The notes below the pieces were generated by a model. It was given only the letters and a program-made list of their open reading frames with translations, was not told the DNA's origin and searched no databases. A DNA stretch of 64,000 bases from Sphingomonas sp. R647 (lineage in GTDB: Bacteria > Pseudomonadota > Alphaproteobacteria > Sphingomonadales > Sphingomonadaceae): positions 248,001-312,000 of the forward strand of contig NZ_JAIQXT010000001.1 of assembly GCF_020177055.1 (NCBI RefSeq), written 5' to 3'. Within the stretch, counting starts at the first letter, position 1. Each line of letters starts with the position of its first letter. Shown here in pieces: positions 1 to 64,000 of this stretch. Position numbers and translations under genes: made by a program.

Positions 1-692
1 ATGTCCCAGTGACGAACTTGTGCCCCAGCACGTTGCAACTGCGTCCTCGCAATGTCGCCCATTCCCACGATCCGCGCCGCTGCGAAGACGAAGCGCAACT
101 CTGGCGAGAATTTCGGTAGGGGAGCTTCTTCAGCTTCTCGAGGCCGAGCCGCGAACACAAACATCATTTGCCCCTGTGACGGCCGCTAACTACCCGTCCT
201 TTTGCAGCCTAGCGCGCGTGTGAGCTCGGCGCCACTCAGTGGCTCACCGCGGGCAAGTCATGACAGCCCCGACCGACGTCCTAACGCCGCGGTGCGACCG
301 CATTTGTGCTTTTGAACTTGAAAAGCGGCCCGTCCGATAGTCGGCCCAAAATCTGTCGAGCTGGGTTGGGTATCAGCTGCCGATCAGAGCATCCTCAAAT
401 CGGCCATTGAAATTCGTTTTTCCACATCTTCTTATCTGCGGACCGTCAACCAACTGGCGTTGAATGCCCGTGATGGATCACCGGTTCAGCGCCGCCTTTT
501 GCCATCAGAATCCCAGACTTCGACTGGCCCGAGGTCGAGGGCGCGAACCCCGGTCTCGATCTTCGCGCCCTAAAGCCAGTCATCCGGCCGGAGGATCGGC
601 GACCCAGGAGTGGATTTCCCTCATGATGAAGGCTTCGATGATCCGCGGCGTGCGCAGTGCTAACTTGGAACAACGGTAGTGCCGCTGGTGCG
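1..692. other. Intergenic stretch without a supported gene
   Basis: Short open frames exist on both strands here, but none has a recognisable motif, a convincing ribosome binding site or a composition suggesting a real protein. The left edge is cut by the window, so part could be the tail of a gene outside it. A minus-strand frame near 590-660 reads plausibly for about 20 residues and then stops, which could be a worn gene remnant. I see nothing else in it. Confidence 0.5.
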
Positions 693-1328
693 TTAGCCCC
701 CCCGCGCAGTGCCATAAGCGCGGCAGAACGTATCGACTGCCGCCGCGATCCGACTCTGATTGCGGACCGTATCATTCTCGCAGCCAAAGTGGCGCTCGAG
801 GTCGCCCAGCCCCTTGCACATTGCGACGAACTGTTCCGCAGCCATCTCCGGGTCTTCCACGGTAATTTCGCCAGCATCGCGTAGCGCACACAAAAGGGCA
901 GTGAAGGCACGCAGCATCTGGCGCGGCCCTGCCTCTAAAAACGCCGCTCCGATCGCGGGGTTCAGCTCCGTTTCGGCGGCGATGCGGCGATCAAACTGGA
1001 CCATCTCGGGACGCGACATGAAGTCCATCATCGCCTTGCCGATCGCTTCGAGGCGGTCGCGCAGCGCCAGGCCCGGCATTGGCGCTATGCTGAAATGCTC
1101 CCCCATCCGGGCGCATTCGCGCTCCACTGCGGCCGCAAACAGGCCGCGTTTGTCCCCGAACTGATTGTAGATCGTGACCTTCGACACATGCGCCGCGACC
1201 GCGATCTGCTCGATCGCAGTCGCAGCAAAGCCGTGCGCGAAAAAGGATCGGGTGGCGGCGTCGAGGATTGCCTGTCGCTTGACGGGATCGATCGAGCGTT
1301 GCGCACGCGTAAGGGTTTTGCTTGACAG
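693..1328 (-). CDS. TetR/AcrR family transcriptional repressor (probable CTG start)
   Basis: This is a one-domain TetR regulator of about 211 residues, predicted to repress the divergent efflux operon. The N-terminal helix-turn-helix is clear (AILDAATRSFFAHGF, then HVSKVTIYNQFGDKRGLF). The C-terminal part resembles the AefR-type ligand domain (ending near FCRAYGTARGG). The first in-frame ATG is at 1187, in the middle of the DNA-binding helix, so it cannot be the start. Upstream to the in-frame stop at 1344-1346 the only near-start codon is CTG at 1328, which gives a normal-looking N-terminus (SSKTLTRAQRS). Either CTG is used or a frameshift has removed the true start: an ATG about 20 bases upstream is in another frame. 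The tandem palindromes lie right at its 5' end, which fits autoregulation. Family confidence is high; the start is uncertain. Confidence 0.8.
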   Translation of the reverse strand: MSSKTLTRAQRSIDPVKRQAILDAATRSFFAHGFAATAIEQIAVAAHVSKVTIYNQFGDKRGLFAAAVERECARMGEHFSIAPMPGLALRDRLEAIGKAMMDFMSRPEMVQFDRRIAAETELNPAIGAAFLEAGPRQMLRAFTALLCALRDAGEITVEDPEMAAEQFVAMCKGLGDLERHFGCENDTVRNQSRIAAAVDTFCRAYGTARGG

Positions 1329-1330
1329 AG

Positions 1331-1365
1331 TGAACGGTCCCGTTCATTTGAACGCCAACGTTCAA
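1331..1365. promoter_or_regulatory. Two tandem TetR-type operators between repressor and efflux operon
   Basis: Two palindromes lie side by side: TGAACGG-TC-CCGTTCA at 1331-1346 and TTGAACG-CCAA-CGTTCAA at 1348-1365. The half-sites TGAACG (1331, 1349) and CGTTCA (1341, 1359) each recur 18 bases apart, so a dimer-of-dimers could bind one face of the helix. A TTGACA at 1322-1327 could be the -35 element of the rightward promoter, placing the operators across it. The binding protein is inferred to be the adjacent TetR product. Confidence 0.75.
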
Positions 1366-1411
1366 CGTAACCCGTTTCCGCGCCAGAGCGCAAGCATGGG
1401 GGCCGCGTCGC

Positions 1412-2548
1412 ATGATCTGGATTGCCATCCGCATGCTCACCGGCGACGCGCAGAAATTCTATGGGCTGGTGTTCGGCATCGCCTTTTCGACCCTGCTGAT
1501 CACGCAGCAGCTGACGATCTTCGTCAACTTGCTCGAACGCGGGGCGAGCGCGGTGTTCAACGTGCCGGCTGCCGATATCTGGGTGATGGACCGCGTCAGC
1601 CGCACCACCGACGTCGCCTATCCGATGCCCAGCACCGCGCTCGACAAGGTCCGCTCGGTCCCCGGGGTCGAATGGGCGGCGCCGCATCTGCGCGCGACCG
1701 CGTCGGTGCGCACCGGCGACGGCGACCTTGAGGGGGTGGCGATCGTCGGGGTCGATGATGCGACGCTGATCGGCCTGCCGCGCCGGATGGCGGAAGGGAG
1801 CATCGATGTGCTGTCGCGCCCCGATACGGTGATCATCGACGATGTCGGCACGACCAACATGTTCGAGGATGGCCGCAGCCCAATCGGCGAGCGGCTGGAG
1901 CTGAACGACCAGCGCGCGGTGATCCGAGGCATCGCCGACGCCGTGCCGAGCTTTACCAGCCAGGTCACGCTCTACAGCAAGTACAGCCAGGCGCTGCGCT
2001 ACGTGCCGGGCACGCGCAACCGGCTGTCGTTCGTGCTGGTGGGGGCCGCGCCGGGGGTGGATCATCAGCAACTGGTCGCGCGGATCGAGGCCGAAACCGG
2101 CCTGCGCGCGCGCACTCGCGACCAGTTTGCGCAGGACGGCATCGACTTCATCGTCGAGAATACCGGCATTCCGCTCAATTTCGGGATTACCGTCGCGTTG
2201 GGCTTCGTCGTTGGCGTGGCGATCGTCGGGCTAACCTTCAGCCTGTTCATCCGCGACAATATCAAGCAGTTCGGGGCGCTGAAGGCGATCGGCGTTGCCA
2301 ATGGCACGATCCGGCGGATGGTCGCGGCGCAGGCGGCACTGGTCGGCCTGATCGGCTATGGCCTTGGCGTTCTGGGCACGATCGCGTTCATCTGGAGCTT
2401 CTCCGCCGTCCCGACCTTCAAGGGCTTCTACATCCCCTGGCAGATCCCGTTGATTAGCCTCGCCGCAGTCGTGCTGATCCTTGCGCTCACCGGCTGGATC
2501 GCGCTGCGCCGCGTGCTCAAGACCGAACCGGCGGCGGTGTTCCGGTGA
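1412..2548 (+). CDS. ABC exporter permease, FtsX/MacB-like (DevC type)
   Basis: This is the inner-membrane permease of a tripartite efflux pump, 378 residues. It has one transmembrane segment near residues 17-40, a periplasmic domain of about 200 residues, and three more segments near 250-275, 306-330 and 346-366. That topology is typical of FtsX-fold (MacB/LolC-like) permeases. The charged stretch before the third segment (IRDNIKQFGALKAIGVANGTIRRM) is the usual coupling-helix signature of the family. It is the first gene of the operon; the GTG of the ATPase gene overlaps its stop codon by four bases. It should transport with the next three gene products. The substrate cannot be read from sequence. 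Confidence 0.85.
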   Translation: MIWIAIRMLTGDAQKFYGLVFGIAFSTLLITQQLTIFVNLLERGASAVFNVPAADIWVMDRVSRTTDVAYPMPSTALDKVRSVPGVEWAAPHLRATASVRTGDGDLEGVAIVGVDDATLIGLPRRMAEGSIDVLSRPDTVIIDDVGTTNMFEDGRSPIGERLELNDQRAVIRGIADAVPSFTSQVTLYSKYSQALRYVPGTRNRLSFVLVGAAPGVDHQQLVARIEAETGLRARTRDQFAQDGIDFIVENTGIPLNFGITVALGFVVGVAIVGLTFSLFIRDNIKQFGALKAIGVANGTIRRMVAAQAALVGLIGYGLGVLGTIAFIWSFSAVPTFKGFYIPWQIPLISLAAVVLILALTGWIALRRVLKTEPAAVFR

Positions 2549-3264
2549 GCGACGCCGCCCCCTCCCAGCCCGCGATCCGCACGCGCGGGGTGACCCGCGA
2601 CTTCATGGCGGGGAGCCAGGCGATCACGGTGCTGCACGGCATCGATGTCGACATTCGTGCCGGGGAGCTGACCTATCTGGTCGGGGAGAGCGGGTCGGGG
2701 AAGACCACGCTGATCTCGATCATGTGCGGCATCCTCTATCCGACGAACGGTGAGGTCGAGGTGTTCGGCACCGACATTTACCGTCTGTCCGATGCCGAGC
2801 TGGTCGCGTTCCGGCTGCGCAATATCGGCTTCATCTTCCAGCAGTATAATCTGATCCCGTCGATCGATGCCGCGAGCAATGCCGCGGTGCCGCTGATCGC
2901 GCAGGGGATGACGCGGGCCGAAGCGCGGGCGCGCGCCGTCGAAATGCTCGCCGCGCTCAACATCGCCGATCAGGCGGACAAGCTGCCCAGCCAGCTGTCG
3001 GGCGGACAGCAGCAGCGCGTGGCGATCGCGCGCGCGTTGGTCCACCGTCCCCGGCTGGTGGTGTGCGACGAGCCAACCGCCGCGCTCGATGCCCGCTCGG
3101 GCCGGCGCGTGATGGACCTGTTGCGCGCGGTGGCGGTCGCCCCCGACCGCGCGTGCATCATCGTGACCCACGACAACCGAATCTTCGATCTCGCCGACCG
3201 CATCCTCCGGCTGGAGGACGGTTCGATCACCCATGACGGCGCGCATATGCCGGAGGACCATTGA
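2545..3264 (+). CDS. ABC exporter ATPase, MacB/LolD-like
   Basis: This is the ATP-hydrolysing subunit of the efflux pump, 239 residues, cytoplasmic. Walker A is GESGSGKTT (47-55), the Q-loop is at 99-100, the signature LSGGQQQR at 151-158, and Walker B with the catalytic glutamate is LVVCDEP (171-177). It closely resembles LolD/MacB/DevA ATPases that pair with FtsX-type permeases. The GTG start sits in the GTGA overlap with the permease stop, and the adaptor ATG overlaps its own stop by one base, so translation of the first three genes is probably coupled. Confidence 0.9.
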   Translation: MSDAAPSQPAIRTRGVTRDFMAGSQAITVLHGIDVDIRAGELTYLVGESGSGKTTLISIMCGILYPTNGEVEVFGTDIYRLSDAELVAFRLRNIGFIFQQYNLIPSIDAASNAAVPLIAQGMTRAEARARAVEMLAALNIADQADKLPSQLSGGQQQRVAIARALVHRPRLVVCDEPTAALDARSGRRVMDLLRAVAVAPDRACIIVTHDNRIFDLADRILRLEDGSITHDGAHMPEDH

Positions 3265-4241
3265 TGCCCGACTGGAAACGGCTGAGCTTTGCCCGGACCA
3301 TCCTGCCGCTGATCGCGGTGGCGAGCCTGGTGCTGGCCGCCCTGTTCATCTGGGGCGGCCTGCCCGACCGCAGCCCGAGCGCACCGCAACGCGAACCGGC
3401 CAAGGCCCCGCCTGCACTCGCCAATGCCGACCGGGTGGCCGGGGCGGGTGTGGTCGAACCGTCGAGCGAGACGATCGACATCGGTGCGCCGCTGTCGGGG
3501 CTGGTGATGGACGTCGCGGTCAGTCCGGGCGTGCGGGTGGTGCCGGGCCAGCCGTTGTTCTCGATCGACGACCGCGCGGTGCGCGCGCAACTGGCCGAGG
3601 CGCTGGCGGCGATCGGCGAGGCACGCGCCGCGATTGCCGAGGCGCAGAGCGCGCGGGCGACGGCGGAGCGTCAGCTTGCCTTGTATCGCGCAGTCGATGA
3701 CCCCGCTGCAGTTGCACGCGCGGAAATCGTGCGGGTCGAGGGTGAAGCCGCCGCCGCCGCCCAGCGCGTCGCGCTCGCCCGCGCACGCCTTGCCGCGGCG
3801 CAGGCGCGGGCGGGGACGGCGCGGACCGAGATTGGCCGGCTGACGGTGCGCGCGCCGATTGCGGGGGAAATCCTGACCGTGAACATCCGGCCGGGCGAGT
3901 TTGTCTCGACCATGGGCGGTACCAGCCAGCCGTTCATCCAGATGGGCGCGACCGATCCGCTGCATGTCCGCATCGACATCGATGAGGAACAGGCCCCGCG
4001 CGTCGCGCTGGGCGCGGCCGCGATCGTCTCGCCGCGCGGTGCTGCAGGACGGCAAGTCGAAGCCCGCTTCGTGCGCGCCGAGCCGCTGATCGTGCCCAAA
4101 CGCTCGCTGACCAACAGCGCGCAGGAGCGGGTCGATGTCCGCGTGCTTCAGCTGATCTACGCCCTGCCCGAAACCAACGGCGCGTTCCGCGTCGGGCAGC
4201 AGGTCGATGCGTTCATCCCGGCGCGCAAGGACGGCAAATGA
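3264..4241 (+). CDS. Periplasmic adaptor (HlyD/membrane fusion protein family)
   Basis: This is a membrane fusion protein of about 325 residues linking the inner-membrane ABC unit to the outer-membrane channel. It has an N-terminal membrane anchor (about residues 12-30). A lipoyl-like half follows (GVVEPSSETIDIGAPLSG), then an alanine/glutamate-rich alpha-hairpin near 105-180. The second lipoyl half (LTVRAPIAGEILTVNIRPGE) and a beta-barrel complete it. The ATG at 3264 overlaps the ATPase stop (TGATG); an in-frame TTG one codon earlier is also possible. Its operon position between ATPase and outer-membrane factor fits a DevB/MacA-type adaptor. Confidence 0.85.
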   Translation: MPDWKRLSFARTILPLIAVASLVLAALFIWGGLPDRSPSAPQREPAKAPPALANADRVAGAGVVEPSSETIDIGAPLSGLVMDVAVSPGVRVVPGQPLFSIDDRAVRAQLAEALAAIGEARAAIAEAQSARATAERQLALYRAVDDPAAVARAEIVRVEGEAAAAAQRVALARARLAAAQARAGTARTEIGRLTVRAPIAGEILTVNIRPGEFVSTMGGTSQPFIQMGATDPLHVRIDIDEEQAPRVALGAAAIVSPRGAAGRQVEARFVRAEPLIVPKRSLTNSAQERVDVRVLQLIYALPETNGAFRVGQQVDAFIPARKDGK

Positions 4242-5698
4242 GCCGGGGTAAGCGCCTTGCCGCGCTGGCCCTGTCTGCGGCGCTTGCGGGGTGCGTGGCG
4301 GGGCCTGCGCCCGAAATCGCGACGCCGACGCCGGAGCTGCCCGCGCGCTTTGCGATGATCCCGCCGGATACCGGCGGTGCCGTCGCCGACCTGTTGCCGA
4401 ACACCGATCCGGGGTTCCTGCGGCTGTCGCGAGAGGCACTGGCGAGCGCGCCGACACTCGGCGAAGCGCTGGCGCGGATCGACGAGGCGCGGGCGCGGCT
4501 CGGGCGGGCGCGGGCGGAGGCGCTGCCGACCATCGGTGCCAATGGCGCGGTGACCGGCACGCGCAGCAACCCCGACCAGTTCGGCGCGAGCCTGCCCCCC
4601 GGCGTCGAGATCGCTGCCGAGCGGGCAAGCTATGCCGCCAACCTGACCGCGCAATGGGACGTCGACCTGTTCGGGCGCGTGCGGGCGCAGCAGCGCGCGG
4701 CACAGGCGCGGCTCGACGTCGCCACCGCATCGGCGCAGGCGGTGCGGATCGCGCTGGTGGGTGAGATCGCCGCGACCGTGATCGACTGGCGCACCGTGTC
4801 TGCCCGCCGCGACGCACTGACGGAGAATCTGGCGGCGGCCGAGCGGCTGGGCGCGCTGGCCGGGAGCCGGGCGCGCGCGGGGCTCGTCTCCGGCCTCGAT
4901 CCGGTTCAGGCACGCGCGCTGGCGGAGACCGCACGGACGCGGCTGGCGGCGCTGGCGGGCGAAGAGGCGCGGCTGATCGGGCGGCTGACGACGCTGACGG
5001 CACAGGATGCGGACCGCGTGCGCGCGGCGCTGCGGATGCCGCCGCAGCCGGTGCTGGTCGACGCGGCGGAGCTGGCCCCAGCAGCGGTCACCTATCCCGC
5101 CCCGCCCACACTGCCCGCGACCTTGTTGCAGAACCGGCCCGACATTCTCGCGGCGGGGGCGATGCTGGAGGCGCAGGATGGCGAATTGGCGGCGGCGGCG
5201 CGGCGGCGGTTTCCCACCCTGCGGCTCGACGCGTCGCTCGGCCTGCTCGCATTCGGCCTGGGCAATCTGTTCGACAGCGACTCGCTGGTGGGCTCGCTCG
5301 GCGCCTCACTTGCCGCGCCGCTGCTCGATTTCGGGCGGATCGCGGCGGATATCGACGCGGCGGCTGCGGGCAAGCGCGCGGCGTTTCAGGCCTATCGCGG
5401 CGCGGTCTACACGGCGCTGGGCGAGGCCGAGGCAGCCTATGGCGTGATTGCCGCAGCCGACCGCGAGGAACTGGCGGCGCGGCGCGAGCTGATCGCGCTC
5501 GACCGCGCCGTCCGGCTGATCGCCGACCGCCAGCGCGCCGGGCTTGCCGATATGACGGCGCTCACCGAGGCGCGCCGGCAAGCGCTCGCCAGCCGCGAGC
5601 GGGCGGTGGCAGCCGAGGGCCGCGCCGCCCGCGCGCGCGTCGCGCTGTGGCAAGCGCTGGGCGGCGCCCCCACCGACGCGCTCGATAGTGCCGGGTGA
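4238..5698 (+). CDS. Outer-membrane efflux channel lipoprotein, NodT family
   Basis: This is a TolC-like outer-membrane factor of 486 residues. A lipoprotein signal peptide ends in the lipobox LAGC (Cys at residue 18), as in NodT/OprM proteins. Two repeated halves rich in long alpha-helices follow, including the family hallmarks NLTAQWDVDLFGR and, in the second half, ASLAAPLLDFGRIAADIDAA. The ATG overlaps the adaptor stop codon by four bases. It completes a four-gene export machine controlled by the divergent TetR regulator. Confidence 0.9.
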   Translation: MSRGKRLAALALSAALAGCVAGPAPEIATPTPELPARFAMIPPDTGGAVADLLPNTDPGFLRLSREALASAPTLGEALARIDEARARLGRARAEALPTIGANGAVTGTRSNPDQFGASLPPGVEIAAERASYAANLTAQWDVDLFGRVRAQQRAAQARLDVATASAQAVRIALVGEIAATVIDWRTVSARRDALTENLAAAERLGALAGSRARAGLVSGLDPVQARALAETARTRLAALAGEEARLIGRLTTLTAQDADRVRAALRMPPQPVLVDAAELAPAAVTYPAPPTLPATLLQNRPDILAAGAMLEAQDGELAAAARRRFPTLRLDASLGLLAFGLGNLFDSDSLVGSLGASLAAPLLDFGRIAADIDAAAAGKRAAFQAYRGAVYTALGEAEAAYGVIAAADREELAARRELIALDRAVRLIADRQRAGLADMTALTEARRQALASRERAVAAEGRAARARVALWQALGGAPTDALDSAG

Positions 5699-5945
5699 GC
5701 CATTTGCGGGGATAGCGCGGATGTTCCTGTCATCCGGGAGACCGCGACGTCCCAATTGCAGAACACGTAGCGAAGAGCGCCATTTTCACGGCAGCGAGCC
5801 ATGTCTCTTGAGAATTTTCGAATCTGGCTACGGCCCACAAGCGCCTGGGCTCGTTCGGGCATCAGCCGCGTGTCAGCGAGCGGCCGCTCGCCACACCGGC
5901 TCACACTTTGACGGCTTCGCCTGAGCGACTTTGCTTTGGCTCTCG

Positions 5946-6494
5946 TCAGCCCTGCCCTTGGCGCTGAATGAAGGCTGGCGGCACTCGCTCTGTGAGCCAC
6001 ACTTGGTTGCTTGTCAGAAAGAAGGGCTGGCCCGTTTCTGCGAGCGATGAAGCGGAGACGGTCAGGATCACCGGAGTGCCCCGCCGCTGCCCGACACGGG
6101 TTGCAGTTTCGAGATCCGGCGACAGGTGCACATGGTGGCGGCGCATCGGGCGCAAGCCTTCAATCAGAATGGCAGGCAGGAATCGCTCGACCGTCCCATG
6201 ATAGAGAAACTCGGGCGGAGGGACTTGTGGCCAATCGAGTTCGACCGCGACCGAATGGCCCTGGCGTGCCCGGATACGCGCCGCATCGCCGGAAAGTTCA
6301 AAACGCTGCTTGTCGCTCTCCTCGACGACGCGCAGCAGGTTCTGCCAGTCACATGCGACTCCCGCCCCTGCGATCGCCCGCAAGACGTCATCGACATCGG
6401 TCCAGCCCTGCGGATCAAGCGTCAGCCCTGCCGCCTCCGGCTTGTGCCGTAGCCAGAGTGACAGCATCTTCGACAATTGAACCTTGTCCGGCAT
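5946..6494 (-). CDS. kptA: RNA 2'-phosphotransferase, KptA/Tpt1 family
   Basis: The family transfers an internal RNA 2'-phosphate to NAD+, giving ADP-ribose 1'',2''-cyclic phosphate, with an ADP-ribosyltransferase fold. The protein is 182 residues, normal for bacterial KptA. The winged-helix N-terminal lobe has SKMLSLWLRHKPEAAGL, with the catalytic Arg16-His17 pair. IRARQGHS carries the next conserved arginine (Arg75). The C-terminal lobe has YHGTVERFLPAILIEGL, HHVHLSPDLETA and VGQRRG (Arg137/138). The four-residue Arg-His-Arg-Arg active site therefore looks complete. I chose the ATG at 6494 because the family begins just before the LSKMLSLWLRHKP motif. It lies 88 bases downstream of the ternary-system operon, on the same strand. 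It could be an independent accessory enzyme or the system's effector. Confidence 0.9.
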   Translation of the reverse strand: MPDKVQLSKMLSLWLRHKPEAAGLTLDPQGWTDVDDVLRAIAGAGVACDWQNLLRVVEESDKQRFELSGDAARIRARQGHSVAVELDWPQVPPPEFLYHGTVERFLPAILIEGLRPMRRHHVHLSPDLETATRVGQRRGTPVILTVSASSLAETGQPFFLTSNQVWLTERVPPAFIQRQGQG

Positions 6495-6582
6495 TACGTA
6501 ACCTCCAGCACCTGCGCGGGAGCAAGACTCAATTTCTCTTCCGCCACCGCGTCGGTCGAGCGCGTAGTGCCCCGGGTCATGA

Positions 6583-9516
6583 TCAAAAAGCCGCCACCAC
6601 TCCAGCTGCGATATCGATACGCAGAACTCTTCCGCTCTGGTCGGCCAACAAGACGACGCCCGATTGATCGCCTGCGCGCGCAACAGGCGCGATCCTGGTC
6701 CCGCGTGCGACGCAGATCAGGGATGAGTCCTCACGATGCGATATCGTCATGTGCGCCGGTTTCTGCCCTGCAGTTGCCAATCGCGTTCTGACATTTCCGT
6801 CGCCATTCACAGCGGAGCCAATGGTCGCTCGGGCACGATTGAAATCGCCGCTTTGAAACGCGTCGGGAGTGGGGTCATTTTCGCAACGGACAGCCATGAT
6901 TTTTGCGATTTCGCGCTCATCCCGGTCGGACCAAGCAACAAATGGCAGCTTGGCATCGCTTCGCAGATCATCGAGCGGCAGATAAAGTTGGCCCCACCAC
7001 CACGACGATGGCGGCACGATCTTTTGATCTCTGCCTGATGCAAGTGGCCGCAGGATCTGTGCGGTAAGATCCTTGCCCTGGCTCAGCGTCCATTTCTCGA
7101 GCAATCCTTCGCGGCCAGGCTGTAATGTTCGTGTGATCCAGGCGGGTGCGTGCGCATCCTGAAAGAAGCTCACGACGCGTACGGATGGGGTTAGGGCGCA
7201 GGACCAGAGAAACTCGATCACAGGCATGTCGGCGCAGAGCTTGACCAGATCGATCGCGCCGATCTGGCCGCCGATCTGGACGAGCCACTGCCCCTCCGAG
7301 GTGACATCGTGGTACGCAACCAGGTCGAGGGTGCCGATCGGGTGGAAGCGTCGCGAGTGTGTCGAGAAGCGCGTAAGCCGCTTCACGCCGTTCGGCTGGC
7401 TGCTCATTCCTTGAACGAGGATGACATTCGGCCCGCTGCCGACCGCGACCAGTGCCTCGACCTCGCTGACATTGGCCTGCCACAGCAGCGTGCCATGGCG
7501 GTCGAGCAGCTGCATCAGATCATTCTGGCGGGACAGGAGCATGGTGCCGTTATGCAGCAGGCAGGCATGGACGACTGGCGACGCGGTCGCCGAAGGGGGC
7601 GGCAAGGTCCAATCGGTAGTTGGAGTTGGGGGCGCCGCATGGATCTTGCGCAGCTTGCCGAGATCCGCCGCCAGCACCTCGAGTGACGCCTGCTTGAGAA
7701 GGTGCGTCAATGTGCCCAGTTCGCGCTGGATGGGGCCGTTAGGGGCAAGTTCCAAACTCGCGCGTACGAAATTCTCAATGACGATGGGCGCGGGACCAGC
7801 CCAGAATGCGTTCTGCTCGGGAGCCTCGCGATTGATCAGTCGCATCATTGCGCTCAGGAAATCAATCGCATCCTCGCCCGGTCTTTTTCCTTCATGCAGG
7901 ATCAGCGCCTGAGTGCTGGCGAGCGCGACGTCGGCCGCCGTGTTTCCGGTACGAGGTAGCTGCGGGAACGCAGCAAAGTCTCGGCCCGCCCACGGACCGG
8001 TCAGCAGCGCACGAACGATCAGTTCGCTGGCGCGCGCATCCTCGTCTGACGCTTCAAACGCGTCGCGCAACCACATCCTGCGCGCATCGATCAATGCTGC
8101 ATTCGCGTCGTGGCGGCTTGCCACATCGTCAGTCACCTGGAGCGCGCGTAGCTGTTGGCCTGTCGCGACGAGCATATCGGTCCAGGCCTTCAAGACATAG
8201 GCGTGGAACTCGGGATGGCTGGTTCGACTGTCCTCTGCCAGTGCATCGAAGCAACCATTCCGGCGCGCCAATGCCAAAGCCGTGTCATGCTCTCCAGCCT
8301 TGTAGAACAGGCGAATGTACAGCGTCGGATTCAGCTTGGCGTCGAGCGCAAGCCTGGCCCCATCGGCGAACAGGCCGCCACGCTCGAGTGTCAGCACGGC
8401 ATTCTGATGATCGCCCAGGAGTTGAGCGCGAATATAGGCGGCACGCCGGTAATCCCCCTGGCGTTCCAGCGTGTCAGCCAGCTGGAGGTAGCGCGACCGC
8501 AGGGCATGGAAACTCGCATCGCCGAGGATCGGCATGGCGACGCCGCCAAAACCGATATTGAAATCGAGAGATACGCGCATGCCCGGAAGGCGATTTGGGA
8601 AGAGCTTTCGTCCTGACTTTCCGTCCGGATTGCCCAGCTTGAGCGCCAGCTTGAGTGCGCCGTCGATATCGCCGGATTGCATCAACTTCTCGACCAGCTG
8701 CATCCGATTGCCGAACGCTGCGATCAACCCTTTGCCGAGGGGGGTGTGCCAGCGCACCCAGCCTGCCAAATTCTCGAGCACGCCCGGTTCGTTCTTGCTG
8801 CCGCCCGTTGCGCCGTCACCTTTTCCGCCAATGCCCGCATCACCGATCAGTCTGGCGGGCAGAAGCGAACCCAACGCCTGACGAAAGATCGCTCCAAGTT
8901 TGGTCCGCTCGTGCAAGGCTTGGAGTGCGCGGTCGGTTTCCTCAAACGCCGCGACGCTTTGCTGCCGGATTGGGACCGGCGCCTCAGTAACGCCTTCGGT
9001 GGCGCGGCTCGAAACGGTGTGCATTTCGCCGTCAGCTCGCGACATGGTTGAGCGGTGCACGGTGATCCTTGGCAGGTCCCACAGCATCAGCACCGAGACG
9101 GCTTCCAAGGCGTCGAGTATGATGCTGTGTGCCTGACCATTCCACCACAGCCTCAGCCGTCTGGGGGATGCGTGCGAGGGCGCGAAGCGGGGGCCATCGG
9201 CACCGCCCAGATAGCTTGCCAGCCACTCGCCATTCCGGGTCAGCGGCAGTGCCGCAGCTATCGTGCACGGGTCGATCTGAACCGGCCGATCGAAAGTCAC
9301 GACGAAAATCGAGACGTGCGGATCGTCGCTCAACCTGCCTTGCCAGATACCCGATACGTGATCGCGCACGCGGCGCAGCGGGGCGGGGTCCCACTCTCGA
9401 TCTCCGATCACGACGATGCCGTCGAGTGCGGTGCCCAGAGGAATCGTGGGCTGCAGTGGGAATGCCGGGCCGAGTGCCGCCCGGCTGCGGACAGCGGCGA
9501 AACTGCGGTCAGCCAT
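6583..9516 (-). CDS. Large ternary-system protein: bpX6-like N-terminus, helical repeats, C-terminal propeller
   Basis: This is a 977-residue protein without signal peptide or membrane segments, the last of four coupled genes. About residues 10-150 (GTALDGIVVIGDREWDP, IFVVTFDRPVQIDPC) resemble, by pattern, the bpX6 domain of MoxR-vWA-beta-propeller ternary systems. Residues around 360-560 are helix-rich with TPR-like character (YLQLADTLERQGDYRRAAYIRAQ). From about 670 onward come repeated beta-blade-like units (LLHNGTMLLSRQNDLMQLLDRHGTLLWQ), ending in VVLLADQSGRVLRIDIAAG, which suggests a PQQ-like propeller. The ATG at 9516 overlaps the upstream gene by eight bases. Its role is inferred from gene neighbourhood: a scaffold or sensor for the ATPase-vWA pair. 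The bpX6 assignment is from memory of the family pattern, not from a search. Confidence 0.65.
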   Translation of the reverse strand: MADRSFAAVRSRAALGPAFPLQPTIPLGTALDGIVVIGDREWDPAPLRRVRDHVSGIWQGRLSDDPHVSIFVVTFDRPVQIDPCTIAAALPLTRNGEWLASYLGGADGPRFAPSHASPRRLRLWWNGQAHSIILDALEAVSVLMLWDLPRITVHRSTMSRADGEMHTVSSRATEGVTEAPVPIRQQSVAAFEETDRALQALHERTKLGAIFRQALGSLLPARLIGDAGIGGKGDGATGGSKNEPGVLENLAGWVRWHTPLGKGLIAAFGNRMQLVEKLMQSGDIDGALKLALKLGNPDGKSGRKLFPNRLPGMRVSLDFNIGFGGVAMPILGDASFHALRSRYLQLADTLERQGDYRRAAYIRAQLLGDHQNAVLTLERGGLFADGARLALDAKLNPTLYIRLFYKAGEHDTALALARRNGCFDALAEDSRTSHPEFHAYVLKAWTDMLVATGQQLRALQVTDDVASRHDANAALIDARRMWLRDAFEASDEDARASELIVRALLTGPWAGRDFAAFPQLPRTGNTAADVALASTQALILHEGKRPGEDAIDFLSAMMRLINREAPEQNAFWAGPAPIVIENFVRASLELAPNGPIQRELGTLTHLLKQASLEVLAADLGKLRKIHAAPPTPTTDWTLPPPSATASPVVHACLLHNGTMLLSRQNDLMQLLDRHGTLLWQANVSEVEALVAVGSGPNVILVQGMSSQPNGVKRLTRFSTHSRRFHPIGTLDLVAYHDVTSEGQWLVQIGGQIGAIDLVKLCADMPVIEFLWSCALTPSVRVVSFFQDAHAPAWITRTLQPGREGLLEKWTLSQGKDLTAQILRPLASGRDQKIVPPSSWWWGQLYLPLDDLRSDAKLPFVAWSDRDEREIAKIMAVRCENDPTPDAFQSGDFNRARATIGSAVNGDGNVRTRLATAGQKPAHMTISHREDSSLICVARGTRIAPVARAGDQSGVVLLADQSGRVLRIDIAAGVVAAF

Positions 9517-11494
9517 GGCTCGCGAGATCCGGGTCGATGTCGATTGCCGCGGAGGCAAGTCCGGCGAGATCGAAGCGCGAGCAGCGGTGCGGGCCATCAC
9601 GATGCTTGTTGTACCAGAGCAACTCCGCCGGCGCGCCATCGGCATCGACCGTAACTGCCCAGATTCCGTCATCGGCTATCTGGACCTGCGCGATATCGGC
9701 CGCGTCGTCACCCAGTCTGAGCAACGAGCGATGCGCTTTGGGCGTAGCACCTCGTGTCTGCGTACCATCGTCGTTGAATGTAACGCTCTTCATGACGCCT
9801 TCGCCGCCCGACCGGGCGTCCGACCAGATGGTCGCGGTCAAGTCCCCGTCCATCACCTTTGCCATCAGCGGCGTGTCATGCGGTGCCACGTCGAAGGTGC
9901 GGTTGGCTTCACGCCCCGCCACCGTCCACACATTCGGTCGAACGCTGTAGGCGAGGCTGCTGTGCGAACCCGAATAGGCCATTCCGAACAACTCTTTGGG
10001 AACGAGCGGATCGCCGTGCTCCGGATAGGACGCAACCATCGTGTTGTTCCTCCGCATAACTTTGAGCGACGCGGTCAATTCACCCTGGTCCCGGATGACG
10101 CGATGCACACCATTGGCGTGCAGGATCTGCGGGCGGTTATGCAGGACCTGAAAAACGCGTTCGTGATCCTGCGCTCCAAATGCGACGCCGAACTCGCGGT
10201 GATGGGTGGAGTAGAATCGCAGTCCTGGGCCATCGAATAACGGCGGTAGCGCATAAGCGGGCTGACGCTTGAACAGGTGCTGCACGGTAGCTGGATGCGA
10301 CTGCACTTGCCGCGCCGTGATCGGGTTCATCCTGAGCGACAAATCGACTGAGGTCAGGATCAGCATGTCGCTGCCCGATCGTGCTGTCTGCAGTAGCACC
10401 GCAAGGTAATTTTTCGCGCGGAGGCTGATGCCCGCGAGCTTCGTATCGGCTTCGATCCGCAGGAAGTAGCTTTCTTTAACTTTCGACGCGCCCCCGAAAA
10501 TCAGGATCAGTACGCCATGTTTGAGGCGCACAATCCTCGCTGCTGTGTGCGGCATGAGGAGATAGCGCGGTTCCCAACCGACTGGCTGCGCCGTCTTCGG
10601 GAGCTGGCCGGACGGTCGCGCGACCGGTTTGATGGGTGCGAAAGGCTGATTGAGCGCTGACAAGCACACCGTGTCGGAGGGAAATTCAATGAGTGCCCGC
10701 TGAACATCCCGGCCGCCACGTCGAATTGTGATCTCCGCCGTTCGGGGCGCCGCGTCACTTTGGGGGAGCAGCGAAAAAGCCAGCGCCCGGCCCGAATGGT
10801 GTACGGCACGGGGTGATCGCTCCGTTGACCGCCTGTCGCTTGCGCCGACCACCCAATCGATGTGCCGCGCGCTCGGCGCAGCAATCGTATCCGAGGTCAG
10901 GCGTTCCCAGCATTGTTCCGCGGCGATTACATCGTCGATGCTTGCCTCGACATAGCTTGCGGCGCGCAGAAACCGCTTGATCGTGTTCACCGACAGGCTG
11001 TCGAACCAGATGGCACCTTCTGTGCGTGGCAGAAAACACCAGTGGAACGCGGCGCCACGGGTCGCCGCAATGCGCGCCATGAAGAAGATCGTGGCCAAAG
11101 CGAGGATGCGGCCGTGCCCCAGAAGGCCGGGACCAACCGAAATCATCAGCCGATAAACCGGCTTTACGCCGGGGTCTGAATATTCCCGCTCCAAGTAGAG
11201 CGCTTCCGATTCCGCTATTCGGCGCAGAAACTCGAGCGGGGCTTCGCTGCGCAGGAGCAACTCGCTCTGCACGATATGCGCGATGTCGCCGCGCGTCGTG
11301 ATGCTGCCCAGCCCTTCGAAATTTCCCTGCGGACGCAGTTCGGTCTCGTCGAATCCAGCCAGCAAGCGCTCAAATTGCGCGAGCTGCCCGTGCATTAACT
11401 GGCGCAATGGCGTCGATAACTGCTCGAACACTGGCAGAAAGATCGCATAGGCAGCTGGCAGCGGCCGACCCGATATGGCGGCGCCCGAGGTCAT
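9509..11494 (-). CDS. Ternary-system protein with degenerate vWA-like domain and C-terminal beta-rich/propeller region
   Basis: This is a 661-residue cytoplasmic protein. Around residues 110-190 there is a Rossmann-like block, PVYRLMISVGPGLLGHGR followed by an alpha-helix and RGAAFHWCFL. Its order matches the first strand, helix and second strand of a von Willebrand A domain. The metal-binding DxSxS is not intact: the site reads SVGPG. From about residue 270 to the end the sequence is beta-rich with repeated strand-turn units (LILIFGGASKVKESYFLRIEAD, IWAVTVDADGAPAELLWY), consistent with a propeller. The ATG at 11494 overlaps the previous stop (ATGA), so it is coupled to the small upstream gene. 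It should be the substrate- or partner-binding arm of the MoxR ATPase. Exact domain names need a profile search. Confidence 0.6.
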   Translation of the reverse strand: MTSGAAISGRPLPAAYAIFLPVFEQLSTPLRQLMHGQLAQFERLLAGFDETELRPQGNFEGLGSITTRGDIAHIVQSELLLRSEAPLEFLRRIAESEALYLEREYSDPGVKPVYRLMISVGPGLLGHGRILALATIFFMARIAATRGAAFHWCFLPRTEGAIWFDSLSVNTIKRFLRAASYVEASIDDVIAAEQCWERLTSDTIAAPSARHIDWVVGASDRRSTERSPRAVHHSGRALAFSLLPQSDAAPRTAEITIRRGGRDVQRALIEFPSDTVCLSALNQPFAPIKPVARPSGQLPKTAQPVGWEPRYLLMPHTAARIVRLKHGVLILIFGGASKVKESYFLRIEADTKLAGISLRAKNYLAVLLQTARSGSDMLILTSVDLSLRMNPITARQVQSHPATVQHLFKRQPAYALPPLFDGPGLRFYSTHHREFGVAFGAQDHERVFQVLHNRPQILHANGVHRVIRDQGELTASLKVMRRNNTMVASYPEHGDPLVPKELFGMAYSGSHSSLAYSVRPNVWTVAGREANRTFDVAPHDTPLMAKVMDGDLTATIWSDARSGGEGVMKSVTFNDDGTQTRGATPKAHRSLLRLGDDAADIAQVQIADDGIWAVTVDADGAPAELLWYNKHRDGPHRCSRFDLAGLASAAIDIDPDLASHG

Positions 11495-11937
11495 GCAGCG
11501 ATGCGCCACGCGCGATACGGCTTCAGTTCGCCAATTGCGTACAGGTCGGCGTGATTAGAGATTGTCGCCGCGTCATCGAAGCGCGGTACGAGAATGAGCG
11601 GCGCGCGCGCAGAATGGGCCGATAGCAACGCGTCCCGCATGGCCGCGCGCGCGATAGCCGGCGCTGCGGATTCCACTCCCACCGGCAGCCACCAGCCGGG
11701 GGCCTCCGGGTACAAAGCGACGCCGCCCAGATTCGGTAGAAACAGTTCAGGAGGATTACGCTCTGCGATCAGCGAGGCAGCAAATATCGCGATCCAGTCC
11801 TCGCCATGAGCGACCCGCAGATCATCGAACAGCCGAGACTTGCTTGCCAGGCGCTCGATGACCCTTGCCACGGCACCACTGCCACAAATGATCTGCGCTC
11901 CGACCTCCTGAACCGGCGCGATGCGGCGCCAGTGCAT
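11491..11937 (-). CDS. Small ternary-system protein, bpX5-like
   Basis: This is a 148-residue protein starting MHWRRIAPVQEVGAQ. The block LFLPNLGGVALYPEAPGWWLPVGVES is followed by a helix and PLILVPRF. This tryptophan-arginine opening, the central ...LYP.A...WLPV block and the small size match my recollection of the bpX5 domain that follows MoxR in ternary operons. The ATG at 11937 overlaps the MoxR stop codon by one base (TGATG) and its own stop overlaps the next ATG, so it is firmly inside the operon. No enzyme motif is visible. It is probably an adaptor between the ATPase and the vWA/propeller proteins. Confidence 0.6.
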   Translation of the reverse strand: MHWRRIAPVQEVGAQIICGSGAVARVIERLASKSRLFDDLRVAHGEDWIAIFAASLIAERNPPELFLPNLGGVALYPEAPGWWLPVGVESAAPAIARAAMRDALLSAHSARAPLILVPRFDDAATISNHADLYAIGELKPYRAWRIAA

Positions 11938-13256
11938 CAGTCGATCCTGCCGGGAAGGTTGCCTTCCCATGGGCGCGCCGATGGAGGTGCTACTTTGGCG
12001 ACGACTGGATTGGCCGCTGGGGGGACGGAGTCGCGATGCGGCGACATGGATGCCGCGCTCATCGTTTCGGGCGAGGCGGCTGGGGCAGTGGGGGCGTCCA
12101 GCACGCTCTGGATGCTGGCGCGCAAGACGCGAAGGGATTGGGGCAGCGTATCGCCCGCGAATGCCGCGTCGATCCGCGTCAACATCGTTTCCAGCCGCAC
12201 AAGCCAGATTTCGTGTAACCGATCCGTCGCCAACGCGGGGCGTTCCTCAAGCAGCAATGTCGCTTGCTCGGTCAGCTTTGCGGCGTGTGCGGTGGGGCCG
12301 TAGGTTGCCTGGGCGACGCTATCGACCAGCACTGGATTGAAACTCTCCTTCAGCTCGGCATGGAGCAACTCGCTTGCCTCAGCCTGCTGTGCCTTGTCCT
12401 GCACCAGATAGGTGACCGGCCAGAGATCCTGAGGCCCGGCCGATTTCGCGCCCCTTAGAAGCGCGGCCGCCGCAACCAGCTTTTGTGCCTTCACGATCTT
12501 GCGGTCGGACAGTGGTACGCCGATGAGCCGCATCTTGCGGACGACATGGGCAAACAAGTCGGTCACCTCGCTCATGTCGATGTCGAGTGACGCCCGGTGC
12601 AGGTCTGCGATCACCGAGGTATTGAGCGGTGGCGGCGGATCAGTTTCCTCGATGTTCATCCGCCAGCCTGTCCTGAGCAAAGCGGGCAGGTCGCCGTCGC
12701 CGACCGGATCGACAAACATGGTCAGCAGGAAACGGTCGGCAAATGCTGCGAGCGTCGTATCCTCCGGTAATGCGTTGGAGGCAGCGATGCACGAAATCAA
12801 CGGCGTCGTGACGCTGAACTGCCCGCGCCGATAGGTGCGTTCGTTGAGTATCTTCAGCAGTGTGTTGAGGATCGCGGTGGAGCCAAGAAAGATCTCGTCG
12901 AGAAACGCCACCTCGGCCTGAGGCAGCATGCCGCTCGTCACCGGTTCGACGCGCCCTTCCTTAAGCGCATTGAGGTCGAGTGCCCCAAACAGCTCCGATG
13001 GTTCGGTAAAGCGCCCGAGCAGGTACTCAAACGTGTTCGCTTCGATTGCCCCGGCGACCGCTTGCACCGCGGCGGACTTGCCAGTGCCGGGAGGGCCGAT
13101 CAGCAGGACATGCTCGCGCGCCACAAGCCCAAGCATGACGAGTTCAAGCAAGGCACGCCGCGCGACGAACCGCGCGCTCAGGCGATCAATATGCAGCCTC
13201 AGCGTGGCAGCCGCTTCCACGCTTGCAGCATCGCGAGGTTCCGAGCTGATCATCAT
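11937..13256 (-). CDS. MoxR-family AAA+ ATPase of a MoxR-vWA-beta-propeller ternary system
   Basis: This is a 439-residue AAA+ ATPase. Walker A is GPPGTGKS (54-61), Walker B VAFLDE (116-121), sensor 1 AASN (158-161) and the arginine finger ADRF (173-176). These, with FLGSTAILNTLLKILNER, mark the MoxR branch. A C-terminal helical extension of about 200 residues ends in a proline/alanine-rich tail. MoxR ATPases act as chaperones or remodellers with vWA partners; here a vWA-like gene is two positions downstream. I start at ATG 13256, which has a G-rich stretch (GGGGG) about 11 bases upstream; ATG 13295 is an alternative. It is the first gene of the four-gene minus-strand operon and has no sensor kinase or toxin motif of its own. 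Confidence 0.85.
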   Translation of the reverse strand: MMISSEPRDAASVEAAATLRLHIDRLSARFVARRALLELVMLGLVAREHVLLIGPPGTGKSAAVQAVAGAIEANTFEYLLGRFTEPSELFGALDLNALKEGRVEPVTSGMLPQAEVAFLDEIFLGSTAILNTLLKILNERTYRRGQFSVTTPLISCIAASNALPEDTTLAAFADRFLLTMFVDPVGDGDLPALLRTGWRMNIEETDPPPPLNTSVIADLHRASLDIDMSEVTDLFAHVVRKMRLIGVPLSDRKIVKAQKLVAAAALLRGAKSAGPQDLWPVTYLVQDKAQQAEASELLHAELKESFNPVLVDSVAQATYGPTAHAAKLTEQATLLLEERPALATDRLHEIWLVRLETMLTRIDAAFAGDTLPQSLRVLRASIQSVLDAPTAPAASPETMSAASMSPHRDSVPPAANPVVAKVAPPSARPWEGNLPGRID

Positions 13257-13529
13257 GCCTATTACGCCCCCTAACCCTCTGCCTTTTGCCGACATTGCAG
13301 TCTCAGGCAATCCCATCGCTGGCCGTCTGCTTACATGATCCGCTGTGACGTGACCCCCAGCTTTCATCCAGTCAGGACCAGAGACCGGGGCTTTTGTTGC
13401 GCGAGTGCGCGGGTGGAGCAAGAGGAGAGCAGATCGGCGGTGCTCATCAGCGATGTCCGCTATCGCTTGCCCCTGGCCTGAAAGCCGTTCCTAGGCTTAG
13501 GGTCAGCTCAGATAGCCGCCCCAGAACCG

Positions 13530-14119
13530 GGTGACGAGACGCTCGGCAGGCGCGTGCAGTGAAGCACCGGCGATTGTCGATCGCCTGCACGATGTCTCCC
13601 TGTCGATTTGGGAGCTCCAGCGTCGCCGACGGAGTCGAGGAACCGGCCTCTTGCTGAACCCGCTGAATCTGGTCGGCCAGCCGCGCGATGGGTTCCCATC
13701 CGTCCATGGGCCTGAACTGGCCGACGGAACCGTATTAGTCGATGCTGTGATCGACGAAGTGCTGCGGCTGGAGGGCCCGGTGCGGGGGCGTCGGGCGCGT
13801 TGCTACCGCGGATGTGGTGAACGGCGATCATCGGATTGCGTCGGGCGATCTCGTCTACCGCATGCTTGCCGATGCCAATCGCGATCCGGATCGGTTCGAC
13901 GACCCCGAGCGCTTCGATCCCGCGCGTATGGCGGGCGGGCATCTGGCGTTCGGATCGGGGATGACGCACTGCCTCGGCGCGCATCTGGCTCGGCTGGAGG
14001 CGCGCATCGTACTCGACCGGCTGCGCCCGCTGCTCGTCGGCGCCACCCGGGCTCCGTCCGATGACTGGAGCCCGGTACGGCTGTTGCGCCAGCGCAACAG
14101 CCTGAGGATCGCCTTCTGA
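13530..14119 (+). pseudogene. Cytochrome P450 remnant, truncated and frameshifted
   Basis: Only the C-terminal half of a bacterial class-I P450 remains. In the first frame, K-helix-like sequence VIDEVLRLEGPV is readable at about 13745-13783. The frame then shifts at a G-run (13784-13788). The second frame carries GRVATADVVNGDHRI, ANRDPDRFDDPERFDPAR and the haem-binding loop FGSGMTHCLGAHLARLEA, ending at 14119. The I-helix and everything before it are missing. The 273 bases between it and the MoxR operon (13257-13529) hold nothing recognisable. The remnant marks an edge of the accessory block. Confidence 0.85.
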
Positions 14120-14138
14120 TACTGCGCGGTTGATCCGG

Positions 14139-16787
14139 TCAGCGCTCGGCACGGATCATTGCGATGCGGCGTGCGAACTCGGCTTTCACTTCCGGGGATG
14201 CGCGCGACGCCTGAACCAGCGGCACCAGTCGGGTCGATCGCTGGTCGAATTCGGCGATCAGGGTGGTGAGACGCTCCGGGTCATAGTCGACCAGCTGGCC
14301 GAACTGCCCTGCGAGCGACACATCGTCCGGCAGCGGTTCGGGGGCCGGCCAATGGTCCTTGAGCCACGCAACTGCGGCGGCGGTGCGCTTCATGCGATAT
14401 GTCAGGCCCTCGATGCGGGTGTTCGGGGCAAATGCGACCTGTACGGTCAACGGCGCGTCGGCGGCGATCGCAGGAACGACAATGCGGGCGGTGAGCGCGC
14501 TGCCGTCATAGTGCCAGCTCCCCTCGCTCGGACCGTCGGATCGCGAATAGGTGGCGCCGTTCACCGTGACACGCGTGGGCAGCGTCGCCGCGGGGAACTC
14601 GATCGTGATCTGGCGCGCCGCTGCCATGCCGGGATAGCGCCCCTCGCGCGGATGGACGGTGAGCTGTGCCTGCCCGGTGTCGCGCGCGCTGGTGATCGGG
14701 GTGAAGCTGTAGGCATCGCCGCGATAGCCTTCGCTATCGCCGGCATCTTCATAGAGGCGGGTGCGGGCGGTGCCGCCCGGCAGGACGCGCAGGACGAGCT
14801 TGCTGCCGTCGACCTGTTGCAGGTTCTGCATCGATGGCGGGTTCATCGGGATGACCGCGCCGGCGCGTACGAACAGCGGGATTTCGTTGAGCAGATAATC
14901 GCGCACGATGGCGCGGTCGCCCGACAGGATCTCACCGCGATTGCTGTCATACCATTGACCCGGCGGCAGCCAGATCGAGGTCTGGGTGACGCCGTCTTTC
15001 CCGGCCTTGGTCACGGGAGCCAGCAGCATGTCGTCGCCGAACATATACTGCCCGCGTTCGGCATAGGCCTGCGCCTGATCGGGCCATGCATAGTATAGCG
15101 GGCGCAGGATCGAGACGCCGGTGTCATAGGCCTGGCGCGAGGCGGTGTAGATATAGGGGGCGAGCTGATAGCGCAGCGCCACGGTGTCGCGCAGCGTCGA
15201 AAGTACCTCGGGCGAGAAGCGCCACGGCTCCTTGCGCAGATTGCCGTCCTTCGCCGAATGGGTGCGCAGGATCGGGCTGAACGCGCCGAACTGCATCCAG
15301 CGGACATAGAGTTCGGGGTCGATCTTGCGCTGCTCGGGGGCCAGGCCGTCGGCGAACATGTGGCCGCCAATGTCGTGGCTCCAATAGCCGTACAGGACAT
15401 TCGACGCGGTCGCTGTGAAATAGGGCTGATAGGCGAGCGAGTCCCAGGTGATCACCGCGTCGCCCGAAAAGCCGATCTGATAGCGGTGGTTTCCGAGGCC
15501 GCCCCAGCGGTGATAGATCAACGCGCGATTGGCATCCGCCTGCTGCATCCGGGTGTAGAACAGGTGGTTGAGCCACCAGGTGTTCGACAGGCCGGGCATC
15601 AGTTTCGAATCCGGCCATTGCTGCCAGTCGAGCCACCAGAAATCGACGCCCTGCGCGGTCAGCGGGTCGAGCGTCAGCTTGAACCAGTTGTCGACGAAGC
15701 GGCGGTCTGCGCCTTCGAACGGGACCGCCTTGCCATCGGTGACGCCCATCGCCTTGGCGAACGCCGCATAGGTCTCCTCGCGCGGGGGGATGCCCGAGGC
15801 GGGGTGAAGGTTGAGCGTCGCCTTGACCTTGCGCTGCTCAAGCCAGCTCAGGAAGCGCTTGGGATCGGGGAACAGGCTGCGGTTCCAGCTATAGCCGGTC
15901 CAACCGACGCCTTCGCCGACCTCGTCCTTCACGACATAGCGGGGGTCCCAGCTCAAATCGTCGGTGCGGTGCCAGTCCATGTCGATGACCAGCACGTCGA
16001 GCGGGAAGCCGGTGCGGTCGAGATCGCCGACCAGATCGCGCAGCTCGCGGTCGGAGTAATTCCAATAGCGCGACCACCAGTAACCGAACGCAAAGCGCGG
16101 CGGCATCGGCTGGCGGCCGGCGACTTTGGCGTAATCGCCGAGTGCGGCGGTGTAGTCATGGCCGTAGCCGAAGAAATACAGATCCTGGCAGTCGCCACAG
16201 GCGCGCTTCTGTACCCAAGGGGCTTGGCGGTCACCGTCGAACACGAACGAACTGCTGTCATCAACGACATGCCAGCCATCGCGCGAGATCAGGCCCTGGC
16301 CGAGGTCGAGCCGGGTGCCATTGTCGATCTGTCGGTCGCCCGAATAGCGGTCGAGCGTGCGCGCGGTGCCGTGGAGATTGCCTGTCGCGGCAGTGCCGGG
16401 ACTCCAGCTGAACGCGGGCTTCAGCGTGCGCGACCGGACGCTGAGATTGGTGGCGGTGAAGCGCCCGCTGTCGAGCGTGTAGGACAGTTCGAGCGCATCG
16501 GTGCGGATCACCAGCCTGCCGTTCTCGACCGTCGTGGTGAAGCGCGGCACGGGCTGCTCGCGGTCGATGAACACCTGTGACGGCGTATCGACGAAACGGG
16601 CGGTGGGCGACCATTCCATGCGGATCAGCCCCGATGTCAGCACGGTGAACCGTGCCTGCCCGCGAGTCACGGTGGCGGCAGCGGCGGCGCGGCCCTCCAT
16701 CTCGAGCGACTTGGCCGCGACCGGCGTCGCCAGCGCCAGTGCCACTGCGCTCAAGCCGAACGCGACCCACGCTTTCCCTGTGCTCAA
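14139..16787 (-). CDS. Glycoside hydrolase family 31 (alpha-glucosidase/alpha-xylosidase-like), secreted
   Basis: This is an 882-residue exported alpha-glycosidase. The start is TTG at 16787, not an upstream ATG: it overlaps the aldose epimerase stop (TTGA), has GGAGAGG four bases before it, and opens a clear signal peptide (VAFGLSAVALALATPVAAKS). The GH31 barrel is marked by PLDVLVIDMDWHRTDDLSWD, the nucleophile region FWWLDWQQWPD and the acid/base region FSGDAVITWDSL. A beta-sandwich follows, and then about 80 residues with HWPAPEPLPDDVSLAGQFGQ. Substrate is probably an alpha-linked hexose or xylose side chain. The coupled mutarotase and nearby galactose genes suggest a galactose- or glucose-containing glycan. 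Confidence 0.88.
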   Translation of the reverse strand: MSTGKAWVAFGLSAVALALATPVAAKSLEMEGRAAAAATVTRGQARFTVLTSGLIRMEWSPTARFVDTPSQVFIDREQPVPRFTTTVENGRLVIRTDALELSYTLDSGRFTATNLSVRSRTLKPAFSWSPGTAATGNLHGTARTLDRYSGDRQIDNGTRLDLGQGLISRDGWHVVDDSSSFVFDGDRQAPWVQKRACGDCQDLYFFGYGHDYTAALGDYAKVAGRQPMPPRFAFGYWWSRYWNYSDRELRDLVGDLDRTGFPLDVLVIDMDWHRTDDLSWDPRYVVKDEVGEGVGWTGYSWNRSLFPDPKRFLSWLEQRKVKATLNLHPASGIPPREETYAAFAKAMGVTDGKAVPFEGADRRFVDNWFKLTLDPLTAQGVDFWWLDWQQWPDSKLMPGLSNTWWLNHLFYTRMQQADANRALIYHRWGGLGNHRYQIGFSGDAVITWDSLAYQPYFTATASNVLYGYWSHDIGGHMFADGLAPEQRKIDPELYVRWMQFGAFSPILRTHSAKDGNLRKEPWRFSPEVLSTLRDTVALRYQLAPYIYTASRQAYDTGVSILRPLYYAWPDQAQAYAERGQYMFGDDMLLAPVTKAGKDGVTQTSIWLPPGQWYDSNRGEILSGDRAIVRDYLLNEIPLFVRAGAVIPMNPPSMQNLQQVDGSKLVLRVLPGGTARTRLYEDAGDSEGYRGDAYSFTPITSARDTGQAQLTVHPREGRYPGMAAARQITIEFPAATLPTRVTVNGATYSRSDGPSEGSWHYDGSALTARIVVPAIAADAPLTVQVAFAPNTRIEGLTYRMKRTAAAVAWLKDHWPAPEPLPDDVSLAGQFGQLVDYDPERLTTLIAEFDQRSTRLVPLVQASRASPEVKAEFARRIAMIRAER

Positions 16788-17896
16788 ACGGCCTCTCCTT
16801 CGATCCTGCTGTGATGTTGGTTTCCGGCCGGCTGGACGCCGAAGCGCCATGCAATCTGGTTGCGATAGACCTGCCCCGGCTCCAGCCGCACCGATCCGAA
16901 CTCGGGGCGATTGACGGTGTCGGGGAATTGCTGGGGCTCGAGCGCGATGGCGTCGCCCATGCGAAGCATTCGCCCGCTTTTGTTGACCGAGCTGCCGTCG
17001 AGGAAATTGCCCGAATAGAATTGCAGGCCCGGCTGGGTGGAATGGACCTCCATCACCCGGCCCGAGACTGGGTCGAGGACGTGCGCCATCAGCCGCAGAT
17101 GATCGGCGATGTCGTGCGCGACGACCCAATTGTGATCATAGCCGCGCCCGATGCGCAGCTGCGCTTCGCCTGCATCGCGGACGCGTGCAGCGATCGGCAT
17201 GGGCGCGCGGAAGTCGAACGCGGTGCACTCCACCGGGCGCAGCTCGCCGGTCGGGATCGCGGTTGCATCGGTGGGCAGGTAATGGTCGGCGGGGATGGTC
17301 AGGATATGGTCGAGCGCGCTCCTGCCGCTGTCTTCGCCGGCGAGGTTCCAGTAGGCGTGGTTCGACAGCGCGACGACCGTGACCGCATCGCTGACCGCGC
17401 GATAATCGACATGCAGGGTGTTGGCGGCGTCGAGCGCGTAGCGTGCGGTGACATTCAGCGTGCCGGGATAGCCCTGATCGCCGTCCGGGCTGACATGGCC
17501 CAGCGTAACCGAGGCCGCGCCTTCGGTGTCCAGCGCGAGGACTTGCCAGTTCGCCTTGTCGAACCCCTGATCGCCACCGTGCAGCGAGTTGGGGCCGTTG
17601 TTGGTCGGCACGCGATATTCGGTACCATCCAGCATGAAGCGCCCGCCCGCGACACGGTTGGCAAGGCGACCGACCGTCGAGCCCATGAACTGCGGCTGAT
17701 CGACATATTCGGCGAGCGTCGCATGGCCGAGCGCCACGTCGCCGAGCTGCCCCTCACGATCGGGGACGCGCACCGAATGGATCGCCGCGCCATAGGTGAG
17801 GATCGACGCCTCAACCACGCCGTTGCTCAACCGTATCAGTTCGACTCGCGCGCCGTTCAGCATGCCGAAATCGGCGCGGTCCACAGTGAAATTCAT
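16784..17896 (-). CDS. galM: Aldose 1-epimerase (mutarotase)
   Basis: It interconverts alpha and beta anomers of galactose/glucose so the dehydrogenase or kinase receives the right form. The protein is 370 residues. Conserved segments are FMGSTVGRLANRVAGGRF, NNGPNSLHGGDQGFDKANW, LSNHAYWNLAGE (catalytic His) and LQFYSGNFLDG. The substrate glutamate lies near ALEPQQFPDT. No signal peptide is evident, so it is probably cytoplasmic, though the following gene is exported. It overlaps the GH31 gene by four bases (TTGA). A motif of the proposed sugar regulon (17940-17953) lies 44 bases upstream of its ATG, shared with the divergent GH43 gene. Confidence 0.92.
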   Translation of the reverse strand: MNFTVDRADFGMLNGARVELIRLSNGVVEASILTYGAAIHSVRVPDREGQLGDVALGHATLAEYVDQPQFMGSTVGRLANRVAGGRFMLDGTEYRVPTNNGPNSLHGGDQGFDKANWQVLALDTEGAASVTLGHVSPDGDQGYPGTLNVTARYALDAANTLHVDYRAVSDAVTVVALSNHAYWNLAGEDSGRSALDHILTIPADHYLPTDATAIPTGELRPVECTAFDFRAPMPIAARVRDAGEAQLRIGRGYDHNWVVAHDIADHLRLMAHVLDPVSGRVMEVHSTQPGLQFYSGNFLDGSSVNKSGRMLRMGDAIALEPQQFPDTVNRPEFGSVRLEPGQVYRNQIAWRFGVQPAGNQHHSRIEGEAV

Positions 17897-17939
17897 ATGC
17901 GGCTCCCGACCGCGATAAACGGTCTTTCCTGTTGGACTG

Positions 17940-17953
17940 ATTTATATGATAAA
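17940..17953. promoter_or_regulatory. Sugar-regulon operator-like site 1 (galM / GH43 divergent promoter)
   Basis: The 14-mer ATTTATATGATAAA lies in the AT-rich gap between the divergent aldose epimerase and GH43 genes. It differs at two places from the ATTTATCKKATAAT consensus seen at 24889, 26090 and 33667. It is centred on an imperfect palindrome. Confidence 0.55.
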
Positions 17954-18020
17954 AGACAGGAAAGGTCGAGTGGGCGATTTGACCCGACCGGCCAGGATGA
18001 TGGAGCCAAGGGAGTTAGGC

Positions 18021-19052
18021 ATGGCAAAATACGGGTTTCTGGCAGTGTTGGCGCTGACCTGCACCGCGTTCGCACCGGCGAAGGACGACGCGCCGTTCGC
18101 ACCGGTGCTGGAGGAGGATTTCGCCGATCCGTTCGTGATGCTGCACGACCGCACCTTCTATGCCTATGCGACCAACCCTCCGGGCAATGTCGCGAATGTG
18201 CAGATGGCGACGTCGACCAATCTGGCGGACTGGGCGCTGGTCAAGACCGGCGGCAAGATCCACGATGCGATGCCGACGCTGCCGGTGTGGGCCCGCGAGG
18301 GCTTCACCTGGGCGCCGGAGGTGCAGCGGGTCGCCAATGGCTTCGTGATCTACATCACGGCGCGCGAGAAGGAGACCGGGCTGCAGTGCATTGGCGCGGC
18401 GTTTGCGAGCGATCCGCGCGGGCCGTTCGTGTCGAAGGAAACCGAGCCGATGGTGTGCCAGCGCGATCTGGGCGGCACGATCGACGCGGCCCCGTTCCGC
18501 GACACCGATGGCACGCTGTACCTCTATTACAAGAATGACGGCAACAACCCGAAGTTCGGCAAGCCGACCGACATCTATGCGCAGAAGATGAGCGCCGATG
18601 GGCTGAAGCTGGAAGGTCCCGCCGTCGCGCTGCTGCGCAATGACAAGCCGTGGGAGGCGCATGTGATCGAGGCGCCGACGATGGTGAAGACGCCGACCGG
18701 CTATGCGATGTTCTATTCGTCCAACCATTATGGCTGGGAGACGCATCAGCGCCTGTCGCCCTATGCGATGGGCTGGGCGAAGTGCGACGGGCCGATGGGG
18801 CCGTGCACCGATGCGCCGAAGAACCCGATCCTCTACAGCTACAACAACCGTGAGGCCGGCTGCCTGAGCGGGCCGGGGCATCAGAGCATCTTCAACGTCG
18901 GGGCGCGGCAGTTCGTGTCGTTCCACGCCTGGGCCGCGACCCCCGGGTGCCGCAAGCTCGACAACAAGCGCTACCTCTATGTCGCGCCGTTGCTGTGGAA
19001 GGATGGCGAGCCGGCGGTCGGCGTCAGCATTCGGCCTAGCGCGAAGAAGTGA
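18021..19052 (+). CDS. Glycoside hydrolase family 43, exported
   Basis: This is a 343-residue five-bladed propeller hydrolase with an N-terminal signal peptide (YGFLAVLALTCTAFAPAKD). The three GH43 acidic residues can be placed: the base Asp in EEDFADPFVMLHD, the modulating Asp in GTIDAAPFRDTDG and the acid Glu in HVIEAPTMVKTPTG. The ATG at 18021 has GGGAG seven bases upstream and gives the signal peptide, so it is preferred over in-frame ATGs at 17946 and 17997. GH43 enzymes act on arabinofuranosyl, xylosyl or galactosyl linkages; the exact activity is not readable. It diverges from galM and converges on the PF04820 pair. Confidence 0.88.
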   Translation: MAKYGFLAVLALTCTAFAPAKDDAPFAPVLEEDFADPFVMLHDRTFYAYATNPPGNVANVQMATSTNLADWALVKTGGKIHDAMPTLPVWAREGFTWAPEVQRVANGFVIYITAREKETGLQCIGAAFASDPRGPFVSKETEPMVCQRDLGGTIDAAPFRDTDGTLYLYYKNDGNNPKFGKPTDIYAQKMSADGLKLEGPAVALLRNDKPWEAHVIEAPTMVKTPTGYAMFYSSNHYGWETHQRLSPYAMGWAKCDGPMGPCTDAPKNPILYSYNNREAGCLSGPGHQSIFNVGARQFVSFHAWAATPGCRKLDNKRYLYVAPLLWKDGEPAVGVSIRPSAKK

Positions 19053-19058
19053 TCGCGC

Positions 19059-20444
19059 TCAGCCCGCCCGCAACCGCGTGAGCAGTTGCGGGTAGGGCGG
19101 CACGTGCTCCGTCGCTTGTGCGAGACGGGTGGCGAGTGCGTCCATTGCGTGCGCGGCGCGTGCGGGATCGACCGAGGCGCTGAGCGGGTCGATTGCATCC
19201 GGTGTTAGGCTGAGACCAATCAGCGACGCGAGCCACGCGTCGGTCTCGAACGGCTCGCCCTCGAACGGGGGAAGACGGCCGCGGCGTTTGAATTGTTCAA
19301 GCGTGCGGGCGAGACCTTCGGGAAGCGGGGCGGTCAGTTTCCCGGCGCGCCGATGGTGGAGCGCGTGGAAGTCGCGCATCCGCGTCGAAACCGCCCGGCT
19401 GCGACGGTTATATTCGGCGATCTCGGCGTGTCCGAAGTCTCGGCCCGGCAACAGGTCCAGCGCCAGCAGGATCGCATCCTGAGCAAGATGGAGCGCGCTA
19501 CCGAACAGCGGGTCGATCGCGGTCGCAGCGTCGCCGATCGCCAGCATGTTGCCGATCCAAGGCGTGCGGCGGCCGAAGCGCACCGCGACGCCGCCGGTGT
19601 CGTCGCTGAGTTCGATCGACCGTGTCCGCTCCGCGAGCGGAGATTGCCAGCGCCAGCCGGTTGCGGTTGTTTCGGCGCGGTCGAGCGGATCGACGGCATC
19701 GCCCGGCACGTCGCGCACCGCCATTGAGCGGCCCGGAAGCCACGAATCCCACGGCTCGAACTCCGCTTCATCGCGGGAGCGCAGCAACGCGTGAGGACCC
19801 GAGCAGTCGAGGTACAGGTCGGCGGTGACACGACCGCCATCGGCTGTCCCTACGGCAGCGATCGCACCATCCTCGCCGCGCTCCACGGAGGCGAACGGCG
19901 CGTGGCGTGGCAGCAGGGCGGTCAGCGTGTCGAGCCGCGCGCGATAGCGGGGAGGATCGATGCGCAGCGCGTAGAGAAATCCGCCGAGCGGCGAGGCGGG
20001 GTCGGGGCTGGGGTGGACGAACCTCCCCGCCGCGCCGAGCAATGCCGCCGCGCCGTAGCGCCAATAGGGTGCCGCAGCTCCCGCCTGAAACGCGCGATGC
20101 CACAGCGTATGGAACGGGATGTCGCCGGCCTTCAGGCCGTGTTCGCCGAAGCCGTGGACCCAATCCTGCTGCTCTTGCGGCCAGTTGACGAAGCGGGCGC
20201 CGAGCAGATGCGTCGCGATCCCATCGCATATCAGCTCCCGCTCGTCGAGGCCGATCGCGGCGTGAAAGCGGTGGATGCTCGGCCAGGTCGCGCACTGTAT
20301 TTCGGCAACCGCCGCCGGGTCGGGGGCGGCGGGCACGATCGATACCTCGACCTGCGGCAGGGCGCGGGCGAAGGCCGCCGCCGCGGACAGACCGACGATC
20401 CCGTCGCCGACCACGCAGACCGAGCGGATCGCGCGCGCGCTCAT
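19059..20444 (-). CDS. PF04820-family flavoprotein, probably not a working halogenase
   Basis: This is a 461-residue FAD-dependent protein of the tryptophan halogenase family, the last gene of the receptor operon. The N-terminal dinucleotide motif is altered (GDGIVG). Aligned with its neighbour, the position of the catalytic lysine (TYKLGIEF there) reads THLLGARF here, so Lys is replaced by Leu80. The conserved GEATLP reads QCATWP, and the WxWxIP signature is GWRWQSPL. FAD-binding features remain toward the C-terminus (IGDAATAIDPLFGSALH). It overlaps the upstream paralogue by four bases (ATGA). I infer a non-halogenating partner or an enzyme with changed chemistry. Confidence 0.75.
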   Translation of the reverse strand: MSARAIRSVCVVGDGIVGLSAAAAFARALPQVEVSIVPAAPDPAAVAEIQCATWPSIHRFHAAIGLDERELICDGIATHLLGARFVNWPQEQQDWVHGFGEHGLKAGDIPFHTLWHRAFQAGAAAPYWRYGAAALLGAAGRFVHPSPDPASPLGGFLYALRIDPPRYRARLDTLTALLPRHAPFASVERGEDGAIAAVGTADGGRVTADLYLDCSGPHALLRSRDEAEFEPWDSWLPGRSMAVRDVPGDAVDPLDRAETTATGWRWQSPLAERTRSIELSDDTGGVAVRFGRRTPWIGNMLAIGDAATAIDPLFGSALHLAQDAILLALDLLPGRDFGHAEIAEYNRRSRAVSTRMRDFHALHHRRAGKLTAPLPEGLARTLEQFKRRGRLPPFEGEPFETDAWLASLIGLSLTPDAIDPLSASVDPARAAHAMDALATRLAQATEHVPPYPQLLTRLRAG

Positions 20445-21958
20445 GCGACCCGGCCCAACGCTGCGTCATGGCTGGGCATGTCGCGCACTGCTGCAGCGAC
20501 CTGCGCGTGCAGCTGGTCCAGTGCACCGCCGAGTTGCGTCGGGTCGACCGGATCGACGCGCTGGTCCCACTGGCGCGGCGTGATCCCCTGACCAAGATAG
20601 ACGGCGAGCCAGCTGGGTTCGAAGAACAGCCCCTGCGTAGAGTGCGCGACGCGGCCGGATTCGCGGAACAGCTCCATCTTCTCCGCCAGGCTGTCGGGGA
20701 TGTGCATCGTTCGCATGTCGTTCCAGAACGGCGAGTCATCGCGCATTGTGGCGTGGTAGTGGAGGATCAGGAAGTCGCGGATCCGGTCATATTCAAGGTC
20801 GACCATGCGATTGAACTCGTCGCGATCGGCATCGGCGATGCGCCCGTCGATCGGGAACAGCGCGATCAGCTGCTCGACCGCGCCCTGCGCCAGATAGATG
20901 CTGGTGGATTCGAGCGGCTCGAGAAAGCCAGAGGCGAGGCCGACCGACACGACGTTGCGGTCCCAGCTGCGCGCGCGGCGCCCCGCGCGGAAGCGCAGGA
21001 TGCGCGGGTCGGCCAGCGGCGGGTTCTCAAGCGCGGAAACGAGGGCGGCGCTCGCCGCATCTTCATCAAGATGCGCGGACGAGAAGACATAGCCATTGCC
21101 GACCCGGTGCCGCAGCGGAATACGCCAGCGCCAGCCCGCCGGCATGGCGGTGGCGCGGGTGTATGGCTCGATCGGCCCCTCGGGCGACGGGCAGGGCGCG
21201 GCGACCGCGCGATCGCACGGGAGCCAGCGCGACCAATCCTCCCACGCCGACCCGATCGCCCCGCCGATCAGCAGCGCGCGAAAGCCCGAGCAATCGACGA
21301 ACAGGTCGCCCTCGACCCGCTCGCCGCTGGCAAGGGTCAGCGCGGACACATCGCCCGATAGCGGGTCGAGCGACACATCGACGACACGCCCCTCTGTCCG
21401 TTCGACGCCACGCGCGACGGCATAGGCGCGCAGATACGGGGCGAACAACGTGGCGTCGAACTGATAGGCATAGCCATAGCTGGAGCGCAGCGACGCCGCG
21501 TCGTTGGTCGGCGGGGCGAAACGGCACTGCGCCGCCATCTGGTTGCACAGCGAATAGTCGAACAGCGAGTCCTGTCGGCCCTGCGCCCGCATCCGCAGCC
21601 AATAGTGGTGGAAGGGCACGCCGTTCAGCGGTCGGCCGAAATTGCCGAACGGGTGGAGATAGGCGTCGCCGATGCGGCCGAAATCGCGGAACTCGATGCC
21701 GAGCTTATAGGTCGCCTGCGTCACGCCCATGAACTCGGCCTCATCGATCCCGAGCATTGAAACGAAGGCGCGCAGATGGGGGAGGGTGGCCTCACCAACG
21801 CCGACGATGCCGATATCCTCGGATTCGATCAGCCGCACGCTGCATGCGTGAGGAAGGCGGCGGATTAGTGCCGCTGCCGCCATCCACCCCGCGGTGCCGC
21901 CGCCGAGAATGACGACCCGGGTGCGTGGCCGGTCGTCGCGAGGGGCTTCGCTGCTCAT
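20441..21958 (-). CDS. Tryptophan halogenase family flavoprotein (PF04820)
   Basis: This is a 505-residue flavin-dependent halogenase-family protein. It has GGGTAGW (19-25) for FAD, VGVGEATLPHL, the lysine expected to deliver hypohalous acid in TYKLGIEF (Lys85), the GWRWRIPL form of the WxWxIP signature, and SGFLEPLESTSIY. The catalytic set looks intact. In sphingomonads, xanthomonads and caulobacters such genes commonly follow TonB-dependent receptors in carbohydrate clusters, as here, and their substrate is mostly unknown. The ATG at 21958 is preferred over 22021 because the FAD motif follows closely. It is co-directional with the receptor 73 bases upstream. Confidence 0.88.
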   Translation of the reverse strand: MSSEAPRDDRPRTRVVILGGGTAGWMAAAALIRRLPHACSVRLIESEDIGIVGVGEATLPHLRAFVSMLGIDEAEFMGVTQATYKLGIEFRDFGRIGDAYLHPFGNFGRPLNGVPFHHYWLRMRAQGRQDSLFDYSLCNQMAAQCRFAPPTNDAASLRSSYGYAYQFDATLFAPYLRAYAVARGVERTEGRVVDVSLDPLSGDVSALTLASGERVEGDLFVDCSGFRALLIGGAIGSAWEDWSRWLPCDRAVAAPCPSPEGPIEPYTRATAMPAGWRWRIPLRHRVGNGYVFSSAHLDEDAASAALVSALENPPLADPRILRFRAGRRARSWDRNVVSVGLASGFLEPLESTSIYLAQGAVEQLIALFPIDGRIADADRDEFNRMVDLEYDRIRDFLILHYHATMRDDSPFWNDMRTMHIPDSLAEKMELFRESGRVAHSTQGLFFEPSWLAVYLGQGITPRQWDQRVDPVDPTQLGGALDQLHAQVAAAVRDMPSHDAALGRVA

Positions 21959-22030
21959 GCCATGACCCTCAAACGACAGGAGCCGAAGAGCAAGGCTCTC
22001 CGGCTCCCATGTTGATGCCAACCGCTCCGG

Positions 22031-24781
22031 TCAGAGGCGGAAGCGGATGCCCACAGTGAGGGTCGATTCCTCGTAGCGGACGACGCGCGGATAGGTGGCC
22101 GTGAATGCCCCGGCGGCGGGCAGGGCATTGCCGACCGTGTTGGTCCGCGTCAGCGTCGAGCTGAACGGATCGCCGAGGATGTTCGTCCAGTCGCCGAACA
22201 CCGTGACCGCGGGCATAACGTCGTAGCTGACCGAGAGATCGAGCCGCTTAACGGGATCCGCCTCTTCGGTGTACAGGTGGTCGCCGCGCCGCTGGTAGGT
22301 CAGCGGGAACGCGCTGCGCCAGTTGTAGGCAAGCCGCGCATATAGGCCATTGGCTTCGTAGAAGGCAGCCGCGTTGAGCGACCAGTCCGACACGAACAGC
22401 AGCTCGCGGTTGACCGTGCGGATCAGCGGCGAGCCGTCCGGATTCAGGCCATCGTCATAGTTGAAGTCAGACCGCGCATCGAGGTTGGTGACGTTGCCCT
22501 GAAGACCGAACTGCGGCAGGCCAATGAAATCGAGGAACGTCGAGCCCTGGATTTCAAAGCCGCGGATGCGGCCTTTGCCGGCGTTGATCGGGGAGCCCAG
22601 GCGCAATGGGGTGCCGTCCGGAAGCGTACCCGTAAAGGTATTCCCTTCGATGAAGCCCTCCATGTCGCGGTGGAAGACGCTGACCGAAACGAAGCCGTTG
22701 CGCGAGAAATAATATTCAAGCGCGGCGTCATAGTTGCGCGACGTGAGCGGGTTCAGGAACGGGTTGCCGCCATTGCCGGTGCGGTAGCAACCATCCGGGA
22801 TCGGGGTTTCCGACAAACAACCATTGGTATTTGGGCGGTCGAGCGTGGCCGATGCGCGAAGGTCGATGAAATTCGGGCGCGTCTGGGTCTCGGTAAAGGC
22901 CAGCCGTGCCTGGATCTGCGGCGTGAAACGAATGCGCGCGTTGATGTTGGGCAACCAGGCTTCGAACTTGCGCTCAACGGCCGTTGGCGTCTGCACACCA
23001 GGAGCGTCGCCTGCGGGCAGCAAGAGGCGTGTGCCCGACAGGTCAAGATCGCTTCGTGCATAGCGCAAGCCGATCGTACCATCGATGCTGGCTTCACCGC
23101 CCAGCGGAATCTCATAGCGCAACTGGGCGTAGGCGGCGAAGTGCTTCTCGTTCGCGTCCCAGGTCTGCTGCGGATCCGCCGGAGGCGCGCCGGTCAGACC
23201 GGGCTGATTGAACTCCCGCAACTGCGCCAGATTGGCGCGAATGCTATCATAGGTCGGCGAGAGCCAGGTCACGATACCCGGCTGTGGGTCGGCACCGCGG
23301 AACCCCGCGTCGAACAACTCATAGGTCAGCGGCACCGCCGAGAACGGGCGACGGTCGCCTTCACGATCAAAATAGCGGTTCCCAAACTCCCGACGCGCGT
23401 CGCGGTCGGTGTAGCGGATGCCTGCCTCGAACGCCTTCACCCATGGCATTTCGGTTTCGTAGGTGACGTCGACGCGTGCCTGCCAATCCTTGCCCTTCGC
23501 CTGCTGCGCTTCCTCATAGAAGCCGCGATAGACATAGTTGGCGGGGTTGCTCGCGTCGAACCCGGGGATCGAAAAGACCGCGCCGCCATCGCCGCTGTCG
23601 GCATTGGTATCGAACACGATCGTCTGCGGGTTGGCGAAGGCATAGTCGACGCTGGCGGTCGATCCAGTGAAGGTTGAGTCGGTTCGCGCGACGTCCGCAG
23701 TGATCTTCAGGCCGCCGGTCTCGAAGCTACCGCCGAGCGCGAACTGATAGGTATCGGTCGTGTTGTAGGTGCCGCCCTGATAGCCTTGCACGCGGCGCGG
23801 ATTGGTGACCGTCGCGCTCTTGAGCAGATCGGGTCGATCGGGCACGGTGACGGCGTTGGAGAAGCCCGAGCCGCCCCACAAAGCCGCTTCCATCTCACGC
23901 GACGACAGCTTGTTGCGGAAGCCCTGATACAGGCCCTCGACATAGAATTCGAGGCCGGGGGTCGGGCGCCACTGGATCGCGCCGTTGACCGACGGACGCT
24001 CGCGATCACCCTCGTCATAGGTGACGCGCTGAATGTCGGGGAACTGCGTGCCGCCCGGACCGCCGCCAGCGACGAAGTCGGTGTTTGACCGCGTTGAATC
24101 CCGATAATGCATGCTGGTGTACGACAGGCCGAGCAACGCGCCGATCTCACCGCCACCGACGTCCCAGCGATCCGAAACCATGATGTTGGCGTTCGGGTTA
24201 TAGTCGCGCGCCTGATAGGTGTAGGTCATCCATGCCGACCCGGCGACGTGGAAGTCAGCGAAGTCGAATGGACGGCGCGAGCGCACGTTGATGAGGCCGG
24301 CAAGACCCGGCTCGACCAGATTGGCGGTGGAGGTCTTGTACACCTCGATCGCGCCGATGGCACCCGAGGGGAAATCCTGCAGCGCGACCGAGCGCGTTTC
24401 CGCAGTGAAGATCTCGCGGCCGTTATAGGTGGTGACAAAATCGGGGAGACCGCGGACAAGCACGCGTCCGGCCTCGCCGCCGCTGCGCTCCACCTGCACA
24501 CCCGGGATGCGGGCGGCGGTATCGGACACGGTGATGTCGGGCAGCTTGCCGATATCCTCGGCAACGATCGCGTCGACGATCTGGGTCGAGTTGCGGCGGA
24601 TGTTCTGCTGCGACTCGAGCGACTGGCGATACCCGCTGATGACGATCTCGTCGCCTTCTGCGGCCGGTGTCTGCTGCGCTTCCGGCGCTGGCGTCCCGGC
24701 GTCCTGCGCCCATGCGGGCGCGGCAGCCAGCATGATTGCGGCGGCAGAGCCGGAACAGCGGATCAAAGCTCTCAAACGCAT
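22031..24781 (-). CDS. TonB-dependent receptor (carbohydrate cluster)
   Basis: This is a 916-residue outer-membrane receptor for energised uptake of an oligosaccharide or similar ligand. The signal peptide ends near APAWAQ. A TonB-box-like stretch (DEIVISGYRQSLES) precedes the plug (DIGKLPDITVSDTAARIPGVQVER, GRVLVRGLPDFVTTYNGREI). The 22-strand barrel ends in the aromatic-poor but typical STLTVGIRFRL. The NNI/IRRNS-type linker and plug are those of the sphingomonad/caulobacter carbohydrate receptors. It heads the operon receptor - PF04820 - PF04820. A regulon motif lies 108-121 bases upstream. Confidence 0.93.
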   Translation of the reverse strand: MRLRALIRCSGSAAAIMLAAAPAWAQDAGTPAPEAQQTPAAEGDEIVISGYRQSLESQQNIRRNSTQIVDAIVAEDIGKLPDITVSDTAARIPGVQVERSGGEAGRVLVRGLPDFVTTYNGREIFTAETRSVALQDFPSGAIGAIEVYKTSTANLVEPGLAGLINVRSRRPFDFADFHVAGSAWMTYTYQARDYNPNANIMVSDRWDVGGGEIGALLGLSYTSMHYRDSTRSNTDFVAGGGPGGTQFPDIQRVTYDEGDRERPSVNGAIQWRPTPGLEFYVEGLYQGFRNKLSSREMEAALWGGSGFSNAVTVPDRPDLLKSATVTNPRRVQGYQGGTYNTTDTYQFALGGSFETGGLKITADVARTDSTFTGSTASVDYAFANPQTIVFDTNADSGDGGAVFSIPGFDASNPANYVYRGFYEEAQQAKGKDWQARVDVTYETEMPWVKAFEAGIRYTDRDARREFGNRYFDREGDRRPFSAVPLTYELFDAGFRGADPQPGIVTWLSPTYDSIRANLAQLREFNQPGLTGAPPADPQQTWDANEKHFAAYAQLRYEIPLGGEASIDGTIGLRYARSDLDLSGTRLLLPAGDAPGVQTPTAVERKFEAWLPNINARIRFTPQIQARLAFTETQTRPNFIDLRASATLDRPNTNGCLSETPIPDGCYRTGNGGNPFLNPLTSRNYDAALEYYFSRNGFVSVSVFHRDMEGFIEGNTFTGTLPDGTPLRLGSPINAGKGRIRGFEIQGSTFLDFIGLPQFGLQGNVTNLDARSDFNYDDGLNPDGSPLIRTVNRELLFVSDWSLNAAAFYEANGLYARLAYNWRSAFPLTYQRRGDHLYTEEADPVKRLDLSVSYDVMPAVTVFGDWTNILGDPFSSTLTRTNTVGNALPAAGAFTATYPRVVRYEESTLTVGIRFRL

Positions 24782-24888
24782 TTATGTCCTCCCCTTCGAT
24801 AATTCACAGCACGCCGGTCGCCTGGTCTGCGACTCTTCTTGTGGTCGCTATAGAAGCGCGCTCCCGGCGCTGACAAGGTATTTATAAG

Positions 24889-24902
24889 ATTTATCGGATA
24901 AT
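24889..24902. promoter_or_regulatory. Sugar-regulon operator-like site 2 (upstream of receptor)
   Basis: ATTTATCGGATAAT stands between the galactonate dehydratase stop and the receptor start. It matches the consensus in all but the degenerate middle. The arms ATTTATC and GATAAT are an imperfect inverted repeat. Confidence 0.6.
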
Positions 24903-24918
24903 GGTGTCGCGTCTTGGG

Positions 24919-26055
24919 TCACCACTCCGCGAAGCTGCCGTCTTCCTGACGCCAGATCGGGTTGCGCCAGCGGAACTTCTCGGCGTGCGCCTTGCGCACT
25001 GCAGCCTCGTCGATCTCGACGCCAAGGCCCGGCCCGGTCGGGATCGGCAGAAAGCCATCGACCGGCGAGAGCACGGCAGGATTGGTGCAGAAATGCAGCA
25101 AGTCGTGGCCCTCATTGTAATGGATGCCGAGTGACATCTCCTGCAGCACGACGTTTGGCGTGCACCCGGCGAGCTGCAGGCAAGCGGCGAGCGCGAGCGG
25201 GCCGAGCGGGCAATGCGGGGCAACCGCTACGTCATAGGCCTCGGCCATTGCGGCGATCCGGCGGCATTCGCTGAGGCCCCCGGCATGGCTGAGATCGGGC
25301 TGGATGATGTCGACTGCGCCACTCGCAAGGAACGGCTTGAAATCCCACCGCGAATAGAGCCGCTCGCCGAGCGCGATCGGGGTGCTGATCTGGCTCGAAA
25401 TCTGGGCGAGGACTTCCGGGTTTTCCGACAGGATCGGCTCTTCGATGAACAGCAGCCCCAGCGGTTCGAGCTGCTTGGCAAGCTGCTTGGCCATCGCGCG
25501 GTGGGCGCGGCCGTGGAAGTCGAGCCCGACATCCATGCCGACGGCCTGTGCGGCGAGAACGCGCTCGATCACATCGTCGAAGCGGGGCGCGGTGAGATAG
25601 TCGAGTTCGGAGGTCGCGTTCATCTTGACCGCGGAGAAGCCCTGCGCCTTGCGCGCCGCAGCAGCTTCGCCGACATCGTCGGGGCGGTCGCCGCCGATCC
25701 AGGCATAGGCGCGGACTTTGTCGCGGACCTGCCCGCCCATCATCTCCCACGCAGGAAGGCCGTAATGCCGCCCCTTGAGATCCCACAGCGCCTGATCGAG
25801 CCCGGCAAGCGCCGACATCAGCACCGCGCCGCCGCGATAAAAACCGCCGCGATAGGCGACCTGCCAGACATCCTCGATCCGGCGCGGGTCGCTGCCGATG
25901 AAGCGATCACGCAGCGATTCGAACGCGCCATCGACTGCTTCGCTATGCCCTTCCAGGCTCGCTTCGCCCCAGCCGAAACAGCCATCCTCCGCCTCAACGC
26001 GGACGAACAGCCAACGGGGCGGAACGTGAAACGTCTCGATACGCGCAATCTTCAT
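24919..26055 (-). CDS. dgoD: D-galactonate dehydratase
   Basis: It dehydrates D-galactonate to 2-keto-3-deoxy-D-galactonate and belongs to the enolase superfamily. It is 378 residues, the family's normal length. Metal ligands and catalytic residues are recognisable: Asp and His in GLDFHGRAH, Glu in LFIEEPI, Glu in ALGERLYSRWDF and His in VAPHCPLGP. The N-terminal capping domain begins MKIARIETFHVPPRW, as in DgoD proteins. The ATG at 26055 has GAGGTG just upstream. It diverges from the KDGal kinase gene across an operator-like site. Related dehydratases acting on other sugar acids cannot be excluded, but the neighbours support galactonate. Confidence 0.92.
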   Translation of the reverse strand: MKIARIETFHVPPRWLFVRVEAEDGCFGWGEASLEGHSEAVDGAFESLRDRFIGSDPRRIEDVWQVAYRGGFYRGGAVLMSALAGLDQALWDLKGRHYGLPAWEMMGGQVRDKVRAYAWIGGDRPDDVGEAAAARKAQGFSAVKMNATSELDYLTAPRFDDVIERVLAAQAVGMDVGLDFHGRAHRAMAKQLAKQLEPLGLLFIEEPILSENPEVLAQISSQISTPIALGERLYSRWDFKPFLASGAVDIIQPDLSHAGGLSECRRIAAMAEAYDVAVAPHCPLGPLALAACLQLAGCTPNVVLQEMSLGIHYNEGHDLLHFCTNPAVLSPVDGFLPIPTGPGLGVEIDEAAVRKAHAEKFRWRNPIWRQEDGSFAEW

Positions 26056-26089
26056 GGTCACCTCAAAACCCCACCCGGGCATTAAACCT

Positions 26090-26103
26090 ATTTATCTGAT
26101 AAT
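26090..26103. promoter_or_regulatory. Sugar-regulon operator-like site 3 (dgoD / dgoK divergent promoter)
   Basis: ATTTATCTGATAAT lies in the 120-base gap between the divergent dehydratase and kinase genes. It is the best match to the shared motif, flanked by further AT-rich sequence (TTATATC) that is rare in this GC-rich DNA. Confidence 0.65.
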
Positions 26104-26175
26104 TTATATCTAGCAAGGCCGGGACGCGCCTGTATGATCCGCAGCGATGGGAAAGAGACGCAAAGCGAGCCGCCG

Positions 26176-27054
26176 ATGAGCTGGCGCGAGGGGTATATCG
26201 CGGTCGATTGGGGCTCGACCAATCGCCGGGCTTACTCGGTGGATGCTGAGGGCCGGGTGGTCGCAAAGCTGGAGGATGCCAAGGGCGTCCTGGCGGTCGG
26301 GCCGGGCGGATTCGATCGCGCCGCTGCCGAAATCCGGGAAGCGCTGGGCGACCGCGCGGTGCTGATCGCCGGGATGGCCGGGTCGAACCGCGGCTGGCGC
26401 GAGGCGGCTTATGTCGACTGCCCCGCAGATGCGCAGGCGCTCGCACAGGCGATCTGCTGGATCGAAGCTGGGCGGGTCGGCATCGTACCGGGCGTGTGCC
26501 AGCGCGGGCCGGGCGCAGACGTGATGCGCGGTGAGGAAGTGCAGGCGCTGGGCGCGGTTGCCGCCGGGCTGGTGCCGGGCGACGGGCTGATCTGCCATCC
26601 GGGCACCCATGCGAAATGGATCGCGATGCGCGGCGGGCGGATCGACGCGTTTCGCACGATGATGACCGGCGAACTGTTTGCCGTGCTGCGCGATCATTCG
26701 ATCCTGTCGGCGCAACTGAGCGGCGATGTCGGTCCGGACGAAGCCTTTGCAGCGGGGGTTGCCGATGCGTTGGGCGGCGCCGACCTGCTCGCTTCGCTGT
26801 TCGGAATTCGTGCGCGGCACTTGCTGGGAGGCGGGCGGAGCGACGCTGGCTATGCCAGCGGCCTGCTGATCGGAAGCGATGTGCGGACCGCGCTCGCGGG
26901 TCGGGCACCGGGCGAGACGGTCGCGCTCGTCGGCGCGCCCGCGCTGTGCGCGCTCTATTCCGCCGCGCTCGGCCAGGCTGGGACGGTTGGCAAAGTAATC
27001 GATGGCGAGGCGGCGTTTCTGGCCGGCATTCGTCGCATCACGGAGTTTCTATGA
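26176..27054 (+). CDS. dgoK: 2-dehydro-3-deoxygalactonokinase
   Basis: It phosphorylates 2-keto-3-deoxygalactonate with ATP to the 6-phosphate. The protein is 292 residues. YIAVDWGSTNRRAY at the N-terminus is the DgoK phosphate-binding opening, followed by LIAGMAGSNRGWREA and LICHPGTHAKWI, all typical of the family. An in-frame ATG at 26134 would add 14 residues; 26176 is closer to the family start. The aldolase ATG overlaps its stop codon (ATGA). It opens a four-gene catabolic run that ends with the regulator. Confidence 0.92.
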   Translation: MSWREGYIAVDWGSTNRRAYSVDAEGRVVAKLEDAKGVLAVGPGGFDRAAAEIREALGDRAVLIAGMAGSNRGWREAAYVDCPADAQALAQAICWIEAGRVGIVPGVCQRGPGADVMRGEEVQALGAVAAGLVPGDGLICHPGTHAKWIAMRGGRIDAFRTMMTGELFAVLRDHSILSAQLSGDVGPDEAFAAGVADALGGADLLASLFGIRARHLLGGGRSDAGYASGLLIGSDVRTALAGRAPGETVALVGAPALCALYSAALGQAGTVGKVIDGEAAFLAGIRRITEFL

Positions 27055-27686
27055 CTGGTTCGCTTGACGCCTTCACCACCCACTTCGCCGCCTGCCCGCT
27101 GATCGCGATCATCCGCGGCGTCACGCCTGACGCGGTCGAGGCGGTGGGCGACGCACTGGTCGAGGCCGGCATCCGCATCATCGAGGTGCCGTTGAATTCC
27201 CCCGATCCGCTGGTGAGCATCGAACGGCTGGCGCGCCGTCTGGGCGATGCCACGCTGATCGGCGCGGGTACCGTGCTGACGGTCGAGCAAGTGACGCAGG
27301 TTGCGAATGCGGGTGGACGTATCATCGTATCGCCCTGCGTCAATCCGCAGGTAGTCGCCGCCACCGCTGCGGCGGGGCTGGTCTCTGCACCCGGCTATTT
27401 CACCCCCAGCGAAGCCTTCGCGGCGCTCGATGCCGGGGCGCATGCGCTCAAGCTGTTTCCCGCCGAGGCGGCATCGCCCGCGGTTGTGAAGGCGCACCGT
27501 GCGGTGCTTCCGCTCGACGTGCCGCTCGTTGTCGTGGGCGGGATTACCCCCGATGCAATGGCGCCCTATTTCGCGGCCGGTGCCGACGGGTTCGGGCTGG
27601 GCGGCGCGCTGTATCGGCCGGGACAGACCAGCGCCGAGGTCGCAGCGCAGGCGCGCGCGTTCGTCGCCGCGATCGGAGCACCGTGA
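27051..27686 (+). CDS. dgoA: 2-dehydro-3-deoxy-6-phosphogalactonate aldolase
   Basis: It splits KDPGal into pyruvate and glyceraldehyde 3-phosphate. It is a 211-residue class I aldolase. The catalytic glutamate is in IRIIEVPLNSPDPL and the Schiff-base lysine is in ALKLFPAEAASPAVVKA. GAGTVL and VVVGGITPDAMAPYFAAGADGFGLG are the phosphate-binding loops. Its ATG overlaps the kinase stop. It is separate, not fused to the dehydratase as older enterobacterial annotations described. Confidence 0.93.
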   Translation: MTGSLDAFTTHFAACPLIAIIRGVTPDAVEAVGDALVEAGIRIIEVPLNSPDPLVSIERLARRLGDATLIGAGTVLTVEQVTQVANAGGRIIVSPCVNPQVVAATAAAGLVSAPGYFTPSEAFAALDAGAHALKLFPAEAASPAVVKAHRAVLPLDVPLVVVGGITPDAMAPYFAAGADGFGLGGALYRPGQTSAEVAAQARAFVAAIGAP

Positions 27687-27687
27687 G

Positions 27688-28605
27688 GTGATCCGCGTCG
27701 CCATTATCGGGTTCGGCAAGATCGCCGCAGACCAGCATTTGCCCGCCATCGCCGCCGATCCACGCTTCGAGCTGGTCGCGATTGCCACGCCAGCGGGCGA
27801 TCCGGACATCGGCGTGCCCTGGTACAGCGACGCTGCGGAACTGCTGGCGGCGATGGACGGGGTGGCGGACGCGATCGCGATCTGCACGCCGCCCAGCGCC
27901 CGCCATGATTTCGCGCGCGATGCGTTGCTTGCCGGGTTCGACGTGCTGCTCGAAAAGCCACCGACGACGACGTTGGGCGAACTCGACGCGCTCGAAGCGC
28001 TGGCGCGGGAGCGGGGCCGGGTGCTCTACACCGCATGGCACTCGCAATTCGCGCCGGGGGTTGCCCCGGCTGCCGCGCTTCTGGCGGACGCTGCGATCGA
28101 CTCGCTGCACATTTCGTGGCGCGAAGACGTACGGAAGTGGCATCCGGGGCAGGAGTGGATCTGGAATGCTGGCGGGTTCGGGGTCTTCGATACCGGGATC
28201 AACGCGCTGTCGATCCTGTCGCGGATCGCGCCAATGCCGCTGCTGGTCCGCGAGGCCACGCTGTCGGTTCCTGAGAACCGACAGGCCCCGATTGCCGCGA
28301 CGATCGATTTCATCGGCGGTGACTGGCGGGCGGAGTTCGACTGGCGGTTCGATGCGGGCGAGGAATGGATCATCCATATCGTCACGCGCGACGGGCGGCG
28401 GATCGAATTGCGCGATGGTGGCGCGCGGCTTACGGTTGACGGGGTCGATGAGGCGCTGGACGAGGACAGCGAATATCCGCAGATCTACGACCGGTTCGCG
28501 ACGCTGATCGGCGCACGGGCGAGCGAAGTTGATCGCGAACCGCTGCGCATTGCCGCCGACGCTTTCATGGTTGCGCGCCGCGAAAGCGTTGCAGCATTCG
28601 ACTGA
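27688..28605 (+). CDS. Gfo/Idh/MocA oxidoreductase, probable D-galactose 1-dehydrogenase
   Basis: This NAD(P)-dependent sugar dehydrogenase of 305 residues would oxidise galactose to galactono-lactone, the first step of the oxidative pathway encoded around it. The Rossmann motif is IRVAIIGFGKIAADQHLPAI, and the conserved lysine is in DVLLEKPPTTT. The C-terminal beta-sheet domain has WREDVRKWHPGQEWIWNAGGFGVFDTGINALSIL, which carries the DTG.H-like region of galactose dehydrogenases. The GTG at 27688 is one base beyond the aldolase stop and is the only sensible start. Arabinose 1-dehydrogenase activity is also possible. Confidence 0.85.
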   Translation: MIRVAIIGFGKIAADQHLPAIAADPRFELVAIATPAGDPDIGVPWYSDAAELLAAMDGVADAIAICTPPSARHDFARDALLAGFDVLLEKPPTTTLGELDALEALARERGRVLYTAWHSQFAPGVAPAAALLADAAIDSLHISWREDVRKWHPGQEWIWNAGGFGVFDTGINALSILSRIAPMPLLVREATLSVPENRQAPIAATIDFIGGDWRAEFDWRFDAGEEWIIHIVTRDGRRIELRDGGARLTVDGVDEALDEDSEYPQIYDRFATLIGARASEVDREPLRIAADAFMVARRESVAAFD

Positions 28606-28690
28606 CCCGCGTTACTAGCGTCAATGATGCTCATGACTGCCATTGTTCGATCGGCGCGCCCGCGCCGCGCCCGGAACGGAGCCTGACCGC

Positions 28691-29419
28691 ATGGAGGCTG
28701 ACTCGCCGATGCTGAGTTCCCCCGCAACCGGCGGGCGGAACCTGACCTACGGACTGCTCGATTCGCTCGGCCGCGCGATCGTCACCGGCCATTATGACGC
28801 GCGCGTCTTCCCGACCGAGGCGGATCTGGCCAAGCAGCATGGCGTCAGCCGCTCGGTGACGCGCGAAGCGGTCAAGATGCTGACCGCCAAGGGGCTGCTC
28901 ACCGCCCGCCCGCGCAAGGGCACGACGGTGCAGCGTCCGGCGCACTGGAATCTGTTCGATGCCGATGTGCTGCGCTGGCTGTTGGAACGCACCTTCTCGC
29001 TCGAGCTGCTGCGCCAGTTCACCGAGCTGCGCATTGCGATCGAGCCGGCTGCGGCCGCGCTCGCCGCCCGCGCCGCCGATGCGGCCGGCCTCGCGCTGAT
29101 CCAGGCCGGCTATCGCCGCATGGAAGCGGCCGAGGTTGGCGAGGACGATCCGCTCGAGGCCGACATCGCGTTTCACGTCGCGATCCTCGCGGCGTCGGCC
29201 AACCCCTTTTACGCGCAGTTCCGCGACGTCGTCGAAACCGCGCTGCGCACCTCGATCCGCTTTACCAATCGGTTCAAGGGACGCACCGCCAGCCTGCCGC
29301 AGCACCGCGAAGTGCTGAGCGCGATCGAGGCGCGCGATCCCGACGCGGCGCGCGACGGGATGATCGCGCTGATTACGGACGTGATGACGCTGATCGACGA
29401 GGCGGGGAAGACGGGCTGA
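28691..29419 (+). CDS. GntR-family regulator, FadR subfamily (DgoR-like)
   Basis: This is a 242-residue local regulator, presumably responding to galactonate or a KDGal-type intermediate. The N-terminal winged helix reads YDARVFPTEADLAKQHGVSRSVTREAVKMLTAKGLLTARPRKGT. The C-terminal FCD domain has the metal-site pattern with His in DIAFHVAILAASANP and later LPQHREVLSAIEARD. The ATG at 28691 is preferred; 28709 is a second choice. Its last 47 bases overlap, tail to tail, the binding-protein gene. It is the best candidate to bind the ATTTATC-type sites, none of which lies before its own gene. Confidence 0.88.
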   Translation: MEADSPMLSSPATGGRNLTYGLLDSLGRAIVTGHYDARVFPTEADLAKQHGVSRSVTREAVKMLTAKGLLTARPRKGTTVQRPAHWNLFDADVLRWLLERTFSLELLRQFTELRIAIEPAAAALAARAADAAGLALIQAGYRRMEAAEVGEDDPLEADIAFHVAILAASANPFYAQFRDVVETALRTSIRFTNRFKGRTASLPQHREVLSAIEARDPDAARDGMIALITDVMTLIDEAGKTG

Positions 29420-30731
29420 CCACGGGAAGCTCGGCGAGCAGTTCGTTGACGCGACGTTCGCCGTCGGCCAGCGCCTGATCGACGGTCTTCTGCCCCGTGA
29501 TTGCGGCACCGACCTCTTCGCCGACCAGCCGTTCGATCGCCGACTGCCGCTGCACATAGCCGGGCAGCGGATGGCCGATGGTCGCCAGCGGCGCGATCTC
29601 GGCGCGATGCGGCATCGCCTTGAACGCGGCCGATTCGATGACGCTGCGCACCGCCGGAAGATGCCCGGTGCGCGCCCAGTCGAGATTATGCGCGGTCATG
29701 AACTTGAAGAAGCGCGCGATCATCGCCCGTTGCGCCGGGGTCCGCTCGCGCTTCGGGACGACCCAGACATGGCCGCTGACGAACTCGGCATGCTTCCCCC
29801 ACAGGCGCGGATAGGGATAGACCGCGTAACTTCCGTGCAGCGGACGGCCCGGCGTTATCGCATCCTGCTGAAACTGATCGATCATCCAGGTGCCCGTCGG
29901 ATAGATGCCGCCTTCGCCGCTCAGGAACGCCGCGATCGCCGCGGGGGTGTCCTGATCGAGCGTGCCCAGCCCTTCCTGCGTCAGCGCCTTGAAATAATTG
30001 ACGACGCGCCTTGCCTCTGGCGTCTGCAGCTTGATGTGCAGCGGATCGGGGAAGATCACCGCGTCCTGCGCCATCAGATAGGTGTAGAGCGTCCGCGTCT
30101 GCGCCGCGGTGTCGGCGACCAGGCTTTGGAGGAGGTAGGGCTTGCCGGTGCGCGCCTTGAACTGGCGGGCATGGGCGAGGAGTTCCTCCGCCGATCGCGG
30201 CAGCATCGGCTTGCCGTCGCGCATCAATCCCGCCTGCGCAAACAGCTTGGTGTTGATGTGATACAGGCCGCCATGCGTGTCCCAGGGCAGGCCATAGAGC
30301 CGGTTGTCGACCGTCGCAGCCATGCGGCTGGCATCGGTGAACTGGTCGGGCTTCAGCCCGGCGGCTTCCAGATAGGGCTCGACCGGCTCGAGCAACCCGC
30401 GCGCGGCATAGTCTGAGATCACCCCGCCATGCATGCTGACGATGTCAGGCGGATCGCCCGCCGCGAACTGTGCGCTAAGCTGCGGATAGCCGGGCCAGGC
30501 GACGACGTTGCTGCTGACCGGCGCGCCGGCGTTCTCGGCGTTGAACTTGTTGATCATCGACGTGATGATCCCGCATTCGCCCTTCGCCGCGGCGACATCG
30601 GTCGCGGTGCCATAGGCCGCGCCGCATTCGCCGAAGAAGCGCTGCAGATAGATTTTGCCATCGTCCGCGCCGCCGCTGCTACCGCAGCCGGTGGCGAGCA
30701 GGGCGAGGCCGAGTGCTAGGGCGATCCTCAT
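29373..30731 (-). CDS. Sugar ABC transporter binding lipoprotein
   Basis: This is a 452-residue family-1 extracellular solute-binding protein. The lipoprotein signal LALGLALLATGC places the Cys at residue 16. The segments AGDPPDIVSMHGG, LYGLPWDTHGGLYHINTKLF and GIYPTGTWMIDQF are typical of maltose/glycerol-phosphate-type binding proteins. The ATG at 30731 overlaps the upstream permease stop (ATGA). The C-terminal tail (about 15 residues, serine/proline/arginine-rich) is encoded antisense to the end of the GntR gene and looks like read-on beyond the normal end. It is the last gene of the transporter operon. Confidence 0.9.
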   Translation of the reverse strand: MRIALALGLALLATGCGSSGGADDGKIYLQRFFGECGAAYGTATDVAAAKGECGIITSMINKFNAENAGAPVSSNVVAWPGYPQLSAQFAAGDPPDIVSMHGGVISDYAARGLLEPVEPYLEAAGLKPDQFTDASRMAATVDNRLYGLPWDTHGGLYHINTKLFAQAGLMRDGKPMLPRSAEELLAHARQFKARTGKPYLLQSLVADTAAQTRTLYTYLMAQDAVIFPDPLHIKLQTPEARRVVNYFKALTQEGLGTLDQDTPAAIAAFLSGEGGIYPTGTWMIDQFQQDAITPGRPLHGSYAVYPYPRLWGKHAEFVSGHVWVVPKRERTPAQRAMIARFFKFMTAHNLDWARTGHLPAVRSVIESAAFKAMPHRAEIAPLATIGHPLPGYVQRQSAIERLVGEEVGAAITGQKTVDQALADGERRVNELLAELPVVSPSSPPRRSASSRP

Positions 30732-31582
30732 CGCGCCGTCCCCGCCATCGACTGGACAATGTGCTTCTGGAACAGGACATAGACGATGAAGATCGGCACC
30801 GACGCGAACACCGCCTGCGCCATCAGGAAGCCGAGGCCGCTGGTCTGCGCATAGTTCATCTGGGCCGAGGCGAGGCCGACGGTCAGCGTGTACATGTCGC
30901 TGCGCGTCGCCGAGATCAGCGGCCACCAATAGCTGTTCCAGCTGGCGAGGAAGGTAAACACGCCGAGCGTCGCCTGAGCGGGCAGGGTGAGCGGCAAGAG
31001 CACGCTCCAGAAGATGCGCAGCCGCGACGCGCCGTCGAGCATCGCCGCCTCATCCAGATCCCGCGGGATCGCACGAAAATACTGGGTCATGAAAAACACG
31101 CCAAAGGGTCCGGCCAGCCCGGGCAGGATCAGCCCGGGATAGCTGTTGTGAAGGTGGAGCGCGGCGAACAGCTGATGCTGGGGCAGGATCACCGCCTGTT
31201 CGGGGATCGCAAGGCCGAGCAGGACAAAGACGAACAGCGTCCGGCGGAAGGGGAATTCGAGCCGCGCAAAGCCGTATCCGGCGAGGCTGCACAGCACGAG
31301 CACGCCGATCGTGGTCCCGACTGACACGATCAGGCTGTTGAACAGCCAGCGAAACACCTGATCACCCGACAGGATCGCCCAGTAATTTTCGAGCGTGTAG
31401 GGAAATTCGAGCGCCGCGCCGCTGTTACCGACCAGCGCCTGGTTGGACTTGAGCGACAACAGGATCGTCCAGATCAGCGGCGCCAGCATCACCGCCGCCG
31501 CGAGCAGCAGCGCGATCAGCGTCGCGGGACGGACCCGGCCCTCGCCCGGTCGGAACGCGGGTGTGGTGCGATCAGCGGCCAT
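30728..31582 (-). CDS. Sugar ABC transporter permease, MalG/UgpE-like
   Basis: This inner-membrane permease has 284 residues and about six transmembrane segments. The EAA loop, which docks the ATPase, is visible as DEAAMLDGASRLRIFWSVLLPLTLPA. FGVFFMTQYFRAIP just before it is the usual approach to that loop. It overlaps the partner permease by 11 bases and the binding protein by four. Confidence 0.92.
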   Translation of the reverse strand: MAADRTTPAFRPGEGRVRPATLIALLLAAAVMLAPLIWTILLSLKSNQALVGNSGAALEFPYTLENYWAILSGDQVFRWLFNSLIVSVGTTIGVLVLCSLAGYGFARLEFPFRRTLFVFVLLGLAIPEQAVILPQHQLFAALHLHNSYPGLILPGLAGPFGVFFMTQYFRAIPRDLDEAAMLDGASRLRIFWSVLLPLTLPAQATLGVFTFLASWNSYWWPLISATRSDMYTLTVGLASAQMNYAQTSGLGFLMAQAVFASVPIFIVYVLFQKHIVQSMAGTAR

Positions 31583-32446
31583 TGCCAGCCTCCGACGTTC
31601 GCATCGTGAACCAATATTGCGCCAGCGTCAGCGCCACGATCAGCAGGAACAGGATCTCCGCCGCAGCAGCGGCATAGCCGAGCTCCCAGCGCCAGAAGGC
31701 GGTTTCGAAAATGAACAGGACCATCGTCCGCGTCGCACCATTGGGGCCGCCGGCGGTGAGCAGCTGCGACTGGCCGAACAGCTGGAGCTGAGCTGCGGTC
31801 TGGAGCATCACGACCAGCACCAATGTGCGGCGGAGCGAGGGCAGGGTGATCCGCCACAGGATCGTCCAGCGGCTCGCCCGGTCCAGTGCGGCGGCCTCAT
31901 AGATGTCGCCCGGAATTTGCTGCAGCCCGGCAAGGAACAGCATCATCGGCAGACCGATCGACCACCAGATTGTGGTGATTGCCAGCGCCCATAGCGCCAG
32001 CGTCGGATCGCTCAAAAACGGCAGCGGCGGCGTTCCCAGCCCCTGCGCCACTTCACCAAGCAGCCCGGCGTCGGGGGCGAGCACGAAGCGCCAGATCAGC
32101 GTCACGATCGTGACCGACAGAACCGAAGAGGAAAAGAAGATGCCGCGAAACACCGCCGCGTCGCGGGTCGGGCGGTTCAGCGCGAGCGCGAGCATCAGCG
32201 ACAGCACCGTCAGGATCGGGACGATCATTGCCGCGAGCAGCAAGGTCTGGAAGATCGCAGCGTGGAAGACCGGATCACCCGCCAGCCGCACATAGTTATC
32301 GAACCCGACGAAGCTGCCCCCGCCGAACAGATCGACGCGGGTCATGCTGAGCCCGATGCCCGCCAGCAGCGGATAGATCAGGATGAGCAGATAGATCGCG
32401 AGGAACGGCGCGACGAAGCCGAAACTGGCGAGACGATCACCGCGCC

Positions 32447-32450
<4 letters not shown>
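31572..32450 (-). CDS. Sugar ABC transporter permease, MalF/UgpA-like
   Basis: This is the second inner-membrane permease, 292 residues. The N-terminal segment is FGFVAPFLAIYLLILIYPLL. The EAA loop reads IYEAAALDRASRWTILWRITLPSL, following GLQQIPGD. The start ATG overlaps the ATPase stop by four bases. Together with its partner it forms the translocation path for a mono- or oligosaccharide of the cluster, most likely a galactose-containing sugar by context. Confidence 0.92.
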
Positions 32451-33544
<1,094 letters not shown>

Positions 33545-33557
33545 TGCGGCATCCCAT

Positions 33558-33571
33558 ATTATCTTATTTAT
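33558..33571. promoter_or_regulatory. Sugar-regulon operator-like site 4 (ABC transporter promoter)
   Basis: ATTATCTTATTTAT, or ATAAATAAGATAAT on the other strand, lies just before the transporter ATPase GTG. The right arm GATAAT is exact and the left arm is degenerate, so it is the weakest of the five sites. Confidence 0.45.
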
Positions 33572-33666
33572 CGCACTTGTTAACAAAAGCGGGCCGGACG
33601 TCAATCCGCGCTGCGCAGATCGCGGTGGAGAGCATGCCCAAAATCGGTCGCTGAAACCACACTCGC

Positions 33667-33680
33667 ATTTATCTTATAAT
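33667..33680. promoter_or_regulatory. Sugar-regulon operator-like site 5 (upstream of cytoplasmic GH43)
   Basis: ATTTATCTTATAAT lies 46 bases before the GH43 start codon at 33726. It differs from site 3 at a single position. Together with site 4 it brackets the divergent promoter region. Confidence 0.6.
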
Positions 33681-33725
33681 TGTGGTTTAGCGGTCGCGAA
33701 CCGCCTGTGGGACCCGTAACCGACC

Positions 33726-35117
33726 ATGACCATTCAGTTCGAAGCCATCGCCGCCGCTCAAGCGCCGCACAGCCAGATCACCGTCCGCCGCGGCGACGCC
33801 GAACGCACCTACCAACTCGCGTCGGGCGAGCATCCGGCCTATGTCGATTTCTTCAACCGGGTCGCCGATGATTTCGGGTCGCGCCGCCCGCATGTGCTGA
33901 GCGGTCCCGCACCCAGCGACCTGCCCGCGCCGGACTGGCAGCCGCTGCTTACCACCAACGCCAGCCCGCGAATCACTTGCGGCTATGGCGATCCCGCGGT
34001 GCTGAAGACCGATCAGGGCTACGTCCTCGTCGCGACGTCCAACGATGCTCCGGACGCGTTTCCGATCCTGCACTCGGACGATCTTGAGACCTGGACGCAC
34101 AAAGGCTTCGTCTTCGCCGAGGGGGAGGCGCCGGAGTGGACCGCGCATGGCCGGCATGTCGGCGATTTCTGGGCCCCGGAAATGGCGCGGGTCGGCGATG
34201 AATATTGGCTGGTCTATACCGCACGCCAGAAATCGAACGCGCTCGCCATCGGGCTGGCCAAGAGCGACAGCCCGTTCGGCCCGTGGCGCGACCTGGGTCA
34301 TCCGCTGGTCACCGCGCATGCGGTCAACACGACCGGGATTGCGGGCGATCCGGCCCAGCCGGTGATGAGCGGCGGGGTGATCGATTCGCACATCTTCATC
34401 GACGACGATGGCGAGCGCTATCTGTTGTGGAAGCGCGACACCAACGGCGTGTGGCCGCGCCCGCTCGCCGGCCTGTTCCGCCAGCGGCCCGAGTTGATCG
34501 ATCAGGTCTTCACGGTCGAAGCCGATCGCCGCACCGCATCGCTCGCCGCCGCACTCCAGCCCTGGGCCAACTCACAGCGGCCGATGGAACGCTTTTTCCT
34601 GATGCAGCCGCTGATCGAGGCGGTGCTCGACAATTGGCAGCAGGTGAAGGCCGCGCTGGCGGACATCCCGGAGGCTGAAGCGATCCTCGAGGCGATGAGC
34701 ACGCCGATTTACGCACAGCGGCTGACCGAAACCGGCGAGCGGGTGGGCGACGAGCATCTGGTTCTCACCAACGACCTTGAATGGGAGGGGCATCTGATCG
34801 AGGGGCCGTGGGTCACCAAGCAGCAGGGCCGCTACTGGATGTTCTATGCCGGCAATGATTTCGGAACGCCCGCCTATGGCATCGGCGTCGCGGTCGCCGA
34901 CCATATTTTCGGGCCGTACGTCAAACAGGGCGATCCGTTGCTCAAGTCGACGACGACGTGGTGGGCGCCGGGCCATGCTTCGGTCGCGCCGGGGCTGGAT
35001 GATGAGCCGCAGCTGTTCTTCCACGCCTTCTTTCCGGGCACCGGCGGCTATAACGAATTCCGCGCGCTGCTGACGACCCGGCTTGGCTTCGGCCCGGACG
35101 GGGTGACGACCGGCTAG
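33726..35117 (+). CDS. Glycoside hydrolase family 43, cytoplasmic
   Basis: This is a 463-residue GH43 enzyme without a signal peptide, so it probably works on imported oligosaccharides. The acidic triad can be placed in [32 protein letters not shown] and [15 protein letters not shown]. An insertion of about 110 residues (roughly 240-350, rich in helix: [18 protein letters not shown]) interrupts the propeller between blades, longer than in minimal GH43 proteins. It diverges from the sugar importer and ends four bases inside the next, convergent GH43 gene. Likely substrates are short arabino-, xylo- or galacto-oligosaccharides. Confidence 0.85.
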
Positions 35118-36178
35118 GGTCGGACTGCGGGGGCTGCTTGCGCGCCGGTCGATGGGCCGTCGCCCGCGATGCGTGGCCAGCCGTCCTGCCAGATGATCCG
35201 GTCGAGCAGCATGATACGGCGCGTATTGACGTCGTCGCCGGGCTTGGCGCGCGGGCGCTTTGCGTCGACCGCGTGGTAAAGCATCCAGTGATCGCCGCGT
35301 GCGTCGGCGACGACGGCATTATGGCCCGGTGCGACCCACTGGTCGCGCTGGGCGAGGATAACGCTGGCGGGCGCTCCGGTCGCGTCGCGCAGCGTCTCGA
35401 ACGGCCCGGTTGCGCTGCGCGACCGCGCGACCATCACCGCATAATGCGCCTTTGGCCCGCAGCAATTGTCGCCTGAGTAAAAGAGATAATACCAGCCTTC
35501 GCGCCGCAGCACCCAGGCGCCCTCGATCAGGCGCTGATAGTTTGCGGGATCGTCGGTCTTGTCGACCTCGACCAGCGGCACTGCCGCGCTTCCGGGCGCG
35601 AAGGAGATGCGGTCGGCGGCGAGTTCGCGCACCTTGATCGGGCCGAACCCCGATCCCCAATAGAGCAGCCGCTTGCCGGTTGCCGGATCGTCGAACGACA
35701 TCGGGTCGATATTGACGAAGCCCTCGCCACATTCGAGCGGGCGGCCGCTGTCGGCAAATGGGCCCTCCGGCCGCTCGGCGACCGCCACCGCGAGGCACAG
35801 GCCGCGCGTCGTATCCTTCAGCGCGGCGTCGGGCTTGGCGGAATAATAGAGGTAGTAGCGGCCGTCGTGCTGCGCGACGTGTGGCGCCCAAAAATCCTGC
35901 GTCGCGCTCGCCCAGCCCGGCTTTTGCGGCAGCGCGTCGCCGAGATGCTCCCAGCCCACCAGATCGCGCGAGCGGGCGACCTGGATATTATGCATCCGCC
36001 CGGGTTCGCCGCCCTGCGTCGCATAGACATAGTAATAGCCGTCCGGGGCAAGCAGCGCGGCGGGATCGGCGAACTCGCGATCTAACACCGGATTGGCATA
36101 GGTCGACGGCGCCTCGCGCGGGGTGGTCGCGCAGGCGGAGAGGGCCAGCAGCGCGGCGAGCAGGGATGGGGTTCGCAT
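35114..36178 (-). CDS. Glycoside hydrolase family 43, lipoprotein
   Basis: This is a 354-residue GH43 enzyme with a lipoprotein signal ([11 protein letters not shown], Cys at 16), so it is membrane-anchored. The triad positions are [32 protein letters not shown] and [27 protein letters not shown] contains a CC pair. It resembles arabinan-type GH43 enzymes more than the other two here. The ATG at 36178 gives the signal peptide directly. It follows the SMP-30 gene on the same strand after 39 bases. Confidence 0.86.
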
Positions 36179-36217
36179 CGCGCCAGTGTAGCGCACCGGC
36201 TTCAACGATGACAGCGG

Positions 36218-37093
36218 CTAGCCCGCAAAGCGTTGAGGGGACAGGCCTTTGACGCCAGGATCGACCTCGAACAGGCAACCGCCATTCGGCTCGTCAATGC
36301 CGTCGGCGGCGGAGGTGATGAACATCCGGTCGAACGAGTCCCCGGCAAAGGTCATGCTGGTGATCTGGCTCGCGGGCACGTGGATGGCGCGCTCGATCTT
36401 ACCCTGCGGATCGAACCGGCTGACCCGCGACCCGCCCCAATGCGCAATCCACAGCCCGCCTTCGGCATCGAAGGTCATGCCGTCGGGATGGCCCCAGTCG
36501 GGCTCGAACTGCAGCCACAATTCGCGCGGGCCGAGCGTCGCGCCGTCGAGTGGGAAGCGGTAGATCTGGCCCAGCACCGTGTTGGTGTGGAACAGCCAGC
36601 GTCCGTCGGGGCTGATCGCTGGGCCGTTGGCGACGTGATAGCCGTCATCCATCCGCGTGATCGATCGATCGGCTTCGATGCGGTAGAAGGACCCGGTCGG
36701 GACGTCACAGGTGACCGGCATGGTCCCGGCCCAGATCCGCCCGTCGCGATCGGCCTTGGCATCGTTCATCCGGTTGATCGCCGGTTCGTCGGCGGGAAGG
36801 TCAACCAGCGCTTCGATCGAAACCGGCACCGGCGATGCGGGGTCGAGGACTACCGCCTTCACCCCGCTGCGGAACCCGGCGACCAGGCCCGGTGCGTCGC
36901 GCCGCTCGATCACCCAGCCGACCATCTCGGGCATCACCCAACTCGCCACCGCGCCATCGGTGAGCGACAGGCGATTGATCCGCTGCTCGATGATATCGAC
37001 CCAATAAACCGACCCGTCGCGCGCCGCGAGCGGCCCTTCGCCAAGCTGGTCGCAGCGGTCACGTGGAATGATGCGGTAATCGTTCCGGCTCAT
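36218..37093 (-). CDS. SMP-30/gluconolactonase family lactonase
   Basis: This is a 291-residue metal-dependent six-bladed propeller lactonase. In context it should hydrolyse galactono-lactone made by the dehydrogenase, feeding the galactonate dehydratase. Metal-site regions are recognisable: Glu in QLGEGPLAARDGSVYWVD, Asn in VANGPAISPDGRWLFHT and Asp in GHPDGMTFDAEGGLWIAHWGG. ATG 37093 and an in-frame ATG at 37105 are both possible. It sits 8 kb from the other pathway genes, beside a GH43 lipoprotein gene. No regulon motif is evident upstream. Confidence 0.88.
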   Translation of the reverse strand: MSRNDYRIIPRDRCDQLGEGPLAARDGSVYWVDIIEQRINRLSLTDGAVASWVMPEMVGWVIERRDAPGLVAGFRSGVKAVVLDPASPVPVSIEALVDLPADEPAINRMNDAKADRDGRIWAGTMPVTCDVPTGSFYRIEADRSITRMDDGYHVANGPAISPDGRWLFHTNTVLGQIYRFPLDGATLGPRELWLQFEPDWGHPDGMTFDAEGGLWIAHWGGSRVSRFDPQGKIERAIHVPASQITSMTFAGDSFDRMFITSAADGIDEPNGGCLFEVDPGVKGLSPQRFAG

Positions 37094-37206
37094 CGGTGGC
37101 CCCATAGCCGCGCGAGAGTGCGTGGCGATGGGGCCTATAGGGCGCTTTGGATCGCTCCGGAAGGCCCGCAGGCCCTCGCGTTAGCGACGGATTTTCGAAC
37201 CCACTC

Positions 37207-39705
37207 TTAAAAGTCGAAGCGGAGCGATCCCGAGATGGTGCGACCATTGGCGGTCCGGGCGAAGCCGATGCCGTTGGCCGGCACGCTGGCCTGGTTCACC
37301 TCAAAGATTCCAAGCTGATCGAACGCATTGTTGACGTTCAGAGCCACGCTCCCGCCCTTGAACAGCTTCACCTGCGCGAACAGGTCGACCGTGGTGAAAC
37401 CGGGCATGACCAACAGGTTCGAATCCTGCGCAAAGCTCTTGGTAATGGTCACGACACTGGCACCCACGGTTGCTCGCCCCAGATCGACATAGGACGTGGC
37501 GGTCAGCGTCCAGTCGGGCTGGTGGCGCGGTACCTTGCCGGTCAGGGTCGGCTCGAGCAGATCCTGCGTGATCTTGGCCTTGGTATAGGTTGCGCCGGCC
37601 GTCAGGTTGAACGGACCGCGATGAATCCCGGCTTCCAGCTCGACGCCGCTGGCGCGATAGGTGCGGTCGGTGCGGTTGGCGGCGCCGTTGAGGACATTGT
37701 GGTCCGCCGCGGTGACGCGGAACGCCGTCCCGTTGAGCGTGAAGCCATCCTTGCGGAACTTGAAGCCACCCTCCAGCTGCTTGACGTCATCCTGCTTATC
37801 GCGCTCGCTGCGGATGTCGCCGGTGGCATTGTTAATCAGTGGGGTGAACAGCACCTTGTCGGCGTTGGCACGCGCGCCCTTGCTGTAGCGGGCAAAGACC
37901 GAGAAGGGCTCGGCGACGCGATAGTTCACACCCGCCGAATAGCTGACATAGCCGTAATCATAGTTGACCACCCCGGGCTGGGTGAACGGCAGGAAGGCCA
38001 CGCGATTTTCGGCCGGGTTGATCAGGCCGTCACGGTTGATGTCCTGGGTGATCAGGCCGACGCTGCCGTTGTTGAGGTCCGCACCGACCAGCGTGCCGCG
38101 CACCTTGCCCCTGTCATAGCGCAGGCTGCCGCCGATCGCGAGTTTGCCGACATGGAAGTTGACCGAGCCATAGGGCGCGAACACCTTGTAGTTCACGTCG
38201 AACGCGCGGCGGAACAGGCTGCTGGCGCGGGCGAAAGCATAATAGCCGTTCAACGTCTGCGGAGCACCGCCCGCATTGAAAATGTCGACCATCGCGGTGC
38301 CGTTGTCGCCGTTGACGTCAACGTTCATCGCAGTGTGCAGCCAGGTGGTGTTGAGATCCTGCGACGCGAAATAGGCGCCAAGGGTCGTGGTCAGCTTGCC
38401 GCCGGACAGGTCCCACACCTTCGACCCGCGAATGTCGTTGGTGAAGTTGTCGAGCGAGCGTGCGCGGACGAACGAGACGAAGTAGAGCGAGAGCAGGCCG
38501 TTGCCGTTGATATTGGCCGTCGGGCTGATCGGCTGTCCGGCGAGCGGACCGCTTGCATACCGCGCGGTTGCGCCGACGCCGCCTTGCCCTGCGGCAAAGG
38601 CCGATACGGTATTGGCGACGTTGGGGAAGGCGCGGCTGAAATCACCGCGATTGACCGAGTAGCGCATGCGCTCGGTGATCGTCCAACCGGCAATCTCGAA
38701 CTGACCTTCAAAGCCGATCGAGCGCGACTCCGCGCTCTGCCCGGTGGCGATGGGCAGGGCTGCCGCCTGGTTGTTCTCATCCAGCGTCACGACCGGCCCG
38801 AGGTACGAGGAGAGCACTGAATCCCGCCGCAGGTCAAAGCCCGGAAAGCTGCGGATGTTAGGATTATCGTTGGTGCCGGTGATGTTGGCGAAGTACGGCG
38901 CGAAGGTCGGCGAGCGATCGTCGAGGACCTTCAGGTACATCCGCACATAGCCGCCAGTGAACTGGTGGGTAATATTGGCCTTGATCTGGCCACCCTTCCA
39001 CCCGTCAAAGCCGATGTTGCGCGGGCCTTCGCCGGAACGATAAAAGCCGCCGATGTGGAACCGGGTGTTCTCGCCGAGCTTGGCCCCATAGCTGAAATCG
39101 ACACGCTTTTCGCCGTAATCGAGGCCAGTCGAGAGCTGAATCGCGCCGCCTTCGACATCGCCGGTGCGCGACAGGATGTTGATCAGGCCACCGGGCGAGT
39201 TGGACGCGAAGGTAGAGGCTGAGCCGCCGCGGATCGATTCAATCGCTGCTACGCTCAGATCGTTGCGCAAGTAAACATCGGCGCCGACGTTGAACAGATC
39301 GGCAAACTCCAGCACCGGCAGGCCGTCTTCCTGGATCTGCATGTATTTCGACCCACCGGCAGCGAGCGGAAGGCCGCGCACGGTGTAGTTGTTGTTGCCC
39401 TCACCAATGCCGGTGGCAACGCGCAGGCCCGCCATGGTGCGCAGGACTTCGCCGAGCGGACGCGGCCCGAGTTTCTGGACGTCGTTGCCGCGCAACGCGC
39501 TGGTCGAGGTGGCGCTGTCGAGGCGATCACGCCCCTTGGCGACGCCGGTGGAGAAGACTTCCTGCGCTTGCGGCGCAGGCTTGTCCTTGGCCTGATCTTC
39601 CGTCTCGATAGAACTGTCATCCGCCACAGGCGCATCCGTCGCGGCTAGGGCCGGGCTGGACAGTGCCAGATACGAAGCGAACAAGAGGAATGCCGTCTTA
39701 GCCAT
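37207..39705 (-). CDS. TonB-dependent receptor
   Basis: This is an 832-residue outer-membrane receptor. The signal peptide ends at about ALAATDA. An acidic N-terminal segment precedes the plug (EVLRTMAGLRVATGIGEGN, YTVRGLPLAAGGSKYMQIQEDGLPVLEF, IESIRGGSASTFASNSPGGLINI). The barrel ends in GRTISGSLRFDF with the terminal Phe needed for assembly. The plug is unlike the first receptor and nearer to the siderophore/sugar FecA-like group without the N-terminal signalling domain. It is monocistronic. A 250-base leader region with three inverted repeats lies upstream. Confidence 0.92.
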   Translation of the reverse strand: MAKTAFLLFASYLALSSPALAATDAPVADDSSIETEDQAKDKPAPQAQEVFSTGVAKGRDRLDSATSTSALRGNDVQKLGPRPLGEVLRTMAGLRVATGIGEGNNNYTVRGLPLAAGGSKYMQIQEDGLPVLEFADLFNVGADVYLRNDLSVAAIESIRGGSASTFASNSPGGLINILSRTGDVEGGAIQLSTGLDYGEKRVDFSYGAKLGENTRFHIGGFYRSGEGPRNIGFDGWKGGQIKANITHQFTGGYVRMYLKVLDDRSPTFAPYFANITGTNDNPNIRSFPGFDLRRDSVLSSYLGPVVTLDENNQAAALPIATGQSAESRSIGFEGQFEIAGWTITERMRYSVNRGDFSRAFPNVANTVSAFAAGQGGVGATARYASGPLAGQPISPTANINGNGLLSLYFVSFVRARSLDNFTNDIRGSKVWDLSGGKLTTTLGAYFASQDLNTTWLHTAMNVDVNGDNGTAMVDIFNAGGAPQTLNGYYAFARASSLFRRAFDVNYKVFAPYGSVNFHVGKLAIGGSLRYDRGKVRGTLVGADLNNGSVGLITQDINRDGLINPAENRVAFLPFTQPGVVNYDYGYVSYSAGVNYRVAEPFSVFARYSKGARANADKVLFTPLINNATGDIRSERDKQDDVKQLEGGFKFRKDGFTLNGTAFRVTAADHNVLNGAANRTDRTYRASGVELEAGIHRGPFNLTAGATYTKAKITQDLLEPTLTGKVPRHQPDWTLTATSYVDLGRATVGASVVTITKSFAQDSNLLVMPGFTTVDLFAQVKLFKGGSVALNVNNAFDQLGIFEVNQASVPANGIGFARTANGRTISGSLRFDF

Positions 39706-39748
39706 GGTCGATTGTCCTCACCCTACCCAGTTTGCAAGTTTGGGATTA

Positions 39749-39769
39749 CCGTGAGCGATGTTCTCACGG
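39749..39769 (-). promoter_or_regulatory. Inverted repeat in the receptor leader
   Basis: CCGTGAG-N7-CTCACGG is a perfect 7-base inverted repeat 44-64 bases before the receptor ATG. It could be an RNA hairpin in the 5' leader or a protein site. Confidence 0.4.
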
Positions 39770-39800
39770 CCTCCCGTCAATGCACTTCTATAGGAAGGGC

Positions 39801-39820
39801 GTGGCATAGCCGGTTGCCAC
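39801..39820 (-). promoter_or_regulatory. Second inverted repeat in the receptor leader
   Basis: GTGGCA-N8-TGCCAC is a perfect 6-base inverted repeat. Alone it is weak, but it is one of three between the receptor gene and its upstream neighbour. Confidence 0.3.
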
Positions 39821-39863
39821 ACGCATTTATGTGCAGCGGCCGGATTTCTCGGCGACGAATAGG

Positions 39864-39898
39864 CCGCGACTTCTTTATAGTGGAAGTCGCGGATTATA
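39864..39898 (-). promoter_or_regulatory. Probable promoter with overlapping operator for the receptor gene
   Basis: On the minus strand a perfect TATAAT (39898-39893) is followed at once by CCGCGACTTC-N9-GAAGTCGCGG (39892-39864), a perfect 10-base inverted repeat. It lies where transcription would begin. No good -35 element is visible, which suggests an activator or an extended -10. No T-run follows, so it is not a standard terminator of the gene upstream. Confidence 0.55.
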
Positions 39899-39956
39899 CT
39901 GTTTTACTGTGGAAATACGGTGCCACCCCGTTCGCGTTGGACCCGGGACGATCACT

Positions 39957-41135
39957 TCACGTCTTTCGGCTCAACTCGCGCATCGCATCGTCCAGCCCTG
40001 CGAGTGTTAGCGGGTACATGCGGTCGTTCATCAGTTCGCGCATGATCCGCACCGACTGCGAATAGCCCCATTGTTCTTCGGGGATCGGGTTGAGCCAGAT
40101 GGTCGCGGGGTAGGTGTTGGTCACCCGCTGCATCCACGCTGCGCCTGACTCCTCATTGAAATGCTCGACCGATCCGCCGGGGTGGCTGATTTCATAGGGC
40201 GACATTGAGGCGTCGCCGACGAAGATCACCTTATAGTCGTGCCCGAACTTGTGGAGCACGTCCCAGGTCGGAGTGCGTTCCTGAAAGCGCCGGCGATTGT
40301 CCTTCCACACGCCCTCGTAGAGGCAATTGTGGAAGTAGAAGAATTCGAGATTCTTGAACTCGGCGGTCGCGGCGCTGAACAATTCCTCGCACAGCTTGAC
40401 CCACGGGTCCATCGATCCGCCGACATCGAGGAACAGGAGCAGTTTGACCGCATTGTGCCGCTCGGGGCGCATGCGGATATCGAGCCAGCCTTGGCGCGCG
40501 GTTCCGTCGATTGTGGCATCGATGTCCAGCTCGTCCGCAGCGCCTTCGCGGGCAAAGCGGCGCAGGCGGCGCATCGCGACCTTGATGTTGCGCGTGCCAA
40601 GTTCGCGGGTCGAATCGAGATTCTTGAACTCGCGGCCTTCCCAGACTTTCAGCGCGCGCTTGTGGACGCTCTCGCCGCCGATGCGCACGCCCTCCGGGTT
40701 GTAACCCGAATTGCCGTAAGGGGAGGTGCCGCCGGTCCCGACCCATTTGTTGCCGCCCTGATGGCGCTCATGCTGTTCCTCGAGCCGCTTCTTGAGCGTC
40801 TCCATGATTTCTTCCCACGAGCCGAGCGACTTGATCGCCTCCATCTCTTCGGGCGTCAGATATTTCTCGGCGATCGCCTTGAGCCATTCCTCCGGAATCT
40901 CAGCGGTCTGGACGCCATAGGTCGAGGCGATGCCCTTGAAGACTTTCGCGAACACCTGATCGAACCGGTCGAGCAGCCCCTCGTCCTTCACGAACGTCGC
41001 GCGGGCGAGATAGTAGAATGCCTCCGGCGTGCGATCGATCACGTCGCGGTCGAGCGCTTCGAGGAGCACGAGATGCTCCTTCATGCTGGCGGGGATGCCT
41101 GCGGCGCGAAGCTCATCGACGAAGGAGAAGAACAT
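39957..41135 (-). CDS. CoxE-like von Willebrand A domain protein
   Basis: This is a 392-residue cytoplasmic vWA protein of the CoxE group (VWA containing CoxE family). The N-terminal half is helical and charged (EEIMETLKKRLEEQHERHQ). The C-terminal vWA carries the metal site as DVGGSMDP (237-244), with the fold continuing through FFYFHNCLYEGVW and KVIFVGDASMSPYEI. Such proteins normally work with a MoxR ATPase encoded beside them. No MoxR gene is adjacent here, although one may lie outside the window. The ATG at 41135 is preceded by GAAGGAGAA. Confidence 0.87.
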   Translation of the reverse strand: MFFSFVDELRAAGIPASMKEHLVLLEALDRDVIDRTPEAFYYLARATFVKDEGLLDRFDQVFAKVFKGIASTYGVQTAEIPEEWLKAIAEKYLTPEEMEAIKSLGSWEEIMETLKKRLEEQHERHQGGNKWVGTGGTSPYGNSGYNPEGVRIGGESVHKRALKVWEGREFKNLDSTRELGTRNIKVAMRRLRRFAREGAADELDIDATIDGTARQGWLDIRMRPERHNAVKLLLFLDVGGSMDPWVKLCEELFSAATAEFKNLEFFYFHNCLYEGVWKDNRRRFQERTPTWDVLHKFGHDYKVIFVGDASMSPYEISHPGGSVEHFNEESGAAWMQRVTNTYPATIWLNPIPEEQWGYSQSVRIMRELMNDRMYPLTLAGLDDAMRELSRKT

Positions 41136-41173
41136 GGGGCGAGTGTGGCGCGGGGAAACGCGCGCGTCCAGCC

Positions 41174-41752
41174 TCAGCGCGCGTAGGCGTCGATCAGCGA
41201 TCCGACATAGTCCGGGCGTTCGCCGGTCAGCTCGGGGGCAGGGCGGGCCTTTGCCACTTTGGCCCCGCTGGTCGGGCGGCCATAGATGAAGCCGTGGACG
41301 GGGTAGGTGGTCGAACCGAGACCGCGATTGTCGCGGTACCAGACCTTGACCTGCGTCCAGTCGCCTTCCGGCGACACGTCGAATAACGTCACGTCCTGCT
41401 CGACCTGTCCGCGCTTGCCGTCGAAGCGCGACCAGTTGGCGTGGGTGACCATCACGACGCGCGGCTCGATCACGCGGCTGACCACCGAGACATGGCCGAG
41501 GGGGAGGGCGCCCGACTTGGCGAAGGCGACGACTGCGCCGACCTCCGGCGCCTGCCCCCGCTGATATTTGGTCGCGGCCTGGCTCCACCAGGTCCAGGCA
41601 TCGCCCCAGATCTGGATGCCCGACGCGGCGCGCGCGAACGGCACGCATTCGCCGACATAGTTGAGGATCGATGCCGAAGCGGGCGCCGCGACCAGTGCCG
41701 CGGCGCCAAGGATCGACAGCATGATCCGGCGGGGGGTCCGGTTCGACTGCAT
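41174..41752 (-). CDS. CHAP-domain peptidoglycan hydrolase, exported
   Basis: This is a 192-residue secreted protein with a signal peptide (RIMLSILGAAALVAAPASAS). The CHAP cysteine-histidine peptidase fold is marked by ECVPFARAASGIQIWGDAW (Cys36) and GALPLGHVSVV (His87). The third polar residue is probably in VMVTHANWSRFDGKRGQV. Family members cut amide bonds in peptidoglycan stems or cross-bridges. It diverges from guaA, with 132 bases between their starts. Confidence 0.88.
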   Translation of the reverse strand: MQSNRTPRRIMLSILGAAALVAAPASASILNYVGECVPFARAASGIQIWGDAWTWWSQAATKYQRGQAPEVGAVVAFAKSGALPLGHVSVVSRVIEPRVVMVTHANWSRFDGKRGQVEQDVTLFDVSPEGDWTQVKVWYRDNRGLGSTTYPVHGFIYGRPTSGAKVAKARPAPELTGERPDYVGSLIDAYAR

Positions 41753-41884
41753 ATGGGCAGGATAGAAGGGGTGCGCTTCAGAATGGTGTGCGGGTGGGGT
41801 TAAGGGCGCGGTGACCAAGATTGCAGGGCCAAAAGCGGGCTGCTTCGCCTTTACACCCGCGCCGCAGCTTCCTATCGGCTCGCC

Positions 41885-43441
41885 ATGACACAGCCCGGCG
41901 AATCCATCCTCATCGTTGATTTCGGCAGCCAGGTGACCCAGCTGATCGCACGCCGCGTGCGCGAAGCGGGCGTCTACAGCGAAATCGCCCCCTTCAATGC
42001 CGCCGCAGAGGCGTTCGAACGGATGAAGCCGGGTGGCGTCATCCTCTCGGGTTCGCCCGCCTCGGTGCTGGAAGAAGGCTCGCCGCGCGTTCCCGACGCA
42101 ATCTTCGAAAGCGGCGTGCCGGTGCTGGGCATCTGCTACGGGCAGCAGGTGATGATGCACCAGCTGGGCGGGCGGGTGCAGCTGGGCGACAGCGGCGAAT
42201 TCGGCCGCGCGTTCATCGACATCGCCGATGGCTGCGCACTGTTCAACGGGCTGTGGAGCGAGGGCGAAACGCATCAGGTGTGGATGAGCCATGGCGACAA
42301 GGTCACCGACCTTGCCCCCGGCTTCCGCCCGGTCGCGGCCAGCCCCGGCGCACCGTTCGCGGTGATCGCGGACGATACGCGCCGCTATTATGCGATGCAG
42401 TTCCACCCTGAGGTGGTTCACACCCCCGATGGCGGCAAGCTGCTCGCCAATTTCGTGCGGCATGTCTGCGGGCTCAAGGGCGACTGGACGATGGCGGAAT
42501 TCCGCCAGACGAAGATCGCGGAGATCCGCAAGCAGGTCGGCAGCGGCAAGGTCATTTGCGGCCTGTCGGGCGGCGTCGACAGCGCGGTCGCGGCGGTACT
42601 GATCCACGAGGCGATCGGCGAGCAGCTGACCTGCGTGTTCGTCGACCACGGCCTGATGCGCAGCGGCGAGGCCGATCAGGTCGTGTCGCTGTTCCGCGGC
42701 CACTACAACATCCCGCTGGTCCATGTGAACGCCGAGACGCTGTTCATGAATGGCCTCGCTGGTGTCACCGACCCGGAGGCGAAGCGGAAGTTTATCGGTA
42801 AGACCTTCATCGATGTCTTTGAAGACGAAGCGAAAAAGATCGGTGGCGCAGAGTTCCTGGCTCAGGGCACGCTCTATCCTGACGTGATCGAGAGCGTCAG
42901 CTTCACCGGCGGTCCGTCGGTCACGATCAAGAGCCACCACAATGTCGGCGGCCTGCCCGAGCGCATGAACATGCAACTGGTCGAGCCGCTGCGCGAGCTG
43001 TTCAAGGACGAGGTGCGCGCGCTCGGCCGCGAGTTGGGGCTGCCCGACGTGTTCGTCGGCCGCCACCCGTTCCCCGGCCCCGGCCTTGCGATCCGCATCC
43101 CGGGCGAAGTGACCAAGGAACGCTGTGACATCCTGCGCAAGGCGGACGCGGTGTATCTGGAGGAAATCCGCAACGCCGGCCTGTACGACGCGATCTGGCA
43201 GGCGTTTGCGGTGCTGCTGCCGGTCAAGACCGTCGGCGTGATGGGCGACGGACGCACCTATGACAGCGTGTGCGGCCTGCGCGCGGTGACCAGCACCGAT
43301 GGCATGACCGCCGATGTCTATCCGTTCGATGCGAGCTTTCTGACCCGCGTCGCCACCCGGATCGTCAACGAGGTGAAGGGCGTCAACCGCGTTGTGTACG
43401 ACTATACCTCGAAGCCGCCGGGCACGATCGAGTGGGAATAA
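41885..43441 (+). CDS. guaA: GMP synthase (glutamine-hydrolysing)
   Basis: It converts XMP to GMP using ATP and glutamine. The protein is 518 residues, the usual length. The amidotransferase domain has the nucleophile Cys84 in [10 protein letters not shown] and the His/Glu of FHPEVVHT. The ATP pyrophosphatase domain has [12 protein letters not shown]. The dimerisation domain ends with the invariant [10 protein letters not shown] long open frame antisense to it is a shadow. Confidence 0.98.
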
Positions 43442-43461
43442 GTGGACGGTTTCGGAGACAG

Positions 43462-43992
43462 ATGATGCAGCTTCCTTCCGCCAGCAAATATGCCTGGCCG
43501 ACCACCCTGTTCCTGTTCGTGCTGGCCGCGACTCCGATCTTCGGCTGCGTGACGCCGTTCGTCGCGGCTTCGGCAGCGGCGGCGGGGACGATGGAGCGGC
43601 GCGCGGGCGCGCTGACCGTGCTGGCATGCTGGTCGGCGAACCAGGCGTTGGGCTTTGGCTTCATGGGCTATCCGGTCGATGGCTATGCAATCGGCTGGGG
43701 CGCCGCGATTGCGGGTGGCGCGATGCTCGCCTGGGTCGCCGCGCGGATGGTCGCGCGCAGGGGTGCGACGTTGGTGCAGATCGCCGGCGGCGCGGCGCTC
43801 GGCTTCATCGCCTATGAAGGCTCGCTGTACATGGTGGCGCTCGCCTTTGGTGGCCTTGGCACCTTCACGCCAAAGATCGTGCTGACCATCCTCGCCAACG
43901 ACGCACTGTGGCTGGCGGTGCTGATGGCCGCCTATGCCGTGTTGAGCAGCAGCGCGCCGCAGCTGTTCGGACGCCGGCTGCGCCTCGCCTGA
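43462..43992 (+). CDS. Small membrane protein, possible vitamin B12 transporter (BtuM-like)
   Basis: This is a 176-residue integral membrane protein with about five or six hydrophobic segments. Notable are Cys29 (TPIFGCVTPF), Cys56 in LACWSANQALGFGFMGYP, and a glycine/alanine-rich core. Its stop codon overlaps the ATG of a BtuF-like cobalamin-binding protein by one base, which suggests a common job. The size, the cysteine and the NQ..GF...YP block recall solitary ECF-type S components for cobalamin, but I cannot confirm this. GGAG precedes the ATG at 43462. Confidence 0.5.
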   Translation: MMQLPSASKYAWPTTLFLFVLAATPIFGCVTPFVAASAAAAGTMERRAGALTVLACWSANQALGFGFMGYPVDGYAIGWGAAIAGGAMLAWVAARMVARRGATLVQIAGGAALGFIAYEGSLYMVALAFGGLGTFTPKIVLTILANDALWLAVLMAAYAVLSSSAPQLFGRRLRLA

Positions 43993-44918
43993 TGTCGGAC
44001 CTGCGGATCGTTTCGCTACTGCCCAGCGCCACCGAGATCGCGGTCGCGCTGGGGCTGGGCGATGCGCTGGTCGGGCGCAGCCATGAGTGCGACTGGCCGC
44101 CGCGCGTGGAGGGGCTGCCGGTGCTCACGCGCAGCAAGCTCGCCAAAGGGCTGAACTCGGGTGAGATCGAAGATCGCGTGCGCGATATCGTCGGCGCCGG
44201 GCTGTCGGTCTATGAAGTCGATGCCGATGGGTTACGCGCGCTAAACCCCGATGTGGTGCTGACCCAGACGCAATGCGCGGTGTGCGCGGTGACGCCGGAC
44301 GATTTGAGCGCGGCTCTGAATGACTGGACCGGAACCGCGCCGGTGCTGATCAGCACCGCGCCAGATACGCTCGGCGATGTGTGGTGCGATTTCGCGGCGG
44401 TGGCGGCGGCGACTGGCACTGATGCCGGGCCGGTCGTGGCGCAGCTCAAGGCGCGGATGGATGCCGTGCGCGCTGCGGTTGCCGATCGGCCTCGGCCGCG
44501 CGTCGCCGCGATCGAATGGCTCGATCCTTTGATGATGGCGGGCAACTGGGTGCCGGAACTGATCGAGATTGCCGGCGGCGAGAGCCTGCTCGCAGCGCAT
44601 GGCCAGCATTCGCCCTATGTCGGGATCGAGGCGCTGGCTGAGGCAGACCCCGACGCGATCGTGTTGATGCCGTGCGGGTTCCGTATCCCGCAGACGCTGG
44701 ACGAACTGCCCGCGCTCGCCGCGCATCCGCTGTGGCAGTCGCTGCGCGCCGTCCGCGCTGGGCGGGTGGCGGCGACCGATGGCCAGTATTTCTTCAACCG
44801 CCCCGGCCCGCGTCTGGTCGAATCGGCGGAGATCCTGGCGGAAATCCTGCATCCGGGAGTCGATTTTGGGCATCGCGGGACCAATTGGGTCGCGGTCGGT
44901 GCGGAGGTGATGGCATGA
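43992..44918 (+). CDS. Cobalamin-binding (BtuF-like) protein
   Basis: This is a 308-residue periplasmic-binding-fold (PF01497) protein. IVSLLPSATEIAVALGLGDALVGRSHECDWP is the typical opening of BtuF-like proteins, and later VVLTQTQCAVCAV and IVLMPCGFRIPQT follow. No signal peptide is visible, so it may be cytoplasmic; this version is common in bacteria next to B12 genes. It is coupled to the membrane protein upstream (TGATG) and overlaps the following thioredoxin-fold gene by four bases. Confidence 0.8.
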   Translation: MSDLRIVSLLPSATEIAVALGLGDALVGRSHECDWPPRVEGLPVLTRSKLAKGLNSGEIEDRVRDIVGAGLSVYEVDADGLRALNPDVVLTQTQCAVCAVTPDDLSAALNDWTGTAPVLISTAPDTLGDVWCDFAAVAAATGTDAGPVVAQLKARMDAVRAAVADRPRPRVAAIEWLDPLMMAGNWVPELIEIAGGESLLAAHGQHSPYVGIEALAEADPDAIVLMPCGFRIPQTLDELPALAAHPLWQSLRAVRAGRVAATDGQYFFNRPGPRLVESAEILAEILHPGVDFGHRGTNWVAVGAEVMA

Positions 44919-45262
44919 ACGTCGAAGTCTACGGCATCCCAAATTGCGACACGGTCAAGAAGGCGCGGACCTGGCTCGACGCCAATGGCATCGCCTACGC
45001 CTTCCACGACTATAAGAAGGAAGGCGCAGACCCTGCGCGCCTCGCGAAATGGGCCGAGTCGGTGGGGTGGGAGCCGTTGCTCAACCGCGCTGGCACGACC
45101 TTTCGCAAGCTCGATGAAGCCGACAGGGCCGACATCGATGCGGCCAAGGCACTGGCGCGGATGGCGGCGCAGCCTTCGCTGATCAAGCGCCCGGTGGTCG
45201 AACATCGCGGCGGGCTGCTGGTCGGGTTCAAACCCGAGATATGGGCCGCAGCGCTGCTGTGA
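44915..45262 (+). CDS. ArsC/Spx-family protein (YffB-like)
   Basis: This is a 115-residue thioredoxin-fold protein. MNVEVYGIPNCDTVKKAR carries the single redox Cys11. SLIKRPVVEHRGGLLVGFKPE carries the proline-arginine pattern that closes the fold. It belongs to the Spx/MgsR/YffB branch rather than true arsenate reductase, whose signature HNPRCSKSR is seen in a second gene at 61329. Its function is unclear; it is a possible glutathione-linked reductase. It overlaps the BtuF-like gene (ATGA). Confidence 0.85.
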   Translation: MNVEVYGIPNCDTVKKARTWLDANGIAYAFHDYKKEGADPARLAKWAESVGWEPLLNRAGTTFRKLDEADRADIDAAKALARMAAQPSLIKRPVVEHRGGLLVGFKPEIWAAALL

Positions 45263-45274
45263 CGGGCAGGGGGA

Positions 45275-45490
45275 TCACTCCCCCGCCCATTGGAACACCT
45301 CCTCAAGCGGCTTTTCGAACGCGCGGGCGATGCGGAACGCGGTTTCGAGCGTCGGGGAATACTTCCCCTGTTCGATCGCCGCGATCGTCTGGCGGGTGAC
45401 GCCGACCCGGTCGCCGAGATCGGCCTGGGTCATCTCACCCGCCATGAAGCGCAAAGTGCGGATCTGATTGCTGATCGGGGGATTAGCCAT
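45275..45490 (-). CDS. XRE-family helix-turn-helix regulator, small
   Basis: This is a 71-residue Cro/CI-type repressor consisting of little more than the DNA-binding domain: MTQADLGDRVGVTRQTIAAIEQGKYSPTLETAFRIARAF. It is the last gene of a three-gene operon and overlaps the membrane protein gene before it by eight bases. Such tiny XRE regulators are commonly paired with small membrane proteins. It is the obvious candidate to bind the long palindrome at 46361-46392. Confidence 0.88.
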   Translation of the reverse strand: MANPPISNQIRTLRFMAGEMTQADLGDRVGVTRQTIAAIEQGKYSPTLETAFRIARAFEKPLEEVFQWAGE

Positions 45491-45914
45491 GCCAGCCCCG
45501 CCGATAGCTGATCACCACCATGATATCGCGCACGATTTCGGCGATGATAATCGCGGCGAGCGCGGCGTTGGCAACCGCCCAGCCGCTGTCGGTCAGCGGC
45601 AGCACGACGCCGACCCACAGCATCAGGCCCATCAGGACATAATAGCCGGTGCTGGCCCCGCGCCGCGCGATCGAACGGTCGCGCTCATCGGGCTTTGCAC
45701 GCGCGTCGCTCCCCATCTGTGCGCGGAGGAACAGCCAGCCGGAGCCGAGGATCAGCAGCCGGATCACGCTCGCCGCCCCGAACAGCGCGACATAGGTCAG
45801 CGTCTCCAGTCGGCCGGGCGCAGGGTCGACGATGCCGACCGCTATGAAATAGCCGCCATAAGCGATCACCATGCCGATCAGTTCGAGCCAGGCGAGCTTT
45901 TCACGATAGGCCAT
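45483..45914 (-). CDS. Small membrane protein, paralogue of the upstream gene
   Basis: This is a 143-residue protein with four hydrophobic segments. It starts MAYREKLAWLELIGMVIAYGGYF, closely matching the start of the preceding gene product (MAFREKIAWVSFLSTVLIWGAFF). Both share KPDERDRSIARRGA / PADERDRAVGRRAT in the central loop. They are therefore a tandem duplication. Family identity is unknown to me; DUF2178-type proteins have similar size and XRE partners. Confidence 0.7.
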   Translation of the reverse strand: MAYREKLAWLELIGMVIAYGGYFIAVGIVDPAPGRLETLTYVALFGAASVIRLLILGSGWLFLRAQMGSDARAKPDERDRSIARRGASTGYYVLMGLMLWVGVVLPLTDSGWAVANAALAAIIIAEIVRDIMVVISYRRGWHG

Positions 45915-45916
45915 GA

Positions 45917-46333
45917 TCAGACTCCCTTGCGATAGCCGAGCGCGGTGGCGCCGAACCGCACCGCTTCAGCGAGGATGAAGGCACCTGCGAGCGCGAAGAT
46001 CGTGTCGGGGCCGTGCAGGCCGAAATGCAGCCAGACGATCACCGCGACCACGCCAAGGATCAGGGTGAGATAGGCAAATCCCGTCGCGCGTCGCCCGACC
46101 GCGCGGTCGCGCTCATCGGCGGGGGCGTTGGCCTCCTTGGGGGCACCGATCGCCCAGATCGACGCCGCAGCGATCATCACGGCCGCCTGTGCCACCGTCG
46201 CGACGATGAACGGGCCGAGCATCGCCAGCCCGCGTACGCCGTGCGGCGTCAGGGCCAGGATGATAAAGAACGCACCCCAGATCAGTACGGTGCTCAGAAA
46301 CGACACCCACGCAATCTTCTCTCGAAACGCCAT
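45917..46333 (-). CDS. Small membrane protein, paralogue of the downstream gene
   Basis: This is a 138-residue protein with four predicted membrane segments and a conserved loop DERDRAVGRRATGF. It is the first gene of the XRE-controlled operon, two bases from its paralogue. The promoter region upstream contains the 32-base palindrome. Function unknown. Confidence 0.7.
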   Translation of the reverse strand: MAFREKIAWVSFLSTVLIWGAFFIILALTPHGVRGLAMLGPFIVATVAQAAVMIAAASIWAIGAPKEANAPADERDRAVGRRATGFAYLTLILGVVAVIVWLHFGLHGPDTIFALAGAFILAEAVRFGATALGYRKGV

Positions 46334-46360
46334 GCGCTTCCTCCCATGTAAGCTCTATGC

Positions 46361-46392
46361 GACTCAATGTTATATATATTGAACATTGAGTC
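46361..46392. promoter_or_regulatory. Long perfect palindrome, probable XRE operator
   Basis: GACTCAATGTT-N10-AACATTGAGTC has two perfect 11-base arms. The centre is ATATATATTG, so the operator covers an AT-rich -10 zone. It lies 28 bases before the first membrane protein ATG on the minus strand and 67 before panB on the plus strand. On the minus strand TTGACT overlaps its outer arm as a possible -35. Confidence 0.7.
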
Positions 46393-46458
46393 AAGTTCAG
46401 CTGACATGACGAACGAGGTCGCTGGCGTGCTCGCGCTGGTCCCGCTAGAGCGCCACCC

Positions 46459-47319
46459 ATGTCCACGACCTTCACCATCGACACCTCCACCAGCCGCGCG
46501 ACGCCGACTCCGGCGCCGATGAAGCGCCTGACCGTCCCGGCGATTCAGGGGCGCAAGGGCAAGGAGCCGGTGGTAATGCTGACGGCCTACACCGCGCGCA
46601 TGGCGCAGCTGCTCGACCCGCATTGCGACATGCTGCTGGTCGGCGACAGCCTGGGGCAGGTGATCTACGGCCTGCCCTCGACGCTGGCGGTGACGCTCGA
46701 CATGATGTGCGCGCATGGCGCGGCGGTAGTGCGGGGCAGCTATCATTCGGTCGTCATCATCGACATGCCGTTCGGCAGCTACGAAGCGAGCCCGCAACAG
46801 GCGTTCGAATCGGCTGCGCGGATCATGGCGGAGACCGGCGCCGCCGGCGTGAAGCTGGAGGGCGGTGAGGCGATGGCGGAGACGGTCGCGTTCCTCACCA
46901 GCCGTGGCATCCCGGTGATGGGCCATATCGGCCTGACGCCGCAGGCGGTGAACGCACTGGGCGGCTATGGCGCGCGCGGGCGCGGCAATGCCGAGTTCGC
47001 CAAAATCATCGGCGACGCGCGGGCCGTGGCGGAGGCCGGTGCCTTTGCCATCGTTGCCGAGGGGGTGGTCGAGACGCTGGCGAACGAGATCGTCGCCGCG
47101 GTGTCGTGTCCGGTGATCGGCATTGGTGCGTCGGCGCAGTGCGACGGCCAGGTTCTGGTGACCGAGGACATGCTGGGCATGTTCGAACGCACCCCGCGCT
47201 TCGTGAAGAAGTTCGACGACATGGCTGGCCGCATTTCCGCCGCGGTCGAGAGCTATGCAGGGGCCGTGCGCGATCGGAGTTTTCCGGGCGACGAACAAGT
47301 CTATAAGCCCAAGGACTGA
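46459..47319 (+). CDS. panB: 3-methyl-2-oxobutanoate hydroxymethyltransferase
   Basis: It adds a hydroxymethyl group from methylene-tetrahydrofolate to alpha-ketoisovalerate, the first committed step of pantothenate synthesis. The protein is 286 residues. [34 protein letters not shown] carries metal-binding Asp residues; GVKLEGGE and [13 protein letters not shown] are further family motifs. The N-terminus has about 20 extra, poorly conserved residues rich in Thr/Pro. It diverges from the XRE operon. Confidence 0.96.
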
Positions 47320-47337
47320 CGCTTTCGTTTCCCGTTC

Positions 47338-47358
47338 GGCGCGGCTAAGGTCCGCGCC
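47338..47358. terminator. Hairpin after panB
   Basis: GGCGCGG-N7-CCGCGCC follows the panB stop by about 19 bases. A short T-run comes 13 bases after the stem, too far for a standard intrinsic terminator. It may end panB transcription weakly or be part of the next gene's leader. Confidence 0.4.
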
Positions 47359-47392
47359 CGCACCCCCCTAGTTTTCCCGATGGAGTTTCCCC

Positions 47393-48097
47393 TTGGCGCT
47401 GAGCCCGCAAAGCAACGATGCCTTTCTGCGTGAGGTCGACGAAGAGCTCCGCAAGGATCAGGCGTTGCACATCTGGCAGAATTACGGACGCTGGATCATC
47501 GTCGCGGTGATCGCCGCGCTCGTCGCGTTCGGCGGCTTCCTCTACTGGCAGAGCCACAATGAGGGGCAGCGGGCGGCCGAGGGCGACAAATATGCCGCGG
47601 TGTTCAAGGCGCTGGGTGAGAACAAGCCGCAGCTGGCCGAAACGTCGCTGAAGGAGCTCGCTGGCTCCGGCACCGCCGGCTTCAGCGCGAGCGCGCGCTT
47701 CACGCAGGCGACGCTGCTGCTGCAGAAGAACGATCTCAAGGGCGCGGCCGCGCTGATGGGTGCGATCGCTGCGGACACGAATGTCCCGCAGGAATTTCGC
47801 GACCTCGCGCTGATTCGTCAGACCATGATCGAATATGACACGATGAAGTCCGATGCAGTCGTCGCTCGCCTGCGTCCGCTCGCGGTCAAGGACAGCCCCT
47901 GGTATGGCAGCGCGGGCGAAATGCTCGCCGGCGCCTATCTGCGCCAGGGCAAGCGCGCCGATGCCGGCAAGCTTTACGGCGAAATCGCCAAGGACGAGGG
48001 CGTTCCGCGCTCGATCCGTCAACGCGCGGTTCAGATGGCCGGCGTACTGGGTGTCGACGCGATCGTCGACGAGGGTGAGGACAAGAAAGCACAATGA
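47393..48097 (+). CDS. TPR-like membrane-anchored protein (YfgM/TPR_21 type)
   Basis: This is a 234-residue inner-membrane protein. Its N-terminal cytoplasmic stretch (FLREVDEELRKDQALHIWQNYGRW) and single membrane segment (WIIVAVIAALVAFGGFLYW, near 27-48) precede a periplasmic helical-repeat domain. In many proteobacteria this gene precedes bamB and der, as here. YfgM helps chaperones hand substrates over at the Sec translocon. The start is TTG at 47393 with GGAG eight bases upstream. The bamB ATG overlaps its stop. Confidence 0.85.
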   Translation: MALSPQSNDAFLREVDEELRKDQALHIWQNYGRWIIVAVIAALVAFGGFLYWQSHNEGQRAAEGDKYAAVFKALGENKPQLAETSLKELAGSGTAGFSASARFTQATLLLQKNDLKGAAALMGAIAADTNVPQEFRDLALIRQTMIEYDTMKSDAVVARLRPLAVKDSPWYGSAGEMLAGAYLRQGKRADAGKLYGEIAKDEGVPRSIRQRAVQMAGVLGVDAIVDEGEDKKAQ

Positions 48098-49416
48098 TGA
48101 AGTCGGTTCGTATCCCCGTCGCGCTCGCGGCGCTGGTCGCGTTGAGCGCTTGCGGCATCTTCAAGGGCGGCGGCAGCAAGACCCCGGTGCTCGGGCAGCG
48201 CGTGCCGATTCTCGCGGGCGAGTCCGGCATCACCGCCGACAAGGCAATCGCCGAAGTTCAGGTCGTTTTGCCGGTGGCGGCAGTCAACCCGGGCTGGACT
48301 CAGCCGGGCGGCAACGCGTCCAAGGCAATGGGCCATCTCGCGCTCGGCCAGACGCCTGCGCGCGTGTGGTCGGCGAAGATCGCCGGTACCACGGGTCGGG
48401 TGCGGCTGGCCGCGACCCCGGTCGTGTCGGACGGCAAGCTGTTCGTCGTCGATACCGACGCGGTGGTTCATGCGTTTGATGCCAACACGGGTGGCAAGCT
48501 GTGGTCGCTCGCGACCTCGGCCGACAAGGAAAACCGCAACGCGGCGTTCGGCGGCGGCGTGAGCGTCGAGGGCGGGCGCGTGTTCGCGACCAACGGGATC
48601 GGCGATGTCGTCGCGATCGACGCAGCGGCGGGCACGGAAGTATGGCGCAAGAAGCCGGGCGGCCCGCTGCGCGGCGCACCGACGCTGTTCCTCGGCAACG
48701 CCTATGTCGTGTCGCAGGACAATCAGCTGTTCGCACTGGCACAGGCCGATGGCGCGGTGGTGTGGACCCAGTCGGGCACCCCGGAAACCCAGGGCGTGTT
48801 CGGCGTGGCGGCTCCCGCCGCGGCGCAGGGCACGATCGTCGCCGGTTTCTCGTCGGGTGAGCTGAACGCCTATCGCTACGAAAACGGCCGCTCGCTTTGG
48901 ACCGACACGCTGTCGCGTTCGACCATTTCGACCTCGGTCTCCAGCTTGGTCGATATCGATGCCGAGCCGGTGATCGATCAGGGCCGCGTCTATGCGGTCG
49001 GGCAGGGCGAGCGCATGGCTGCGGTCGAGCTCAATTCGGGCACGCGGCTGTGGGAACAGAATTTCGCTGGCATCTCGACCCCGTGGGTCGCGGGCGAGTG
49101 GATCTTCGTTATGACCGACGATGCGCGCCTCGTCTGCATCGCACGCGGCAGCGGCAAAGTGCGCTGGATCAGCCAGATGCGCGCGTGGCGCGATGAGAAG
49201 GACAAGAAGGGCCCGATCAACTGGGTCGGCCCGGTTCTGGCTGGTGATCGCCTGTGGCTCGCCAATTCGCGCGGCGAGCTTGTCTCGGCATCGCCCGCAG
49301 ACGGCAGCATGGGTTCGACCATCGAGGTTGGTGGCAATTTGAGCCTTGCCCCGATCGTTGCCAACAACATGCTGTACGTCCTGACCGACAAGGGTGAGAT
49401 CACCGCCTATCGCTGA
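48094..49416 (+). CDS. bamB: Outer membrane protein assembly factor BamB
   Basis: This lipoprotein of the beta-barrel assembly machine has 440 residues. The lipobox LSAC puts the Cys near residue 20. An eight-bladed PQQ-like propeller follows, with repeated blades such as GKLFVVDTDAVVHAFDANTGGKLW and GDVVAIDAAAGTEVWRKKPGGPLRGAP. It is coupled to the YfgM-like gene and followed by der, a conserved order. Confidence 0.93.
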   Translation: MMKSVRIPVALAALVALSACGIFKGGGSKTPVLGQRVPILAGESGITADKAIAEVQVVLPVAAVNPGWTQPGGNASKAMGHLALGQTPARVWSAKIAGTTGRVRLAATPVVSDGKLFVVDTDAVVHAFDANTGGKLWSLATSADKENRNAAFGGGVSVEGGRVFATNGIGDVVAIDAAAGTEVWRKKPGGPLRGAPTLFLGNAYVVSQDNQLFALAQADGAVVWTQSGTPETQGVFGVAAPAAAQGTIVAGFSSGELNAYRYENGRSLWTDTLSRSTISTSVSSLVDIDAEPVIDQGRVYAVGQGERMAAVELNSGTRLWEQNFAGISTPWVAGEWIFVMTDDARLVCIARGSGKVRWISQMRAWRDEKDKKGPINWVGPVLAGDRLWLANSRGELVSASPADGSMGSTIEVGGNLSLAPIVANNMLYVLTDKGEITAYR

Positions 49417-49442
49417 GGCAGGAGTTGCGGTAGGAGGCGCGG

Positions 49443-50807
49443 ATGCGTCTTCCTACCGTAGCGATCATCGGCCGCCCCAATGTGGGCAAATCGACCCTGT
49501 TCAACCGGCTGGTCGGCAAGCGCCTTGCGCTTGTCGACGATCAGCCCGGCGTCACCCGTGACCGTCGCGAAGGCGATGGCGACCTGCTCGGATGCAAGTT
49601 CCGGCTGACCGACACTGCGGGGTTCGAGGAAGAAGACCCGGCGAGCCTGCCGGGCCGGATGCGCGCGCAGACCGAGGCGGCGGTCCGCGAATCGGACGTC
49701 GCCCTGTTCATGATCGATGCCCGCGCCGGCATCACCCCGCTCGATGCCGAGGTCGCGCGCTGGCTGCGCAGTTCCGGCACCCCGATTGTCCTGCTCGCCA
49801 ACAAGGCCGAGGGCCGCGCCGCTGAACCCGGCATCCATGAGGCGATGGCGCTGGGGCTGGGCGATCCGGTCCCGTTCTCGGCCGAACATGGCGAGGGCAT
49901 CGCCGACCTGTTCGAAGCGCTCCAGCCCTATATCGACCGCGAAGTGGATGAGTTCGAGGAGGGGGACGAGGAGTCCCCCGACGCACCGCTCAAGCTCGCC
50001 GTGGTCGGACGCCCCAATGCCGGCAAGTCGACGCTGATCAACAAGCTGCTCGGGCAGGACCGCCTGATCACCGGACCAGAGGCGGGGATCACCCGCGATT
50101 CGATCGCGATCGAATGGATGTGGACCGATGCCGATGGCAAGGACCGCCCGGTGCGGCTGATCGACACCGCGGGGATGCGCAAGCGCGCCAAGGTGCAGGA
50201 GAAGCTGGAGAAGCTCTCGGTATTCGATGCGTTGCGCGCGGTCGATTTCGCCGAAGTGGTGGTGCTGCTGCTCGATGCGACCAAGGGGCTGGAGGTTCAG
50301 GACCTCAAGATCGCCGACAAGGTGCTGCAAGAGGGCCGCGCGCTCGTCATCGCGCTCAACAAATGGGACGTGGCCGAGAATCAGTCGAGCCTGTTCAACG
50401 GCGTGAAGGGCGCGCTCGACGAGGGCTTGGCGCAGGTGAAGGGCGTGCCGCTGCTCACCGTCTCCGGTGCGACCGGCAAGGGGCTCGATACGCTGATCAA
50501 GGTCGCGTTCGAAACGCGTAAGGCATGGTCGCGGCGCATCACTACTGGCCAGCTCAACCGCTGGTTCGAGCGCGCGATCGAGGCGAACCCGCCGCCCGCG
50601 CCCGGTGGCAAGCGGATCAAGCCGCGCTACGTCACCCAGGCCAAGTCGCGGCCGCCGAGCTTCATTCTGTTCGGCACGCGCGTCGACCTGCTGCCCAAAA
50701 GCTATGAGCGCTATCTGGTCAACAGCATGCGCAAGGAGTTTGATTTCGGCGCAGTGCCGGTGCGGCTGACGATGCGGCCATCGAAGAACCCGTTCGATCG
50801 TGAATGA
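49443..50807 (+). CDS. der: Ribosome biogenesis GTPase Der (EngA)
   Basis: This is a 454-residue double GTPase needed for 50S assembly. The first G-domain P-loop is GRPNVGKST (10-18) and the second GRPNAGKST (about 186-194). DTAGFEEED and DTAGMRKRAK are the two G3 regions. NKAEG and NKWD are the two G4 motifs. The C-terminal KH-like domain ends with SKNPFDRE, typical of the family. Confidence 0.97.
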   Translation: MRLPTVAIIGRPNVGKSTLFNRLVGKRLALVDDQPGVTRDRREGDGDLLGCKFRLTDTAGFEEEDPASLPGRMRAQTEAAVRESDVALFMIDARAGITPLDAEVARWLRSSGTPIVLLANKAEGRAAEPGIHEAMALGLGDPVPFSAEHGEGIADLFEALQPYIDREVDEFEEGDEESPDAPLKLAVVGRPNAGKSTLINKLLGQDRLITGPEAGITRDSIAIEWMWTDADGKDRPVRLIDTAGMRKRAKVQEKLEKLSVFDALRAVDFAEVVVLLLDATKGLEVQDLKIADKVLQEGRALVIALNKWDVAENQSSLFNGVKGALDEGLAQVKGVPLLTVSGATGKGLDTLIKVAFETRKAWSRRITTGQLNRWFERAIEANPPPAPGGKRIKPRYVTQAKSRPPSFILFGTRVDLLPKSYERYLVNSMRKEFDFGAVPVRLTMRPSKNPFDRE

Positions 50808-51021
50808 CGGCGCGACGCCGCTGCACATCGACGCACGAGGCCTGCGCTGCCCCTGGCCCGCGCTGCGACTGGCGCGGGCATTGCGGTCGGGTGCGCAATC
50901 TGTGGATATCCTTGCCGACGATCCCGCCGCCGAACGCGAGATCGGCGCGCTCGCCAGCGCGCATGGGCTGACCGTGCAGCATGTCGAAATCGACGGCGTG
51001 GACGGTTTTCGGATCGGATAA
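50800..51021 (+). CDS. TusA-like sulfurtransferase
   Basis: This is a 73-residue sulfur carrier. LHIDARGLRCPWPALRLARAL includes the CPxP motif with Cys17. The rest is one alpha/beta fold unit. The GTG start at 50800 overlaps the end of der by eight bases. It may pass persulfide sulfur for tRNA thiolation or cofactor synthesis; no partner genes lie beside it. Confidence 0.85.
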   Translation: MNDGATPLHIDARGLRCPWPALRLARALRSGAQSVDILADDPAAEREIGALASAHGLTVQHVEIDGVDGFRIG

Positions 51022-51083
51022 GCGTTTCACGTCAACCTCACGTTTACCGGCTTACCCATATCTGTGATCTGGAAGTAACGCGT

Positions 51084-51512
51084 GTGCTGGAGGCTGATGT
51101 GGCGACGCTCGATGGGGACCGGCTGGTGGACTGGACGGCGTTCGCGCAGGCCCGGACGCAGCTTGGCGCCAATTTCGTCCGCATCCTCGGCTATTTTCAG
51201 GAGGACGGCGTCAAGTCGGTCGCGCTGATCGAAGACGCGATGCGGTCAGCCAATGCTGCCGCGATGGTGCTGCCCGCGCACACGCTGAAGGGGGAGTCGC
51301 GCCAGTTCGGTGCCGAGCCGCTGGCCGAATGTGCTGCAGCAATCGAGGATATCGCCCGCCATTGCGTCGAGAATCGCTATGAGCCGAGCGAGGCGCTCAA
51401 GCATGTCGTCGAATTGCGCCCCCTGTTTCAGGCGACGCTGACGCTGTTGGAGCGCGAGGCAAACCCGCTGGTCGAGCGGCGCCCGATGTTCGGACGCCGC
51501 CCAGCCGCGTAA
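51084..51512 (+). CDS. Histidine phosphotransfer (HPt) domain protein
   Basis: This is a 142-residue four-helix HPt protein. The phospho-accepting histidine is His66 in LPAHTLKGESRQFGAEPLAE. No kinase or receiver domain is attached, so it is a free-standing phosphorelay carrier. The start GTG 51084 is uncertain. It is 62 bases after the TusA-like gene and convergent with bfr. Confidence 0.87.
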   Translation: MLEADVATLDGDRLVDWTAFAQARTQLGANFVRILGYFQEDGVKSVALIEDAMRSANAAAMVLPAHTLKGESRQFGAEPLAECAAAIEDIARHCVENRYEPSEALKHVVELRPLFQATLTLLEREANPLVERRPMFGRRPAA

Positions 51513-51515
51513 TTT

Positions 51516-51998
51516 TTACTCCGCCTGCTCAGGCTTGGCGTTGAGCTGAATATAGTTCTGGATCCCCATCCGCTCGATCATTTCGAACTGGGTTTCGAGC
51601 GTGTCGACATGCTCTTCCTCGCTGTCGAGGATGCGCTGGAACAGGTCGCGGCTGCCATAGTCGCGGACCTTTTCGCAATGTTCGATCGCGTCCTTGAGCA
51701 GCGCGACCGCTTCATATTCGAGATCCAGATCGGCCTTGAGCGCCTCTTCGACACTCTCACCGATGCGAAGGCGCCCGAGCAGCTGGAAATTGGGCAGGCC
51801 GTCGAGGAACAGGATGCGCTCGGCCAGCATGTCGGCATGCTTCATCTCGTCGATCGATTCGTGCCGCTCGAACTCGGCGAGCTTCTTGACGCCCCAATGG
51901 TCGAACAGGCGATAGTGCAGCCAATATTGGTTGATCGCGGTCAGCTCGCCTTTGAGCACCTCGTTCAGAAAATCGATGACCTTGGGGTCGCCCTTCAT
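51516..51998 (-). CDS. bfr: Bacterioferritin
   Basis: This iron-storage subunit has 160 residues and forms a 24-mer with haem between subunits. Ferroxidase residues are visible: Glu18 (KGELT), Glu51 and His54 (SIDEMKHADMLAERILFL). Met52 is the haem ligand, which separates it from plain ferritins. It lies 105 bases after bfd on the same strand. Confidence 0.96.
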   Translation of the reverse strand: MKGDPKVIDFLNEVLKGELTAINQYWLHYRLFDHWGVKKLAEFERHESIDEMKHADMLAERILFLDGLPNFQLLGRLRIGESVEEALKADLDLEYEAVALLKDAIEHCEKVRDYGSRDLFQRILDSEEEHVDTLETQFEMIERMGIQNYIQLNAKPEQAE

Positions 51999-52103
51999 GT
52001 CGCACCTTTCGCGTTCGGAATTCGAACGCGAGTATAGCGCGGGTAGGGCGCTTCAAACAGTGAGAAAATGGCGGATTTCTGCGGGTTAGCGCAGGTGCGA
52101 ACG

Positions 52104-52274
52104 CTACGCAGCAGCGCGTTCGGCGTCGATAATGGCTCGCGCAAACGGGACGCACTGGCCGCATTTCGGCTGGCGACCGAGCGCGCGATAGGCCTGACAG
52201 GCGCTGATCGCTCCGTCACGCGCAGCAGCGCGAACGTCTTTCTCCCGAATGGCATTGCAAACGCAGACGACCAT
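52104..52274 (-). CDS. bfd: Bacterioferritin-associated ferredoxin
   Basis: This is a 56-residue [2Fe-2S] protein that reduces the bacterioferritin haem and so releases iron. Translation gives MVVCVCNAIREKDV then KCGQCVPFARAII. Four cysteines (4, 6, 38, 41) are in the CxC...CxxC order of the family. GAGAGGG lies five bases before the ATG. It is easily missed because of its size. It is followed by bfr, and a Fur-like box lies 38 bases upstream. Confidence 0.93.
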   Translation of the reverse strand: MVVCVCNAIREKDVRAAARDGAISACQAYRALGRQPKCGQCVPFARAIIDAERAAA

Positions 52275-52311
52275 GGAACCCTCTCGCTCGATATGTAGGA
52301 GTTAAGGCGAT

Positions 52312-52326
52312 TGAGAGTGATTCGCA
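52312..52326. promoter_or_regulatory. Fur-box-like site before bfd
   Basis: TGAGAGTGATTCGCA is an imperfect 7-1-7 inverted repeat resembling Fur sites (TGAnAnTnATTnnCA). It lies upstream of bfd on the minus strand. A second related stretch, TTGCGAGGCATTCGCGAG, follows at 52333-52350. Confidence 0.55.
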
Positions 52327-52392
52327 AGCCTATTGCGAGGCATTCGCGAGAAATCATGTTGGAAGATCGGGGAGGGCGTGGAACAAGACCGG

Positions 52393-53100
52393 ATGCGCCT
52401 ATGCCTCTCGCTCACCCTGATCTTCGCGCCGATTGCGGCAATCGCTACAGACAATCCGCGGACGCCGACTGCCGAGCTGACACCGCCGGAGGCGGTAGTG
52501 CGGCTTGCCGATGCAGCATTTGCCGAGTTGGTCGCGCCGGGCGGTCCTGCCGAGCCCAACTGGGACAAGCAGGGCGTGGACCTGATTGCCCGACTCTCGG
52601 CCGCGCCCGGCGGCATCGACCAGACGGCTACCGTTGCCGAGTCTGCGGGTGATCGTTCGGTCGATCACTACGGCAATGGGGCGCTTCCAATACCGTCGGG
52701 GCTGGAACCTGTGCTCGACCTGCCAGCGCGACCGACGTCTGGCGATATTGGGTGGCGGAGCATCTCCGAACTGGGCGAAGGCATGTGGATGCGGACCAGC
52801 ACGCGGCTTGCGCGCCGGGGCAACGCGCTGTGCGGGCGGGGGTGGGACTCGCTCACGATCCTCGCGCCCGCCGGTCGCCCGCTGAGCGAAGACATGCGCT
52901 TCGCGATCATGGTGGTGCGCCTCATGGCCGAGCGCATGGCTGCGCTTGAAACCTGCGTGATCGCATTTGAACAGCCCGACGGCAGTCTGATCGAGCGGAG
53001 CTTTTTGTCCGATGGCCGATCGCTGCCCAAGGTGGACGAGCAGACGAAACCGATCCGGCTTCGCCCGCTCGCCGAGGCAGCGGCGGTCCTTACCCCTTAA
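52393..53100 (+). CDS. Exported protein of unknown function
   Basis: This is a 235-residue protein with a signal peptide (RLCLSLTLIFAPIAAIATDNP). No family motif is evident. The mature part has CGRGWDSLTILAP around residues 135-150 and a C-terminal half with alternating strands. A GTG at 52378 is an alternative start. Its end overlaps the convergent DUF418 gene by 11 bases. Confidence 0.7.
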   Translation: MRLCLSLTLIFAPIAAIATDNPRTPTAELTPPEAVVRLADAAFAELVAPGGPAEPNWDKQGVDLIARLSAAPGGIDQTATVAESAGDRSVDHYGNGALPIPSGLEPVLDLPARPTSGDIGWRSISELGEGMWMRTSTRLARRGNALCGRGWDSLTILAPAGRPLSEDMRFAIMVVRLMAERMAALETCVIAFEQPDGSLIERSFLSDGRSLPKVDEQTKPIRLRPLAEAAAVLTP

Positions 53101-54334
53101 CCAGCGCCCCGCCGGTCATTCCCTGAGGCCGCCCCCGCGACAGGCTGCGCCACAGCCATTCGAGCGGGCCATAAGCGAATCGCTCGAGCCAAGGCTTGGA
53201 CCACAGCAGGATCAGCGCCCACACGCCGAGCACGACCAGATAGACCTCGGCCCGCGACAACGCGCCGTACCAGCCCAAGCCATAACCGTAGAAGATGGTG
53301 GTACAGATCAGGCTGGTCACCAGATAGTTGGTGAACGCCATGCGACCCGCCGCAGCAAGGCGATCGGTCAGGAACCCACCCGGACGCATCAGCAGCACGA
53401 TCAGGGCGGCCCAGCCCATGATCATCAGCGGGCGGATCGGCGTGGTCAGCACCATCGTCGCTGAGGTTACCTCGACCAGACCGAAATCGGATCGGATCGT
53501 CCACAGCGCGAGCGCGGCATAGACCGGGATGCCGATCCCAAAGCCGATCGCGACCCAGCGCCAGTAGCGCCGCCGCTCCCACTGCCCGGTCAGCAAGCCG
53601 TTGCGATAGGCCGCCATGCCGAACAGCATGTAAGCGAGCGTTTCCCAGCCATATTGGATCAGCCCGGCGAGCGGCAGCCACTTGGCTTCGCTGAACCGGT
53701 CGACAGCGATGGCCCACCAGCCACTGCGATGCAGCGCGACATCCTCTGTCAGCCATGCGCTCGAGGGCTGGCCAAAGCCTTGCTTGAGCCCCTCGAACGC
53801 TTCAGCCATTCCCGGCTTGCCCGGATTCACCTGAGCGATCGCGGCGAGCATCGGGATGAACGCGCTCACGATAAACTGCACCACCAGCAGGATGCAGCCG
53901 ACGATCAGCAGCGTCTTCACGCGCGCATTGCGAAATAGGAAGGCGATCATCCCGATCAGCGCATAGTGATTGAGGATATCGCCCCACCAGATCGCCCAGA
54001 GATGGAGCAGGCCAAAGACCAGCAGCCAGATCATCCGGGCGTAATGGACCTTGGCGGCGCTTTCACCCTTCGCGGTCGCGCGCTCGATCACCAGCAGGGT
54101 CGACGCCCCGAACAGGAAGGAGAACAGCCCGCGCATCTTGCCGTCGAACAGCACGAAATTGCCGAACCATACGCCGAGATCGATCCCCTCGGCGCCGCCA
54201 TAGGCCGCCGGATTGAAATAGGCGGCTGGCGGCATCGAAAAGGCGATGATGTTGAGCAGCAGAATGCCGAGCACCGCGACCCCGCGAACGGTGTCGAGCG
54301 TCAGATGGCGGTCACCCGCCATGGTCGTCGCCAT
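53090..54334 (-). CDS. DUF418-family membrane protein (YeiB-like)
   Basis: This is a 414-residue multi-span membrane protein with about ten hydrophobic segments. The N-terminus RHLTLDTVRGVAVLGILLLN is the classical start of the DUF418/YeiB group. The C-terminal domain (GRMAFTNYLVTSLICTTIFYGYGLGWYG) is DUF418 itself. Related proteins resemble acyltransferases of the HGSNAT/OpgC fold, but the role is unknown. The ATG at 54334 has GGGGGAG six bases upstream. Confidence 0.88.
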   Translation of the reverse strand: MATTMAGDRHLTLDTVRGVAVLGILLLNIIAFSMPPAAYFNPAAYGGAEGIDLGVWFGNFVLFDGKMRGLFSFLFGASTLLVIERATAKGESAAKVHYARMIWLLVFGLLHLWAIWWGDILNHYALIGMIAFLFRNARVKTLLIVGCILLVVQFIVSAFIPMLAAIAQVNPGKPGMAEAFEGLKQGFGQPSSAWLTEDVALHRSGWWAIAVDRFSEAKWLPLAGLIQYGWETLAYMLFGMAAYRNGLLTGQWERRRYWRWVAIGFGIGIPVYAALALWTIRSDFGLVEVTSATMVLTTPIRPLMIMGWAALIVLLMRPGGFLTDRLAAAGRMAFTNYLVTSLICTTIFYGYGLGWYGALSRAEVYLVVLGVWALILLWSKPWLERFAYGPLEWLWRSLSRGRPQGMTGGALVKG

Positions 54335-54395
54335 GAAATGTCTCCCCCCGTGTTGCCCGGGGAATACACCTACTCGTCGGCCGGCGCCAGTCGTG

Positions 54396-55070
54396 TCAGA
54401 GCCAGGACGCGGTGTCCTCAAGCGGCTTTCTCTGCAGCGCATGAACCGGAATCGTCGCATCGGCCGCGGCATGGCCAACCGCGACGATCATCACTGGCTT
54501 CTCGGCGTCCGGTCGCGCGCAGACAGTGTTGAGGAACTTCATCGGATTGGGGGTGTGGGTGAGAGTGGCCAGCCCCGCCGCGTGGAGCGCGGTCAGGAGG
54601 AGGCCGGTCGCGATGCCGACGCTCTCGGTCACATAATAGTTTTGGAAATCATCGCCCGGCTTAAGCCCGCCCCGTCGCTGGCCAAAGATGACGATCAGCC
54701 ATGGCGCGATCTCGAGATAGGATTTGTCGGCATCGGTGCCGAGGGGGGCCAGCGCGCGAAGCCACTCCGCACCTGCCTTGCCGGCGTAGAATTCGCGTTC
54801 CTCCGCCTCTGCTCCTGAACGGATGGCGGCCTTGCCCGCCGCGCTTGCGACGACTGCGAAGTGCCATAGCTGATGGTTGGCGCCGCTGGGGGCCGTTCCG
54901 GCGGCGCGGATTGCCCATTCGATCGCTTCGCGCGGGACCGGCCTCTCGGCGAAGGCGCGACACGAGCGGCGCGTCACCATTGCGTCGTGAAACGCGCGGG
55001 CAGCGGCGATCCGCTGCGCGTCGTCGAGGTCGGGATAGGGGCGCCAAGCGATTGCCGGGACGTCAGGCAT
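54396..55070 (-). CDS. Nitroreductase-family flavoprotein (IYD-like)
   Basis: This is a 224-residue FMN enzyme. RRSCRAFAERPVPREAIEWAI carries the FMN phosphate-binding arginines, AAGTAPSGANHQLWHF the central segment, and GLATLTHTPNPMKFLN the C-terminal part. The helical lid and the NYYVTESVGIATG stretch resemble the iodotyrosine-deiodinase branch, which includes reductive dehalogenases. It overlaps the DUF3052 gene by eight bases. Confidence 0.85.
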   Translation of the reverse strand: MPDVPAIAWRPYPDLDDAQRIAAARAFHDAMVTRRSCRAFAERPVPREAIEWAIRAAGTAPSGANHQLWHFAVVASAAGKAAIRSGAEAEEREFYAGKAGAEWLRALAPLGTDADKSYLEIAPWLIVIFGQRRGGLKPGDDFQNYYVTESVGIATGLLLTALHAAGLATLTHTPNPMKFLNTVCARPDAEKPVMIVAVGHAAADATIPVHALQRKPLEDTASWL

Positions 55071-55479
55071 CGACGCGCAGCTCTTTGCGGATCATCAGTT
55101 TGAGGCCCGACCAGACGTCATTCACTGCACATACTTTCACATCAACCAAACCGAGGGGCAGGGCGACCTCGCGGATGGTGTCTTCGGTGATGTCGGTGTC
55201 CAGCTTAGCCGCCTTTTTGGGCCAGGAGACCCAGACGAACCCGCTCGGCGCGATCAACTGGCGCAACGCGTTGAGCTCGCGTTCCAAGATCGCGCGCTCG
55301 GTGACGAAGACATGCGCCGCGTCGATCCCAGTACAGGGTGCCGCGAGCACCTCGAGGCCAAGATCATCGAGCTGCGCCTCGGCCCGGACGCTGGCTGGCA
55401 TATCGGCGATGAAGAGCCGCATCCCGGGCTTGAAGCCGAGCTTGTCAGCGAGCGGGGTGGTGGAATAGCCGGCGGTCAT
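55063..55479 (-). CDS. DUF3052-family protein
   Basis: This is a 138-residue small protein. The opening YSTTPLADKLGFKPGMRLFI and the segment IAPSGFVWVSWPKKAAKLDTDITEDTIRE are typical of DUF3052. No catalytic motif is known to me. It is translated in overlap with the nitroreductase gene downstream. Confidence 0.85.
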   Translation of the reverse strand: MTAGYSTTPLADKLGFKPGMRLFIADMPASVRAEAQLDDLGLEVLAAPCTGIDAAHVFVTERAILERELNALRQLIAPSGFVWVSWPKKAAKLDTDITEDTIREVALPLGLVDVKVCAVNDVWSGLKLMIRKELRVDA

Positions 55480-55623
55480 GGGTCCCTCCTGCGGGTCGAA
55501 ACGTCACGAGTCCCTATGCCTACGCACGAGGCGCGGATTGGGTGCGTGCGATGAGTCGCTCGGGAAGGTGGCAGATTCGCGGCATAGAGGGAATGCGTGG
55601 CGCTCGCGGCCGCAAGAAGCCCG

Positions 55624-55644
55624 GCCCCGGGTTAAACCCGGGGC
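55624..55644. repeat. GC-rich perfect palindrome between purL and the DUF3052 gene
   Basis: GCCCCGGGTT-A-AACCCGGGGC has two perfect 10-base arms with a one-base centre. Palindromes of this kind are dispersed in many alphaproteobacterial genomes. It may also act as a transcription end signal for purL. No T-run follows on the minus strand. Confidence 0.55.
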
Positions 55645-55683
55645 GACGGTGGTTGTGGTGGCCGCGTTCGCGCCGACGCGGTG

Positions 55684-57888
55684 TCAGGAACCCATCAGCG
55701 CCGGGAAGAAGCCTTCATGCGCGCTGCGCAGGTCGTCGATCGTCACGCACCAGTCGCCTTCGTCGAGCTCGAAGATCAGCCGGTCCTTGATCGTGCGGCC
55801 CATCGGGTCGGCGGGAACGTCGGCTGCTGCAGCGGCGCTGAGGAACTCGGTCAGCGCTTCGTCCGGCACGGTGACGATGTAGAGACCCTGATCCTCGCCG
55901 AAGAAGCTGCCAGCGATGCCGAAGGGCTGGGCCTGGTCGATCGTCGCGCCGATGCCGCTGGCGAGCGCCATTTCTGCGAGCGTCACCGCAACGCCGCCGT
56001 CCGAGACGTCATGGACCGCGTTGACGAAGCCGCGCGTGATCATGTCTCGGACGAAATCGCCGGTACGCTTTTCGGCCTTCAGATCTACCGGCGGGGGCGG
56101 ACCTTCTTCGCGGCCGTGGATTTCGCGCAGCCAGATTGACTGGCCGACATGGCCCATTCGCTCGCCAACTGCGATGATTGCGTCGCCGGTTTCCTTGAAG
56201 GCGATCGTCATCGACTTGGACCAGTCGGCGAGGATGCCGACGCCGCCGATTGCGGGGGTGGGGAGGATCGCCGATCCGCCGCCGGTCGCCTTGCTCTCAT
56301 TGTAGAGCGAGACGTTGCCCGACACGATCGGGAAGTCGAGCGCGCGGCAGGCGTCGCCCATGCCCTCAAGACAACCGACGATCTGGCCCATGATTTCGGG
56401 CCGCTGCGGGTTGGCGAAGTTGAGGCAGTTGGTCACCGCGAGCGGGGTCGCGCCGACGCTGGTCAGGTTGCGCCACGCTTCGGCAATCGCCTGCTTTCCG
56501 CCTTCGACCGGGTCGGCGAAGCAATAGCGCGGGGTGCAGTCGGTGGTCATTGCCAGCGCCTTGTCGGTGCCATGGACGCGGACCACCGCAGCGTCGCCGC
56601 CGGGGCGCTGGACGGTGTCGGCGCCGACCATGTGGTCATATTGCTCCCAGATCCAGCGGCGCGAGGCGATGTCGGGCGAGCCCATCAGCTTGATGAGGTC
56701 AGCGGCGATATCGGTCGATTCCGGCTCGTCCGCGAGGTCAGCGGGCTTGGGCGTCGCGACGTGCGGGCGATCGTAGAGCGGCGCTTCGTTCGCCAGCGGG
56801 GCGAGCGGGATGTCGGCGACGACATCGCCCTTCCACTTCAGCACCATGCGACCGGTATCGGTGACGGTGCCGATGACCGCGAAATCCAGCTCCCATTTAC
56901 GGAAGATCGCTTCGGCGAAATCCTCGCGGCCGGGCTTGAGCACCATGAGCATCCGCTCCTGGCTCTCCGACAGCATCATCTCATACGGCGTCATGCCGGT
57001 TTCGCGCTGGGGCACATTGTCCATCACCAGCTCGATCCCGACCCCGCCCTTGCTCGCCATCTCGACGCTCGACGAGGTCAGGCCCGCCGCGCCCATATCC
57101 TGGATCGCGACGATCGCATCCGACGCCATCAGTTCGAGGCAGGCCTCGATCAGCAGCTTTTCGGTGAAGGGGTCGCCGACCTGAACGGTCGGGCGCTTCT
57201 CGTCGCTATGCTCGTCAAAGTCGGCGCTGGCCATGGTCGCGCCATGGATGCCGTCGCGGCCGGTTTTGGAGCCGACATAGACGACCGGATTGCCGATGCC
57301 CGCAGCTGCGCTGTAGAAAATCTTGTCGGTCGCCGCGACGCCCACGGTCATCGCATTGACCAGGATGTTGCCGTCATAGGCCTTGTGGAAGTTGACCTCA
57401 CCGCCGACCGTCGGAACGCCGACGCAATTGCCATAGCCGCCGATGCCGTGAACGACGCCGGAGATCAGGTGCTTCATCTTCGGATGATCGGGGCGGCCGA
57501 ACCGCAGCGCGTTCATGTTGGCGATCGGGCGCGCGCCCATGGTGAAGACGTCGCGGAGAATGCCGCCCACGCCCGTGGCTGCGCCCTGATAGGGTTCGAT
57601 GTAGGACGGGTGGTTGTGGCTCTCCATCTTGAAGATCGCCGCCTGCCCGTCGCCGATGTCGATGACACCGGCATTCTCGCCGGGACCGCAGATCACCCAC
57701 GGCGCCTCGGTCGGCAGCTTCTTCAAATGGATGCGGCTCGATTTGTAGCTGCAATGCTCCGACCACATCACCGAAAAGATGCCGAGTTCGGTCAGGTTCG
57801 GCTCGCGCCCCATCGCGTGCAGGACGCGCTCATATTCCTCGGGCGACAGGCCGTGTTCGGCGACGATTTCGGGCGTGATCTGAGTCAT
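55684..57888 (-). CDS. purL: Phosphoribosylformylglycinamidine synthase subunit II
   Basis: It catalyses the fourth step of purine synthesis together with PurQ and PurS, neither of which is in the window. The protein is 734 residues, the short PurL form. [19 protein letters not shown] is the invariant N-terminal segment, [24 protein letters not shown] the ATP/Mg region, and [17 protein letters not shown] the C-terminal one. I use ATG 57888; 57900 is possible. Confidence 0.97.
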
Positions 57889-57971
57889 GGTCGCGCGCAT
57901 AGCGGGGCCGCGCGGGTTCGTCATCCCCTTGCGGCCAGCGATCGTTCAGGCGGTTCGTGCGTTTGGAGGCC

Positions 57972-58718
57972 ATGGCTACGATCCTGTCCCAACCGCGAGG
58001 GCGCGCAGGCGGTGCCGCAGCAGCGGCCGCGCTGACAGTGGCGCTGGGCGTATTGCTGGTCGCAGGGCTGGCGGTGCGCGCGCGGGTGGCGGAGCAGGGG
58101 GACGGAATGGCGCTGTTCCGCGTCGCCCCCGATCCGCCGCCGCCGCCCGAAGCGATCCGATCGCCGCAGCGCGACACGCGACCCGAGGGCGAGGCGGCGC
58201 CGCCCAATCTGACGTCGCGAGCAACGCAGATTGTGGCTCCGCAACCCGTGGTGGCGTTACCCCTGCCGCCACCACCGCTCCCGGTCGCCGAGAAGGCTGC
58301 GGACAGCAATCAAGCGACCAGCGGTGCTGCGGATGTGCCGGGTCCGGGCAGTGGTGCTGGCGGACAAGGCAACGGCTTTGGCGCGGGCGGGAGCGGCGAC
58401 GGGCGCGGTGCGGGAGATCCCGACGCGACCCCACCGCGCTGGATTCGCGGCAGCATCCGCGATTCGGACTATCCCGATGATCTCGCCGATGCCGGGACCG
58501 GGGGGCGGGTGACCGTGCTGTATCTGGTCGAAGCGAACGGTCGGGTCAGCGATTGCGATGTGGTGGGGTCGAGTGGGGTGGGCCGCCTGGATGCGCTGAC
58601 CTGCCGTCTGATCCGCGAGCGCTTCCGCTTCCGTCCGTCGCGTGACGGGTCGGGCAAGCCGGTGCCGGCGCTGATCCGAGAGAGCCATGAGTGGGTGTTC
58701 GAGCGCGTTGAGGGTTGA
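57972..58718 (+). CDS. TonB-like energy-transducing protein
   Basis: This is a 248-residue envelope protein. One N-terminal membrane segment (15-37) is followed by a proline-rich spacer (DPPPPPEAIRSPQ, ALPLPPPPLP) and a glycine-rich stretch. The C-terminal TonB fold (GGRVTVLYLVEANGRVSDCDVVGSSG, FRFRPSRDGSGKPV) completes it. GGAGG precedes the ATG. No exbB/exbD lie nearby, so its partner motor is elsewhere. It diverges from purL. Confidence 0.86.
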   Translation: MATILSQPRGRAGGAAAAAALTVALGVLLVAGLAVRARVAEQGDGMALFRVAPDPPPPPEAIRSPQRDTRPEGEAAPPNLTSRATQIVAPQPVVALPLPPPPLPVAEKAADSNQATSGAADVPGPGSGAGGQGNGFGAGGSGDGRGAGDPDATPPRWIRGSIRDSDYPDDLADAGTGGRVTVLYLVEANGRVSDCDVVGSSGVGRLDALTCRLIRERFRFRPSRDGSGKPVPALIRESHEWVFERVEG

Positions 58719-58751
58719 TAGGCTATCCTCAAGGCGGACGGGGGCCATGCT

Positions 58752-59276
58752 GTGACGACACTTGAAAACTGGTATCTTAGGCGGTTCACCCCGGCCGAAG
58801 ATGGCTTCACGTTCACGCAGTGGGGCTATGACGTGCGGCTCTCGCGCGTTGAGGTCGCCGAACTGCTCGGGGAATGGCGGCGCGTTTGGCTGAGCCCCTA
58901 TCTTTGGGGCGGGTGGCTCTTGCTGGGAGTCGCGCTACCGATCCTGCTCTCTGTACGGGGTTCGAGTGTACCGGCGTTCATGGTCGCGCTCCTGTTCGGC
59001 GTGATCATGGTGGTGACGCTGGTATATACGCATTGCCGGGTGAATAGTCTGGCGCAACCGCGTGTTCCGATCGAAGTTGCCCAAGCCTTTGGTTCGAGCC
59101 AGCCAAGATGGCCCGCGGCGATTCCTCTGCTGTTTTGGGGAGCCCAGTGCCTTGCGGAGGCAGAGGGGTTGTGGCTGGTGGCATGGGGACTGTTCGTGGC
59201 GCTCAACGCCACAATTGTGCTTCGCGGTCTATGGCGTTGGGCGCGATCAGCGCTTGCGGCCCAGCCTCCGCAATAG
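58752..59276 (+). CDS. Membrane protein of unknown function
   Basis: This is a 174-residue protein with about four membrane segments arranged in two pairs (LWGGWLLLGVALPILLSV, FMVALLFGVIMVVTLVY, then two near the end). The N-terminal 45 residues are polar. The start is GTG at 58752. Its last 30 bases overlap the convergent phospholipase D gene. No family recognised. Confidence 0.65.
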   Translation: MTTLENWYLRRFTPAEDGFTFTQWGYDVRLSRVEVAELLGEWRRVWLSPYLWGGWLLLGVALPILLSVRGSSVPAFMVALLFGVIMVVTLVYTHCRVNSLAQPRVPIEVAQAFGSSQPRWPAAIPLLFWGAQCLAEAEGLWLVAWGLFVALNATIVLRGLWRWARSALAAQPPQ

Positions 59277-60707
59277 CCCGCCCTTGGTCATCGCTTCCAT
59301 CGGCGATTCATCCCCCGCGTCGAGAACCTGGTTCTCCGCCAGCCACTCCTCGACCGCGCTGAGGTCAGGAACCTCATAGGGCCGCAGCGAACGGCCGGTG
59401 CCGCGCAATCCCTCGACCGCGGCTACCAGCGAACCCTTGTCAGCAATCGCCGCCGCCACGGTCAGCGAATCGGTGCCGAGATGTTCGGCGAGCAACCCGT
59501 CGCGGATTGCGGCGATGCGGGCCGCTTCCTCCGGCGTCCCCGCCGCAAGCGCGACGTCGCATTCGGTGTCGAGGCCGAGCGAGCGGTTGTTGAAGTTGGA
59601 TGAGCCGATGCGCAGGAACCGGTCGTCGACGACCAGCACCTTGGCATGGACATAGATCGCCTCACCCGCGGCGGTGTAGGGGTGGTAAATGCGCAGCCGC
59701 CCGTGCGGGTCACGCTGCTTGAGCGCCTGGAACAGCCGCGCGCGGGCAGTGTCCATCGCGCTCTGTTCCAGCCAGCCATCGGCGCGGCGCGGGTTCACGA
59801 TCAGGAATTCCGGCCCGTCGGGCTCGGCCAGGCGTTTGGCAATCGCCTCGGCAATGCGGCGCGACGCGAAATACTGGCTTTCGGCATAGATGAAGTGGCG
59901 CGCCGTGCCGATCAGGTCGAGGTAGAGCTTCTCGATCTCCTGCACCGGTGCCTCGCCGTTCAACTCGGGCTGCGTGCGCGCAACGGCGACGCGGATATCG
60001 GTGAAGTCGGGGGTCAGCTTGTCGGGCCAACATTCATGCTCGACCTGCGGCCGGTCGAGACGATTCCCGCCCGCGCGGTGCCAGCGCTCGCGGCACAGAT
60101 CGCCGAGCATGGCGGCGGCAGGCCCTTGAATCGCCGTCGTCGCATCGTGCCAGGGCATGTAGCGCTCGCCATCCGGGTTCGTCCGGCCGGGATCGTCATC
60201 GGCATGCGCGCGCGTGTCCCAACGGCCCAACGTCATGTCGATCCCCCCGCAAAAGGCGAGGCAGTCGTCGATCACGACGATCTTCTGGTGATGCGAGGCG
60301 CCGGCGGGATGGGTCGCGTCGAGTTTCAGATGGATCCGCTTGGCAAGCTTCCACTTGATCAGCGTCTGCAGCGTGCGCCCGCGCAGGATCGAGGCAACGG
60401 CACCGACATCCCAGCGCAGGATATGGACGTTGAGTTCGGGCTTGCGCCGCACCAGCCAGGTGATGAACGCGCCGACTTCGCGCGGAGCTTCGGGATGGTC
60501 GGGCGGATCGTCATGCGTCAGCAGGATGCGCGCATCAAAGTCCCAGCCAATCAGCATGATCTGCTTTTCCGCGCGGAGCATCGCGGCGCGGGCGGTGCGG
60601 AAATAGTCCTCGGCATCGACGATCACCGACAGCCGCGACGCCTGCGCGGTGCGCCAGCAATTGTGGCCAGGCTCAAGGAGCAGCGAGTCGTCTGAGCCGG
60701 ATGACAT
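59247..60707 (-). CDS. Phospholipase D family protein (cardiolipin synthase-like)
   Basis: This protein of about 486 residues has two HKD active-site motifs, HHQKIVVIDD and HAKVLVVDDRFLRIGSSNFNNRS. ARAAMLRAEKQIMLIGWDFDARILL is the usual N-terminal region. No signal peptide or membrane segments are seen, which is closer to soluble PLD enzymes than to classical cardiolipin synthase with N-terminal anchors. ATG 60743 would add 12 residues. Likely substrate is a phospholipid. Confidence 0.88.
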   Translation of the reverse strand: MSSGSDDSLLLEPGHNCWRTAQASRLSVIVDAEDYFRTARAAMLRAEKQIMLIGWDFDARILLTHDDPPDHPEAPREVGAFITWLVRRKPELNVHILRWDVGAVASILRGRTLQTLIKWKLAKRIHLKLDATHPAGASHHQKIVVIDDCLAFCGGIDMTLGRWDTRAHADDDPGRTNPDGERYMPWHDATTAIQGPAAAMLGDLCRERWHRAGGNRLDRPQVEHECWPDKLTPDFTDIRVAVARTQPELNGEAPVQEIEKLYLDLIGTARHFIYAESQYFASRRIAEAIAKRLAEPDGPEFLIVNPRRADGWLEQSAMDTARARLFQALKQRDPHGRLRIYHPYTAAGEAIYVHAKVLVVDDRFLRIGSSNFNNRSLGLDTECDVALAAGTPEEAARIAAIRDGLLAEHLGTDSLTVAAAIADKGSLVAAVEGLRGTGRSLRPYEVPDLSAVEEWLAENQVLDAGDESPMEAMTKGGLLRRLGRKR

Positions 60708-60785
60708 GGCAGCATCGATACCGATGTGCGCGCGAAAGGTCACGCGTTCACTGGACTTTAGCGAAGCGCTTGGTAACGAGACGCC

Positions 60786-61172
60786 ATGGACGCGAATCCG
60801 GTTTCAAGCCCCCAGCGGTTGATGGCGATTCAGGCCCGCTGGCAGTGCGATCTCAGCGACGACTCGCTCAGCTGGAGCGACGGCGTTTATGACCTGTTCG
60901 GTCTTCAACGCGGCGCACCTGTGACGCGCGAAGCAGTGGTCGCGATGTATTCAGCCGAGTCGCGTGAGGAACTGCGCCGGCTGCGTGAAGTGGCGATCGC
61001 CGAACGTGGCAGCTTCACGTTCGAGGCGAAGATCCGCCGTCCCGATGGCCAGTTGCGGTGGATGCGGGTGACGGCGGATGTGGCGGTTGAGGATGGCGTC
61101 GCGCGCTACCTCTATGGCACGAAGATCGACGTTACTGACGAGATCATCGCGTCGTCTCGCATGTGCGCCTGA
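60786..61172 (+). CDS. Single PAS-domain protein
   Basis: This 128-residue protein consists of one PAS fold. RWQCDLSDDSLSWSDGVYDLFGL and the PAC-like end RPDGQLRWMRVTADVAVEDGVARYLYGTKIDVTDE place it in the PAS_3 group. There is no output domain. It could sense a small ligand or serve as an adaptor to a kinase elsewhere. Confidence 0.85.
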   Translation: MDANPVSSPQRLMAIQARWQCDLSDDSLSWSDGVYDLFGLQRGAPVTREAVVAMYSAESREELRRLREVAIAERGSFTFEAKIRRPDGQLRWMRVTADVAVEDGVARYLYGTKIDVTDEIIASSRMCA

Positions 61173-61328
61173 CACAGGTGCCCGCTTAGGCGCGCGCGGG
61201 CGAAGGTGCATTGTTCAGCGGTTCGGGCACCTTGCCCCAGCTGATCGGGCGCCCGACGACGCCGTGGTGCGAGACGATCGCGAAGGGTCTGGTGGCCTGA
61301 ATTTGAACGCGCCAGATGGGACGGGGCG

Positions 61329-61664
61329 TTAGAGGATTTCCCGCACCCGCTCCGGCGGTCGGCCCAGCCGCACGCCCTTGTCGGTTTCGACCAGCGGGCG
61401 TTCGATCAGGATCGGGGCGGCGGCCATCGCATCGAGGATCGCGTCGTCCGACGCGTCCTTGAGCAGCTTCGCGCCGGCCTCCGCCTTGCGCAGCCCATCG
61501 CGCGGGGACATCTCGCCCTTCGCGTAGAGCCGCGCCAGTTCGTCGCGCGATGGCGGGGTCTTGAGATACTCGACCACCGTCACGTCCGCGCCGGCGTCCT
61601 GAAGGATCGCCAGCGCCTCACGCGACTTGGAACAGCGCGGGTTGTGCAGGATGGTGGCGTTCAC
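61329..61664 (-). CDS. arsC: Arsenate reductase, glutaredoxin-coupled type
   Basis: This is a 111-residue ArsC. ILHNPRCSKSREAL carries the catalytic Cys11, and LIERPLVETDKGVRLGRPPE the arginine loop. It differs from the Spx-like protein at 44915. No other arsenic genes are nearby. Confidence 0.93.
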   Translation of the reverse strand: MNATILHNPRCSKSREALAILQDAGADVTVVEYLKTPPSRDELARLYAKGEMSPRDGLRKAEAGAKLLKDASDDAILDAMAAAPILIERPLVETDKGVRLGRPPERVREIL

Positions 61665-61678
61665 CGGAACCTCCGTTT

Positions 61679-61699
61679 GTGCTGAGCTTGTCGAAGCAC
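61679..61699. repeat. Short inverted repeat, REP-like unit 1
   Basis: GTGCT-N11-AGCAC with the core GAGCTTGTCGA forms a stem-loop. It shares its core, in reverse orientation, with the unit at 61722-61744. The two lie between accC and arsC. Confidence 0.55.
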
Positions 61700-61721
61700 G
61701 AAGCGACGACCGGATGAAGAT

Positions 61722-61744
61722 CGCCCTTCGACAGGCTCAGGGCG
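61722..61744. repeat. Short inverted repeat, REP-like unit 2
   Basis: CGCCCT-N11-AGGGCG with core TCGACAGGCTC is a stem-loop. It belongs to the TTCGACAGGCTCAGGGCGAAC element, which I recognise as widely dispersed in sphingomonad and other proteobacterial intergenic regions. Confidence 0.6.
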
Positions 61745-61752
61745 AACGGATG

Positions 61753-63120
61753 TCAGGACTCGCTGGCGTCCTGCTTCGCCAGCCACTCCTCAAGCCACTT
61801 GATCGTATAGTCGCCCTGCTGGAATTCCGGCACGTCAAGCAGTGCCTGATGCAGCGGGATCGTCGTCTTCATCCCGTCGCCCTCGATCACGAATTCCTCG
61901 AGCGCGCGGCGCAGGCGGCGCAGGGCGCCCTGGCGGGTCGTGCCGTACACGATCAGCTTGGCGATCATGCTGTCGTAATAAGGCGGGATGCGATAGCCCG
62001 AGTAGAGGCCGCTATCGACGCGGACGTTCATGCCGCCCGGCGCGTGGAACTGCTTCACCAGCCCCGGCGACGGGGCGAAGGTGCGCGGATCCTCGGCATT
62101 GATGCGGCATTCGATCGCGTGGCCGCGGAACTGCACGTCTTCCTGACGCAGCGTCAGGCCATGGCCTTCGGCAACGCGGATCTGTTCGCGGACGAGGTCG
62201 AGGCCGGTGATCGCCTCGGTCACCGGATGCTCGACCTGAAGCCGGGTGTTCATCTCGATGAAGTAGAACTCGCCATTCTCCCACAGGAACTCGATCGTCC
62301 CTGCGCCGCGATAGCCCATATCGGCCATCGCCTTGGCGCAGATGTTGCCGATCCGATCGCGATCGGCCTGGCCGAGCACGGGGGAGGGGGCTTCTTCCAG
62401 CACCTTCTGGTGGCGGCGCTGGAGCGAGCAGTCGCGCTCGCCCAGATGGATGGCGTTGCCATTGCCGTCGCCGAACACCTGGATTTCGATGTGGCGCGGG
62501 TTGCCAAGATATTTTTCGAGATAGACCGTCGCGTCGCCGAACGCGGCCTTCGCCTCGCGGCCGGCCTGCTGCATCAGCGTCTCAAGCTCGTCCTCGGACG
62601 TGCACACCTTCATGCCACGACCACCGCCGCCCGACGCCGCCTTGATGATCACGGGATAGCCCGCCTCGGCGGCGATCGCCTTGGCTTCCTCAAGGTCGCT
62701 GATCGCGCCGTCCGAACCGGGGACGAGCGGCAGGCCGAGCGCGCCAGCAGTGCGCTTCGCCTCGATCTTGTCGCCCATGGTGCGGATATGCTCGGGCTTC
62801 GGCCCGACGAAGATCAGGTTGTGCAGCTCCACGATCTCGGCGAACTTGGCATTCTCACTGAGAAAGCCATAGCCGGGGTGGATCGCGTCGGCGCCGCTGA
62901 TCTCGGCGGCCGAGATGATGTTGGGGATGTTGAGATAGCTCTCCGCCGCAGCCGGCGGGCCGATGCAGATCGCCTCATCCGCCAGACGCACATGCATCGC
63001 GTCGGCATCGGCGGTGGAGTGCACCGCGACGGTCTTGATCCCCATCTCATGGCACGCGCGGTGGATGCGGAGTGCAATCTCGCCGCGATTGGCGATCAGA
63101 AGTTTCTTGATCTCGGGCAA
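61753..63120 (-). CDS. accC: Acetyl-CoA carboxylase, biotin carboxylase subunit
   Basis: It carboxylates the biotin on AccB using bicarbonate and ATP. The protein is 455 residues. [19 protein letters not shown] is the N-terminal nucleotide-binding-like fold. The ATP-grasp loop is [15 protein letters not shown]. The active-site region is [18 protein letters not shown]. It follows accB after six bases, forming the usual accBC pair. Confidence 0.97.
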
Positions 63121-63126
63121 GGCGCG

Positions 63127-63603
63127 TTACTCGACGACGACGAGCGGCTGGTCGAATTCGACCGGCTGGCCGTTGTCGACCAGGATCGCCTTGACGGTAC
63201 CGCCGTGCGGCGCAGCGATCGGGTTCATCACCTTCATCGCCTCGACAATCAACAGCGTGTCGCCAGCCTTGACCGCCTGTCCTACCGACACGAACGCCTT
63301 CGCGCCGGGCTCGGCCGAAAGGTACACCGTGCCGACCATCGGCGACTTGACCGCATTCTCATGCGGCGGGGTAATCGACGCGGGGTCCGAAGGCATCGTC
63401 GCAGGCGCGGCTGCGAGCGGAGCTGCGACCGGCGCGGGCGCCGCATAGGCGACCGGTGCGGCGCTGACCTTGCGCGCGACGCGGACCTTGCGATCGCCGT
63501 CCTCGACTTCGATCTCGGTCAGGTTGGTGTCGTCGAGCACGGCAGCAAGCTGGCGCACCAGCTCGATATCAACGTGCATCCCCTTTTTGTGTTCTTCGCT
63601 CAT
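63127..63603 (-). CDS. accB: Acetyl-CoA carboxylase, biotin carboxyl carrier protein
   Basis: This is a 158-residue biotin carrier. The C-terminal biotinyl domain carries the modified lysine in [14 protein letters not shown]. An alanine/proline linker ([15 protein letters not shown]) joins it to the N-terminal part. ATG 63603 is used; a start at 63579 ([11 protein letters not shown]) is also likely, as many homologues begin near there. Confidence 0.95.
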
Positions 63604-63623
63604 GCGACCTCGAATATCTTGGC

Positions 63624-63647
63624 GCGCGCCCTTCCCCAAGGGCGCGC
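63624..63647 (-). promoter_or_regulatory. Strong hairpin just before accB
   Basis: GCGCGCCCTT-CCCC-AAGGGCGCGC has two perfect 10-base arms and a four-base loop, ending 21 bases before the accB ATG. No T-run follows, so a leader structure or attenuator is as likely as a terminator. Confidence 0.45.
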
Positions 63648-63673
63648 AGGAAAACGCGGCTAATAGTCAAGAT

Positions 63674-63695
63674 GGACCGGCTTGCAAACCGGTCC
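63674..63695 (-). terminator. Hairpin directly after aroQ
   Basis: GGACCGG-N8-CCGGTCC stands four bases beyond the aroQ stop. It could slow or end aroQ transcription, though no T-run is present. Confidence 0.4.
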
Positions 63696-63699
63696 TCGG

Positions 63700-64000
63700 T
63701 CAAAGGCGGGCAGCGGCCTCGAGCGCCAGCAGATAGGAAACGGCACCGAAGCCCGCGATCGTGCCCTTCGCGGCGCGTCCGACATAGCTCAGATGCCGGA
63801 ATTCCTCGCGCGCGTGGGGGTTGGACAGATGCACCTCGATCACCGGGGTGCGGATCGATTTGATGCAATCGTACAGCGCGATGCTGGTGTGGGTAAAGGC
63901 GCCGGCGTTGAGCAGCACCGCCTTTGCCCCGCGCGCCTGCGCCTCGTGCATCCAGTCAACCAGATGCCCCTCATGATTCGACTGGCGCAGATCGACGGTC
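63700..64000 (-). CDS. aroQ: 3-dehydroquinate dehydratase type II (partial, cut by window end)
   Basis: This is the C-terminal two thirds of the shikimate-pathway dehydratase. VDLRQSNHEGHLVDW, LNAGAFTHTSIALYDCI and PVIEVHLSNPHAREEFRHLSYV are the family's conserved blocks, with the catalytic His in the last one. It ends normally at 63700. Its start lies beyond the window. The order aroQ-accB-accC is common in alphaproteobacteria. Confidence 0.95.
   Translation of the reverse strand, partial: TVDLRQSNHEGHLVDWMHEAQARGAKAVLLNAGAFTHTSIALYDCIKSIRTPVIEVHLSNPHAREEFRHLSYVGRAAKGTIAGFGAVSYLLALEAAARL

What the first reader, a model, noticed from the sequence alone, without database searches (positions are those of the whole stretch)
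6583..13256. Four-gene MoxR-vWA-beta-propeller ternary system in an accessory block
The sequence shows four minus-strand genes joined by 1-8 base overlaps: a MoxR AAA+ ATPase with full Walker and sensor motifs, a 148-residue protein, a 661-residue protein with a vWA-like block, and a 977-residue protein ending in propeller-like repeats. Established knowledge: such ternary operons (bpX domains) were predicted by comparative genomics to be NTP-driven conflict or stress systems, with little experimental work. The bpX5 and bpX6 labels are my pattern-based inference. A broken P450 gene lies beside it, consistent with a variable island between the efflux operon and the sugar cluster.
Basis: partly seen in the sequence, partly recalled or inferred. 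Interest (0 to 1): 0.85.

Follow-up and report, generated by a model that had tools for sequence, protein, structure and literature searches.

The report
Membrane-free branch of MoxR conflict machine
This unit of four overlapping genes is a scattered, divergent relative of a bacterial ATP-driven protein machine that is predicted to help cells resist viruses or stress, and its branch lacks an aspartate thought to bind metal and, in nearly all copies, the predicted membrane anchor that most of its relatives have.

Summary
In detail: four minus-strand genes overlap by 1, 4 and 8 bases, a bpMoxR AAA+ ATPase and proteins of 148, 661 and 977 aa. Pfam knows only the ATPase. Profile comparison ties gene 2 to bpX5-slot proteins and the core of gene 4 to bpX6-bearing ones; the bpX6 domain itself and the vWA fold stayed inconclusive. 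Models give a C-terminal propeller in gene 3, and a solenoid plus propeller in gene 4. The order recurs in 27 of 30 loci. The Sphingomonas-Caulobacter branch has Ser or Ala in 72 of 72 proteins where 124 of 124 relatives examined have Asp, P-loop GTGKS instead of GTAKS, and a strongly hydrophobic segment before the solenoid in 1 of 57 gene-4 proteins (10 of 13 bpX6-type loci have one). It is sporadic (4 of 151 genomes), with changing flanks, and related copies are under purifying selection. Most likely it is a cytosolic variant of the predicted MoxR-vWA-beta-propeller systems. The conflict role is inference without clear support from the flanks. A KptA gene follows 88 nt downstream.

The parts
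11937..13256 (-). Gene 1: MoxR AAA+ ATPase (bpMoxR, PF20030), 439 aa, P-loop GPPGTGKS
   Evidence: Pfam 253.6 bits, cut-off 27; RavA is the nearest solved structure by sequence, E 2.1e-37; motifs; start and stop
11491..11937 (-). Gene 2: 148-aa protein in the bpX5 slot; divergent bpX5 homologue by profile comparison
   Evidence: No Pfam, PADLOC or NCBIfam hit; hhalign to bpX5-slot sets E 1.7e-6 and 2e-5 with L027, 1e-4 and 7.1e-4 without
9509..11494 (-). Gene 3: 661-aa adaptor: N-terminal helices, vWA-like domain, C-terminal beta-propeller
10760..11173 (-). vWA-like domain of gene 3 (residues 113-250 of the 666-aa reading); Ser at 11138-11140 stands where relatives have Asp
   Evidence: Strand-helix-strand topology; 70 Ser and 2 Ala of 72 against Asp in 124 of 124; direct comparison with ViaA, YehP and YfbK not significant
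9530..10585 (-). beta-propeller of gene 3
6583..9516 (-). Gene 4: 977-aa scaffold: N-terminal beta domain, alpha-solenoid, C-terminal beta-propeller
   Evidence: 57 proteins found, the window's own among them; model pLDDT 79.4, pTM 0.68; core homologous to three bpX6-bearing proteins, 99%
9067..9450 (-). N-terminal beta domain of gene 4, same place as bpX6 in relatives; identity to bpX6 not established
   Evidence: mean pairwise identity 0.35 against 0.48 in the solenoid
7651..8520 (-). alpha-solenoid (TPR-like) of gene 4
   Evidence: helices 333-622 in the model
6586..7614 (-). beta-propeller of gene 4

Best explanation
The four genes encode a divergent Sphingomonas-Caulobacter variant of the MoxR-bpX5-vWA/propeller-bpX6 cassette, and the variant would work as a cytosolic, ATP-driven switch in which a MoxR ring, likely coupled through a metal-free vWA-like adaptor, remodels a solenoid-propeller scaffold when a trigger is sensed. 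Shown here: gene order, bpMoxR identity, homology of genes 2 to 4 to the cassette of bpX6-bearing genomes (for gene 4 its core), absence of the Asp that relatives have, and absence of a strongly hydrophobic segment between the N-terminal domain and the solenoid. Predicted by models: propellers in both large proteins and the solenoid. Inferred from RavA-ViaA and NorQ-NorD: the ATPase forms a hexamer and uses gene 3 as adaptor. Inferred from divergence: the N-terminus of gene 4 and the propeller of gene 3 are the surfaces that meet changing partners. Inferred from family and spread: the trigger is an invader or a stress. Not tested: any contact, any activity, any phenotype.
For: bpMoxR 253.6 bits. 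All four genes in one order in 27 of 30 loci including the window; of the other three, L014 and L062 are cut by contig ends and in L028 gene 2 was seen by position only. A four-gene run in Hymenobacter by annotation, its gene 2 not recognised by profile (E 0.025). In L021 the slots are bpMoxR 302.9, bpX5 176.7 and bpX6 203.4 bits. L027 is a bridge: 130 and 158 bits for genes 3 and 4; its gene 2 was taken into the profile by iteration, so its 118 bits are self-inclusive. Branch traits: Ser/Ala in 72 of 72 against Asp in 124 of 124; GTGKS in 13 of 13 loci (12 of the branch and L027) against GTAKS in 16 of 16; hydrophobic segment, same aligned measure, in 1 of 57 branch proteins and 1 of 11 branch loci against 10 of 13 bpX6-type loci. 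The 12 branch MoxRs form one clade, support 100/99. Sporadic: 4 of 151, and bpX6 in 14 of 199. Flanks systematically shared by one pair of 15 loci. Omega 0.035-0.57, MoxR lowest in 5 of 5 pairs, gene 4 N-terminus above its solenoid in 5 of 5.
Against: The vWA fold rests on model topology, slot and the place of the Asp; direct profile comparison with three E. coli vWA domains was no better than controls. The bpX6 domain is not recovered. No phage match to gene 3 or to L021's gene 4, and no viral contig found for gene 3. Flanks look mostly metabolic. PADLOC matches near cassettes include one gene each for DpdF and MzaA, but controls also had matches. P0114 and L011 of the branch do carry a hydrophobic segment; L057, L058 and L061 fall below 1.8 on the aligned measure, as does L028, and on the wider measure L049 (broken), L060 and L061 do, so anchor loss is neither complete nor unique. 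No omega exceeds 1, so there is no sign of an arms race by that measure. The 124 relatives are the best 120 of 232 plus four loci, mostly Pseudomonas where named, so the Asp contrast is between two groups rather than across the whole family.
Confidence: 0.55

Rival explanations
1. A chaperone for maturing a host enzyme or respiratory complex, as RavA-ViaA and NorQ-NorD do, not a conflict system.
For: The ATPase is closest to RavA among solved structures. Commonest flank families are metabolic or transport. Purifying selection on all four genes in five related pairs. RavA-ViaA and NorQD act on respiratory complexes (PMC9489729 and PMC9976466, passages).
Against: Present in only 4 of 151 genus genomes, with changing neighbours and no constant client gene beside it. 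NorD needs its MIDAS to activate its client, and this branch lacks the Asp.
Confidence: 0.25
2. A five-gene unit in which the KptA/Tpt1 RNA 2'-phosphotransferase at 5946-6494 is the effector or the repair arm.
For: KptA is 88 nt downstream on the same strand, is the only copy in the genome, and is rare in the genus, 6 of 151. One other cassette genome, G118, also has KptA.
Against: No ORF of the loci held at that time, L001-L028, matched it; only the window's own did. L048-L061 were not tested. In G118 it lies on another contig than the cassette. The gap of 88 nt contrasts with 1-8 nt overlaps upstream.
Confidence: 0.1
3. The branch is functionally the same membrane-linked machine as in Pseudomonas; the Asp, P-loop and hydrophobic-segment differences are neutral drift.
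For: Methylobacterium L027 mixes traits (GTGKS with Asp and a hydrophobic segment), and L011 and P0114 keep a hydrophobic segment.
Against: The three traits go together in one supported clade, and the residue that replaced Asp is nearly constant (70 Ser, 2 Ala of 72).
Confidence: 0.1

Closest known systems
Beta-propeller-containing MoxR-vWA ternary systems (Kaur et al. 2020, subsystem 4; Pfam bpMoxR, bpX5, bpX6)
   Same: bpMoxR; adaptor predicted to end in a propeller; third component with predicted solenoid and propeller; extra small gene in the same slot as bpX5; faster-evolving N-terminus of the large protein; scattered spread
   Different: Genes 2, 3 and 4 lie below Pfam recognition; P-loop GTGKS instead of the often-seen TAKS form; Ser for the first vWA Asp; no membrane-spanning segment in the window protein
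Pseudomonas syringae clade 2b-a cassette in RGP_32: ravA, bpX5, a protein with fold match 6ND4, bpX6 (PMC9677677, Table 2)
   Same: The four entries are listed one after another; the third has no sequence family and was named by a fold match (6ND4, an SSU-processome entry as far as I recall), as gene 3 here matches SSU-processome propellers; lies in a region of genome plasticity
   Different: Genes 2 and 4 recognised as bpX5 and bpX6; other genus; no experiment in the parts of that paper I saw
RavA-ViaA
   Same: MoxR ATPase plus a partner gene; RavA E 2.1e-37
   Different: ViaA is a helical domain plus a vWA domain with a MIDAS (PMC9489729, passages); two genes only

Membership tests
MoxR-vWA-beta-propeller ternary system (Kaur 2020 subsystem 4) | MoxR AAA+ of the bpMoxR family | tested here: met
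   253.6 bits against cut-off 27
MoxR-vWA-beta-propeller ternary system (Kaur 2020 subsystem 4) | vWA domain in the adaptor | tested here: inconclusive
   Topology fits; hhalign of the gene-3 family to the Hymenobacter adaptor 87.5%, E 3.5e-6 over 115 columns that include its LLDTT motif; no significant match to ViaA, YehP or YfbK vWA
[quoted passage not shown]
MoxR-vWA-beta-propeller ternary system (Kaur 2020 subsystem 4) | third component with C-terminal TPR and propeller regions | tested here: met
MoxR-vWA-beta-propeller ternary system (Kaur 2020 subsystem 4) | highly variable N-terminal region in the third component | tested here: met
   Identity 0.35 and 0.28 in N-domain and linker against 0.53 and 0.48 in the helical core (51 of 57 proteins aligned); omega higher than the solenoid in 5 of 5 pairs. 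The propeller of gene 3 is as variable, 0.31
MoxR-vWA-beta-propeller ternary system (Kaur 2020 subsystem 4) | membrane-spanning segment in that N-terminal region (the authors say it is included; taken here as typical, not strictly defining) | tested here: not met
   Window protein maximum 1.21 in the aligned stretch; 1 of 57 family proteins at 1.8 or more
MoxR-vWA-beta-propeller ternary system (Kaur 2020 subsystem 4) | two MIDAS aspartates (the authors say a subset lacks one or both) | tested here: not met
   First Asp is Ser; the strand-4 position reads DWVVGA, no TD
Pfam bpX5 (PF19921) | score over the curated cut-off | tested here: not met
   No match at E 10; homology only by profile comparison
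Pfam bpX6 (PF19922) | score over the curated cut-off for the N-terminal domain | tested here: not met
   No match at E 10; N-domain profile comparison E 0.021 and 0.066, control 0.03
RavA-ViaA | equivalog score for RavA (NF010054) | tested here: not met
   139.7 bits against cut-off 681
Known anti-phage defence system (PADLOC-DB 2.0.0) | strong match of the components | tested here: not met
   No match for genes 2-4 at E 1; four weak matches for gene 1, best 6.7e-5

The most novel reading that the evidence does not exclude
In the Sphingomonas-Caulobacter branch a whole AAA+ conflict machine has been rewired together: the MoxR-vWA couple runs without a metal site, the scaffold has left the membrane, and the ATPase has a canonical P-loop again. 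It would be a self-contained cytosolic defence switch whose recognition is carried by propellers and the N-terminal domain instead of a MIDAS.
Probability: 0.35. Interest if true: 0.72.

Novelty: new variant of a known kind. Interest (0 to 1): 0.48.

Why it matters
The beta-propeller MoxR systems were predicted from comparative genomics. My literature searches, judged from listings and abstracts, showed no experiments on them. A compact, probably membrane-free four-gene version of 6.7 kb is a practical entry point. It also asks whether a MoxR-vWA couple can work without the MIDAS that NorD needs.

Tried and rejected
Pfam, PADLOC and NCBIfam scans of genes 2-4 gave nothing over a cut-off, and scanning 44 aligned members of the gene-3 family gave only single weak hits. 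The single-sequence genome scan found nothing; the alignment scan found 9 loci. bpX5 rang in 0 of 289 genomes of the class and in no control genome, so the tool warns that this does not show absence. Phages: gene 3 protein, L021's gene 4 protein and 1848 bases of the window (7836-9683) found no match; the gene-3 pattern scan of viral contigs confirmed none. PDB sequence searches with the gene-3 and gene-4 profiles and the Hymenobacter gene 3 gave only chance-level matches. The vWA fold could not be proven by comparison with E. coli vWA domains, nor the bpX6 identity of the N-terminal domain; there L027 scored E 0.0044 against the branch and 0.04 against the bpX6-type N-termini. Defence islands: a rough script called 154 genes near and 168 far from cassettes (it missed KptA in the window); I gave PADLOC 116 and 146 of them, from 12 of 15 genomes. 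Matches at E 1e-10 fell in 38 and 8 families, but 17 of the 25 shown of the 38 are PD-T4-6 models matching one gene each, so I claim no enrichment. KptA as a conserved fifth gene was rejected for lack of a second case. An empty site was not shown: in G069 (82% complete) the efflux operon is 89% identical up to window 5664 and then homology ends; the right-flank gene has no ortholog-like match there. No tRNA in the window and no Rfam match in its first 26 kb. Repeats between 5500 and 15000 were imperfect; one 19-nt inverted pair is listed under noticed. Absence of vWA structures from the fold lists is not evidence, since the propeller filled them.
Full report
OBSERVATION. Pfam recognises only the ATPase: bpMoxR, 253.6 bits. 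PADLOC and NCBIfam add nothing strong for genes 2-4. Gene 3 has 72 homologues in the protein search, and gene 4 has 57 listed proteins including the window's own. Where named they are mostly Sphingomonas, Caulobacter and relatives, with Hellea (gene 4), Novosphingobium and Rhizorhabdus. Nine further loci from named genomes were fetched. I call this set the Sphingomonas-Caulobacter branch; its loci include Hyphomonas and Hellea.

SAME CASSETTE AS bpX5/bpX6. A search for bpX6 across the phylum found 2 of 398 genomes. In one of them, locus L021, the neighbourhood is bpMoxR (302.9 bits), bpX5 (176.7), a 615-aa protein without a family, and bpX6 (203.4), in the order of the window. The window's genes 3 and 4 find the L021 partners directly (41.0 and 50.6 bits). 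Two plasmid records gave bridges. Methylobacterium L027 scores 130 and 158 bits for genes 3 and 4; its gene 2 was drawn into the profile by iteration, so its 118 bits are self-inclusive. Embleya L028 has gene 4 carrying bpX6 at 52.7 bits. A Hymenobacter plasmid has a run of four genes in the same order; gene 4 matches at 97.6%, gene 3 at 87.5%, and gene 2 is not recognised. All four genes were detected in one order in 27 of 30 loci, the window included. L014 and L062 are cut by contig ends, and in L028 the small gene was seen by position.

HOW FAR THE LABELS HOLD. Gene 2 against bpX5-slot proteins (of these only L021's was confirmed with Pfam): hhalign E 1.7e-6 and 2e-5 with L027 in the profile, 1e-4 and 7.1e-4 without it, over 104-109 columns. 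In one search the reversed set and 12 random ORFs gave E 0.12 or worse; the controls gave 0.03 or worse. The core of gene 4 against three bpX6-bearing proteins: 99% probability, E 2.6e-18. Its N-terminal domain against the bpX6 domain: E 0.021 and 0.066, with a control at 0.03, so not established. The vWA domain of gene 3: the model shows helices, then a strand-helix-strand block, then a propeller. The family links to the Hymenobacter adaptor (E 3.5e-6) over a stretch that includes its LLDTT motif; an LLITDA motif follows further on, outside the aligned stretch, seen by eye. Comparison with E. coli ViaA, YehP and YfbK was not better than controls.

WHAT SETS THIS BRANCH APART. At the first vWA Asp, the branch has 70 Ser and 2 Ala in 72 proteins (P0002 and 71 of the 72 found; P0076, a fragment from a eukaryote set, was dropped). 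The wider family has Asp in 124 of 124 (the 120 listed of 232 found, mostly Pseudomonas where named, and four loci). The second Asp is missing in both but TDA stands in Hymenobacter. The P-loop is GTGKS in the 12 branch loci and L027, and GTAKS in the 16 others with a MoxR, the variant that Kaur et al. describe as frequent (PMC7159879, section 22 read). Hydrophobic segment, mean hydropathy 1.8 or more in the stretch aligned to residues 196-346: 1 of 57 branch proteins (P0114), 1 of 11 branch loci (L011), 10 of 13 bpX6-type loci (L057, L058 and L061 below), L027 yes, L028 1.65; L049, L060 and L062 were left out. Over residues 150-520 without alignment: 1 of 11 branch loci, 12 of 15 bpX6-type loci (L049, L060 and L061 below), L027 and L028 yes. 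Hymenobacter has one of 2.92. The 12 branch MoxRs form a clade with support 100/99, and with L027 a clade of 95/93, when rooted on Hymenobacter, whose branch is very long, so polarity is likely but not sure.

SPREAD AND EVOLUTION. Among 15 loci only L006 and L024 share flanking genes systematically; three other single links exist. In G069 the efflux operon beside the window's cassette is 89% identical up to base 5664, and homology stops there. In five pairs of related loci (two of Sphingomonas, three of the bpX6 type, one locus used twice, the window in none) omega is 0.035-0.57, lowest in MoxR in every pair; within gene 4 the N-terminus exceeds the solenoid in 5 of 5 (domain borders carried over by residue number, some dS over 1). 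So related copies are kept by selection while the cassette is scattered. The fastest-changing parts are the N-terminus and linker of gene 4 and the propeller of gene 3, and gene 2 in the two Sphingomonas pairs. In the flanks of 12 genomes the commonest Pfam families were transport, regulators and metabolism (25 of 96 families shown), and PADLOC gave no clear enrichment over control regions.

MECHANISM. From RavA-ViaA and NorQ-NorD (PMC9489729 and PMC9976466, passages), a MoxR hexamer uses a vWA protein as adaptor to remodel a client. Kaur et al. propose the same for the ternary systems (section 8 read). I infer that here genes 1 to 3 form such a motor and gene 4 is the scaffold it holds or releases, in the cytosol. 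NorD needs its MIDAS for client activation but not for binding NorQ, so a branch without the Asp should bind its client another way; the propellers are my candidate. The output is unknown.

LITERATURE. For bpX names the held library listed one relevant paper, the P. syringae comparison (PMC9677677, section 9 and passages seen), whose Table 2 lists ravA, bpX5, a protein with fold match 6ND4 and bpX6 in a region of genome plasticity. I saw no experiment on these systems in searches, judged from listings and abstracts.

VERDICT. Real and scattered, with related copies under selection; a divergent variant of a predicted system.

Noticed in passing
window 5946-6494 (-): KptA/Tpt1 RNA 2'-phosphotransferase (PF01885, 163.6 bits), 88 nt after gene 4, the only copy in the genome and rare in the genus (6 of 151). 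A 28-codon ORF, read by eye, fills the gap and ends in TAATG at the KptA start.
   Followed up: partly
window about 13740-14119 (+): Cytochrome P450 C-terminal fragment in two frames, truncated towards the MoxR gene; possibly a trace of how the cassette arrived.
   Followed up: partly
window 6663-6681 and 13172-13190: A 19-nt inverted repeat, 95% complementary, lies near both ends of the cassette, inside genes 4 and 1; not tested against chance or in relatives.
   Followed up: no
window 718-5664: ABC efflux operon (FtsX, ATPase, HlyD, OEP) 89% identical to G069, where homology ends near the end of the OEP gene.
   Followed up: partly
window 19059-22021 (-): Two adjacent tryptophan halogenase-like genes (232.8 and 625.8 bits) between a TonB receptor gene and GH43/GH31 genes.
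   Followed up: no
L049 6816-11778 (-): In genome G1138 (86% complete) gene 4 is interrupted and the gene 3 ORF is short, while genes 1 and 2 look whole.
   Followed up: no
L079 3174-3803 (+): The Hymenobacter cassette has an extra 209-aa gene directly before its MoxR gene.
   Followed up: no
L021 3501-4865 (-): A pentapeptide-repeat protein gene (454 aa) lies 65 nt downstream of gene 4 in genome G607.
   Followed up: no
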